Under the pieces are notes generated by a model. It was not told where the DNA came from. It searched no databases and saw only the letters and a list, made by a program, of their open reading frames with translations. From Spinacia oleracea (Eukaryota; Streptophyta; Magnoliopsida; Caryophyllales; Amaranthaceae): a stretch of 64,000 nt of DNA. The stretch spans positions 15,090,001 through 15,154,000 of the forward strand of contig NC_079489.1 in assembly GCF_020520425.1 (NCBI RefSeq). Direction: 5' to 3'. The translations under genes were made by a program, and so were the position numbers. Of the stretch, positions 1 through 64,000 are shown one piece after another. Every line of letters begins with the position of its first letter. The first letter of the stretch is position 1.

Positions 1-1321
1 GATACCGCGAAGGAACGTGCAACACCCGTACCTGACCCAGCGCAACTTTTTCGCGAACAAAATGAATGTCCATCTCCACATGTTTAATGCGCTGATGTTG
101 GACGGGGTTGCTGGATAAATAAATAGCTCTAACACTATCACAATAAACAATGGTGGCCTGACGTAGAGGGCAATGTAACTCTAGAAGAAGGTTACGAAGC
201 CAACACGCCTCTGCAACGACGTTTGCGACGCCTCTATATTCTGCCCTTGCGCTTGATCTAGAAAGAGTAGGTTGACGCTTAGAAGACCAAGAAATAAGAT
301 TGTCACCCAAGAAACAACAATATCCTGAAGTCGAACGACGAGTGTCGGGACACCCACCCAATTTGCATCAGTATATGTAATCAAGAGAAAAGTAGATGTA
401 GGATATAAGTGCAATCTGTGATCAATGGTACCCTGAATGTAGCGAAAAATTAATGCGCTTTAATGCATTAAAATGAGCCTCTCGGAGATCATGCATAAAA
501 AGGCATACTTGCTGGACAGCATAGGCAATGTCAGGGCGAGTAAAAGTAAGGGACTGAAGTGCACCTGCCAAACTGCGGTGATGAGTAGGATCCTGCACAG
601 GAGGACCAAAATCTGCACTTAGCTTTGCATTAGTTCGACAAGAGTGGCAGCAGGCTTACAAGTCGCCATGCCTGCACTTTCTAAAATTTTATGTGCATAC
701 TTTTGCTGGGAAAGAAGCATATAGGAAGGAGTACGTGTGACGGAAATACCCAGAAAATAATTCAATGGCCCCAAATCTGACATGGGAAATTCCGTTCGTA
801 AATGAGAAATCAAATGATCACGCAAAGCATTAGAGGAAGTGCCGAGAATAATATCATCAACATAAAGCAATAGGTAAGGCATATCATCACCATGTTGAAA
901 AGTGAACAAGGAGGTGTCACTCTTGCCAATAGTGATACCACACCCGACGAGCCTGTTTTAGGCCATAAAGCGCTTTCCTAAGTAAGCACACATAATTAGG
1001 GGGCCGCCTGTCAACAAAGCCCGGTGGTTGATGCATATAAACTGTCTCCTGTAGATCACCATGTAAAAAGGCATTTTTCACATCAAGTTGATGAATAGAC
1101 CATTTTCTAGCCATTGCTAGACCCAGAACAGTGCGGATAGTAGTCGGCTTAACAACTGGGCTGAAAGTCTCATCACAATCAATACATTTTTCCTGTGACC
1201 TACCATCACAAACAAGACGGGCTTTGTGCCTTTGTAAGTCACCTTTATCATTTTCTTTGTGAGAAAAAATCCACATACAATTAACAATATTCACCCCCGT
1301 AGGCCTAGTGTTAGAATCCAA
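1..1321 (-). mobile_element. Ty1/copia retrotransposon fossil (reverse transcriptase and RNase H region)
   Basis: Reverse-strand translation gives copia-type reverse transcriptase. It has the [12 protein letters not shown] block, [10 protein letters not shown], the YVDD catalytic box (YLLLYVDDIIL) and the FPMSDLGPLNYFLGI block, followed toward position 1 by RNase H-like sequence. The element is broken and incomplete: it runs off the left edge of the window, and gag, protease and integrase are not visible. It is an old copy. Confidence 0.9.
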
Positions 1322-1845
1322 CCTTTCTTTACTTGTATATCTCTTTTCTATTGCTTTCTAGGATCTTTCTAATAGTTTTCTAGGCTTTAGGGAGAATTAT
1401 TGTGCTACTGTAATTTCAGTGTTCACTGGATGCAAGTTTTAGCCAATTCAAAATAAACCTTTATCAGGGGTATGAACCAATACCTCTCATCAGAAGTTTC
1501 CTTTGCTTAATCACTTGCGTTGTTGTTAGCCTTTATAGATATTGTGCTGTCGAATGTTTTTAAGCTTTCCAAGACCCATCAAAGTCCCAAAAATAGATCC
1601 ACTCTCGTCGTCGGTCCCGCTTGTTCCTACTGTGCGCACACAAGCGCCTCGATTGACCCTCATCCCTCGCTCTTGTCGCCAATAGGAAAGAATGCCCTTT
1701 CTGAATCAGATGCTTACTCGTGCCCCTACAAGTCACAAGACAGTCATTCCGCACAAGGCCCGCATCCTTGCCGCCAATAGGCAAGAGTGCGCCGCACGGA
1801 TCCGGTGTCAAAACATTCTGACCGTGATAGTTGGTATCAGAGCCA
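1311..1845 (+). mobile_element. Probable copia-type LTR with primer-binding site
   Basis: Just past the reverse-transcriptase fossil the sequence starts with TGTTAGAATCC, and about 520 bases later it shows TGGTATCAGAGCC (1832-1844). That string complements the 3' end of initiator methionine tRNA, the usual copia primer. This suggests a 5' LTR plus primer site on the plus strand, inserted into the older minus-strand copia copy. No internal coding region follows and no second LTR was found, so the LTR limits are tentative. Confidence 0.45.
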
Positions 1846-2314
1846 GGGCTCGACCTAGGCCCCGAAAGACGCACTACTAGAAATGGCACATAAACGACCA
1901 ATCTTTAACGGCGAAAGTAAAAAAGTACTTGTTAAAACCAAGAAAGTAGAAAGAGTTAATTAATTAACGCGGGTTATCCAAAACTTTTAACAAATTAAGA
2001 TAAAAGGATTTTTATTTACTATTGTTTCGTCGTTAATGCATGTTTAAAGCGGCTAATAAAATTCCACCAAACTCTCCAAAACCTAAATGAAAAACCCTTT
2101 GTATTTTTTCTTATAGTGTTTGGTTCTCTAGTTCTCTGTTCTCAAATTCCATGTCGGCGACTAGCGGGGGCCTCTCTTACCATAGATTTTCCGACAAAAT
2201 TACCTTTCCATTGAGGGAGTCAAGATTTGTTAAAGGCGGAGGTCCAGAACTGATCGATGCACAAAGTGAAGTTTCTCTCTGTATTCCTCAAATTTGGGTA
2301 CAATAATTTGAGAA
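1846..2314. other. Non-coding stretch before the DUF26 pseudogene
   Basis: I see no gene here. The stretch probably holds the former promoter and 5' leader of the DUF26 pseudogene at 2315. A string resembling a CACTA terminus (CACTACTAGAAATGG) begins at 1871, but I found no partner end nearby. Confidence 0.4.
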
Positions 2315-2840
2315 ATGAGTTGTCTTAGACAGATGCTGGGCCTAATCATCATCACCTTGGTACTAGTTTCACCCACATGTAGTGCTGCTGCAACCGATGA
2401 CGACGATGATGATCCTCCGTATCATGATTACCCAGACACGGGGTTTTCCTACAGTTCAGGCAGCACTTTTGAAGATAACCTCAACAACACCCTTTTCACT
2501 CAATTGCTTGCAGACCCCTTTCGAACCTTCTCTAACTTCACCAATGGCACAGGTATTGATCGAGTATACACTATTTACTACTGTAGAGGTGATGTTGATA
2601 TCGGTACATGTCATTAGTGCATTCAGGATGCAATACAGGAAATTGTACAGAAATGTATACTTAAGGAACAGGGGATTATTTGGTATGACTTCTGCACTTT
2701 GCGTTATGCCACCACACCATATTCTCAGTTGACGGGGAAAGTACTCCTGCACGGCACTATAATCGCACCAGTTCGGTGAGTGACCCAATCCTTGAACCAC
2801 ACCATCATCTCTTTGAAAACACTATGACAAGCCATACTAG
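2315..2840 (+). pseudogene. DUF26 (Gnk2-type) receptor-kinase pseudogene, ectodomain part only
   Basis: The reading frame opens with a signal peptide (MSCLRQMLGLIIITLVLV) and continues into the first DUF26 domain: GFSYSSGSTFEDNLNNTLF, then YYCRGDVDIGTCH. It aligns along its length with the exon-1 products of the two intact paralogs at 13589 and 23083. A TAG stop at 2615 falls inside the C-X8-C-X2-C motif, where both paralogs have CGA (Arg). After that, homologous sequence continues (CIQDAIQEIVQKC, GIIWYD, CTLRYA), then shifts frame near 2745 and resumes with YNRTSSVSD and HHHLFENTM. Homology ends where the gypsy LTR begins. The second DUF26 domain, membrane segment and kinase exons are absent. 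It is clearly a dead copy, the first of three units in the cluster. Confidence 0.85.
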
Positions 2841-4850
2841 CTGTACGGGAGTAAAAGCAACCTACCGGACCATTCATGCCCTATCAGACCATTCATTGCC
2901 TGGCAAAGCCTTCCGGCAAAGCAACCGCAGAAGGTAATAGCAAAAAGCAATACAAACCCTCGAGGTACCACGCAGACCTATAGGTGTGCGGGGCAACGAC
3001 CTGCTAGACGACAACAGAGATACGTCGTTAGGCAAAAGGACAAATAACAAGTACATCACTAACGTACATGCGGCGACATCTGAATAGGCCAAAGTACTGA
3101 ATAGTACGCCTATAAATACCGCCGCCCCCATTAATTTGCGGACACGTTCAATACAAGTACAATTCTTAACCCTCTCAACTTTCTCTCTCTAGAACATTAT
3201 TTCACTAGCTGACTTATGAATTGGAGGGGGTTTCCTCGGTTAAACCCCTGAGGTTAGCTTACGTTCGTTCTGTCTGACAGGGCACCATCTCCTAGCAGAG
3301 CATTCCCCAGTTCTATACTCGGAACAAGTGGCGCTAGAAGGAGGGGATCTCCCAAACCTTGCCTCTTAAAAACATCCATCCTCTCACATAATGGCCGAGT
3401 CAAGTGAGCCCATAATCCAGCCGATAGAACCACCTACTTCCAAAAACAACCAGAAACCTACCAATATACCCCAATTCGGCATGCCTCAAAGTCTTGGTCC
3501 GCCAAGAGAAACACCTCAGCCCAGAGCCATGGCAACTCCTAGCCAGGGCATCCAAGTTCCAACCAGTGCCTCGTTGGCACGATTGGGGGCACAGTTTTCA
3601 CCTGAGTAGTTGCGCACAGCTCTAGAAGTCCTGATTTTCCTTACTCAAACAACCCCCTAGGCTCAGGCTATGAGGCCACCTCTAGAAACTGAGGTCGAGC
3701 AGAGGAGAAAACGCCCCAGACCCCAAACCAGTCCCAATGTTTTGAAGAGAAATTTGCAACAAGAAATGGAGAGGGCTGACAACCAAGAGTATGAAGCAGA
3801 AAGCATCACACCTAGCAGAGCTCAACCCCGGGCAAGGACCGAGCAAATACTCAGTCCAAGGCGCCACTCCACATCAGGTACGCCAAATCCCATCCGAGCT
3901 ATAGTTAAACCTGATAATTCCCCCTTCTGTGATGAAATACTTTCTGAAAGAATGGAAAAGATAAAAATGCCCACTTGCAAGTATTCTGGAAAGACAGACC
4001 CAATTAACCATCTATCAGCCTTTGGGGGGACACATGATGCTATACACCAACACAGACTCTATGTGGTGCAAAGTATTCCCTTCCACACTGGAGGGGATAA
4101 CACAGAGCTGGTTTGATAAAATACCCAAGGGTACTATAACTTCTAACCGACAATTGGCTATCTTGTTCCGCACCCAGTATGTGGCCAACTTTGCCAGAGA
4201 AAAGATGACAAGAGAATTGATGTCAGTCGTCCAAGGGTCGCAAGAGTCTCTGAGAGATTACATATCCAGGTTTAACATGGAAGCATCGAATATACCCAAG
4301 TTGCAGCAAGAGGTAGCAGTCCTGGCCATGATGTCTGGTGTGCGGGATGGAGAATTCAAGAGTTATCTGGGCAGAAAGTCATTCACAACTCTGGCAGAGG
4401 TACTGGGAAAGGAAAATGAGTTCATAAAGAGTGAAGAAATCGGCAGAGCAACCTCACGCAGATATGTGGTAAGTGAGAACAATTATAGCAGCCAGAATAA
4501 GAGGGAGCCATACAAGAAAGAATACCCAGATAGGAGGGACAACCCGCAGCCCAAAAAAGACCGGCACGGATCGAACAGTGGCAGAGGCAAAGGCAGTGAA
4601 TTCAAAACCGAGAGAAGAGGTAAATTCAATGAGTACACTCCCCTAGTTGCATCCAGAACTCAAATCTTTGTTATCAGCAAAGAGGATGAGAAGTGGCAGA
4701 GACCACCCAAACTGTACAATAAATATAGAGATCCAAAGAAGTATTGTGACTTCCACAGGGATCATGGCCACCTCACAGAGGAATGCACCCACTTAAAAGA
4801 CAATATTGAGGATCTGATTCGTAGAGGACCTAACGCAGTTTGAGGCAAAA
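2841..4850 (+). mobile_element. Truncated Ty3/gypsy element: LTR, primer site and gag
   Basis: A probable 5' LTR spans about 2841-3326. It is followed by a gypsy-type primer-binding string TGGCGCTAGAAGGAGGGG (3329-3346) and gag-like sequence from 3391 to 4843. The gag has a retrotransposon gag core (ITQSWFDKIPKGTI, SRFNMEASNIPKL) and a C-terminal zinc-knuckle-like block (CDFHRDHGHLTEEC). The same style of block occurs in the complete gypsy element at 42469-54646, which points to the Tat group. The element is broken: protease, reverse transcriptase, integrase and the 3' LTR are missing. It cut the DUF26 pseudogene. Confidence 0.8.
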
Positions 4851-5586
4851 AGCTCTTATAGCAGAACTTATGAGAACAATAATTCACATTAGTCTTTAAA
4901 AGTTTATAAGCATACCTCTAATTAAACTAACGTCTACTTGTGAAATTAAACATGCATGAAACCAAAGTAAACTAGAGAATGCAATAACATGTTCATACAT
5001 CATAAATAATTCAAATCCTCTACTTTCTAGTAATCATTCCAACAAACATCATTTGACAATATTAAAATTGAATTTTACTTCCAACATTTTCGATCACATA
5101 TATGATAACAGTAGTGAAAGAAAAATAACGTTCACCAGTGTATTAATTTCCTCTCGGTATTCAAATTTTTGTTTGTCTATATTTGTCTAAAGTTGTGATA
5201 AATTTACATATTGCTCATTTGAGGGGGAAAATAAACCATTGGTTATACCTAACCATGTATAAACCGGTTGTATAATAAAAGAAATTAAAAATGTATCCGA
5301 TATTGTCAATACGAATAGTACATTATACGTATAATGATTTATAATTTAGAATACTAAATATATTATTTAAATTTAGAGTATAGTTTTAGAAATTGATCGA
5401 TGGCATTATAAGCTTACAAGGAACATGCGTTAAAGATCTAGAAGAAGAGAAATGAAAGGGGAAAGACAAAATATAATGGGGCTATGAGAAAACTCTTTAA
5501 ATTAGAAATGAACTAAAACATTATTATAGTACATGTTATATACAGCAAGGTAATATAGGTGCGTGTTGGGAGACTGACAACTTATT
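4851..5586. other. Intergenic AT-rich stretch
   Basis: I see no coding sequence. The right part (5296-5458) is a duplicated block shared with 17211-17367 and is listed separately. Confidence 0.5.
5296..5458 (+). repeat. Duplicated non-coding block, copy 1 (partner at 17211-17367)
   Basis: The block runs from TCCGATATTGTCAATACGA to the run ending GAAGAAGAGAAATGAAAG. It matches 17211-17367 in the same orientation, including a long shared stretch around GATTTATAATTTAGAATACT. The partner lies 3' of an intact DUF26 kinase gene, so this copy probably marks the old 3' flank of the dead DUF26 unit. Confidence 0.8.
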
Positions 5587-8500
5587 TTACTTCTTCATGC
5601 ACATGAGTGTTCCGCTGTAAGATATAAGCATGGCAATCACAAGAACTACCACAAATATGACACTTGCGACTGGAAACCAGAGAGAAAGACGATCTTGCAA
5701 TCTTTGAGTCTTATCTTGACATACATCATCCAAATCACCGATTGTTGATGCTCGAATCTCACTGATTTTTCTATTATTGTCAATAAGTTGCACAATTGCT
5801 GCCGAGAATTTATCTACTGTAGTAGCAAATTCTGAAGGTAAATGTTTTTGGAAAGCCTAGGTGAGAAAACCCGTCATAAAATCAGTGCCTCGTCTCTTCA
5901 TCAGAAAGATATAAAATAAGAAGCAAAATATAAAATAAACTAAACAAAAATAAAACGGTGAGGCCATGACAACATGATGTATAGTATTTTTTTTTTTTTT
6001 GACACCTGCACATGATGTATAGTTAGTGTGTCTCCTCTACAACTTATAATATTTGAATTATCTGAACGCACTATAAGAAATTGTACTATTAATGACGGGA
6101 AATCCCATCGGTAAAGGTCAATAATTGTTGATTGATGTCGGGATTTTCCGTCGCGAACCCGTCATAAAAGGGGACCGTCGTTAATGGTCCCGTCGTTAAC
6201 CCGTCGTAAAAGACATTTGCGACGGTTGTTCCCGTCTTTGTTGGGTTGTTTTGCGACGGGATTTTTACCCGTCGTTATTAGGTTGTCATAAAAGATACAA
6301 ATTTTTGTAGTGACGTATTCTAACTGGAACTTATCTGAATTTGAAGGATCTTAAAAGAACTTATTTAACTTATACGAATATATATGACCTTATCAGAATT
6401 TATTTAAAGATTATTAGATTATTATTAAAGTTTTAGCCATTAGAATATTGATAATAGCTGATTAAATATAAAATAATAAAATAATTACAACGGAATACTT
6501 AGTTTTTATATTAATAATTATGTCTTTTATTTTATTTCTAATAATATAATTACTACTCCTTAATATAATTGGTTTATGTCTCACCAAAAGATAGTCCATT
6601 TATTTGTGATGTACACGTAATTTTAGAAGTGTTTATTAATTAAACTTTTCCCTTATAATTGATAATAATTAACATATTAATTAATACTTACATATAATTG
6701 ATAGTTATTAATGTCAACTAATAACCGGAAATTATTTTAATATAATAATATTAATATGATTTATTTAGGCTCCGTTCTATTCGAATTATTTTGACTGAAC
6801 TTATATTATCAGAACTTATCTGAACTTAACTGAACTTAATTAGGCTCTTTTCTGTTCGACTTATTTTGACTTTTTTAAGACAAAATAAGTTCAGATAAGT
6901 TTAGTTAAGTTTAGATAAGTTCAGAAAAAGTAAGTTTTTTCAGACATTTTCACACACAAATAAGTTTATTTCAGACAAAATAAGATTTTTCAGATAAAAT
7001 AAGTTCATATAAGTTCAGTCAAGTTTAGTTAATTTCAGATAAGTTCTTATAAGTTCAGATAATACAAGTTCAGTCAAAACAAGCCAATAGAACGAATTAA
7101 GCCTAACCGGAACTTATTTTATTTGAATAAAACTTATTTTGTCTGAAATAAACTTATTTGCGTGTGAAAATGTCTGAAAAAGAAACTTATTTTTTCTGAA
7201 CTTATCTGGACTTGTTTTGTCTGAAATAACTCAAAATAAGTCGAACAGAACAAAGCCATAATATTACATGAATATTTTATTAACTCAAACTTATAGGAAT
7301 TTTTTGGAACTTATTGGAACTTATTTAACTTATAAGACCTCATAGAACCTTATTTGACTTATAGTACCTTATTAAAACTCATCTGAACTTATAAGAACTG
7401 GTCTTATTGAAACTTATCTGAACTTATAGGTTCTGAAACTTATTTAAATAAAGTCTTATAAGTCGAGACAACAAGACCTTAATCATATAAGCCAACCTTC
7501 TAATTTATGCACATGGGAACACAATGATCACTGTATGTGCAACCTAAAAAAAATTAATAAGTGGAGGAGGAGGAGAGTGAACTAGCAACTTACAAAGCCA
7601 AATCCTGCAGATGGGAGACGAAAATGTGGAGCAAGGGTAAATTCATTACAATATTTGTCTTGGAACATCTTGAGATGATGTACCCCAGCAACAACAGCAT
7701 CAACACCGCCATTTTTGCCTCCTTTTTTTAACTTGATATACATTTCATCTTGTGACCGCAACTCCCTTAATTGTGATTCTGGCACTTGATTATAAACCAA
7801 TGTATCATTCATGAAGGCTCCTAGTCGATAGCCCACGATCGATCTTTTCCTGATTAGGTCATTCAGGTCCTTAATGTCACTAACTAGAGGTTGTGTTGAA
7901 ATGAATGAAATTTGGAGTGGCACATAACAAGCTATAATGACAAGTAACACCATAAGGACTAGTATAATCACTGCTCTTGTATACATTATGGATCCCAGTA
8001 TCGTTCCTGCATTAAGAGAATATGTCACTGAGTCTATGTACTAAAGACAGAAGAAGTAAAGTTTATTGGAAGTAAGTTTTATAGGTTAGGGCCTTAGGGG
8101 AAGAGGGGCATTAAAACAAATTACTAAACCCTAAAAATTGTGGAAGTATCAATGTTTTTTAGAAAAATTGTCAGAAACAGCCTATAGCTTCTTGCTTTTG
8201 TGAACAATTAACTTATATGTCCAGTTTTAAACAACTACTTAATGAGTTCGATTTCTTTTGATAGCACTGTGAATCCGTACACTTTATTGTTTCATAATTG
8301 ATGCAAAAATTATGAGAGAAATTGAAAATGAGAAGGAAGTGTTGGAAGTTCTTGTTGGAAAAAAGAAAAAATAAAAAGTGAGCAAATGTCCCACATGGAA
8401 ATAATACAAAGATTTCCCCTTGTTTATACTCCATCCGTCCCGTAATACTCGACCCGGTTTGACCGGCACAGAGTTTAAATAATTTAATAGGTATTAGTTG

Positions 8501-11500
8501 ATAGTGGGGTATTATTTTAATGTAGTTAGTGGTAGGTGAGTTAAGAGGTGGGGTTGGGGGAGAGTAGGGGTTGAATTTTTAATTATTTTTTGTATGGAGT
8601 AGGGGGTAGGTGGGTTAGTAGGGGTTGAGTGAAAAATAATATAATATTGTTAGAATATTTCCATTTTTAGAAACATGTCAAGTATTATGGGACGGGGAAA
8701 ATATGTCAAGTATTACAGGACAGAGGGAGCATATTTTAGTAGTTGACTACATCTTATTTGACAAGGTTGTAGGATGGCTTGGTGAACACGCGCATCAACT
8801 TGATCAGAGCGATGCATGGGGGTTAGGGATGGGCATGGGCCGGGTTTGGTGAGATCCCGACCCATATTTTTCAGGCGGACCCCATCCAATGGGTCTAGTG
8901 TTATTTTTAAATTAAAAATTTTGTCTTAGAGATTTTTTCGCGCCATTAATTTTACCGTCATTTACTATCTCATATTCACATTCGATACATAAATTATCAC
9001 AATTCGCAAATTAGTGCCAAAATACTAATGCATGAATTTATCTAATTATCCTATTTCTAATTTATAATAATTGACCGGGCACATGAGCCGGATCTGGACC
9101 GAGTCTGGGTCTGAAAATATTGGACCCAGACCCGTTTTTAAATACATGGATTCAAATCCGCCCCAGATCCATTGGGTCTCTAATAACTAGATCCAAACCC
9201 TTAAAAATGGCCCGGGTTCAACCAGGTCTGAACTGGGTCCTAGACCATGCCCATCCCTAGTGGGGGTGGGTTGTGGACAACCTATTATTCTGTGGTTAAG
9301 GTTATTGGGGACTTATTCTGTTTTAATTACGCGTTTTGTCCATGACGCGTCGCGTACATCAAAATCAAAATGGGTGCAACCATGAAGGGGTAGCGATTAA
9401 TATAGAACAATAATAATCAGGAAAAGAAACAAAAATACTATGTATTTGGTACTTACTTTTCCAGTAGACATCCCTATTCCCTGAGGGTTGTGTCAACGAT
9501 GATGCATTGTTGTACTTACAAAGTTTCCAAATCCAGAACATTACTGCAACCAAGATGCCAAAGCCCAATGTAACGGCTACAACCAGAATTATTGTTGTGA
9601 ATGGTTTCAGCACATCTCTTTCTCCCCGCAACGGTAGCAGAATACGCTCCTCGGTGTCCAAGTATGGTGTTGTAAAATCCACCCAATTCATTCTTTGGGA
9701 TAATATTGTTATATCCCCAACTGCACCGTGGAGATTCTTCTCCTGCACTTATTATAGTTTTTGCGTTAATAAGCCTATGTAAGTTCTCATCGACTTACCA
9801 ACATAGAGTTGGCTCAAGTGGTAAGCAGCTTGATGTCGCTTAAGGGAGGTCTCGGGTTCGAGCCTCGCCGTATGCAGAAACTCTTGTTGGGAGACTCACC
9901 CACCATAAGCAAGGTGTGCGACACGGGTCGGATCCGGATGTAGTCGGAGCTAAGCTCCGGTGAATCGGGTGTGCTATGCGTAAAAAAAAAAAGTTCTCAT
10001 CGACTTCTATCAAAATAATTAAGTACCCATATAAGTTTATATAAGGAAAAAATGTTACAGAGTAAGCGGATGTATAGAAATACTAGTACTCCTCGTTGTT
10101 CTACTAAGAAAAACTTCTCATAACGTATTCTTTTAGCCTCTTTTTATATTTACATACTTACATTTTCTTCCTTCGGCTCCCTCAAAATATTATCATTTTG
10201 TTTGAAAATGTTGAAACTCTATGTTGTTCACATGTGAGTAGTACCATATTAGAGAAATAGGAAACAATTAATCCCACCTATGTTCACACCACCAATCAAC
10301 TAGCAGATATTTTCACCAAACTTCTGTCTACAAAGCAGCAGAACCACCTTCTTTCCAAGCTGGGAGTGTGTTCTTCCTCCTCACTCTCAGCTTGAGGGGG
10401 AGTGTTGAGAATAGTGGCTATATGAAGCCATAAATGAAGCCCAGCCCAACATCAACAATCAGTCCATATAGCATAGCTGTTTGTTGTTTTCTAGCTATTT
10501 CATGTAATAGGTGTATCTACTATTTTGACAGTTTTCTAGTCACATGCTAAGGGAATGCTGAGGTGTCTTTAGGGCACTAAGTTTAAGGTTGATGCGCCGC
10601 CTATTTAAGGCATTGTAATGCTCATTTGCAGCACACAATTAAAATACAAATGAATGAATGAAAAGCTGGATTGAATGGCAAGAATTCTGTGTGCAATGTT
10701 CATGACTGGAACTACAAAAGTTCTCAGGGCATAATAATGGATATAAGAAATGATGCAAAACTTATATGAAGTGTTGGGCTTTTTTTATATATACTAGTCA
10801 GAAGCACGTGCCATGCACGTGTTGGCTCGACGTACATTTATAATTTTTACTACTCGTACAGAGTATTAATTAAGTTTTTTTTCTATTACGTATAACATAA
10901 AAGACATTGTTTACATCAAACAAAAGTTTATTATTCTTATTTGCAAGTTAACACATGTATATACCTTGCTCCATTAAAAACCACATGAAGCTGTTCACAT
11001 TTACACCAAAAAAAATAAAAAATACATGTACACTCTCCATTTCTTTTTAAATGCATCATTTTAACTTTCACAATGTTTATATAGTATCTTTAATTTGACT
11101 TGGATATTTTACTAATATATACGGAGTAATAATCAAATTTTATTATGTAAAATGGTGTGTGTTGCAAGTGAATGACAATATTGTAAATAATAAACCAAAT
11201 AAAGGGTATAATAGGCCATAAAAAATGATGCAAAACTCATATTGAGTTTCGGCTTTTTTAAGTAGAGAGTAGAGATATATATATAATAAGATAAAAAGAG
11301 ATATTGGATGTAGTAAGAATTTGTGAAGAAAGAAAGGGATTGTAAACGTATGCACCTTATCCTGCACGTCCAGGAGCATTTGATTAAAACTGCCTTTCAA
11401 GGCCCCATTGGGCATAGTGTAGGGAACGAATTTGTACTTAAACGAAGAGCCAACGATCACAGCCGCTGCTTCGAACATCTTGATGGAGAAACCAGTGTAG

Positions 11501-11691
11501 TTCTGTATCTCTCCGTCGCTCGATTTTATGACCCTTACAAATTCGTTCAACTCATCTCTAACAGGAACAGCAATTAGTAGTTGTTGTAGCGACATTGTCG
11601 TTTCGTTTGTGCTATCTTGACCCATTACACGGATGGTTATGATGCAAATTGTTAAGAGTGATATCAGAAAGAAAATACCAGAATTCTTCAT
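5587..11691 (-). CDS. Short glutamate-receptor-like protein, 434 residues, four exons
   Basis: Exons (minus strand) are 11691-11356, 9742-9457, 8006-7594 and 5856-5587. All junctions fit GT-AG and the spliced frame closes at 434 residues, about half the usual plant GLR length. A signal peptide is followed at once by ligand-binding lobe S1 (LLIAVPVRDELNEFVRV, GFSIKMFEAA, AVGDITILSQR, VDFTTPYLDT). Membrane segment M1 lies at about residues 162-184, M3 at about 219-236 (ending IIACYVPLQISF), lobe S2 contains GGVDAVV, and the last membrane segment is at about 404-425. The amino-terminal ligand-sensing domain is absent. The exon 2-3 join leaves no WFSFST-type pore loop between M1 and M3. The M3 gate motif, usually SYTASLTS in plants, is heavily altered. 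The introns hold a SINE, a copia remnant, a Stowaway, a hAT-like element and a CACTA MITE. Family assignment is firm; channel activity is doubtful. The plus-strand paralog is at 18487. Confidence 0.85.
6069..6312 (-). mobile_element. CACTA-type MITE with 3-bp target duplication, GLR intron 3
   Basis: The element starts CACTATAAGAAATTGTAC and ends with TTTTTGTAGTG. It is flanked by ACG on both sides (6066-6068 and 6313-6315), as expected for CACTA transposition. Its interior carries repeated GACGGG/CCCGTC motifs. It belongs to the same family as 20413-20638, 27225-27503 and 42019-42297 and is more diverged than the last two. It has no coding capacity and lies in intron 3 of the minus-strand GLR. 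Confidence 0.85.
6769..7258. repeat. Foldback MITE cluster of CTTATCTGAACTTA motifs
   Basis: Inverted ends are visible at two nested levels. GGCTCTTTTCTGTTCGACTT (6843) pairs with the sequence ending at 7258. An outer GGCTCCGTTCTATTCGAATT (6769) pairs in part with sequence near 7075-7105. The interior is built of degenerate CTTATCTGAACTTA words on both strands, and similar words spread over about 6340-7480. This looks like one or two related non-autonomous DNA elements inserted into each other within GLR intron 3. I could not fix a target duplication. Confidence 0.6.
8429..8729. mobile_element. Stowaway-type MITE in GLR intron 2
   Basis: The left end is CTCCATCCGTCCCGTAATAC after a TA dinucleotide, and the right end is the inverted match GTATTACAGGACAGAGGGAG. 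These are typical Stowaway (Tc1/mariner-type) termini. There is no coding sequence. Confidence 0.75.
8824..9259. mobile_element. hAT-like foldback element with GGGTCT-rich interior, GLR intron 2
   Basis: The termini are TAGGGATGGGCATGG and its inverted match CCATGCCCATCCCTA. The flanking 8-mers are ATGGGGGT on the left and GTGGGGGT on the right, an 8-bp duplication with one mismatch, which suits hAT. The interior is not a transposase remnant but a degenerate series of GGACCC/GGGTCT words. It resembles the elements at 21801-22606 and 63600-63998. Confidence 0.65.
9797..9990 (+). mobile_element. tRNA-derived SINE with 16-bp target duplication
   Basis: A tRNA-like head with an A box (TGGCTCAAGTGGTA) and a B box (GGTTCGAGCCT) leads into a tRNA-unrelated body and a 3' A tract. 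The 16-base direct repeat AAGTTCTCATCGACTT flanks it at 9781-9796 and 9991-10006. It lies in intron 1 of the minus-strand GLR. The exact target duplication suggests a fairly recent insertion. Confidence 0.9.
10260..10690 (+). mobile_element. Copia remnant: RNase H tail, polypurine tract and 3' LTR start
   Basis: The sequence encodes the usual copia C-terminal stretch (NQLADIFTKLLSTKQQNHLL). A polypurine tract (GCTTGAGGGGGAG) follows, and then an LTR starting at TGTTGAGAATAG near 10402. The LTR end is not fixed. The upstream part of the element is absent, so this is a broken fragment in intron 1 of the GLR gene. Confidence 0.75.
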
Positions 11692-12204
11692 CTCTTTTTT
11701 CTTTTTTTTTCTCCCTAATTCCTGTGCAGGATAATGGTAAACGCTTTTCTTTTAAGGTCTGCTTCTGTTGTTATAGTCTGAAGAATGAAGATGTCGTTAA
11801 AAAAGTCGCCATCACTCAACTTGTTTGTGGAGCTGTAAGCGAAATCTTCAACCGAGATATATCAGCGAATTGTCTAAGTCAGCTCTAATTATTTAGCAGT
11901 AGTGCATTATATGATCGACGTTTATTAATTGTAGTATTATATATGTTAAATTCAACTAATTATAGAAAGAAGACCAAAGTTAGCTTGAATTCTTATACTT
12001 CTTATCCTTTCAAGTTGCGACATTAACTATCCAAAAAAAGACTCTGTAAGCTGATTTACAACTGATACTGAATATTCCAAGAATATTTTGTACTAAATGC
12101 TTAGCATATTGTAATATATGCACAAACATGGATCTCAAATAATTCCTTTTGGTCTAGTAGCAAAGGCAGGAGGTATATATGAGTAAATCAAATCTAAGTA
12201 CAAT
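11692..12204. other. Upstream region of the minus-strand GLR gene, no other gene seen
   Basis: This stretch lies 5' of the GLR start codon (11691) and probably contains its promoter and leader. A long pyrimidine tract (CTCTTTTTTCTTTTTTTTTC) sits at about 11692-11712 next to the start codon. No convincing TATA box was picked out. Confidence 0.4.
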
Positions 12205-13079
12205 AGGGGGCGGATCCAGGAATTTATGTATGGGGTCCAAAAAAAATATATGATTTTTTTTTTCCCTTTTAGTGAGTTAAAGTTGAAAGGTAAATAATAA
12301 ATATTATAAACGTAATAATAAAATACGTGAAGAATTTATGAACTTTAATTTTGGATTTTCATAACAATAGTCCAAATTATAATAATAACTTGGCGCGATT
12401 TCAATTTAAAATGGAAAATGAGTTTTTCAAACTTGAAGGAGATTTACATTATTACAATAGTTGTCTTTGAACAAATAGCACATACAAACGCTAATTAAAA
12501 GAAAAAGTAATATCATTTTCAACGCTTGTGGGGCATTATAAATCTATATACGAAGTAATTAAATAGATCTCTAAAAAGTTCAAGGCATGCAACTATAAGT
12601 CTATAAAATGGATTATAAATATACATTACTAGAAACATATTTTATGGAAATTATAAAATATAATTGAAGAAAAAATTAACTAAACGTTTTTGTGTTTTTT
12701 TAAATCAAATTAAGTTATGAATCATTATAGAAACACCAAATAAAAAATAAAAAGTGATAAGAAAAGATGACTTACAAAGGGAAAAGGAAAAAAACAAAAA
12801 ATACATTGAAGAATTTATAAGGATCAACAAACGACAAGTAAAAGATAAAATAATTTGTTTTTAAAAACCTTATAATGCATCTTACGAGGATTCGAACCTA
12901 GGTGGAAATTAGTACAACAACCATCATCCCAAAGGGGTTTCATTAAGATTATTGTAAGTTAACTATATATATTTTAACTAATTTAAGTGCAATTAATTAC
13001 CTGAACATCAGTTTAGCAACTTTTTTTTGAAAATAATAGGTCCCTTCGGTCCCCTGTAGCGCTTAATAGGTCCGCCCAT
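12205..13079. mobile_element. Non-autonomous hAT-like element
   Basis: The left terminus AGGGGGCGGATCCAGG roughly inverts the right terminus AGGTCCGCCCAT. The flanks carry AGTACAAT (12197-12204) and GGTACAAT (13080-13087), an 8-bp duplication with one mismatch. The AT-rich interior has no coding sequence. Related termini (GTGGCGGAGCCAGG) occur at 28024-28489 and near 63471. Confidence 0.6.
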
Positions 13080-13588
13080 GGTACAATTGAACGACTTGTT
13101 GCATGTAGCTCTACATGTTATCGGGTGTATGTAACTTCTACCAATTGGGAGTATATATGTACGGTTAGGTCACGAATTTGAATTCATGTCCCTCATTATT
13201 CCCTTATTGGAATAGGGTGTACCCACGTTCACCAAGCAAAGTTGGTGAAAGGGTCTTTTTCTTGTTTGTCAAATTGACTTTTTTGTTTTCGGCAACTAAT
13301 AAGATGGCCATTTCAAATATTGTAATTAGTCAACTTCGCACCAAGGCCGAGTAAGATGAAAGGGACTTTTTCTTCTTCTTTTTTTCTTTTTCTGCAGCTT
13401 TGAGTACTTGGAGTGGATTCAGAGGGTCTATTGTGTAGAAAATAATCAGAACTCGTCAAATTAAACACTTCCCAAAACAAAACAAAAAAACATAGACTAG
13501 TAGGAAATCGAGGTCCTGATGTACAAACTTAACCTCGTCAGAATTTCAGTCGTTACAATAACTAGATCAGACAATCATCATCTATATT

Positions 13589-16500
13589 ATGTCTGAAAAA
13601 GCGAATTTTCTGAGGCAGATGGTCGGCCTCATCATCATCAACTTGTTACAGTCAGCCACACACGGTGCTTCTTCGACAGACAACAACAATAGTCCTCGAC
13701 ATTTGAAATATGATTGTTACTACCACGCCGGCTTTCCCTACAGCACGGGCAGCACATTTGAAGAAAACCTAAACAACATTTTCCCAGAAATTTCTGACAA
13801 CGCCTCGCGGTTGTCCTACTCTAAACGCAGTAGCAACGACACAGGTATTGACAAAGTGTTTGTTCATTACTACTGCAGGGGTAATATCGTTATCCATACA
13901 TGTCATCGATGTGTCGAAGCTGCGGTGAACACAATAAGACAGAAATGCAAATTTAGGAAACAAGCGATAATTTGGTATGAGGAATGCACCTTCCGTTATG
14001 CTAACCACACCATCTCCTCCCTTGACGAGGAACATCCAGATTACGTCTACACAAACACAACCAGTTTGGTGAGCGAACGTCTTAATCCATATAGACAGGA
14101 TTTCGACGACACAATGAACTCTCTCATCAATGATACGGCATATAATGGCAATCCACCTGGCTTTTCAACAAAAGAAGTGAACCTCTCTGAATTGTCCGAT
14201 ACACTACGAGGTCTTGAACAATGTAGTCCCTTTATTAGTAGTATTCTTTGTGAAAAATGCCTAAAGATTGCTTTTAATAAGATGGATTTATGGTCCAAGA
14301 CTATGGTTTATTTGCCGAGTTGCTTTATCAGGTTCGATATATTTCAACTATCATCACTACCTTCTCCATCCCCAAATCCAGGTAAGAAAAACCTTGCTTG
14401 CATTTGTACGATAATATGAAAGCACCAAAAGGAGGCGCGGCGGCCTTACCTTTGTGTTTGAAATTTCTCCTAAACTTTTTCTCTTCATTTCTGTGATAGA
14501 TGGTCAGCGGTATAAGATCCTTCTTGCCGCCTTGTTACCTGTCATTGTAATTTTATTACTTCTTGGTGGCTTTTGGTTATGGAGGCGACGACGGATTTCA
14601 GGTAACTTAAAACTATAACATTATGCACAATACTATTTCATTGCCGTGGAAAATTATCAGTTATATACTTATATTGCTCTGACATATAGCTATCAAACTT
14701 AAAATATAGCTTTGACATTTTAGACGGGAAATAGATTATTTCATCGATCACCAACTTTGTTGCATAATTGGATTTTGTTGGTTTTAAAAGAAATTTGTAC
14801 AAACTCCAAGAAATTAAAACGTTAAGGTCTAATTCTAGCCTTTCTGTATATAAGTAACAGGGCACACCAATAGTACAGAAGAAGCTGCAGAAGTGGAAAC
14901 TAATAGTGCAACAGGGGAAACTAACATTGAAGAAGCTTGGTTGCAATTGGCTCGGTTTACTTATTCTCAGGTAAAGGACATGACAAATGATTTCAATAGA
15001 AAACTAGGTGAAGGTGGCTATGGAATCGTTTACTATGGTCGCTTGAATGATGACCACAGAGAAGTCGCCGTCAAGGTGCTTTCAAATGATGCTCCTAAGC
15101 AATTTACCAATGAGGTTTGTAATTTTTTGCAGCACCGGCCAGTTTATATATGTTCATGAACACACAATTTAGACGGTGGACCATAGTGCACAGTGAGCAT
15201 GGTGTACCTTAAGAACACTTGTATATAATTAAAAGAACATCCGACTACGTGAAAAGAACCTGGATATATTTCTTTTCATATTTTTAATAAATAGTGAAAT
15301 AATATGTTATTTTTTATAATAAAAAAGTGAAATATTATATCGCATATTCTTTTGTCGTAGTGTTATGTTCTTTTATTTATGCACATGTGTTCTTTTGGTG
15401 CACATGGTGCACCATGGTCCATAGTCCACGGATTGAACACACCTACTGTAAGGAGGTGATCCAAATAACAAATATAATTCTTCTGGGATAGGTTAAAGTG
15501 TTAGGAAGAATCTATCACAAAAACTTGGTTTCTCTGATTGGATACTGCGAAGAAGGAACTACCAACTTGGCACTTATTTATGAGTACATGTCTGGAGGGG
15601 ACTTGAAAGCTCTTCTTTCAGGTGGCACGCTTAATTTAATTTGTAATTAATTTTGATTTAAGTGTTGCATCAAAAACATATATATCTATATGCTATACAT
15701 TGTCACATTGTTGTTCTTGTCCAATAGCTTTTAAGATCTTATGCTCTCGTTGATCAGAACATTCAGGTGTAGTCGTAAGCTGGAAACGGAGACTTTCAAT
15801 TGCATTCGACACTGCTCAAGGTGAATACACAGCTAGCATTCTCTCTATCTTTACCGAAATTTCTTTATGAGACTAGCTAATACATCCAACATACTTCTAT
15901 GTTGCTACAAAGCTGCTTCTTAATTATAAGAATTCTACCATTTACCCTGTCTTTGTTTCTACACTCACATCAAACTAAAGTAGCGAGTCATAGGAAATTC
16001 AATCATAAATCAAAATCTGCTACTATTTGAAGGGAGTGACTACTTTTCGTGCCTATTGTTCTGTAACAGAGGATATTAATTCATAAATCATAATCCGCTA
16101 CCATTTGAAGGAAGTGACTACTAATTCGGAATGTATACCATCTTGTGACTATTTTTTTCAGTAAGATTTGTGGTTAAAGCGTTAAAATCAACTCGATCAT
16201 TATCTATATTTACAGGATTGGATTATCTGCACACTGGTTGCAGCCCACCTATTGTCCACAGAGATGTAAAACCGGCAAATATACTTCTAAATCAAAATTT
16301 TCTCCAGGCAAAAGTAGCTGATTTTGGCTTCTCGAAAATATTCCCAGCTGAATATGTCTCCAAACTTGAGACTAGGGTCATTGGAACAACTGGTTATCTT
16401 GATCCTCAGTAAGTCCATTCTCCCAACTCCAATCCATATGTATTGTTTGTCATTTCGAGATGTAACAATAATTTAGGACTGCTGCAGGTACCATTTAACC

Positions 16501-16899
16501 GGGCAGGTGAATGAAAAAAGCGATGTTTACAGCTTTGGAATTGTTCTGTTCGAGCTCATAACAGGGAAATCTGCAATCATAAAATACACAAACACTCATT
16601 TGGTTCAATGGGTAACGCCTCTCTACGAAAGAGGTGACATAGGCAGCATATTGGACCCAAGAATACGGGTTGAGGTAGGCGAAAACTACAACACCATTTG
16701 GAGAGCAACAGAGCTAGCTAAGCAATGTGTTGAGCTAGATGCAGCACATAGGCCAACAATGAGCAACATTGTTATTGAATTGAGGGAGTGTTTGGCTATG
16801 GAGAATGTGGATGTCGAGTGTTCGAGCTCCGTTACTACCACGATGGAGATGATGACCGCCCCAGTTTCAACTACATCGATGGGTCCACAACCCCGGTAG
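13589..16899 (+). CDS. DUF26 receptor-like kinase with LRR-I-type kinase, 648 residues, seven exons
   Basis: Exons are 13589-14381, 14500-14601, 14861-15114, 15492-15621, 15758-15820, 16216-16408 and 16488-16899. They join in frame to 648 residues with no internal stop. The order is: signal peptide; two DUF26 domains with canonical C-X8-C-X2-C (C96/C105/C108 and C211/C220/C223); one membrane helix ([20 protein letters not shown]); a juxtamembrane RFTYSQV; and a kinase with [20 protein letters not shown] and DFG. The kinase text, such as [30 protein letters not shown] and [19 protein letters not shown], is characteristic of LRR subfamily I (malectin-type) kinases. DUF26 kinases (CRKs) normally have a different kinase type. 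The Glu of the APE/DPE motif reads Gln (codon split CA|G across introns). The product is likely a plasma-membrane receptor. An approximately 85-base duplicated stretch lies in intron 5 (15990-16130). The paralog at 23083 has the same seven-exon structure. Confidence 0.9.
15990..16130 (+). repeat. Tandem duplication inside intron 5 of the DUF26 kinase
   Basis: Two diverged copies of a block containing TTTGAAGGGAGTGACTACT (second copy TTTGAAGGAAGTGACTACT), each preceded by TCATAAATCA-type sequence, lie about 85 bases apart. It is a local duplication of no obvious function. Confidence 0.65.
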
Positions 16900-17210
16900 T
16901 AATATAATGGTGATACTTTTTATTAAATAGGTCTTAAACGCATCCAGTATACAATAAATTTATCGTACATCAGAATAGCTTTTAACCGGCTTTTAATAAT
17001 TTTATAATGTTATGATTACTTTTTATTGTATGATAATTTTAAACGGTTAGATGGTTTACCTTTATAATTATGATTTTCCGGAAAGAAAAAAAATTTATCA
17101 CTAGAAAATAAATAAATTTTACTTATATCGAAGTACTTTTTAAGCTTTTTTTGGTAACTTTACATCCACATTAAATACAATATTTATAACACTTGTTGTA
17201 AAAAAAAAAA

Positions 17211-17367
17211 TCCGATACTATCAATACGAAACAAATTATATATTGATTTATAATTTAGAATACTAAATATATTATTTAAATTCAGAGTATACTTTTAGAA
17301 AATGACGATGGCATTATAAGCGTATAAGGAAAATGCGTTAAAAATCTAGAAGAAGAGAAACGGAAAG
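17211..17367 (+). repeat. Duplicated non-coding block, copy 2 (partner at 5296-5458)
   Basis: This block is a same-orientation match to 5296-5458 that begins TCCGATACTATCAATACGA and ends with the GAAGAAGAGAAACGGAAAG run. It lies about 310 bases past the stop codon of the intact DUF26 kinase gene. Confidence 0.8.
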
Positions 17368-17402
17368 ACTTAATTGGAGCCTATTTGCCCTAGAATTACA
17401 TA

Positions 17403-17663
17403 CTCCCTCTGTTCTTAAATATTAGTCATGTTTTAACTTTTCAATTCGTTTCAACTCAATATTTAAACGTAAATATCTCCATATACGTATGTAAAAAAAA
17501 TATATAAAAATTTAACATTGTTGTACTACACATTAAGACGAACAAAATAAAATCTCACGTGAATATGTTTTGAAATACGTATTGGAAAGAAATTAGAATA
17601 TTCTCTTCAATTGCGAATAGTGTCAAGATTCCTAATGGGACTAATATTCGAAAACAGAGGGAG
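17403..17663. mobile_element. Stowaway-type MITE
   Basis: The inverted termini are CTCCCTCTGTTCTTAAATAT and the reverse of ATATTCGAAAACAGAGGGAG (shown here with the usual imperfect match). A TA dinucleotide lies on each side (17401-17402, 17664-17665). There is no coding sequence. Confidence 0.85.
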
Positions 17664-18004
17664 TACATCTATCCGACATTCTTTTTTAATACTATTGGTG
17701 CTAATTAATCTGATCCGCATCTGGGTTTTTATATGTTGGAACATTGTGATAGTTATATTTTTATCCTTCTCATTTTGATTTTGAAAGTGAATGGTAATGA
17801 GTTATAATAATTACACAAATCTATTAACATTTGTACGAATTGGCATGAGTTTTTCTTCTCAAAATTACATTCAAAATCGCTACCCTTACCGTCATCTATT
17901 ATCAACTACTAAACGGTCGACCTATATAGCTTGCGTAATTGAACAATCTCACTTCTAAGTTTTAATCATGTATTGTGTACTACTAATGCTTCTTCTTTAC
18001 TAAT

Positions 18005-18175
18005 TGTTCGTTGGTTTAGTGGTGATTGAGGCTGAACTTGGTAGGGAGAACTCGTGTTCGATCCCCAGCAATAACAATTGGGAGGGGACTGGAACCTATC
18101 CACCCAGAAATCGCCCTGAATCTGGATTAGCCCTAAGGGTGAACCGGGTGCTAACACCAAAAAAAAAAAAAAAAA
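18005..18175 (+). mobile_element. tRNA-derived SINE
   Basis: An A-box-like TGGTTTAGTGGTGATTG and a B-box GTGTTCGATCCC (about 18055-18066) are followed by a body and an A tract of about 18 bases. It belongs to a different family from the SINE at 9797. I did not find a clear target duplication. Confidence 0.7.
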
Positions 18176-18486
18176 GGGGTCGATCTTTTGACATTTGAAG
18201 ACCATGTCAAGCCGTTATCACCTACAGAGTACTACGTTCTTGTCTAGATGTTGACTAAGAATGTGTCACACATGAAGGAAGGAAATAGAGTAGTGCACTT
18301 GTTAATATATTAATGACATCGTGTTTAGCAACTCATTAAGTTTGTTTCATTTGCTTTAATTAAATAAGAGGGTGGTTGGGGTTTAATAAATCCATTAGTG
18401 GTTGGGGTTTAATAAATCCTCGATCAATCTTGTACTAAAAAATACTGATTTAAGAAAATTTTGGAAATTAATTAAGAGGTTTCGAA

Positions 18487-21008
18487 ATGACGATATACAA
18501 GAATAATGGTTGTGTTATGCTCCTAAGAGTTATGGTGGTGGCCTTGATACCCATGATTGTAATGGGTCAAAATGGAACAATCGATGCGAGGAACCAGACA
18601 TCTACAAAACTAAGAATTTTGATTCCAGTAAGACCAGGGCTCACTAAATTTGTAGCCATCGAACGACATCCTATCACTGGGGTGCAAAACTTCAGTGGTT
18701 TTGCAATCGAAGTTTTTGAAGAAATCGTAAGTTTTGGACTTCCTTCTCCAGTTCCCTACGAGTTCATCCCCTTCGCCAATGCCGATGGCGTAATGAATGG
18801 CACTTTCGATGATATGCTCAAAGAGGTCTCCTCTCAGGTACGTATGGTTCTCCCATCCTGACCTCTTGCTATCTCTCTAGTTTAGAGCTGGGTAGGCGAT
18901 AATAAATGATGATGAATCGATGAGCCTTTATACATGATTTGTTTTTATTTTTGAAACCGGAAAAAAAGTCACATGCATACATCAATATCCATGATAATGC
19001 AACTTTGAGAGGATTAACTAACCCACAAATCATGAATCAGTTGTTGACCTCGATTACCTAAAATAAACATAAACAAAAACAAAATCAAAATAAATTGTCG
19101 AATATGGTTATGAAATTGGAGTTCAAAGAATTTTATTGTTTTTTTATAACTCTCATTTACATGACAATTACAATTAGTAGGGCTATGAGGGCGCAGTGGG
19201 GGAGATATCGATACTCCATTACAGGACACCGTGGGTGGATTTTACACTACCATATCTAGACAGTGAAATATCAATGTTGATTCGAATGAATCAGCAACCA
19301 ATCGGAAAGGGAGGAATTGCATTAGCATCAGCCACTAAGTACATTGTAGCTACTACACTTGCCTTTAGCTTTGTTGTTGCAATCTCTTTCTGGATTCTGG
19401 AATACAGAACTGACAAGAATGCTTCACAATCTAATGACACAAGCTCTTCCGTGCAATCTACAGGGATCGTGTACGACAATTTGCGGAGTAAGTACCTTAA
19501 TGACATATTTACCGCCTTTTAAGTTTCACGTTTTTGTATTTACCACCTTAATTTTATGAAATATTTTAATCACCACCTCTTAACGGTTTTCATCCAACTT
19601 TTGGTCAATGTGTCCTATTTAACTAACTTCTTTAATTGGAAATCTAATGAAAGAGGGAGAAAATCAAAGAAGTTGGTTAAGGGGGCGCATATGGATGAAA
19701 AATGAGATGAAATCCGTTAAAAAGTGGTAAATGTAAAAAATTTCATATAATTAAGGTGGTAAATATGAAAATACATTGTAAAAGTGGTAAATACAAAAAC
19801 GTAAAATTTAAAAGGTGGTAAATATGAAAAAATCCTGATGTAAATGATGCAAATTTGTTACTATAAAGAGGTAGATGTATCGATCTATTTGTAACGATTT
19901 CGTTAAAAATGTGGTGCAGGAGAGATCTTGAGATCAATAACACAAACAAGACTAGTGGTGATTCTGTTTTTTATGGTGATGCTGGTGTTATTGGGTTGTT
20001 ATACAGCAAGCCAGACATCATCAATTACTGCACAACGTCGAGGTGGTGGTCGTATCAAGAACATAAACCAACTAATTAGGAATAAATTAAATGTGGGGCA
20101 TCGAGAAGGATCATTTGTAAGAAACTTGTTGATCCAAAAAGGTATTCAAGAGTCGAAGCTAATAAGCCTTAATTCAGAAGACGAAATGACCGAGAAGTTA
20201 TCTAAAGGAACTGCAAAGGGTGGTGTTGATGCTATTTTTGGGGATTCCCCTAATCTGAAGCTTTTCCTTGCTAACCATACGGACTATTGTGATCGATTCA
20301 CTATCGTCCCTGAAGTCACTATCGATACAGTTGGATTTGGATTTGTAAGAGTACATCCTCCTTCCATTTTCGTAATTTCTTTTTTGATACCTTTTCTCAA
20401 TAAATTGTTTCATTAACGACGGAATATTCAGTCGCTAATAGTGATGGGATTTTCTGTTGCGAACCTATCATAAAAGGGGTCGCCATTTTGGAAAATTCCG
20501 TCATTACCCCGTCGTAAAAGACATTTGTGACGGTGTTCCAGTCTTTATTTAGTTGTTATCCCCGTCGCAAAAGGCATTTTCGACGGGATTTTTGGCCCGT
20601 CAATATTGGGTTGTCAAATGACTCAAATTCTAATAGTGATTTTCCTGTTTATAACTATATATTGGATTTGAGTATTAATTTGTTTCTTTTACGTAGGCCT
20701 TCAACAAAGAATCTTCGTTAGCAAAAGAATTTTCAGAAGGATTATTGAAATTGATAGACACCGGGAGATTGGCAAGTATCCAACAAAGGACTATTGGTAG
20801 CTTGCAGACGTGTGCTGGTGATGATGATGATATTGGAGACTCTAACCAGCAGCTTCTGGATTCTGATAGTCTATGGATCCTGATTGCAGGGGCTGTTGCC
20901 GTGTTTTTTCTCATGACTATCATCATATTATTGTACTGTGGACTCAGACACAATGGTAGGAAAAAGAAAGCAATTGCCTACCCTTGCTATCTGCTTCCAT
21001 GCTGCTAG
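18487..21008 (+). CDS. Short glutamate-receptor-like protein, 464 residues, four exons
   Basis: Exons are 18487-18837, 19181-19487, 19920-20344 and 20697-21008. They join in frame to 464 residues, with intron phases identical to the minus-strand paralog. A signal peptide leads straight into ligand-binding lobe S1 (LRILIPVRPGLTKFVAI, GFAIEVFEEI, AVGEISILHYRTPWVDF). M1 lies at about residues 169-190 and M3 at about 231-247, ending GCYTASQTSSI, which is close to the plant SYTASLTS gate. Lobe S2 (GHREGSFVRNLLI, GGVDAIFGDSP) follows, and the last helix is at about 420-443. The amino-terminal domain is missing. Only about 40 mostly polar residues separate M1 from M3, with no WFSFST-like pore loop. 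A foldback element fills intron 2 and a degraded CACTA MITE sits in intron 3. Membership of the GLR family is clear. Whether it conducts ions, alone or with partners, is not. Confidence 0.88.
19504..19826. repeat. Foldback MITE in GLR intron 2
   Basis: The left arm CATATTTACCGCCTTTTAAG, continuing through CACGTTTTTGTATTTACCAC, is inverted at the right end (GTGGTAAATACAAAAACGT through AAAAGGTGGTAAATATG). A second inner pair of TTACCACCTTAATT-type arms also folds back. It has no coding sequence and fills most of intron 2. Confidence 0.8.
20413..20638 (+). mobile_element. Degraded CACTA-type MITE in GLR intron 3
   Basis: The GACGGGATTTT, CCCGTCGTAAAAGACATTTG and CCCGTCGCAAAAGGCATTTT words match the family at 6069, 27225 and 42019. 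The left CACTAC end is lost and the right end is only CTAATAGTG, so this is the oldest of the four copies. It sits in the same intron number as the 6069 copy, but in the opposite orientation relative to its gene. Confidence 0.8.
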
Positions 21009-21800
21009 AGTTTAGCCGCCGCCGTCTAATCTAAATGGACCACTTATATCGTTGCGTCTGTATCATGTGTTTTGCATTTTTTGAGCCTGGGTGTCAATAT
21101 TTTTCGAGTTCTTGAGAGACAAATGATATACAAATTAACTACGAGAGAGCGAGGTGTCGTTGATTCAATATGATTCTTCTTCTCACCTGCTTTAAAAGAA
21201 TTTCTACCTACAATCTTCTGTTGTACTACAATGGTTAGGTATAACGTGTTACGTGTCCTAGATATATATAGTCCTGACATGTCAATCGATCAATATTTCA
21301 ACTTTTTTTTCCTTTGTGTAATAAGGTAGATTGTCTTCGTTCAGTGGAAGATTACTATTGTTTCGTGATCCTTTGCCGCGAGAGGTGCCGCCCTAAGATA
21401 GAAATTGCGTGTATACATTTATAATCAATATTATGGATCTCAAATTTTACCACTAAATATGACCTCGATGATATAGAAAACCTTTGGGACTGTTCTTTTG
21501 ACTAAATGACTGATGCTCTATTTCTACATTGCTGCCAAAAACCAACGTGCACTCCTCGAGCATATGCATGTAGTTGGAAATGCATTGACCAAACATAAGG
21601 ATATTAAAACTAAGCTAATTAAGGTATATCGAAATGGGTGTCAAAAGACCTTTTCAATTGTACACATTAAGAATCTTATATAATTTTACAAACTAAGTAC
21701 ATTACAACTATTTTATTGATGTTCATATATCAAATCCTGCCCGACTATTATTTGGTTTATGATTTCAATTGGGAATTTAAAAGGTTTTGCGCGCAACTGA

Positions 21801-22606
21801 TAGAGTTGTCAAAAAATGACCCGACACGAGAAACCATCCTAAATCAACTTGGAGCCGTAACTTACCGGGACCCATAACCTGTTAGTAACTCGACCTGTGG
21901 CGACTCCTTATCCGATTTAATCCAACCCGTGGATAACCTCACTTGTTATTGACCAGACTAAATAGTAACTCCAACCTCAATTGGGCCAGATCCTTCTTCT
22001 ACCAACTCGAAACAACTTAAACTTATTAAACTTAAACTAAAACAACTTGCAATTTTTAAATATACAAATATTTTACGCTTTAACGTTTTGAAATGACCAA
22101 ATTAGTCATTGACTCGAAATTCATATTAACTTTATATTTGTATTGACTTAACAAGAATACACGATGAGTCGATCACCTGATCGATTGGACGAAAAGTTAA
22201 ATTTTAAATAAATTGAACAATTTTTCAAAATATAAAAAAAAAAATCATACGTTAAAAATTTGATTAGATCCGATAGTTGCAATCTTGACCCCTGTCAGGG
22301 AGTGAATCCGACCTGAATGTTAATTGACTTGATAATTGTCCGACCCAAACTTGACTCAAACCTGAAATTACGTGCAACAAACCTGGTTTAAACCCGACAA
22401 GATAAGACATGAACCCGAAATTGAACCGACCATGCTCAACCTTAACCCGACCTGTACCCGAAATGGAAAAACAACCCGACATGACCCAACCGAAAACGAA
22501 TTCGACGGAACTTGACATGAACCTGGGTGATCAAGTGTCCCAACAAGACCTGATTTCCAGGATGACTAACATGAACCCGACTCGAGTAACCGTTTTGACA
22601 GCTCTA
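21801..22606. mobile_element. Foldback (hAT-like?) element with repeated CCCGACC words
   Basis: The termini TAGAGTTGTCAAAA and TTTTGACAGCTCTA are inverted with one mismatch. The interior is a degenerate series of AACCCGACCTG-type words. I could not see a convincing 8-bp duplication, so the class is tentative. It is one of three elements in the window that pair short inverted ends with a CCCG/GGGC-rich simple-repeat interior. Confidence 0.55.
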
Positions 22607-23082
22607 GCATCCGTTGTACAAATGAATAACTGTTATATTAATACAATAATAACTTTTAAACATTGGGATAAATTTACACCAACCTTACAATACTTATTAT
22701 ACACCGGATGTAATCAAGAGTTTGTGTGTGGAATTAATAATTAAGATAGCCCGTGTCTACCAAGAGAAATGGGTCGTGCAGGACACCATAATATAATTGA
22801 GATGGACTAATTCTAAGATGCTATTAGTACTTAGTGCCTTAATGGTACAATTTTGTAGAAAAAAGAGTTGATAATTGACTCAATTAGAGTAATCTGGCTT
22901 CTCTTGTATAGAGATTGAAAAGGTCTACTTTAATTATTAATTAGAGTTATCTAATTGATCACTTGGTCTACAACCTGAAAAACGTTAAGCGCGTATGTCG
23001 AATCATCAAATGTCAAGCAATTACAGAAGTAATATCCATGTCAACAATGGTGTCATCATGGATGCAATTTGTTTCTTCATTC
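22607..23082. other. Upstream region of the second DUF26 kinase
   Basis: No gene seen. It presumably holds the promoter and leader of the kinase gene. An in-frame ATG at 22963 would extend the product by 40 residues, but that stretch has no counterpart in the paralog. Confidence 0.4.
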
Positions 23083-26837
<3,755 letters not shown>

Positions 26838-27224
26838 CACCATTATATTGCTCTGTTTATGTTTCTCCATGTAATACAAATGAGTTTTAAGTTTTTAACT
26901 CAACTCTAGTCCAACTCATTCACGAGCTGTTCACGAATGTAATATCAGAGTATTTGCAATCTTAGGGTATATCCGTTTCTAAATAGCGTAGTTTTAGGAA
27001 ATTTTATGGGCAATACTTTTTTTTGTGCTAATAGAAAATAAATAATAAGGTAATGTGCTAGGGATGTTAATGGCGTTAGTTTAATTGTTTGTGAAATAGA
27101 GAAATAATTTTTTTAAAAAAAAAAAAAATTGGTGTAAGTAGGGTTATTAGGAAATAGGAATGAGAAACAATAAAGGATTCTTACAACATGTTACTTGATA
27201 ATTATATTAATTCTTTTCTTCCTC

Positions 27225-27503
27225 CACTACAAGAATTTGTATCTTTAACGACAACCTAATTACGACGGGTCAAAAATCTCGTCGCAAAAGCCTTTTGCGA
27301 CGGGGCTAACAACCAAACACTGACGGGAATAACCGTCGCAAATGTCTTTTACGACGGGTTTACGACGAATTTACGACGGGATTTCTATTAACGACGGCCC
27401 CCTTTTATGACGGGTTCGCGACAGGAAATCCCGTCGTTAATCAACGATTATTGGCCTTTCGCGACGGGATTTCCCGTCGTTAATAGTACAATTTCTTGTA
27501 GTG
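27225..27503 (+). mobile_element. CACTA-type MITE with 3-bp target duplication
   Basis: This 279-base element runs from CACTACAAGAATTTGTATC to ACAATTTCTTGTAGTG with CTC on both sides (27222-27224, 27504-27506). It is nearly identical to 42019-42297, so both moved recently. The GACGGG/CCCGTC words in its interior are arranged on both strands. It has no coding capacity and needs a transposase from elsewhere. Confidence 0.9.
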
Positions 27504-28023
27504 CTCCCATGGTCCTCGCACATACTACATCTCCTTTTTCCTACAATAAAATTAAAACATTGCGAGCATTTCTAACAGAGGGCTTACTACACATTACTTA
27601 TATATAGTAAAACTTGTGTTAGTTAACGTACGTAGTGGATTTGGCTAAGTTTTTTTGGTAGAAAATCAAATGTTATAACGTAAGACTTCACTATTAATTA
27701 TTTTCCTTTATTAATATGATGTAAAAAATTTGTTTTTTGTCATAACAAGTATGTATACAACTTTGCATTACTTTTCATTAGACGAAATTGCCTTACACTT
27801 GCATGCATGCTAATCAATTACGGAGTACTATCTTTTTTTTATTCTTGCAATGACATGTATACAAACACTAGATTAGAAATTAATTTTATCAATTGAATGA
27901 AGGCTTTACCTACTTTCTGTAGTTATCCATTGCTTTACATAATTTTACCTCTAGATGTACTTGAATGGTAACGTAACTATTGAAAGTATTTTATAGGGGA
28001 ATATGGAGAGATAAACGTAGAAC

Positions 28024-28489
28024 CAGTGGCGGAGCCAAGTAGGTGGACCCCCCAAAATAAATTGGGAAAAATACTTATATCTGAACGCTAAGAGACCTGT
28101 TGTTATATAAAACCGATCTCTTAGGTTAAGATAATCCTAACTTCCTAAGACCATCCTTTAGAAACAACTAGTCTCTTAGAATTCTGCACAAATATAGAGG
28201 ACAATCCTAAGAGACCAGTTATTATAAACAACTGGTCACTTAGAGTTTTGAATTTAAACGCCCTCCAATTAATTTATTCTTGTCAGTTTTCACCACACAT
28301 ATGAAAACCGTAGAGAATAATTGTAATAATTTTGTACAATTATAATATAAATATTGATTAATTTTAGGACGATACATTTTTTTTTTAGTAATATATTGTG
28401 TGTTGTGGAAGATCACCGGACACAACACTTTAAAAATCTTGGGAACGCCACTGTCGACACCCCAAAAAACACTCCTGGCTCCGCCACTG
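28024..28489. mobile_element. Non-autonomous hAT element with 8-bp target duplication
   Basis: The termini are CAGTGGCGGAGCCAAG and its inverted match CTGGCTCCGCCACTG. An exact 8-bp duplication CGTAGAAC lies at 28016-28023 and 28490-28497. The 466-base interior is AT-rich and non-coding. Confidence 0.88.
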
Positions 28490-31400
28490 CGTAGAACTCC
28501 GTATAAATGCTCATGCTACTTGTTTCTTTAACAATATTGACATGTATAAAGTTATTTCCTTGTATCATATTAATCCACACATATTATGTCTCTTAGATAG
28601 ATGTGCATATAACTTATAAGTATACTAAAATTAATACATTATATTTCTTTTCAGCAAGCTTTTCCTTTCGACATTTTTCTGAACTTTTTGTTGTCCATAT
28701 GTACCAAAATCTAAATGTAACAACGTACGTGTATATATAAGGAGTTTTATTTTGTGTAAAGCATAAAAAAATACTATAACATGTGAATTTGCATACAATT
28801 CAATGATACATAAGAAAGGATTGAGAATAATCGCTATGTTTATTTATTTTTTTGAAAGGAAAGTCGAGCTAGTTCATTAATCCAAGGACAATGTGTCCAT
28901 AAGTACATACGGAGACATCTCTGAAGGGCAGTGATTTTCCTAGACTTGCTCAATCCCAAAAGAAACTAGTCTCGCTAAGTGATGGGCTACAAAATTTCCA
29001 TCCCTTTTTACATGTGACCAAGAAATAGAATTAAAAGAAACACTCCAAGCTAAGATGTCACCTAATACCGAGTCAAGGTCAGATAAGTATATGGCACCTT
29101 TCGACAACCGGGTAATGAGGAGTTGGCAATCCGATTCCAGAATAACATTGGTGAGATTGTACCGAGTTCCAAGCTTGATCGCATTGGCCAATGCTTTAGC
29201 TTCTGCGATCTCTGCAGGCCACCACGCCCGAACCCTCCTGCATGAAGCAAAGAGCACATTACCATGTGAGTCCCGGGCAACGACCCCCATACCTACCCAC
29301 CCTTCTACTGCAAGGGAAGCATCTACATTCAGCTTTATCACGCCACAAGGAGGGGGTACCCATCGGTTGGAGCTACGTCTTGGCATGGCACTGGGTTGCC
29401 TATAGATGCAATGTGCGTACTTGCCTTGTTCCTCTGCTAGACGCTGCACACGAGCAGCTAATACCCCATTGGGGGTTGCCTTGCTCTCGAACACGAACTT
29501 GTTGCGCTCTGACCATATTACCCACGCCAAAATGGCTGTTCTTTGTTGCAGTGCTTTGTCGAATTTCTTCCAACTCGCCACGAACTCATACAACGTGTCT
29601 GCATTCTCCCACTTAATCAGGCTTGAACATCCACTTTCTGACCACAGATCCTTCACCCTCACACAATCAAAGAGTACATGACCCGCACTTTCTTCGTGAG
29701 TAGTACACCATGGGCATCTAGCTTCGTCAGTAAGGTGGCGGTGTTTCAGCAATGTACGAACAGGTAGCGTGCCCGTGCCTAGGCGCCACAAGAAGTGTCG
29801 CACCTTTGGTTGCACATCCATTCCCCAAATGTGTGACCATGCCTCATGTAAGGCCTCAAAATCCAAGCCCTTGCCAAGCATATAGGCTGTTTTTGTGGAG
29901 TAACAGCCATCCTTCGTATAAGCCCATGTTAACTCATCCTCGGGTGCACGCCAGCTAAGGGGAATAGCTAGGATGCATTTTCTATCCCTCTCATTGAAGT
30001 GCTCCTCCAGTAACTCATGTCTCCATTCCTTTGTTTCCATATCTATGAGTTCGTTGACATACTCAAACATCCCAACTGGATCACTCACAACAAATCTGCC
30101 TTGCTCATCACCTACCCATGGGTCCTTCCAGATGTTTATTTTTGTCCCATTTCCCACCCTCCATATGACACCTTCTTTGACAAGAGCTTTGGCACTCCAC
30201 ACACTCTTCCATGCGTAGCTACAAGCATAGCCCAAAGAGGACTCGAGAAAGGAGCAATGTGGATAATATTTCGCCTTCATTACCTTCCCTAGCAAGGTAT
30301 TAGTGCCGTTAACCAATCGCCATGCCTGCTTCCCAAGGAGAGCGTCGTTGAACACAAACAGGTCTTTAAAGCCCATTCCTCCAGCACACTTAGGTTCGCA
30401 AAGGGCCTTCCAGCTTCGCCAATGAATTTTCTTTTTACCTGCATCAGATCCCCAAAAAAACTTTGCCATAGCCGCTTGGATATCATTGGTAACAGACACC
30501 GGAAGCTTGTATATTCCCATTAGATAGGTTGGAATAGCTTGGATAACTGATTTCAGTAAAACCTCCTTTCCCGCCCTCGAAAGCAACTTCTCTTTCCACC
30601 CTTGGAGTTTTTTCCATATTCTATCAAGTAGAGCTCCAAACACTGCTTTTTTCGATCTACCCGCAACTGTAGGTATACCCAGATACTTCTCATGCCGATC
30701 AACTTGCCTCATTTTCAAAAACCCTACCAGTTCCTCTTTGCGCGCCATACTGACTCCCCTACTAAATGATATTTCCGACTTTTCAACGTTAATTTTCTGC
30801 CCGGATGCTACTTCGTACTGGTTGAGTATATCAACTATCATTGAGCATTCCTGTCGGTTGGCTCTAGTGAAGAGTAGGCTATCATCTGCAAAGAGAAGGT
30901 GAGAGATTTCTGGCCCGTGTCGACTAGCCCTTACACCATGAATCTTCCTTTCCTGCACTTTAGTATGCAACATACAAGAAAAAGCATCCGCAACTAAAAT
31001 AAACAAGAACGGGGAGAGAGGATCTCCTTGACGTAGACCTCGAGATGGTGAAACCAAACCACAAACTCCACCATTAATAATGAATGAATAAGACACGGTT
31101 GACACACAATCCATAATCAGATTTACCCACCTACCATCAAAGCCCATGATGAGAAGTAATTTTCGTAAGAAGCCCCACTCGACTCTATCATAAGCTTTAC
31201 TCATATCTAGTTTCATAGCAATGTAGCCTTTACGGCCTTTAGCCCTCTTTTTCATCGTATGGAACAGTTCTAAAGCAATGAGAGCATTACCTGTTATCAA
31301 CCTCCCCGGGACAAAAGCACTTTGGTTCTCCGACACAATGTTAGGCAAGATAGATTTTAGTCTCATCACTAGGGCCTTCAAAACTAATTTGTACAAGACG

Positions 31401-32824
31401 TTGCACAAGCTAATAGGCCTAAACTCAGAAATCAATTTCGGAGACTTACACTACTACAAATCGCGCCATTTTTCGACGCTTTTTTGCCGTTTTTCGACGC
31501 TAAAGGGCGTTGAGAAATAATTTCTCGACGCTGAAGCACAGCGTCGAGAATTCGGGCGTAGAGAATTTCTCGACGCTCTACGTCGTCGATAACCTCGACG
31601 ATTTAAGGCGTCTACCTTCTTTTCACTACACATTTCACCGTCGACATTCTCGACACACTTTGGCGCCACGGAAATTTTTATCGACACATATTTTTGACGA
31701 GAATGGCCTTTGCGGGTTATTTAAAATTTTTGTGGGAATTTCATATTGACATATAATGGCGTCGAGAATTATGTTATGTAAAAAGAAAAAAAAAATATAC
31801 ATTTGTCTTTACTTCACAACCACATTGAGCTTACAAAATTGTATTAAAAGGTTAAATAAGGTAAACCCAACCAAATATGGTCCGAATGTTGTAACTCATT
31901 CATATAATATAACGTATAAATTACAAAATTATGAGACTTACACGGATTTGTTCAAAATTGACATGCTAACTAATAACTGGACATTGTAAACTAATATTTT
32001 GCTTATTTTGAGCGGTCACAATAACCTCCATTGGAAACGTGCTGCAATAATTTCCATCTCCCTATTATGCAGCCAGGATACCCGAATTTACACTTCCACA
32101 CGATCAGGTACCTCACATACAAGTAAGTACCTCCATCTGATACACTTCTGAACCGGATAGACAAACAGATCGAACTTGTTGTTTCCAAGTTTTACGCCTG
32201 AAGTAAAACAACGCAAAGGTCTAGAATGAGTAAAATCCAAGGAAATAGTAACTATAAGAAAATCAAATGTCATCATATGCTTAATTTTCCTCGTCAATTC
32301 AAATGATAGTTCACAAATAAAACAGCAAGAGCGAACTAATGACGTCACCAAAAGTAGCAGATATGAGAAAAAAAATGTCACAAAGACAATCAAATACATG
32401 CAATTATATGTTATACGAGCTGGATCAGTTGAAAGATTCAGGACAATACATTTTCCAATATAATAACCAAAAAATTGATAAGAGGACAAAAGAGTGAGAC
32501 TTGGGCATTTCAGCTAACTATCGCAAAAAAGCAATGGGGCGATTCCAGCCTTCCAGGGAACTAACCAATACTGAAAATAGTATGTGAAAACAAGAGCATA
32601 ATCCAGCTCTCTATAAAAGCAAAAGGAAGCATAGGGCTATGTTTAAAGTTAGATTAGCGGCTTCTAGTAATTCTATGCATATCGTAGACTAGAAAGAGAA
32701 GAACCAAGTGTAAGGTGGTGGCGTGCTCAAAATGGCAGTCACTTAATAACTCAATGGAGTTCTTCTAAATCCGACAACAAGAGGAACAAAGTCTTATGGA
32801 GCGGCTGAAATGCCTGAAATTTTG

Positions 32825-32990
32825 TACATAGAGAGAGTATGACCTCTCACTGTTCTTTACATTACCAGAACACGGGTAGTAAATGCAGAACTTATAGATG
32901 TCAGAGTATGACCTCACACTGCTCTTTACATTACCAAAACACAGGTGTAAATGCATAACTCATAGATGTCAGAACATTTGCTAGTACATG
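32825..32990. repeat. Tandem repeat of about 69 bases inside the CACTA-like element
   Basis: Two adjacent copies of AGAGTATGACCTC..CACTG continue through TTTACATTACC and on to ATAGATGTC. A third partial copy lies near 33076-33125 (ATTACCAGAACATAGGTAGT). Confidence 0.7.
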
Positions 32991-34477
32991 GAGAGTGTTA
33001 ATTTTTGACGGAGGGAGTATTATTTTTGAAATTTTAAAAAAGGGAATCCAAAAATATTTAGTATAAATGAAGAAAATTACCAGAACATAGGTAGTAAATG
33101 CAGAACTCATATATGTCAGAACATTTTCTATTCAATTCAGAGAGGAATACTTGAACATAATCTTGAAAAGTTTTGAGCAGTGGCAAATTATCTGAAATTA
33201 GAGCAGAACGAGTGAAAATCATCCAAAACAATCAAAGAACAAATCATCTAAATTAATTTGAAGCAAATCAACCGGTTTATAAATTTGCTAGGAATACTCA
33301 ATTAATTACAAGCAGATTAACAAAGAAACAAAAATCTGAAATTTGTAACTTATATTTTCTTTTTTTTAAATAGCGACAGTAAAATAAAACAAAATAGATA
33401 ACAGTACTACTCAGAGTTATAGCAAGTGTATGCTCTAAACTAAGTAATAAAGAAAAAAATTCAATGCACTGAATCTTGTACAATAAATAGCCGAGGCATA
33501 ATTCATCAGAGCATGTTCTACATCTTCCATAAAGCACATAAAATTTTAAATCTAGTTAGAGTAACTGAATAAGAATTACAAATTTCCAAAAACTAGACAG
33601 GTTTATGCATTTTTTAGACTAATAATCACTTCATTGTCGGGAATCTAGGCCTTGATGTAGCGCGTAAGGAAAACATAAGGTTTAGGAACAATTAAATACC
33701 ACTCTATCTTGTCTAATATGGATTTCTCCATCTACAAAATCTGTTCATTTTCAGAATAGGTTATATATGTTGTATGCAATTTCTAATATGGTCACAAAGT
33801 CATTAAATAGTTGCAACAATTAATCAAGGATTTTAAACTTGTTGAGTAAGAAATGCTAATTAGTATATTATGCCCCTTATAACTTCTATAGTACCTTATG
33901 AGCCCAAATTTCCTCATAGTTTGCAGCACACCAAGGGAAGCCACAACTGTTGTATACGTATGTAAGAAGGAGAAGGCCACCAACAACAGCAGAGGGCAGC
34001 ACACCACAAGTTAGTGGGTAGCTACATCAGTCCAAGAATATTTTGGCAGTGTGACAGTAACCCGCCAGCCTGTAGGAAACAATTAAGAGTCGTACTATGA
34101 GAATTGTAAATAAAAGGGGGAAGGGATGAGTGTTAGTCTTTTATGTCTGAAGTCTATAGTGAAATACTTGGGAGAGAGAGAGATTTCTCGAATTGTTCTA
34201 ATTTTGTATTGTTGTTCAACGTTTAAGCTTTATCTATCCAAAACCAACCTTTCTCTATTTGTGACGGTTTTATACAATTTCTGGGATAATTGTTGCTGTG
34301 AGTAAGTTGTTGTTCTCAGGTGTGATGCATACTTGCACGCAATTCACATAGCACCGACAAGTACAAGTTATGATAGGAGATTTGTTTCACGCAGGCAAAA
34401 TTCCAAGGAAGGTGTAGACAATGCATAAGTTGAAATTTACTCTAAATAAAAAAAAAAACTAAAGAGCAAGGTATTAC

Positions 34478-34686
34478 CTGCAGCTTCCAGTTACTTCTGC
34501 AATTCTTTTCCAACAACATCATTTTTTGCCTGGTAAATAAACAAGAAAGACCGCTTTAGCAGACACTTAATTGCTTGAACATTTCACAGAGAATCAACTA
34601 CTATGATACCTGAAGATAAGCGATTCTTTTCAGTTGAGCCTCTTCGTCTCCTCAACTAGTGGCAGGACATTAACCAAGGCATCAAA
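34478..34686 (-). pseudogene. MED21: Captured MED21 (Mediator subunit 21) exon fragments
   Basis: Two exon-like blocks lie on the minus strand with splice sites intact. Block 34686-34610 reads FDALVNVLPLVEETKRLN, then shifts frame into QLKRIAYLQ. Block 34529-34478 reads AKNDVVGKELQK, a stop where plants have Gln, then LEAA. Plant MED21 has FDALVAALPLSEGGE..QLKRIAELQ followed by ENDLVGQELQKQLEAAEKEL, so order and spacing agree. MED21 is a core Mediator middle-module protein. This copy is dead: no start, one frameshift, one stop, and the other exons were not recognised. It was most likely carried in by the surrounding CACTA-like element. Confidence 0.75.
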
Positions 34687-37600
34687 CTATAAAAGAGAAA
34701 GTTAGATAAGAAATTAGAAGGTTCAGGGTAATTAGGAGAGAGACAAACAGGAGGTAATTCAAGTGTAACAACTACTTCATTTTGTACAACCTAATTTCAT
34801 CAACAAATTAGCATATTTTTTTAAGTACAACTGATTAATAGCATTATTACGGGAACAATAACTAACAAATATAGCAAGACATCTTGAACAGAGTAGTATA
34901 GGTTTTGAACAATCGATCAATAAGAATGAAATACTCACCTTGGGACAAATTCAAAGACAAATCAGGGGCACAACCTACTAAAACTCACTTTACCATTAAA
35001 AAAGAACATGTCGAATTGTTGCTGCAGGTTTAGACTTGTTATACATTAAATAGTAATACATTAAATTAAAAGGTGGATACAATATCTTAGTAGTCATCTA
35101 TTAATTATATGCAAACACCGTTCAAGTATTAGTAGTAAATTCATTTTTTGGCAATAAAAAAAAATGCATAACAAAAAGTAGGAGAGAAAAGAAAACAACA
35201 AGTCAACCCATAGAAATCGTAGTTGGACAATAAGTAAACTTTCAAAACACTTACTAAGATAACAAAGAAAAGAAAAAAATTATTGGGTCTATTTTCTGTT
35301 TCAGGTGTATCACTTCTTCTGTTAAATACCGATTAGCAATTTGGGGAGAAGCTTGATCAGCATATTGAACTCGAATTACTCAGAATCACAGTACCCACAA
35401 TAAAAAAATGTTCTTCAACCATACATACCCTTGGAAAACCACCAGAGGAACATAAAGCCTCAACCAAAGGATAACAAACAAATTCTACTAATGAACATAA
35501 AGAACCACTCATGTCATGTCAGATCAAGGGACGAGATAAGTCTAACTATGATCGCAGAAGTAGGAAACACCTTAAGATAAGGGATATAAGATGAGAAGCT
35601 AGGTCATCAAAACCACCGGGGTACTCTTGTTGATGTATTGCATTTTATGCCTGATTCCTAACCAACAACTAATCCAGCTAATGGACATTGTTAAATATGT
35701 CAAGATATTTTATTTATTGTAAGTAGAAGATCGAATCTTGGAACACAGCTGCAATTATGCAGTTGTATCACATAAAATCGGTTAAGTCTATATCCTAGCT
35801 CAAATAATCTTCAAATAGAAGTTGCCTAAGAGTGAATCAAGCGAGCATGAAACATACCAGCCCAAGGTTTTGATTTGAGACTGGAGCCACAAATGGTTGA
35901 AGGTGCCTGAAACATAAAAGATTAAACAGCCACCATGTAAATCAAATAAAGTAAAACCACTAAGGAAGAACTAACACATATAAAAAGAGGGGAGGTGGGG
36001 GTTAATGAAACAAAATCAAAAGCATCCAACTTTCTACGTAACGAATTAAAACTAATCTAGTCAGCCTCTTTTCTTCTCATTGTAATACGACTAGTTGTAG
36101 GTGTTAATTTACCCCATCCAATCTTCAATTCATATTCATAGTCAACCACCCTAAAGCATAAAATCGAAATAAGATTTGACTTTTTATCTTATACTTGCAT
36201 CAACGTAAAATTTCAAATTACACTTAAGAATATAATCAAATGTTAATTACCACATGGGTAACATATTTGATAAATGTATATGGCACAAGGAAAACTCCTT
36301 CAATTATTGTTTTCCTCGATTCCCAAATTGTCAAAAAGGGATGATAGAAAGATCATTAACTAAGAAACTTCTACATGCACTGCATAATAAGAAACCTCTA
36401 AATTACAATCTATAATCCATTACCTTTGGATAAAAAGAGCCTAACATACAGAACATGGAGCAGCACTCCAATTGTAAGTTTATTCGCACCAGGACATAGA
36501 GCAAGTTGTTTAGAAGATGCAGACATGCATTATTGTACCTGTGAAGCGACTAGGAGTAACTAACCAAGGGTCGGGTTTCCAAGACTTCATACAACCTCAG
36601 TTAGGAGAACAACAAAGAAAAAACAGGAGAAATAAGCAACACAACAAAACATAATCCACTTTTCGTTACAAATTATCTCAAAAAAGAAGGGCACCTCAAT
36701 GATCTTGTATCTGAAATCAGCAAAGCAATATTCTTCCAAAATTTCAAGAAAATACTACATTACAACCCCAATTCTTATTATCTAAATGCACAAAATATAA
36801 CCCCAACTTGATGAAAATATACCCAAATATTACATTAAGTAATTAGTGAGATTTTAAAAAAAATCTTAAGAGTGTTAGGTTTAAACTTACAGATTAAAGA
36901 GTGTCGTCATGTGAAGGAGGTTTCTCGTCTACGGTTAAACGCTATCAAAATAAAACAAAGAGGTTTCCATGAGAGAAGAGAACACATATTCATTATTAAA
37001 AACCCTAACTTTACTGAAATCAAAAGCCAAAATAAAATTCAAATCAGATTAAATCGGAAACAACGGAACAACCTTAACTTCTCCGTATGTTGAAAGCCGT
37101 CAAAAAACAAAATCTTTCTATCAAAAGTTCTTGAGCAGCAAATTACACAAAGAAAAACCTAAACCCGAAACCTAGAATATCGAAAATTGTAAAACCAAGA
37201 GATTGTAAAGAGGATAAATTACATTGCCTTGTGCAAGACCTCCTAACAGATAGCAACCACATGGTAGAAGATGCAAATTTCATTGTTATGAACGAACAAG
37301 TCTGCAAAAATTGAGAGAAAATTAAAACATATGCGAGAAGAGAGAAATAATTATAACTATAAGGGAAACGGAGAAGAAGGTGCGAACCTGCAACTCCATT
37401 GATGTTTGAGAGTAGATCTGGGAGAAAGGGGATTTTTTCAGCAGTTGGGTAAAGAGGAGTTAATTAGGGTTGAGAATGAAAGGACGAGTGTGAAGTCGCG
37501 GGGTAGCTTAGATGGTGCCTAGGTCACGTGCGGATCACATGATATTTTTACTAATATCTCGACGCCGTTCCTTGCCGAGAGATGATTTTGACAAGGAAAC

Positions 37601-38752
37601 GCGTCGACAAACAACGCAACCTACAAAATTGACTCAGCGCATATCCACACCGTTCGAGGCCATACCGTCGAGATTCCACGCCTTTTGTAGTAGTGAAATT
37701 AACCTTCGGTACTAGAGAAATATTGGTTTTATTCACATGGCTTAGATAGTTAGAGGGGAGCTCCCATGTAAGATACTTCTGACATATGCAACCACATCAT
37801 CACCAATAATATGCCAAAATCGTTGATAGAAAATAGCATGCATACCGTCCGGACCGGGGGGCTTTGCATGGATGCATTTGTTGTAGGGCATTATAAATTT
37901 CCTCCTTCGTATAAGGTTTCGGTAGCTCCAGTTTCTCCTCATCTTTAATGACACAGGGGACATGCTTTAAGACTTCATCTAACTCGCCTGAGGATGGTAA
38001 GGAAGAGCTAAATAGCTGTTTGTAATAATTAGTGACAATGCTCTCTACCTTCTTGACAAATACGGCTCAAACTCCTGTTCTTCTCATTCATTAACCACGT
38101 ATATATATTACAACGTAATTAACCTAAGGAGGTTAAACAAGTAACTTAACATATCATCTTCCTGCCATACTCCTTCACTGTCGTTGAGACCAACAATCCT
38201 ATTTCGACTCTTGCGTTGTGAGGCTTTGTGGTGGAAGTAAGATGTATTTCTGTCGCCGTCCTTAACTTGTGCAACTCGGGATGTCAAGTACCAATAAGCC
38301 TCGTACGTGTTTACGGTGGAGATCATCAAGAGTCTGTTCTAGTGCAATACACTTTTCACAAGACCTCGTAGTTACTGGTTGTTGCTGCAAACTCTGGAGG
38401 GACTTTTCTGCTACCGAGATCATCTTACTAAGGTCATTAAATTTGTCTCCCGCCCAACTTACTAAGCTGCTAGCTACTCCAGCCAGCTTTCCCACCACAG
38501 ACTCCTCTCTCATTCTCTCCCACGCCTCCTTCACAGTAAGCTCACACGACTCATCTAGCAACCAACTTGTCTCAAACCTGAAACCTATCTTCCTCTTCTT
38601 ATCCTTCGCCGGCCGTTGCACTTTTGCTCTAACCAACAGAGCTGTATGGTCAGATTTATAGCGCATTAAGTGCTCTAACCCCTTGTCCGGATACATAGCA
38701 AGCCAAGATGGCGAGACTAAGACACGGTCTAACCTTTCGCTATGTTTATTTA

Positions 38753-40718
38753 AATATGTACGTAGTATAACATAACATGGTTTGAGTTATGACCATAATA
38801 TTTCTCTTTTCTTCTACTTAATGCATTAGCCTATTGTTTGCTTTCGGCCCTTACCCCCATGTCCTCATCAGATGTCATCTTATATATTTCTTTATCAGTC
38901 AACCTATTGCGGGTCGAATTATATATGTTTTTAACTTGAACACATCTATTTTAGTTCTAAAAAATCACTATTTAAATGGTTATTGGATGTTTTTCGAACT
39001 TCAAGAAAAGAAAAAAATATTAAAATTTGTTTGAAGTAAATGTATCCTCTTAAATGCTTGAGCAAGTATAAGCACTTGAAGTAGAGTAAATAGGATTGCT
39101 CATTGGGTAATGCCTTACGAATCTTTTTATAGTATGATAAATTTAATTGATTTCTTCATATATGACATGACAAATTTCATTAACTATTTTTATGTATAAG
39201 AGATCTTGTAGTAATATCTGCTAGTTTTACGGTATTTCTTTGGGTGACATGAATTGAAAGTAACATATGCTAAGAAAAATTTGTGAACATGCTACTTGTG
39301 TAATTATTAAAACGTGGATCGTACCTGGTTTCAACTCTTTAAAAAAATATTTACCCATTTATTCACTTATTTAATAAGAACCTTTATGCATTCGTAGAAG
39401 ATAATTTATTTATTTTAACTAAGGGGTGTCTATGTCCATGTACTGATCTATTCCTACTTTATCATAGTAAAAACTCATCACAGTCAAAATCTTACTAAAG
39501 TTTTTTATTTGGATGGTGTAGATGCATTGGCGATTATGTATATATGTTACGTCATGATTAAATGCTCCCTATATATGATTTGCTATTCTACTTCAACAAA
39601 TTATTCTTGACTATAACACAAAGATTTAATATATGGGTGAAACGAAGTACAACTAGTCCTTGTATTTGATGTTGCAAAGTTGTGGCTTTTTTTACTTTGC
39701 TTTAGTAAAATTGTTCTCCTTATTATTTAGTGTTCAAGAATTTTGATCTCCAACAAATTTTAGTACCTAATCAAGCATCGGATGAAAGAAAGAAAAGGAA
39801 GAAAAATTTTAAATTTGTGAATTCGTAGGTATTCGATTATCTTGAATATCGGTTAAGCTTTCTTTCTCCATTTTCTTAATGCTCAATTACTTCAATCATT
39901 GTATCTTGCGATGTATGCTAAGAAATTTTTTTCACACGAAATGAATTTCAGGAATTTTCATTTTGCAATAACTTTGTTTCCTTCTTATTGTATATTAACC
40001 CCCCCCCCCCCCCCCCCCCATATTACTCAATACATAAGTGTCTTATATGGCGGATTATCAACTTGATAATCGGTCTTTTTAAAAATTTCACTAAACAATT
40101 TAAGTCAATTTGTTAATCTTATTTCTCATATATGATGTGTATATGAATAAGTACATCATATCATGTGAATTCATTGTAAGTTTAATCGTGTACAACTATA
40201 CAAGATGCATATGATCCTCCAATTCATTTCAACAAATTAAAGACATATAGTATGCACCCTTCTTTTTATTCATCTTATTTTTATTTTCCCCTTAAGATAA
40301 TGTTCTCTTTAAAACTCCATTGGTCTAAGAAAACCAGACACGAGTATTTTTATTGAAAAAAGAAAGATATTATACATTAGGTTACGTTGGTTATATGCGG
40401 GTGTAAATGCAACGAATATACACTTACAATTTGTTTTCCTCATTCACACCTTTTATAATCAATTCCAATATTAAAGGTTGTATTTTAATACCCTACCATA
40501 TTATCTAATATTATCAGACATTTAAGGTAACAATATATCCTTTTCCATAATACAATGATTTGTTCTCAATAAATATAATCATAATTAAGATACATAATTA
40601 TTTGTTCTCACTACATATATAATGTTACATTATCAAAGTGGATTCCAAAATATTATCTAATACTGAAAAATTAAAATATTTAATTAACAAAGATAACCTA
40701 GCTTGAATAAGTTACACC
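38753..40718. other. AT-rich intergenic region with a 21-base C run
   Basis: I found no coding sequence or mobile element with clear ends. A run of 21 C residues occupies 39999-40019. The last part is the promoter region of the MADS-box gene. Confidence 0.5.
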
Positions 40719-40726
40719 TATAAATA
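40719..40726 (+). promoter_or_regulatory. TATA box of the MADS-box gene
   Basis: TATAAATA lies 105 bases before the start codon, after a long AT-rich stretch. The leader that follows contains several A tracts. Confidence 0.6.
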
Positions 40727-40830
40727 CACCTTCCTAAATCAAAAGAAATCATTCATCCTTCAAACAAAAAAAAAAAATTCAACTTATAAAAAACTCTTAC
40801 ACCAAAAAAAAAAAATTCTTTCGTTCTTAA

Positions 40831-41370
40831 ATGTCTAGAAAAAAGGTGGAACTAGTATACAAAGAAAATGACTCTGCTAGAAGAACCACGTTCACAAAAA
40901 GAGCACCAAGCTTGATAAAAAAGACACGTGAAATAAGTGTCTTGTGTGATGTAGATGCGCTTGCCATCATTTATGGACAAGAAGGCCAAACCCCTGTAGT
41001 TTGGCCTCCGTCGAAGGAAGACGTGCGAAGGATCATATCCAAGTATTTATCAAAGCCGGAAATAGATCAAGCTCAGAGGCGTTTGGATCAACAAGCGTTT
41101 TTGGAACAAACTATTAAAAAGAGAACGGAGCAGATGAAGAGAATCCAGAGAAAGAATAGAGAAATTAAAATAGAAAATCTTTTGAATGACATTATGCATG
41201 GCAGATCTACGCTCGAGCAAGTCTCGCCTAATGATTTGGGCAACTTGCTATTGGTGTTAGAGGATAAGTCAAGCTCTTTCGCATACCAAATAAGGGTTTT
41301 GACCGAAGGAAATAACAATAATCCACCTCCTCCTAGCACAAATTCCAATGATGTTAATAATCCCATTTAA
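40831..41370 (+). CDS. Type I (M-gamma) MADS-box transcription factor, AGL80-like, 179 residues
   Basis: This is an intronless gene, as usual for type I MADS genes. Residues 1-60 form the SRF-type MADS domain: MSRKKVELVYKENDSARRTT, FTKR, LIKKTREISVLCDVDALAII and YGQEG. The stretch after it, PVVWPPSKEDVRRIISKY, and the later QAFLEQTIKKRTEQMKRIQR coiled region match the M-gamma group (AGL80/PHERES type), whose members mostly act in the endosperm and central cell as dimers with M-alpha partners. There is no K-box. The C-terminus is Asn/Pro-rich. Usual family length is about 180-330 residues, so it is short but looks complete. Its site of expression cannot be read from the sequence. Confidence 0.88.
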   Translation: MSRKKVELVYKENDSARRTTFTKRAPSLIKKTREISVLCDVDALAIIYGQEGQTPVVWPPSKEDVRRIISKYLSKPEIDQAQRRLDQQAFLEQTIKKRTEQMKRIQRKNREIKIENLLNDIMHGRSTLEQVSPNDLGNLLLVLEDKSSSFAYQIRVLTEGNNNNPPPPSTNSNDVNNPI

Positions 41371-42018
41371 ACCCCTAAAGTTTTCTTGGTAATAGATGGG
41401 ACTAACTCTTTCAAGAGTTAGATTCCGCAACGAAATATGGTGGATGGTTCATCACATGAATAAACATTTTTTTAATTAATGAAGCTTTGTTGGGTGTGGG
41501 ATGCTTTAAGTCCTCAAATTCTCACACACTATTTTCTCTTGTTATGCATTTTTTGTGTGTGTAACGTGGTTGTTTCTTTTTCTTGTATACAAATCCAATA
41601 TTTTATGAGAAATTTATTGCAACTTGTATTATTTGGACTTGATTTGTTAGTGGAAATTTAGTTTCTTCCTAAACTGTGATATTAGTTCTAGATATACACC
41701 TATGAGATATATATATGATCATCCTAAAATGAAGTTGGTTAATGTCCCAAATATTTGAAAATGAGGAAAAGCAGATGAAAAGGCTAAAAGGTAAGAGAAA
41801 ACCTGATTTTTTTATTTACTGATGTCAAGCGGCCACAAAAAATAACTAGGTTAATGGGTGCGATCTTAAACTACATCTAGGGTAATTTAATACTTAAAAA
41901 AGTAATAAAAAAATAATCCTATAATTTAATGTATATAAATACGTACTTATAGAGTATAGAATAAAGTATGAATTATGTAATACCCCTAATTTGTCTCTTT
42001 TTATTATCAATTACTTAT
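41371..42018. other. 3' flank of the MADS-box gene
   Basis: No gene seen. AT-rich sequence leads up to the CACTA MITE. Confidence 0.4.
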
Positions 42019-42297
42019 CACTGCAAGAATTTGTATCTTTAACGACAACCTAATTACAACGGGTCAAAAATCCCGTCGCAAAAGCCTTTTGCGACGGGGC
42101 TAACAACCAAACAATGACGGGAATAGCCGTCGCAAATGTCTTTTACGACGGGTTTACGACGGATTTACGACGGGATTTTCATTAACGACGGCCCCCTTTT
42201 ATGACGGGTTCGCGACAGGAAATCCCGTCGTTAATCAACGATTATTGGCCTTTCGCGACGGGATTTTCCGTCGTTAATAGTACAATTTCTTGTAGTG
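42019..42297 (+). mobile_element. CACTA-type MITE with 3-bp target duplication
   Basis: This 279-base element runs from CACTGCAAGAATTTG to TTTCTTGTAGTG. It is flanked by TAT on both sides (42016-42018, 42298-42300). It is nearly identical to 27225-27503 and the same length. Confidence 0.9.
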
Positions 42298-42468
42298 TAT
42301 AAAACCTCTTGGGAGAAATGAAAGAAAATAAATAATATACTTATAGGAAATAAATTTTATCTTCTGTAATTAGGCATCTGCGCATTTCAAAAACTATGCA
42401 CGAAAGCCATTTGAAAAAAATTACATAAAGTTATGAAAATTTTAGATATTTTGGGTGGAAACCAAAGT

Positions 42469-42990
42469 TGTTGTGGGGTTTTTCCGGTGAGATACCTTGG
42501 AGGTTTCTTGGTAACTTTTAAAGATTAAACAAGATTGTATTTTTATAGAGAGAGAAAGTAGAGAGAAGGCAGAGCAGCAATTGCTCTAGAATGTATTGAT
42601 TGTGACCCCTTTTTCTAGGGAAGTGGGAATATTTATAGTACTAGGTTTTTGTAGGAATGACCTAATATTCCCCTTACATGATTGGCTGGGGAATGGGAGA
42701 AGGACACGTGTCCTTTCTCCTTACAATTCTCTGATCCCTTGTAGCAATAGTGGGCTATTTGGGCCTATTGTGCTTAGTAATTCACTTGGGATACATACTA
42801 ATTAAGCCCTTTTCCAGGTATAGGTTTTATACGTACATTTATACATACTTAAATACATACATTGTAGATACCTAGATTAATACTCATGCCCCGGAGTAGA
42901 CTTTGCATGATTTCTGCTTAGGGGGCGCAATACGTGCCAGGTGTCACATCTTCATTGGTGCACGAAGGCATGGTAATTTTGCCCACAACA
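42469..42990 (-). repeat. Left LTR (3' LTR) of the gypsy element
   Basis: It starts TGTTGTGGGG and ends CCCACAACA. It pairs with 54125-54646 at equal length and contains a CACGTG palindrome. Confidence 0.95.
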
Positions 42991-43545
42991 TTTTCCCCTC
43001 AAGAAGGGCATTTCTGGAAACACTTTCCGGGTATCGCTTCTTGATCTTTGATTTGCATCTTCATCTTTGGGTCAGGTGTTGAGGGGGTGACACGTGTCAC
43101 CTTTCTCTATTTTGCCCCTCCCTATATATAGAGGGGGGGTAAATTTCATTTTTTTACATTTCGTTTTCACAGAGCTCTCATAGGCGATTTCCGGCGTGTT
43201 CCTACCACCATCAGGCGATTTCCGGCCACCACGAGACTCATCCTTTTCCTCGTCAAACTCATCCTGTTCTTCGCGAAATTCATCCCGTTCTTCGCGAAAC
43301 TCATCCTGTTCTTCACCAAGTACTTCGCAGATCTTTCAAGGTTAGTTTTCGCCTTTCTTGTTTTTGTTATCCTCTCGTCATTTTTCTCTTTGTTAGCGGC
43401 CGACCTCTTAGTACTAGGTAAGGGTTTAAAGGTTTTATTTAAGATTTTTCCGCCGTTCATCTTTTGTCGGGGCGGACGTCCAATCGCGTCTTTTTCTTCA
43501 TTGTTGGTCACCCCTAAGCCGTGCTTCGTTCACTATGCAGAAGGC

Positions 43546-46500
43546 ATGGCTAGAACCAAGCAAACGGCAGATCCTACGCGCCTGCGCTTGCGGGAAGGAG
43601 CATCGACACCTCCTAGGGAGAGATATTCTTCCACTGCCTCGGCAGTCGACGAAGAATTTGTCGAACTCTTTCAAGAGATCGACGAGTACGTCGAGGCGGG
43701 GGAGCAGGCGGCAAGCTCGTCGGAGGGTACAGCGAGCCAGGCAGTGGGGGAGCCAAGCGTCGCTCCATTGTCATCGGCCGCCCAGGAGCAAGAAGCTGCT
43801 CCCCAGCTTATTAGGCCCAGAGGACGGGAGGAGGCCCAATTGCTTCCGTCAGAAATTCACCCAGACGTGGGCTGGATGCGGTGGCTAGACAGGCACGGAG
43901 CCAAGATGAGGGACGACCTCTGCGTGGGGGAAGGGTACCAAATGCGCGTGCCGGCCGGTCTGGACTCGACCGTCAGCCTGCTTGCCGAGGGAGAATTCCC
44001 TGTGTATGCCGCGTCAATCAAACTCGGCATGAGATTCCCTCCACACTCCTTCGTTGTGGAGGTGTTAGATGGTTTTAATATTGGGGTGGCCCAGCTGACC
44101 CCCAACTCATGGGCGGATATCTTTGGCTACATTGCCAAATGTGCGCTGAACGACGTGGAGCCGTCCTTCAACGCCTTTCTGCATCTGGTCTCCCTCTCTC
44201 GTTCCCCCAGTGCCGCCAAAGGGTGGTTTAATCTGAGCAGCCGTGGTACCTACCAGACAGTGGTCGGCAAGCTCAGCAAGTGGCATATGTGGAGGAAGAG
44301 GTGGGTCGTGTTTTACACGGACGACCAGGAGATGTATGAGCGAATGAGCCGTTGGAACTGCAACGCCAACTTCATGGATCGTGACGAGCCCCTTCCACCC
44401 CTTACTGCCGAAGAGTGGGATCAGATAATGGTCCTGTTCAGGGCCAAAACTTACCACTTAACAGTGGATAAGAGTTTCCATGTGCCGGCCGAGTGGTTGC
44501 CGCACATTAGCCAGTTTCGGAACGAGGCTTTTCTAGCGGTCGTAGGCTTAGGATATTCCATGACTCGAGGTTGTATGCCAATTTATGTGCCGCTCTGCCT
44601 TGGTCTTATTCATTTTTCTAACTTTGGATTTCTTTTGTTCTCAGAGGAAGGAATGAGCAAGTTGTCGGCGGCGGATACCGGGAAAGGCGATATGACCGAT
44701 TGGATGGCGGACATCTATGAGGCCAAGATGCAAAAAGCCAAGGCCGAGTTGGAGGAGATGGTGAGTATTCTCTTAGGTTGTTTTTTGCAAGTTAAGCTTC
44801 CTCCGTCCATTGTCTATAGTGGACGTCTATTTAGTGACGAGCCGATATCCTGACATGTGACCCATGTTTGCTAATGTTGGCCTCGTCACTTTTTAATGAC
44901 GGGCCCCTTTGTGAGTGTTTTTCCTGTGGTTGCCAAGGTGCGCCTCGTCACCTTTTAAGACGGACCACCCCCACCCCTTTTTTACAAGTGACTCGTGGTT
45001 GATAGGGTACGCCTCGTCATTTTCGAGACGGGCGTCCTTTTTTATGACGAGCCATTTTTATATGAGTGTTGCACTTGATAAGGTACGCCTCGTCATTTTT
45101 AAGACGGGCGTCCTTTTTTAATGACGAGCCACTATTTAATGACTTGTGATTGATAAGGTACGCCCCGTCATTTTTAAGACGGGCGTCCTTTTTCAATGAC
45201 GAGCCACTGTTCTGTGAGTGACTTGTGATTGAAAAGGTACGCCTCGTCATTTTTGAGACGGGCGTCCTTTTTAATGACGAGCCACTGTTTTGTGAGTGAC
45301 TTGTGATTGATGAGGTACGCCTCGTCATTTTTGAGACGGGCGTCCTTTTTAATGACGAGCCACTGTTCTGTGAGTGACTTGTGATTGATGAGGTACGCCT
45401 CGTCATTTTTGAGATGGGCGTCCTTTTTAATGACGAGCCACTACATGGTGAGTGACTTGTGATTGATCAGGTACGCCGTCATTTTTAAGATGGGCGTCCT
45501 TTTTAATGACGAGCCACTATATGGTGAGTGACTTGCGATAGATGACGAGGCCTAATATTTGACTGTCCTTTCTTTTTTAGCAAGCTAAGGACGCGGCTAG
45601 GGCGTCAGGGAAGAAGAAGGGGACGACTCTGTCCCAGCTGAAGAAGAGAGCTGTGCCGGCTGGCTCGGAGACTCCGAGTACCTTCAAGAAGCCAAAACCC
45701 CTACCTCGCCGTCTCGTGAAGAAAGACGAGTCGAAGGTTGCTGAGGGGGGATGCCCTGATGACGAAGAGATGGGCGTGGACAAGCCGTCTCTGGTGGTGG
45801 ACTTGGTGTCCAAATCGAGGTCCGGTGGGCATCCGGACGAGCTGGAGGACCCTCTTTCGGGAATCCCGGCCGACGTCCGCTCTCAGATACCGGCGGAGGT
45901 GGCCCGCCGAGCTAGGTCTTCGGGCGGTAAGTATTATTCGAACGTCGTTCAGACGTATCGAGCCTCCTCTGGCAGTTCTTCTTACTCTCCGCGTCATCCT
46001 AAGGCCGTTGTTTTTCCTATAGCCAAAGACAAAGGGAAGGATGCAGCTGCTGCCGAGGACGAGAACGTACCTGCTACTCCCCACTATTCGTCAAAGGATA
46101 GGGTGGCTATATGCCGCAAGGTTTTTAAGGCCGTCCCCGCAGAGTATGTTGCTTCTCTTCCTGGCCGCAAGACTGACGCCCAGTTTGGTGCGATCCAGGC
46201 CACTCTTCTCGACGTAAGTCTATTTCCAACTTGCTTGTACTTGTCTTCTCTTTTAGAGTCATTTACTAATATGTAGCTTCTTTTGCAGTTGTTCTGCCGC
46301 ATGGAATTCTGCAAGAGTTGGAAGACCCGCACTGCTGAGGAGCTCAAAGCTCAGGTGGCTGAGTCCACCCACCATGGCGACTATGCGTTCAAGTCCATTG
46401 AAGAGGTCCGCCTGCAGATGCAGACGACCATAGACCTTCAAGCGAAGGAGGTAGCTGCGTTGAGATCTGACAAGGCCGAGCTGCTTAAGAAGATCTTGGC

Positions 46501-46882
46501 GCAGGACAAGGACATGGTGGCAATGGTCGAGGAGGCCAAGACAGCGGCGGCGGAAATACGGGCGCTTCAGGACCAGTTGCGGGAGTACCCTCACGTCAAA
46601 GAGGCGGCTGAGGAAGCCGAGCATCTTCGTGGGGAGCTGGAGACGGCCAGATCGCAAGTTCGCACCTTGCGTGAGCGTCTTCTGGAATCCTATGATCAGG
46701 GGGAACAAGCGACCAAGGACGCTGTTAAGCACGCCTGGGAGAGCCACATGTCAGAGTATGATCTTGGGTGGTTCCAGCGGCGAATGGAGCACAGTGCCGC
46801 TGTGTTGGCTGCTGAACGTCTTGGTCAGCCGCCCCCTGAGTTTGTATCATCTGATGACGAGGACGATGCGACCGCTCCCTGA
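43546..46882 (+). other. Antisense open region of the gypsy element
   Basis: On the strand opposite to gag-pol, open blocks lie at about 43546-44760, 45580-46213 and 46289-46882, with intron-like boundaries between them. The first block encodes a conserved retrotransposon-associated domain (HPDVGWMRWLDRHG, WADIFGYIAKCALN, GWFNLSSRG, VPAEWLPHISQFRN). The last is strongly coiled-coil (EVAALRSDKAELLKKIL, HLRGELETARSQVRTLRERL). A TATA-like string (TATATATA, about 43123) lies upstream. Tat/Retand elements are known to carry such antisense genes of unclear role. It is not a host gene. Confidence 0.7.
44990..45535 (+). repeat. Tandem repeat of about 78 bases inside the gypsy element
   Basis: Seven clear units start near 45007, 45082, 45158, 45237, 45315, 45393 and 45470. 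Each contains GGTACGCCTCGTCATTTT, GACGGGCGTCCTTTTT and TGACGAGCCACT. Neighbouring units differ at few positions. The array lies between two blocks of the antisense open region. Confidence 0.9.
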
Positions 46883-47149
46883 TTTGCTTCCTTTCCTGCT
46901 TTTTTAAAATTTTATTCAAGCGTTCCCGTGCCTAAGGGCAAAAACAATTATGTTGTAAAGTTTTGGCGCTGATGGCGTCTGTATCATTGTGCCTGCTGAG
47001 CACACAACAATTTTCTTTCTTTTTTCTGGTCAAGAATTCTGAGCTACTTTTACACGCCTTTCTACGGGCGTTGTTTTATAAGTAAATAGGTTTTTTGATG
47101 CTTCTCTTATCTCGCATTTACTTGCTCTTCATAATTTGATTATTCCTTA

Positions 47150-47960
47150 ATCAATAGGCTTAATCAATAGGTATGATTGCCAAGGTGCAACCGAGTGTAC
47201 ACTAAGCACGTTGATGCCGCAGGCAACTGAGTATGCGCTGGGCCCCACTTTGGTCGTCACTTTCTTTGGCGAGCGTGTCTATAACGATATTGATTGACGC
47301 AAGTCAATCAATAGGTATGATTGCCGCTAGACATGCTCGTCAAATGGACTGTACGGCCAAACGTTCGTGCCGCCTAACTTTGAGCAAACAACCTTTGTTT
47401 CGAAGTTAATCGTGCCGCTGAACTTTTGAGCGGACAACCTTTGTTTCCAAGTGGTTGGTGCCGCTGGCAACTGAGCATGTGCTAGGCCCCACTGTGGTCG
47501 TCGCCTTCTTTGGCGAGCATGTCTATAACGATATTGATTGGCGCAAGTCAATCAATAGGTATGATTGCCGCTAGACATGCTCGTCAAATGGACTGGCCGG
47601 CCAAACATGCGTGCCGCCGCGCTTTTTAGCAAACAACCTTAGTCTCTTTGATATTGGTGCCGCAGGCAACTGAGCATCCGCTAGGCACTACTGTGATAGT
47701 CGCTTTCTTTGGCGAGCGTGTCTATAACGATATTGATTGACGTAAGTCAATCAATAGGTATGATTGCCGCTAGACATGCTCGTCAAATGGGCTGGACGGC
47801 CATATTTTCGTGCCGCCGCACTTTTGAGCAAACAACCTATGTTTCAAAGTTGTTCATGCCGCTGGGCTTTTGAGCGAACAACCTATGTTTCAAAGTTGTT
47901 CATGCCGCTGGGCTTTTGAACAAATAACTTACGATTTAAGTTTATTTGTGCCGCTGGCAC
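47150..47960 (+). repeat. Imperfect direct repeats, period about 200-240 bases
   Basis: CAATCAATAGGTATGATTGC recurs near 47310, 47553 and 47751, each followed by CGCTAGACATGCTCGTCAAA and GCCGC-rich words. A partial copy lies near 47164. The array sits between the antisense region and the end of gag-pol. Confidence 0.75.
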
Positions 47961-48330
47961 TTATTATGCTGTACTGGTCGGCCAGCGGCTTGCTTATATT
48001 GGGAGGGGAGTTGGATAGGTGATCAGCCTACAACTTGGTGCTAATCTGGGCCACTTCTTAGGCTTCAAACAATTAGTCTTGCTGAGTTTTTGCTAATCTG
48101 GGCCACTTCTCAGGCCGTCATACAATTAGGCTTTGGTTATGCATTGGAGTGTATATTTTTATATTCATTGTGCGAGCAATAAATATTACGAGACAAATAG
48201 AGTAGTATTATTTATAACTTTGCAAGGCGAATTTAGCCGGTTACAAAAGTAATTACTACCCTACTATGACCATTAGAGGCCGCCCCTTGGGCAATGGATC
48301 GTGGTAAGTAAGACAAGGCTTAGCACATAT

Positions 48331-51300
48331 CTAGAAGAAATATTTCTTGAGATTGTCGGCATTCCAAGTGCGCGAAATAGGGCGGCCTTGCATGTCTTGA
48401 ATGCGGTAGGTTCCATCTCTAACTTCATCATAGATCTCGTAAGGTCCCTCCCAAGTGGGCGTCAGCTTACCTTGTTCATTTGCTCGTCCTGTGGACTCCA
48501 TTTTTCTGAGGACAAAATCTCCCACTTTGAGCACTCTATTAGAGACTCTCTTGTTGTATTCTCTTGCCATCCTTATCTTGTACAGCTGTTGTCTGAGCGC
48601 TGCATTTCCTCTAACCTCGGGCAGAAAGTCCAAGGCTGCTTTCATTGTCTCCCAGTTAGCATTTTCGTCATACAGCATGACTCTCAACGTTGGCTCACAC
48701 ATTTCTATGGGTAGGACAGCCTCGGCGCCATAGGCTAGCAAGAAGGGTGTTTCACCGGTTGAATTCTTAGCCGTGGTGCGGATGGACCATAAGACATTTG
48801 GCAGCTCATCAGCCCATAGACCTTTGGCTTCGTCAAGCTTCTTTTTCATTCCTTCAGAGATAATTTTGTTGAACGCCTCAACCTGACCATTGGCTTGGGG
48901 TCGTCCGACTGATGCAAAACAGGTGTGTATACCGTGATCTGCCAGCCACTCTTTCAGCTTAGGCGTCTCAAACTGGGGCCCATTATCGAAGACGATAGCC
49001 TGTGGAATCCCAAAGCGAGTCATGATGTTCTTCCAAATGAATGCTCTCACATCAGCAGTTTTTATGTTTTTGAGCGCTTCTGCCTCCACCCATTTGGTGA
49101 AGTAATCTACAGCAACGATGACATAACGCCTTCCTCCTGGTGCGGTCGTGAATGGGCCTAGGAGATCCATCCCCCATTTAGCAAATGGAATTGGGCTTGT
49201 AATGGGCGTCAGAACTCGTGCCGGTTGATGTATTAGGTGAGAAAAGCGCTGACATTTGTCACACTTCTTGACCAGTGAGATTGCGTCCTCCTTAAGGGTC
49301 GGCCAGTAATAGCCGGTTCGAAGTGCCTTTTCAGCCAAAGCCCTTCCACCAATATGCGAGCTGCACAACCCCTGATGAAGGTCTTCTAGAATTTCCTGCC
49401 CCTTCTCAGGTGTTACACATCTTAACAAAGGACGGGAGTAGGCCTTTTTGTAGAGGGTGCCGTTCCACATTTCAAACCAAGAACATTTCTTTTGAAGTTT
49501 TGCCGCTTCCCTTGAGTCTTCGGGCAAGACTCCATTCATTTTGAAGTTTACTATGTCATCCATCCATGTGGACGTTCTGTCAAGAGTTTCCACCTCCATT
49601 TGCTCAACACTTTTGTGCTCTTTTACCTCCCAAAACACGTGCCGAGGGGTATCACAAGACGCGGAACTTGCCAACTTTGACAGGGCATCAGCTTGGTTAT
49701 TTTCCGAGCGAGGGACTTGCCTTAATTCAAAACTTTTCAGTGGCTCTACTTCCTGATGGACGGCCTGCATGTATTTGACCATAGTCGGATCCCTAGCTTC
49801 GTAGGTCCCATTAACTTGGCTCACAATCAGTTGGGAGTCAGATAGTGCTACAATCTCCTCGGCGCCTGCCGCCTTACACATTTTAATGCCACAAAGCAGG
49901 GCTTCATATTCGGCTTCATTATTTGACGCCTGGAAGTTAAATCGCATAGCATATTCAAAAGTATCTCCTTCTGGGGAGTAACAGATTATCCCTGCTCCAC
50001 ATCCATTATGTGTGGATGAGCCGTCTACATACACTGGCCACACTGTGCTTGTATTCTTGGCAAAGTCTGGCCTCGTCATTTCAACGATGAAGTCGGCACA
50101 TGCCTGCCCCTTGACAGCTTTCCTCGGCTCATAGGTGATATCAAAGGCGTTCAGCTCTATTGCCCAATTCAGCATTCGTCCTGACGCCTCCAGCTTTGTG
50201 AAGGGCAGTTTGAGCGGCTGATCGGTGTAGATCACTATTTTGTGAGCTAAGAAATAAGGACGGAGCTTTTTGCTGGCCATGAACAGAGCTAAGCCAAACT
50301 TTTCCACTGTAGGATATCTAACTTCAGCATTTTGAAGAACATGACTGACAAAGTATACCGGCATCTGTATTCCCTCCCTCTCTGTCAGTAGAACGGCACT
50401 CAACGAGTGCTCGGACACGGCGAGATACATGTACAAAGTCTCTCCTAGCAAGGGACTAACAAGACGAGGCAAGGTGTGTAAGTGCTCCTTTAATCTGACC
50501 AATGCCGCCTCGGCCTCGTCCGACCATTCAAACTTGGCCTTCTTTCTGACAGACCTAAAAAAGTAGTGGCACTTGTCTCCAGCCCTGGAAAGGAATCTGC
50601 CCAGGGCGGCCAAGCAACCTGTGAGCCGCTGGACCTCCTTCACTGTCTTTGGTGAGCTCATATCAATTACTGCCTGGATTTTTTCTGGGTTGGTTTCAAT
50701 TCCTCTTTCATCAATCAAGAAACCTAAGAATTTGCCTGCCGTCACCCCGAACACACACTTCTTAGGATTCAACCTCATGTTGTAAGCTCGAATAGTCTCA
50801 AATGTCTCCCTGAGATCAGTTATGTGCGCCGCCCTCAGCTTACTTTTTACGATCATATCGTCAATGTAAGCTTCAATATTCCTGCCGAGCTGCTTAATGA
50901 ACACAGTGTTAATAAGACGCTGAAAGGTGGCCGGTGCATTTTTTAACCCAAACGACATCACCTTGTAGCAGTAAAGGCCTTGTTCAGTAACAAATGACGT
51001 TTTTTCCTGGTCGTCAGGCCACAACGGAATCTGGTGAAACCCTGAGTAGGCATCCATAAAGCTCATCATGGCATGCCCCGCTGTAGAGTCGACGAGCCGG
51101 TCAATCTTGGGCAATGGGAAACTGTCCTTTGGACATGCCTTATTGAGGTTGGTGTAATCAACACACATTCTCCAGGTACCATTAGGTTTTTTGACGAGGA
51201 CCACGTTAGCAACCCAGTCGGGGTACTGACTAGGCCTGACGAACCCAACCTCCATCAACTTCTGTATTTCCGCGGCTGCCGCCTGATTTCTATCTTCCCC

Positions 51301-54123
51301 ATGGTTCCTTTTCTTCTGACGAACCGGTTTAAAGTTTGGGTCCACATTCAGCTTATGGACGGCCACAGCAGGGTCAATACCCGGCATTTCGTCCACCGTG
51401 AAAGCAAAGATATCTTCAAATTCTCTCAAAAGGTGGACCAACTCTGCCGCCAGCGGGTCGTCAGGAGAAATCCCGATGGGCACTACTCTGTCAGGTTTGT
51501 CTGTGTTTAAAACCACATTGAAATGGGCCCCAACAGGCTCTGGGCGTCTCTCTTCCATGTGCCCTGCTGAGATAGTTAATGTTTCTTTGACGACCTTGGG
51601 TTGCGTGTCGCCACATTTTCGTTTGTTGCTCGACGTCCCTTTCTCTTCACCCGTCCCCCATGCTTCTGGACTCAAGGTGGTTAGGTAGCAATCTCTAGCT
51701 TGTTGCTGGTCACCATGTATAGTGCTGACGCTCCCATCGTCACAAATGAACTTAAGAAGCATCAGATGAGTCACAATGACAGCCTTTGCCCTGTTCAACG
51801 TGGGACGCCCCAAGATGATGTTATATGCCGTCAGATCTTTCACTATGAGAAAACGGACATCCATTTGCCGAGATTCCTTTTTATTTCCCATCCTCAGAGG
51901 AAGGGTAATTATGCCGACTGGGTGGATGACACTACCTCCGAAGCCTATAATGGGATAGTGGATTTTCTCAATTTTTGAGGGATCATGTTGCAGCCGATTC
52001 AAGCACTCTAGACTAATTATGTCCGACGAACTTCCTGTATCAACCAAAATACGCCTAACCCTTAGGTTAGCAACTTTTAACTCAATTACCAAAGGATCGT
52101 CATGCGGGGTGGAGATTTTCCCACGGTCGGCCTCGCCGATTTCAACTTTTGGAAACGGGTCAACTGTGGCCTTGCCGGACAGCATCACTTGCCCCAATCG
52201 CTTGGCATAATCCTTCTGGCCCCTCATGGTCGGCCCGCCGGCGGCCAATCCTCCTGAGATGACTGCCACGCACTCTGGGTCGGTACGATTCCCATCTTCC
52301 TCCGAGGGAGGGGATTTGTTTTTCTTGTAGAAGGGTTTGCCAGAACCTCCCGTGTTCCTGCTGATATAACTTTTTAAGAACCCCTTGGTGGCTAGGCCGT
52401 CCAATGCCCTTTTCAAGCTCTTACATTCATTGGTGTCATGCCCAATGTCACTGTGAAAGTGACAGTACAGTTTGGGGTCCATACTTTCTGGTGGTGACTT
52501 CATGGGAAATGGACGATCAATGTCATATTTGGACCCGACGTCCATCAGGATTGTGTACATGTCTGTGTTATACTCGAATCGCTCCCGATCATAAGTTCTG
52601 GGCCGTTTCTGACCTGCCGCTCCGGGGGCCCTGTCTGATTCTTTTGCAATAGCCCACGTCCCGTTAGGCCGGTTCTTCTTTTCAAATTTCTCCTTTTTTG
52701 CCGCTAGCTCGGCGGTATCACTTCCTCTGGGGTCTTTCGGGACGCTGCAAATCTCTGTTGCATGAATGAAGGCCTCCGCCTCATCCAGCACTTCTGCCAT
52801 TGTTCGGACGCTTTTCTTTACCAGATCAAACTTGAAAGAGCCCTTTTTAAGCCCTCGAATGAAGTTATCGAATGCAACACCATCTGGCAAATTCGGAATT
52901 TGCCCTGCCTCTAGATTGAATCTCTTCACATAACTCCTCAGGGACTCGTCCTTCCCTTGCTGAATCCTACTCAGATGCATGCTCGTCTTCTTCTCTTCCT
53001 TGTGAGCCATGAACCGAGTAGAGAACAATAGCTCGAGCTCCGAAAAAGAGCGAATAGTTCCGGTTGGAAGTCTCTCGAACCACTTAGAGGCTACTCCTTT
53101 GAGTGTGCCCGGAAAATACTTACACCAGGTTGAGTCAGTTGTTCCTTGGACATACATGTGATGCCGGTAAACCAAGAGGTGCATGTCCGGATCTGTGGTA
53201 CCATCGTAAGCATCAATGTTGGGCGGCTTGACTTTGGGTTCCCTCGGGGCTCTCATGATGGAGTCTGCAAAAGGGGTGGTGTGCCCTAGGGCCATGTTGG
53301 ACACCCCCTCCTGAATGTGATATACAGGGTCTTGACGCCTGGAGTAGGGTAGCCGCTGGGAGGACTCGCGTCCGCGAGTTTGACGGGTTGGACGGGTGGC
53401 CCCTGGACGTGCCTGGCTCAGATGCGTATAAGTTGGATGAGGGAGAGGTCTATCCGGCATGACGGGGGTTGACCCAGTGTCAGAAAGTTCAGACTCAGAG
53501 TCGGGCAACTGCTCTGCGCGTGGCTGCTCACGTCCTCGGGACGTTTCTCCGATCAGCCGCCGTGGCATTCGGCGTGGTAGGTAAGACATTGCCTGATTGG
53601 GCTGACTTGTTGGCGGCTGTCTCCTTAGGTCCTCGCCTGTCAGCCTGGTCCAGACATTTGGGGGGCGCAAAGAAAGTGTTGGCCTATTGCTTGCCGGCCT
53701 CTCATGATTTGCAGCCACAGCAGTGGTGTAAATCAGCATACTCTTCTGTACCTCAGCATTAACTGTCTTCCCCACATCAGCTTGGAACTCAGCCAAAATA
53801 GCCCGAAGAGCACCCACAGAGACAGGCATATCAGGGTTCTCCTCTATTACCGTATCCACCCGAGGATCCAGGTGTCCTCCAGGAGGGGTGCGATTGGCCT
53901 GGTCGTCCTCCTCGCTGAGCACCTCTACCTCGGCAGTGTGACGAGGGGTGTGCCCGGCCGCAAATGTACGCGCGGCATCTTCAGTGATTCTTGTGGCCGG
54001 CGTATGATGTTCAGTCGGCATTTCTCTTTCGAGGGGTGGCCGCTCTACGCGCGTAGGCCGCCCAGCATCGTTGTCCTGTCGTTGATCTTCCATGTTACCG
54101 TACCTCCCCACAGACGGCAACAA
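48331..54123 (-). other. gag-pol open frame of the gypsy element
   Basis: One open frame of 1930 residues. In order it shows gag (WFERLPTGTIRSFSELELLF, a CHFHSDIGHDTNEC knuckle), aspartic protease (ILVDTGSSSDII), reverse transcriptase (GLKNAPATFQRLIN, YIDD box), RNase H (VYVDGSSTHNGCGAGI) and integrase (HIGGRALAEKALRTGYYWP, CDKCQRF, WGMDLLGPF, VFDNGPQFE, GRPQANGQVEAFNK). The order with integrase last and the RT motifs are typical of Ty3/gypsy. Confidence 0.95.
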
Positions 54124-54124
54124 A

Positions 54125-54646
54125 TGTTGTGGGGTTTTTCCGGTGAGATACCTTGGAGGTTTCTTGGTAACTTTTAAAGATTAAACAAGATTGTATTTTT
54201 ATAGAGAGAGAAAGTAGAGAGAAGGCATAGCAGCAATTGCTCTAGAATGTATTGATTGTGACCCCTTTTTCTAGGGAAGTGGGAATATTTATAGTACTAG
54301 GTTTTTGTGGGAATGACCTAATATTCCCCTTACATGATTGGCTGGGGAATGGGAGAAGGACACGTGTCCTTTCTCCTTACAATTCTCTGATCCCTTGTAG
54401 CAATAGTGGGCTATTTGGGCCTATTGTGCTTAGTAATTCACTTGGGATACATACTAATTAAGCCCTTTTCCAAGTATAGGTTTTATACGTACATTTATAC
54501 ATACTTAAATACATACATTGGAGATACCTAGATTAATACTCATGCCCCGGAGTAGACTTTGCATGATTTCTGCTTAGGGGGCGCAATACGTGCCAGGTGT
54601 CACATCTTCATTGGTGCACGAAGGCATGGTAATTTTGCCCACAACA
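54125..54646 (-). repeat. Right LTR (5' LTR) of the gypsy element
   Basis: This 522-base partner of 42469-42990 has four differences by eye. Confidence 0.95.
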
Positions 54647-54651
54647 AAAGT

Positions 54652-55334
54652 ACTCCGTATTTAGCTTAAATAATCGAGGTAATATGACAATGGATGGGAA
54701 AAATTATAAATAAGGAAGAACATCACTAATGAAAAATGAAAACAATAAAAAAAAGTTTATGATTTGTGAGCTTGTAAGCTTTGTTTTAGCTCTTTTCCTA
54801 GCTCTTTGGTGAAGGAGTCCAACCTAGTTGGTTTGCTTCTCATTGAGTTAGTATAGGTTGTAAATTGGTTGATTATTAATATATTTCCTTATTTGCCTAG
54901 CAAAAAAAAAAAAAAAAATACAATAAAAAAAAGTTTGTATAAAAAAAGACTAAAATAGTAATAATTATAAAAATAATACTCCGTAATAGTAGTAATAATA
55001 CTAAAAAAATATGTGTTACCCATAAAATTAAAAGAAATTATAAAAAAATGTGTAAGAAAAATCTAGAACCATAGAACAAGAGGAACGGAAGGTCCTAATT
55101 AGGCCTCAAGTAATCAGAAATTCAGAATCCATAAAACAAATATTTACATTATTTATAAAAGGGAACAAACCCTCAACATAAGTCCCAATCCCATCACACA
55201 AAATAATACTTACCAAATATTTCATCTATCCTTCCCATAACAGTCGATCTTCCGAGTAACTTTGAAAACTTACCAATAAACAAACCCTACTTTCTTTTCT
55301 TCAATTTGTGGTTTACCTTGATTATTGAGTAGCC
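54652..55334. other. AT-rich upstream region of the repeat-protein gene
   Basis: There is no coding sequence apart from the gene's likely promoter. TATAAAA at 55154-55160 lies about 175 bases before the start codon at 55335. A long A tract is at about 54902-54918. Confidence 0.5.
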
Positions 55335-56084
55335 ATGGAGTCAATGAAAGAAATAAAATGGAACTTTGTTTACCCATCTGACCCAGCTTTGATGAAATCC
55401 GAAAAGATTCGTTTTACAAGAATCGTGTCTGAACCCGTTAAGAATGCTACTACTCAAAAACAAAAACCCTTGATTTCTAAGACAAACCCAGTAAAACGTT
55501 GCACTAGTTCAAAAATCCTTAAAAAAGCAAGAAAAAGTGCTACTATGGAGTTGACAATTAGGGCTTCCGGCAAGTCATCGATGTCGCCGTCTCGTAAGGG
55601 TGTTGAAAGTTGTACGGTAGCGGGTCAGACGACTGCAGATGGTACCATCACTAATGATAAGGCGTCGGATAATTCACAACTGGCGGCGCATAATAAGAAG
55701 GGTACTGTCACAATCACAAACGCGTCGGATAATTCACTATTGGCGGCGCATAATAAGAAGGGTAATGTCACAATCACAAAGGCGTCGGATAATTCACAAC
55801 TGGCGGCGCATAAGGGTGCTGTCAAAATCACAAAGGCGTCGGATAATTCACAACCAGCGGCGCATAAGGGTACTGTCACAATCACAAAGGCGTCGGATAA
55901 TTCAGCTTTGGCAATCAGCAAGGGTAATACTATCATCACTAATAAGACTTCCCGTAATTCATGGTTGGGTTGTAAGAAGAGTTCCATCACTAAGGTTGTC
56001 AGCCCTCGTGTTCCATTACCACCAAGTGTTCGTGATTTGGTCAGAAAGAATAGAGATTATTCTTTCTTACTTGAAACCAATTGA
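55335..56084 (+). CDS. Unknown basic protein with six internal repeats, 249 residues
   Basis: I do not recognise this family. The frame begins with MESMKEIKWNFVYPSD at a plausible ATG downstream of a TATA-like box and is open for 249 residues. The N-terminal third is Lys/Ser/Thr-rich (SKILKKARKSATMEL). Residues of about 103-215 form six 18-20-residue repeats with the core TITKASDNSQLAAHKKG; the last units are more diverged (NTIITNKTSRNSWLGCKK). The C-terminus is non-repetitive (VPLPPSVRDLVRKNRDYSFL). No signal peptide or membrane segment is visible. The repeats expanded in frame in multiples of three bases, which supports a real protein, but a second frame is also open across the repeats, so coding status needs transcript support. 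Confidence 0.6.
   Translation: MESMKEIKWNFVYPSDPALMKSEKIRFTRIVSEPVKNATTQKQKPLISKTNPVKRCTSSKILKKARKSATMELTIRASGKSSMSPSRKGVESCTVAGQTTADGTITNDKASDNSQLAAHNKKGTVTITNASDNSLLAAHNKKGNVTITKASDNSQLAAHKGAVKITKASDNSQPAAHKGTVTITKASDNSALAISKGNTIITNKTSRNSWLGCKKSSITKVVSPRVPLPPSVRDLVRKNRDYSFLLETN
55640..55975 (+). repeat. In-frame tandem repeat encoding the ASDNS units
   Basis: AAGGCGTCGGATAATTCACA recurs about every 54-60 bases (near 55657, 55717, 55777, 55831 and 55885), followed by TGGCGGCGCATAA. Unit lengths are multiples of three. Confidence 0.9.
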
Positions 56085-56308
56085 GCCAAATCCAGAGATC
56101 CAATTCATTGTACAGTTTATGCGCGTTTTAGGGTTTCGATTCGTACAAAAAAACATCATCTATGATGTAACCTAGAATATTGATCTTCAAGGATATTATT
56201 CTATATTCATTTAGTAATACGAAGTACATTTTCTTCCACATTAAGTATTATATTTTAGATTAATTAGCTTATTTTTACCCTAATTATTAGGGTTACGCCT
56301 AAAATCTA

Positions 56309-56663
56309 CTCCCTCCGTCTCTTTTTGTTTTTTACGTTTTCTTTTTTGGTGTTTCAAAATGTTCTTTACATTTCCTTTTATATTATCACATAAATAATTT
56401 AATATTCTATCAAAATTTATACCCAATTATTATATTAACCAATTAAATCAATTGAGTCATTTAATCCCTCACACTTTTCCATAAAGACATTAACTTTTTC
56501 TCATTTTCCCCATATCAGAATTTTGATAAGAGTCAAAACATTATAAATAAACGTAATTTTTCTCGTTTACATGAAAAATTTAGAAGAATCTCAATGCACA
56601 TTAATTAGTCGTTAAAACGCGTGCAAAATACTAAACGTAAAAAACAAAAAGAGACGGAGGGAG
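56309..56663. mobile_element. Stowaway-type MITE
   Basis: CTCCCTCCGTCTCTTTTTGT at the left is exactly inverted at the right (ACAAAAAGAGACGGAGGGAG). TA is on both sides (56307-56308, 56664-56665). Confidence 0.9.
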
Positions 56664-56845
56664 TAGTATTTTTATCAATTGTGCAATGAATGAAAAACTC
56701 AAATGGTCTTTTACGCCTTTGCTTACCGTAGTTATGACTAGTAATTCAGAAAGGTCAATGAAATTGTCCCTTGGAGACACACTACTCTGATGGAAGATTA
56801 GCATCATCGTGGTTGAGAAGCAATCTTAAAATATGCGGCAACTTT

Positions 56846-57085
56846 TGTGTAAGACCGCCTTACCGAAAAGACCACTTTTGTTGCTTAACTAATTGGTTCA
56901 ATTTCTTAACTAATTGGTTGCATTACTTTATTAATTGATTCAATTGCTTAACTAATTAATTCATTTGCTTAACTAATTGGTTTCAGTGCTTAACTAATTA
57001 GTTCAAGTGCTTAACTAATTAATTCCATTGCTTAACTTATATGATACCAAGGTGGTCTTTTGTGTAAGACCGTCTTATAGAAAAG
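56846..57085 (+). repeat. CTTAACTAATTGGTTCAATTG array between direct repeats
   Basis: About seven degenerate units of 22-23 bases (GCTTAACTAATTAATTCAATT type, about 56884-57040) are bordered by two direct copies of TTTGTGTAAGACCG..TTA (56846 and 57058). Confidence 0.75.
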
Positions 57086-58150
57086 TTTGTACAAAATATG
57101 AGGCATAAATTCAAAATATATAAATTGTCATAATAATGTACAAATTAAGAGATACTTATTACTAGCTGTATGTTCTATTTTACACCCTTTATTTGGTATT
57201 TGTCATAACAGTACGTTAAACAAACACACCCTATATATTAATTAGCTAGGTTCATCTTTTAGGTGGAAGATCTTGGCCAGTCAAAAAAGATTGGAAAAGA
57301 GCAAGTGCTTCACTAGGCTTATTCAAGGATCTTTTACCAAACTAGCTAATTTTACAATTTTATTTACCAAAATGGCTACTTTTAAAATCTATTTCTCAAA
57401 CTAACTACTACGTATAATTTATTTACCAAAATGTCTATTTTCATTTTGTGGCATAAACAATTAAACTTGTCTGGTTTGGTTCATTATTTAATATAATTAA
57501 CCGGGTTTTTTTAGGTGTTTTTTCATTTATCTTTTATTTTTGTCTACTTTATACTCTGAATTAATTTTTCTTTTGAATTAATAATTTAAAATGCTTCTCA
57601 TGGTGGTTTAATTTGATACATACACGATACACCACAATAATAATTTAACTTCGTTTTTTTACCCATTTAAATATTTTAATTACGTTTACTTTTTGACAAC
57701 CTAAACTCCAACGGTGGGCAAATTTGTATTATGCATGGTTTTTATGACGCATCATCTTCTCAAGTTACACCATTGCTACCTATTTCTTGCTCCAATGATA
57801 CGTTAATTATTAATTAATTTTTTTAATTAATTTTTTTTCAATTCATAGTTTCATATTTACTAATGAGAAAGTAATTTAAAAAATTAAAAAAAATACAATT
57901 GGCTATAGTAAGATAGTGGTCCGACTTGTATGGATAACAGACGCAAAAATTTGCACTTTCGGGTGCCTTTATTGCACACGCTACTCTTCTCCTTTACGTC
58001 ACTTTCACGCACATGCACGGTTTTAGAGCTGAGTATGTTAAATTTTTGGTTGATAGAGTTTGCCAAGCAAATTCGTTTAACACAACGAATTCGCGTATCT
58101 AAGATATCAAATTAACAATATCCGCAACAACGGTTCAACTAATTTCTTTA
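57086..58150. other. AT-rich intergenic stretch
   Basis: No gene or bounded element was recognised before the Mutator target duplication at 58151. Confidence 0.4.
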
Positions 58151-58159
58151 TATTTGTAA

Positions 58160-58260
58160 CGGATATTTCATGAAATACCCCCGAGGTTTAAGTTAATTCA
58201 CCAGGTACCCTCGTTGTTTCAGTAATCTACCAGGTACCCCTCAGGTTTCATTTTCTCGCA
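58160..58260 (+). repeat. Left terminal inverted repeat of the MULE
   Basis: It begins CGGATATTTCATGAAATACC and ends TTTCATTTTCTCGCA. It contains the ACCAGGTACCC word that recurs elsewhere in the element. Confidence 0.95.
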
Positions 58261-58902
58261 TTAGATACCCTTAATGACACTAACTGACTAACGGCGTTAA
58301 GTAGGCGTTACTGTGCTTTGACTCTTTTGCCCTTATTCTGGCGCAATTCTAAGTAACTGACATAGACACCCAGGTCTCCAAAAATTCAAAATCCCAACCT
58401 CTCTTCTTCCTTCTTCCTCTGTTCTTCTCTAGAAAAACCACGCAAACCCTAAAAATAATTTCACGATTCTGGAGGAGATTTTGGGGGAAATTGTGTGGAA
58501 TCGATAAATTGGGGTCTCCATACTTCAATTCACACTCTCGGAAGCCGAAAGTCCAAGAATTTCGGGTTTTTCAAGTTCATCAGCAAAAAGGTCGTTTCGA
58601 AGTAATCAATCAAAGGAAGGGTGATCTGAGTGTTTCTCTTCTTCAAAAGGTACTCTCTTTAGTTCGTTTTGTTTACTTGCATGTTTTGGTTGATTTATCT
58701 GCGAAAATTCTAGGGTTAGGGTTTATTTTTTGTGATTGGGTTTATATTGATAAAATTGATGTTGTTCAGTTGATTATGGGTTGATAAATTTGATGTTGTT
58801 CAGTTGATTAATGGGTTGTTAACTGGTATGATTTATGGGTTGTTTATTTGTGCTTTAATTCTTGTGTTAATATTCTGTAATTTTTCGATTGTTTGTTTAG
58901 GA

Positions 58903-61900
58903 ATGAGGAGAGCATTGTGGTTGTTGTGTCACTATAATGGGTCAGATTTTGATGTTAGGATAGAGCATGTTCGTGCCACTGATTTCATGGGGATGCTTAG
59001 GAGTATTTTTTTGGATTCAATTAAGCAAGGTGTGTTCTTGTCTAGGAATTTTAGATTGTATTATAAGGATCCTAAATCGGGCAAGTCAATCGAGTTATAT
59101 GAAGATGGTCATGTTCAGTTGATGTTTGATGAGTTTAAGGGAACAAATACTATAGAGGTATTCTGTGAGGAATCAACATTAGACCAAAGGGTTATGTTCA
59201 GGAAACTTGTCAAAATAATGGAGGATGAGAAGCGAGCCGAAGAAGAATCTCTTAGATGTAGGCAGGAGGAAATTCAGAGGGCTAGGGAGGAGGAGTTGAG
59301 GAGAGAGCAGGAGGAGTTGAGGAGAGAGCAGGAAGAGTTATTGAGAAAACAAGAACAAGAGGAGTTGTTGAGGTACACTGTGGCTGTTGAGGTCCCGATA
59401 ATATCGTGCGATGACATGAGTGTTGAGTATTATAGGGTGTATAGTCAACCTAAGGAGATGGTAAGTGGGATGTCACAACCACCACCTGAATCACAACCAC
59501 CTACCCATCCCTCATCTCCACCACAAACTGATCATTCCCACCCCTCTCCACCACACACATCACCTACCCATCCTTCTTCTCCACCACATACATCACCTAC
59601 GCATCCCTCATCTCCACAAAGATCTCCTGTTCAGTCCCCCCTTTCACCCCCACAAACAGAGCCACAAACAGAGCCTCAAACTGACCCTGCTCCACAACCT
59701 CAACCACAATCAACTGCTAAGAAGCATAAAACTCATCCACCTAGACAAGCAGGGTTTAGGGTTCCTAGAAGTAGTGCTAAGAGGCTTGGCATATTTGTAG
59801 CAAAGGAGAGGAGTTCTAACAGAAGCAGTGGAGAAGAGGGATGGGTAGGTGATGTGCGTGGTCCTATGTCAGAAGATGATGATGAGGAGAGTGAGGATGA
59901 GGACTTTTCTGTATCTGATGAGGGGGAAGATGATGATGTGACACAGTTTGTGGATTCTGATGTGGAGGAGGAAGACCTTTTGGAAGTGGATGTGGGTGAA
60001 AAGACCTTTGAGGATTCATTAGACGGGGAATCACATTTGGATAAGGTGTACAAGAATGGAAAACTTATGAGGGAGATGCTTTATGGGGAGATTAAACTGG
60101 AAACTTGGATGATTTTCTCAAGCAAAGAACATTTCCTAGAGGTGTTAAGGGATTTCTGTATCCAAGAAGGGTTTGCTTTGACTCCGGATAAGCATGATTC
60201 CAAGAGGTTCACAGCAAGGTGTTATCAAGAACAATGCAACTGGAGGATTCATGCATCTATGCTCATGGATGGGGTTAGTTGGGCAATTAAGAGTCTGACA
60301 GGGGAGCACAAATTGTGTGGCAGATTAGATTCTAACCCCATGGTTAGTTCTGAGTGGTTGTGTAAGAAACTCATGGAGGATATTAAATCTAATCCTGACT
60401 ATCCTGTTGAGGGCCTACAAGAAAGATGCAGGGTGATGTTTAGGATTGAAGTGAAGTTGAGGTTGTTGTATAAGGTTAGAAATATGGCTAAGGAGTTGAT
60501 TCATGGGGGGTTTAGTGAGTCCTATGGTCTGCTGCCAGCTTATGCAGAGATGATCAAGAGGACAAATCCCGGAAGCTATGCTCTTGTGACATGGACTAAG
60601 GAGATTGTTGGTGCAACCCCTCGCTTTAAGTCATGTTTCTTTTCCTTTGCTTGCATGATCAAGGGGTTTTTTGAAGGTTGTAGGCCAATTATTGACATTG
60701 ATGGTGCTCACCTCAGTGGAACCTACAAGGGACAAATGCTCACTGCAATTACCATAGATGGGAACAATGAGATATTCCCAATTGCTTATGGGATTGTTGA
60801 TGGAGAAACTGGAGACACTTGGGCATACTTCTTCAGATGCTTGAGACAAATGTTCAGAAACTTTGGTGTGCACAGAGAGGACTGGACTTTCATAAGTGAC
60901 AGAATGAGGGTAAGATTTATTGCTTTTTCATAGGGGTATCTGGTGAAAATCTAAGATACCTCAGGGGTATCTGGTGAAAATATAAGATACCACAGGGGTA
61001 TCTGGTGAAAATATAAGATACCTCAGGGGTATCTGGTGAAATAAAGTTTATGAATTACCAATGAATTGTTTATGTGTCTAATGTAGTGTTTATGTGTCTG
61101 ATGTAGTGTTTATATGTCTGATATAGGGTGTGGATGGTGCTGTTTATGAAGTGTTCCCCCAAGCAACAAGGAGAGTGTGTGCCCAACACTTGTACTCCAA
61201 CTGTAAACAAGCTGGCTGGCATGGAACTGCCTTCCATAAGTCCTTCTGGGTTGCTGCAAATGCATACAACCCATATGTGTACAACAAGGCAATGGAGAAG
61301 ATTGCCAAAATTGATCCAAAGGCTGTGGATTATCTGTCCCAAGTGCCAGAGCAGTGGTCAAGGCACAAGTTTGAACCACATGTGGTTTGTGATCACAACA
61401 CCACCAATTTTGTTGAATCTTTCAACGCTTGTACCAAGCCTTTTAGAGACATGCCAGTGTACACTCTGATGGAAGGTAAATGTTCTGTCTTTGGCTGCAT
61501 ATGTTTTACACCACCCATGTCCTTTTTTTAATACATTTTCTGTTTTGCTGCTTTATTTTGTTTGTGCTTGGATGCTTGGATCTAATAGAGGCTAGGAGTT
61601 GGTGTATGAAGAAGATTGGGTCTAGATTTGACAAGGCTGTAGAAATGGGACCAAACCAATTGACTGAATATGCTGCTAGGGTATTAGAAGAGAGGAGTCA
61701 ACAGTCTAGGTTTTGTTCTGTAACAGTTGCTGGGGGAGGGGAATATGAAGTGAAAGAGGGGGCTGTCAAATACCCTATTAAGTTTGATGCAAGGACTTGT
61801 GGTTGTGGAGTATGGCAAATATCTGGCATACCTTGCAGACATGGCCTTAGGGTTATTTACCACCAAAGACTTGAGGCTACTGATTTTGTGTCTCACTACT

Positions 61901-62373
61901 TCAAAGGGCAAGCATACAAGTTAACTTACTCAGAGCACATACACCCCATGCCTGACCCAACCCAATGGCCTTCTTTTGACCTTCCTATTATCCTCCCACC
62001 ACCCATGAAGAGAGCATCTGGTAGACCCCCTAAACTGAGAAAAAGAGGTAAACATGATCCAAAAAGGGGAAAGAGAAATAGCACTGTGAGGTGTGGTAAG
62101 TGCAAGGAGGTGGGACACAATGCAAGGACATGCAGAGGTGGGGCCACTGCAAAGCAAAAGAAGGCTGCTGCTGCTGCTGCTGCTTCTGGTTCTGCTGGTG
62201 CAGCTGCTGCTGGTGCTTCTGGTTCTGCTGGTGCAGCTGCTGCTGGTGTTTCTGGTTCTGCTGGTGCAGCTGGTTCTGGTGCAGCTGGTTCACAGCAAGG
62301 GAGAGATCAAGGTGCTTCCAGTTCACAACAACAACGTAATGCATCAAGTAAGGGAAAAAGGAAGCGTACTTGA
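58903..62373 (+). CDS. MULE transposase (mudrA-like), 1046 residues, three exons
   Basis: Exons are 58903-60909, 61127-61475 and 61589-62373, with an upstream leader intron (donor 58651, acceptor at 58900). I chose the ATG at 58903 because it follows that acceptor; in-frame ATGs upstream would lie in the intron. In order: an N-terminal PB1-like stretch ([20 protein letters not shown]); a Glu/Arg coiled coil; His/Pro/Ser repeats ([11 protein letters not shown]); an acidic tract; a MuDR DNA-binding domain ([24 protein letters not shown]); and the transposase core, with D in IIDIDGAHL (about residue 598), D in ISDRM (about 666) and E in TNFVESFNA (about 764). A SWIM zinc finger ([16 protein letters not shown], about 856) and a CCHC knuckle ([14 protein letters not shown], about 953) follow, then an Ala/Gly/Ser tail. 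All catalytic residues are present. The first intron carries terminal-repeat-like motifs. Confidence 0.93.
60931..61042 (+). repeat. Four terminal-repeat-like motifs in transposase intron 2
   Basis: CAGGGGTATCTGGTGAAAAT occurs four times at a spacing of about 31 bases (near 60931, 60962, 60993 and 61024). The same word, as GGGGTACCTGGTGAA, is found in the terminal repeats and again at 63070-63175. These could be transposase-binding or regulatory sites. Confidence 0.8.
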
Positions 62374-62542
62374 TTTTGTGATTTATGCATAACTTTTTGC
62401 TAAACTTATCATGTATATCTTTTGCCAATGGGAGCAAGTTTTTGTAGAGCTACACTTAAAGTTTTTGCGTGTCGGGGGCACACTTTTGTAAAGCTACTTA
62501 ATTCGGAAATGAAATATCATATTATTGATGAAATGTCATCAT

Positions 62543-62923
62543 TCACTTTCTCATTACAAATACTAGAATAAAAAACATTACAATGCCAATTTTGATAGTT
62601 CCATGCATTAATTTCTTTTGTTGCTTGAGTTTCTTCTTCATTTGGTGAATTTCTTCATTCAAGCTTCTGTTTTCTTCAATTTCTCCTTCCTTTGTGCTAC
62701 CTCTGTTGTTTCTGATTGGCAGTGGTTGCTCAATGCTTCCCTTGCACCACTTGAAGTTGTCACATAAGTCACACTTGTAATATAGTCTTTGAGGATTTTT
62801 CATTGTTTCTGAACTTCTTATTGCAAATTTTTTTCCACATATGTTGCATGTTTTGTTTGGAACTACAACGTATGAGGATTCATACGTTGTAGAAGAAGAT
62901 TGGGAGTGAGAATATGAGCTCAT
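62543..62923 (-). CDS. GRF-type zinc-finger protein with C-terminal membrane helix, 126 residues
   Basis: This gene lies inside the MULE, convergent with the transposase and about 170 bases from its stop. After a Ser-rich start (MSSYSHSQSSSTTYESSY) it has a GRF zinc finger, CNICGKKFAIRSSETMKNPQ through YYKCDLCDNFKWC (residues 31-65), the C-x2-C..C-x2-C form seen in plant GRF proteins. A Lys/Glu coiled coil (NEEIHQMKKKLKQQKKLMH) and a hydrophobic tail (IGIVMFFILVFVM) follow. GRF fingers bind nucleic acid in other proteins. Its role here is unknown, but position and orientation parallel the accessory gene of MuDR. It lacks similarity I can see to mudrB itself. It looks intact. Confidence 0.8.
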   Translation of the reverse strand: MSSYSHSQSSSTTYESSYVVVPNKTCNICGKKFAIRSSETMKNPQRLYYKCDLCDNFKWCKGSIEQPLPIRNNRGSTKEGEIEENRSLNEEIHQMKKKLKQQKKLMHGTIKIGIVMFFILVFVMRK

Positions 62924-63069
62924 TTGAAGGTGAGTTGGGAATTAGGGAAAATATGAGTTGGTTAAGGGGAAGAACAGAAATTTGTAGTGAAGAGTTGCAG
63001 CGGCTCCCCCTTTAAATAGAGAAGGCTCACCAACGGCTAGTTTTTTTTAAAAAAACTAGCCGTTGGTGA

Positions 63070-63175
63070 GCAGGGGTATCTGGTGAAGTTACCACAAAGC
63101 ACAAGGGCACCTGGTGAAAATCTAAAAAACCTCAGGGGTACCTGGTGAAATAAATTACGAGGGTACCTGGTGAAA
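63070..63175 (-). repeat. Subterminal motif cluster of the MULE
   Basis: Four variants of CAGGGGTATCTGGTGAA/GAGGGTACCTGGTGAA lie just inside the right terminal repeat. They repeat the motif found in the transposase intron. Confidence 0.8.
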
Positions 63176-63214
63176 AAAAGTTTCTAACGGCCACTTAACG
63201 GCAGGGTTAAGTCA

Positions 63215-63315
63215 TGCGAGAAAATGAAACCTGAGGGGTACCTGGTAGATTACTGAAACAACGAGGGTACCTGGTGAATTAACTTAAACCTCGGGGGTAT
63301 TTCATGAAATATCCG
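63215..63315 (-). repeat. Right terminal inverted repeat of the MULE
   Basis: It is the exact inverse of 58160-58260. Confidence 0.95.
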
Positions 63316-63470
63316 TATTTGTAATGTTTGTCAGCAAGTCCCTATAAAAAACTTTTGAAGTTGCGAAGAGGCGAAAAGTATAAGTAAATCGTCAATCTGT
63401 TCCCCATTTAAAATTAAAATTTTGAACTGGTTCACTATGTAAAAAAATTAAACCGGTTCATTGGTTTAAG

Positions 63471-63599
63471 TGGCGGAGCCAGGAATTTCAGGTTGGGGGG
63501 GGTGAGAAATTTATGTCAACTAAAAAAAAGCCAAGAAAAAAATTTACATAATGTGTCGTTGTAGGGATTTGATCCTGGGTTAATGGTGTTAACCATTGA
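63471..63599 (+). mobile_element. End of a hAT-like element related to 28024-28489
   Basis: GTGGCGGAGCCAGGAATTTC matches the terminus type at 28024 and 12205. The opposite end was not found in the window. The element at 63600 appears to be inserted into it. Confidence 0.45.
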
Positions 63600-63998
63600 T
63601 AAAGATGGCTATGGGCCGGGCCGGCCCGAAGACCGGCCCAACCCGACACGAAAAAAGCACGGCCCGGCACGAGCACGCAAAAAGCACGGTCCGGCACGGG
63701 CACGAAGTCGTGGACCGTGGGCCGGGCCTGGGCCTTAATTTTTTGGAAAAAGCACGACAAGGCACGGCACGACTCGACCCGGCACGACAAAGCACGTTAA
63801 ATTTAGTCAAATTTGCCTTAGGCACAACGGGCCGGCCCAACCCGGCACGAAAGCACGTGGGCCTGGGCCTTGTTTTTAACTTTTCGGCACGGTACGGCAC
63901 GGCACTCCAACAACGTGGGCCTAGTGTGGGCCCGGCCCGGTTAGGCCCACGGCCTGTGGGCTTGGCACGAAGCCCGGCCCGGCCCACAGCCATCTTTA
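63600..63998. mobile_element. Foldback hAT-like element with GGCCCGGCACG interior
   Basis: TAAAGATGGCTATGGGCCGG at the left is inverted at the right end (GGCCCACAGCCATCTTTA). The left flank is ACCATTGA, and the two bases remaining after the right end are AC, which fits the start of an 8-bp duplication cut by the window edge. The interior is a GC-rich degenerate repeat of GGCACGGCCCGG words. Translations of it are artefacts. Confidence 0.6.
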
Positions 63999-64000
63999 AC

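Follow-up and report, generated by a model that had tools for sequence, protein, structure and literature searches.

Many insect IRs, which are relatives of glutamate receptors, lack an amino-terminal domain (ATD), and plant GLRs without this domain are already in print. ATD-lacking proteins make up 11.03% of plant GLRs in one survey (PMC4995503), and ItbGLR31 is described as containing Lig_chan only (PMC10764598). In one such survey (PMC4995503 / PMC10764598), proteins without PF00060 were discarded. M2 is among the most conserved parts of ordinary GLRs (PMC9506223). In the structure of AtGLR3.4, the pore loop is unresolved, and amino-acid gating in plants is regarded as uncertain (PMC11479355). 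Both the stimuli sensed by plant GLRs and their mechanism of conduction are still disputed, and no description of pore-loop loss in maintained plant GLR genes was found in the open-access literature of PubMed Central.

The window, a stretch of 64,000 nucleotides of Spinacia oleracea DNA (NC_079489.1, positions 15,090,001 to 15,154,000), carries two GLR-related genes, A and B. Rebuilding their exons from the sequence gave two four-exon models, one of 434 residues on the minus strand (gene A, 11691–5587) and one of 464 residues on the plus strand (gene B, 18487–21008), in agreement with the paralogous pair on opposite strands proposed in the initial annotation. The order of parts that it had assigned to both proteins, namely a signal peptide, S1, M1, M3, S2 and M4, was also recovered, the first as a hydrophobic N-terminus. 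Exon 1 (A, 11356–11691; B, 18487–18837) encodes a hydrophobic, signal-peptide-like N-terminus, spanning residues 1–24 of A (hydropathy segment 1–26) and residues 1–27 of B, and then the start of S1. Exon 2 (A, 9457–9742; B, 19181–19487) encodes the remaining S1 with the ligand Arg (R129 of A, codon 9694–9692; R132 of B, codon 19223–19225), M1 (A, 9592–9521; B, 19340–19408) and a polar stretch at the pore-loop position, which begins at 19409 in B. Exon 3 (A, 7594–8006; B, 19920–20344) encodes the end of the linker, M3 (A, 7974–7909; B, 19952–20020) and the bulk of S2. Exon 4 (A, 5587–5856; B, 20697–21008) encodes the end of S2, Cys391 in A and Cys400 in B, M4 (A, 5682–5617; B, 20871–20939) and the stop codon, with a basic C-terminal tail in B. 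A simple hydropathy rule places the membrane helices M1, M3 and M4 in segments 155–187, 208–246 and 400–433 of A and in segments 171–191, 222–252 and 414–447 of B.

The two proteins are 38% identical over aligned codons. Intron phases are 0, 1, 0 in both genes, the exon lengths differ by 15, 21, 12 and 42 nt, every one a multiple of three, and all six modelled introns are GT–AG. The proposed conservation of frames, phases and splice sites thus holds for frames and phases but not for every splice site: at the site homologous to the first donor of gene B, gene A reads CAG/GATAAG, and the donor used in the model, AAG/GTGCAT, lies 6 nt beyond it with the frame preserved.

The best solved match of both proteins is the plant channel AtGLR3.4, with E values of 9.9e-42 for B and 6.8e-22 for A in a comparison set whose GLR sequences are of clade 3 only; AtGLR3.4 is aligned only from residue 492/494 onward, leaving its ATD outside the match. 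In Pfam comparisons of the whole spliced proteins, B scores 37.2 bits with Lig_chan and 27.0 with SBP_bac_3, above the respective cut-offs of 30.8 and 26.4, and A scores 32.9 with Lig_chan-Glu_bd, above the cut-off of 30; Lig_chan in A (23.6) and Lig_chan-Glu_bd in B (29.4) stay below the same cut-offs. Since A falls below the PF00060 cut-off, a survey filter of the kind mentioned above could discard genes like it. No single exon of A or B reaches a Pfam cut-off, the scores being 21.5 bits for exon 2 of A and 20 bits for exon 2 of B with Lig_chan-Glu_bd, and 19.2 bits for exon 3 of A and 27.7 bits for exon 3 of B with Lig_chan. When exon 3 of B was folded by itself, with its counterpart from A as the aligned sequence, the predicted structure was of low confidence, with a mean pLDDT of 52.9 and a pTM of 0.30. 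Judged by sequence, A and B are members by descent of the plant GLR / ionotropic glutamate receptor superfamily, with a homologous clam-shaped ligand-binding domain (LBD) made of S1 and S2 and interrupted by M1–M3. Pfam searches of selected ORFs (10 and 9) together with tblastn revealed no third GLR copy in the window, and residues 492–876 of AtGLR3.4 found nothing there beyond A and B below E 3 by tblastn. Among genome contigs with no plant genomes in the set, the A/B/AtGLR3.4 alignment and AtGLR3.4 492–876 gave 82 and 12 pattern matches, and among viral contigs 57 and 5, none of which was confirmed. A plasmid collection searched with gene B DNA gave no match. As none of these collections includes plant genomes, the outcome has no bearing on plants.

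The M1–M3 linker is 37 residues long in B and 32 in A, compared with 38 in AtGLR3.4, and both proteins carry polar sequence where AtGLR3.4 has WFSFSTMFF. The linker described initially as short and polar is indeed polar, but it is not short in B, where it is almost as long as in AtGLR3.4. The hydropathy maximum of the linker is 0.39 in A and 0.11 in B against 1.69 in AtGLR3.4, the positions of F662 and F663 are occupied by D203 and V204 in A and by Y215 and D216 in B, and no re-entrant M2 pore loop of the WFSFST type is present in either. As aligned, the pore loop is substituted by polar sequence and not merely cut out. Intron 2 (A, 8007–9456, minus strand; B, 19488–19919, plus strand) is the only place for a missed pore exon. 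It offers 28 phase-compatible candidate exons in gene A, the best of which has a pore-segment score of 25 that was matched by 15 of 60 shuffles, and no open phase-compatible candidate in gene B. The claimed absence of a pore loop between M1 and M3 is therefore upheld. The membrane helices retain identity between A and B at 10/22 positions in M1, 11/23 in M3 and 7/24 in M4. The whole linker is more similar between A and B than expected by chance (0/2000 shuffles as good), and this similarity was considered as proof of one pore replacement before the duplication. That argument was rejected after the linker had been split at the intron: the exon-3 part is similar (1/5000 shuffles as good), whereas the exon-2 part at the pore position is not significantly so (867/5000 by global and 362/5000 by local alignment), as expected for an unconstrained linker. 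A single pore loss before the duplication is preferred on grounds of parsimony.

The ATD is missing from both gene models, and four sense-strand ORFs of at least 60 aa in front of the two genes gave no match to an ATD family with an E value of 1 or less, bearing out the earlier view that both proteins lack it. An in-frame TAA lies 18 nt upstream of the ATG of gene B, and the frame of gene A is open for 60 nt upstream of its ATG, a stretch in which an acceptor-like CCTGCACAG can be picked out by eye. The N-termini of A and B resemble each other (0/2000 shuffles as good), which would also be the outcome if the ATD had been lost twice, independently, behind an ancestral signal peptide common to both.

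The S1 Arg that contacts the ligand carboxylate is retained in both proteins, as are the plant-specific Arg and cysteines near C786 and C841 of AtGLR3.4. The lobe-2 contacts E773 and Y776 of AtGLR3.4 correspond to G315 and H318 in A and to D328 and N331 in B. In the six-residue ligand motif taken from PMC11479355, whose placement on AtGLR3.4 was made in this analysis, A keeps four residues (D, T, R and F) with Glu replaced by G and Tyr by H, and B keeps two (R and F) with D to E, T to S, E to D and Y to N, three of these four changes being conservative. Because the lobe-2 contacts, the amino-group Glu and the Tyr, are altered in both proteins, it is uncertain whether either binds a normal amino-acid ligand. 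B could still accommodate a ligand of the amino-acid type, since the Arg and an acidic residue are retained, and A is probably unable to bind an amino-acid ligand in the usual way. At the M3 gate motif, SYTAxLxxx, B reads CYTASQTSS and A reads CYVPLQISF, with six and two of nine residues, respectively, as in AtGLR3.4.

The dN/dS ratio between A and B is 0.44 overall, with a 2 lnL gain of 25.1 over dN/dS = 1. It is 0.30 in S1 (2 lnL gain 11.2), 0.36 in S2 (13.0) and 0.40 in M1–M3 (4.8), and for the N-terminal piece (0.82) and the C-terminal piece that includes M4 (0.52) neutrality is not rejected. By these codon comparisons, both binding lobes, S1 and S2, are under purifying selection. Both frames are open at about 45% nucleotide divergence. 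Neutral simulation, with the gene B coding sequence as the ancestor and insertions and deletions ignored, predicted 21–29 stops in the pair, and none of 2000 runs at each of three divergences (0/6000) remained stop-free. Since a protein alignment can only have gaps in multiples of three nucleotides, exon lengths and phases alone count as evidence for frame conservation. The argument against decay made in the initial annotation is thus supported: stops, frameshifts and an overall dN/dS near 1 are all absent for the time since the A/B split, which, rather than the most recent past, is what these ratios and the simulation cover.

These observations suggest that A and B are real and probably non-conducting relatives of GLRs that act as partner subunits or sensors. 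That both are maintained and non-conducting, whether as partners or as stand-alone sensors, is slightly favoured on balance. The narrower hypothesis that they are non-conducting partners of ordinary GLRs is put forward tentatively. Each protein would sit in the membrane with its LBD facing the outer or lumenal side and would have no conduction path of its own; it would pack with ordinary GLRs via M1, M3, M4 and the LBD, and such packing would alter channel assembly, gating or trafficking. The role as modulator, decoy or co-receptor suggested in the initial annotation may be envisaged. In animal receptors, much of subunit assembly is attributed to the ATD (PMC3483616), and its absence here weakens the case for co-assembly. 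Further observations count against the partner hypothesis: the overall dN/dS is high for a constrained receptor, the first donor of A is weakened or moved and its gate motif largely changed, the N- and C-terminal pieces are not significantly different from neutral, and the isolated exon 3 did not fold with confidence.

A less probable explanation is that A and B are stand-alone non-channel receptors or decoys, the LBD sensing or soaking up an extracellular small molecule outside any GLR tetramer while a signal, if there is one at all, passes via the membrane hairpin and the tail. Such a role would suit the selection, seen most clearly in S1 and S2, the retention of both the S1 and the plant-specific Arg in the two proteins, and the loss of the parts serving assembly (ATD) and conduction (pore); but the lobe-2 contacts are altered, the tail is short in B and very short in A, and the identity of M1 and M3 exceeds what a mere anchor needs, if only by a small difference. 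Slow decay of tandem copies has about the same probability. It would account for the loss of the pore loop, of the gate motif of A and of pocket residues, for the changed first donor of A, for the moderate dN/dS with neutral-looking ends and for the intronic repeats, and in other plants GLRs without an ATD have been interpreted as redundancy under elimination, one such pear gene being expressed in no sample according to that account (PMC4995503). However, two open frames at such divergence, which no neutral run preserved, and dN/dS below 1 in S1, S2 and M1–M3 argue against it.

The gene models themselves might be incomplete, with an upstream ATD exon or an intron-2 pore exon missed, and the open frame and acceptor-like sequence upstream of A leave some room for this. 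It is nevertheless very unlikely, because the intron-2 candidates are at chance level in A and lacking in B, tblastn detects no further AtGLR3.4-like sequence in the window below E 3, the four upstream ORFs of at least 60 aa yield no ATD family, gene B has its upstream stop, and with an ATD in front the signal-like N-terminus would have to be an internal helix. The least probable of these explanations, by a little, is that A and B are still channels, in which a private polar pore, formed in B by a linker of canonical length, lines an unusual conduction path. R666 of AtGLR3.4, modelled at the narrowest point (PMC11479355), is retained as R219 in B and corresponds to K207 in A, and B keeps most of the gate motif; but neither protein has a hydrophobic or aromatic re-entrant segment, and the pore stretch shows no significant A–B conservation, unlike M2 in ordinary GLRs (PMC9506223).

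In a broader sense, it is slightly less likely than not that plants keep a class of GLR pseudo-channels without pore and ATD, diversified by duplication, which serve through the LBD as partners or sensors that do not conduct and which escape surveys requiring a full Lig_chan match. If so, GLRs naturally devoid of a pore loop would uncouple sensing from conduction and provide ready-made non-conducting subunits for assembly tests, and gene surveys that filter by the pore-domain model may overlook members.

Compared with AtGLR3.4 (PDB 7lzh), S1, M1, M3 and S2 of A and B are collinear, M4 being aligned in the match of B only, and all three proteins share the S1 ligand Arg, the plant-specific Arg and the cysteine pair, whereas A and B lack the ATD and the WFSFSTMFF segment and have E773 and Y776 changed. 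ATD-lacking plant GLRs are likewise GLR relatives without an ATD, but their published accounts, in the parts dealing with these proteins, mention no missing pore loop (PMC4995503, PMC10764598). Insect IRs are glutamate-receptor relatives that form heteromers with co-receptors, and their S1 Arg or acidic S2 residue is often changed; they differ in having a re-entrant pore loop (PMC12147327), none being recognisable in A and B. Bacterial GluR0 resembles A and B in combining an LBD and membrane helices with no ATD (PMC11479355). The pore of GluR0 is selective for potassium and its M4 is missing, and A and B show the reverse, with M4 present and the pore loop absent.

Two short glutamate-receptor-like (GLR) genes on opposite strands, A and B, are intact, are homologous to GLRs and lack the pore segment, and both lobes (S1 and S2) of their ligand-binding domain (LBD) are constrained. 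Exons rebuilt from the sequence give A four exons on the minus strand (11691-11356, 9742-9457, 8006-7594 and 5856-5587; 434 aa) and B four exons on the plus strand (18487-18837, 19181-19487, 19920-20344 and 20697-21008; 464 aa), in agreement with the protein lengths and intron-2 limits of the initial annotation. Intron phases of 0, 1 and 0 are common to both genes, and the exon lengths differ by multiples of three only (15, 21, 12 and 42). The splice sites had been described as conserved; all six modelled introns are GT-AG, but the first donor of A (AAG/GTGCAT) is shifted, lying 6 nt past the site homologous to the donor of B, where A has GA and not GT. The proteins are 35.6% identical in a BLASTP alignment of 450 columns and 38.3% identical over 423 aligned codons.

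One repeat has four copies that are 71-97% alike (6068-6313, 20398-20640, 27225-27503 and 42018-42297). The third introns of A and B each contain one copy, in opposite orientation relative to the genes, which points to separate insertions. A 166-column match of 86% identity links 5287-5452, downstream of A, with 17202-17360, upstream of B. Pieces of Stress-antifung (DUF26) receptor-kinase genes, a type known as CRK, alternate with A and B: a fragment before A (2312-2614), one piece between A and B (13562-16896) and one after B (22945-26834). Elsewhere in the window are a long reverse-transcriptase ORF, LINE-like in its domain order (28943-31450; RVT_1, zf-RVT, RVT_3), a single-exon MADS-box ORF (40831-41367; 179 aa, SRF-TF 52.3 bits) and MULE-type transposase pieces (58774-62370; DBD_Tnp_Mut and MULE domains followed by a SWIM zinc finger). 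A young LTR retrotransposon (42469-54646) has 522-bp ends that are 99.2% identical, AAAGT flanking both sides by eye, a gag-pol-like frame that runs uninterrupted for 1949 codons on the minus strand and a plus-strand ORF matching Transposase_28.

When the proteins were compared with all solved structures, the plant channel AtGLR3.4 was the top match for both B (E 9.9e-42, residues 40-437 on 492-876) and A (E 6.8e-22, residues 38-372 on 494-824), with domains from other plant GLRs, and animal receptors of the NMDA and delta types, coming next. Whole B exceeds the Pfam cut-offs for Lig_chan (37.2 bits against 30.8) and SBP_bac_3 (27.0 against 26.4), and whole A that for Lig_chan-Glu_bd (32.9; 30); Lig_chan in A (23.6; 30.8) and Lig_chan-Glu_bd in B (29.4; 30) fall below, and no exon taken singly reaches a cut-off. 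A tblastn search of the window with A, B and AtGLR3.4 returned only the eight A and B exons at E <1, the rest having E of at least 1.5. By these matches, A and B are members of the GLR superfamily by descent.

Neither model includes an amino-terminal domain (ATD), in agreement with the initial annotation: S1 comes immediately after a hydrophobic N-terminal stretch (residues 1-26 in A and 6-30 in B), and no ATD family matches at E up to 1 in the four upstream sense-strand ORFs of at least 60 aa (two per gene). None of 2000 shuffles aligns as well as the N-terminal pieces of the two proteins do. An in-frame stop lies 18 nt 5' of the ATG of B; the frame of A is open for 60 nt upstream with an acceptor-like site, so A could conceivably have an additional 5' exon.

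A short polar linker had been proposed to replace the pore loop between the membrane helices M1 and M3. No pore-loop sequence is present there, but plain excision does not account for it, since the linker has 37 residues in B and 32 in A versus 38 in AtGLR3.4. The top hydropathy of a 13-residue stretch is 1.69 in AtGLR3.4, 0.39 in A and 0.11 in B, with 8, 4 and 1 aromatic residues in the linker, respectively. The pore parts resemble AtGLR3.4 no better than shuffles (2877 of 5000 as good for A, 1607 of 5000 for B), and so the residue-by-residue alignment is loose; in it, W655 and F656 correspond to T/Q in A and V/Q in B; F662 and F663, located at the filter entrance in a published model (PMC11479355), to D/V in A and Y/D in B; and R666 to K in A and R in B. 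The loop-replacing stretches of A and B are also dissimilar (867 of 5000 shuffles as good globally, 362 locally), as an unconstrained cytosolic linker would be, and thus give no proof of one ancestral pore loss. The eleven residues after intron 2 are significantly similar (1 of 5000).

At D570, T572, R577, F729, E773, Y776 and R501, pocket residues that we placed on AtGLR3.4, A has D, T, R, F, G, H and R, and B has E, S, R, F, D, N and R. The carboxylate side is thus retained, but the lobe-2 acid is missing from A and replaced by the shorter Asp in B. Both proteins have cysteines near AtGLR3.4 C786 and C841 (residues 327 and 391 of A, 343 and 400 of B), a pair that forms a disulfide in GLR structures and presumably does so here. 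B retains most of the gate motif (6 of 9 residues), whereas A has lost most of it (2 of 9 left). Asp at the lobe-2 acid site is described as typical of NMDA receptors (PMC12147327).

A pairwise codon model gives dN/dS of 0.44 (twice the log-likelihood gain over dN/dS = 1, 25.1), with 0.30 for S1 (11.2), 0.36 for S2 (13.0) and 0.40 for M1-M3 (4.8); the protein ends do not differ from neutral (C-terminus with M4, 0.52 and 1.6; N-terminus, 0.82 and 0.1). Codon positions 1, 2 and 3 differ by 48, 35 and 54%. Neutral evolution was simulated from the B coding sequence with 0.50, 0.65 or 0.80 substitutions per site (2000 runs each). The simulated pairs differed by 36, 43 and 49%, the observed 45% falling between, and contained on average 21, 25 and 29 stops, with no clean run at any divergence. 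The initial argument against decay is thereby upheld for the time since duplication: A and B appear not to have decayed neutrally since the split, the period that these tests cover, as distinct from the very recent past.

The likeliest role, offered tentatively, is that of non-conducting partners of ordinary GLRs. The LBD would lie on the outer or lumenal side, M1, linker and M3 would form a hairpin without a filter, and neither protein would conduct ions. Identity between A and B is 10/22 in M1 and 11/23 in M3 versus 7/24 in M4, and this somewhat higher conservation would weakly hint at helix packing. The ATD is important for assembly of animal receptors (PMC3483616), and its loss counts against easy co-assembly with GLRs. 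Action as a stand-alone sensor or decoy is a less likely role. Slow decay of the copies has the same low probability; the dN/dS value and the simulations oppose it over the time since duplication. It is improbable that the models miss an exon: the open frame upstream of A would allow one, but the stop before the ATG of B speaks against it, as does intron 2, where the best pore score among 28 phase-compatible open candidate exons in A is equalled by 15 of 60 shuffles and B has zero such candidates. Least probable of all is an unusual but working pore.

According to one survey, 11.03% of plant GLRs lack the ATD; 74% of these belong to GLR1 and 2, the lack was interpreted as elimination of redundancy, and one such gene in pear was silent in all samples (PMC4995503). 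One sweet-potato relative is described with Lig_chan only (PMC10764598), and membrane motifs are described as absent from some sugarcane GLRs (PMC9506223). Searches of the open-access literature turned up no description of plant GLRs that lack a pore loop and are maintained. The survey of PMC4995503 discarded proteins without PF00060 (Lig_chan), and A lies under the cut-off of this family. A and B stand within the GLR superfamily and differ from GLR channels in two tested features, the ATD and the pore loop.
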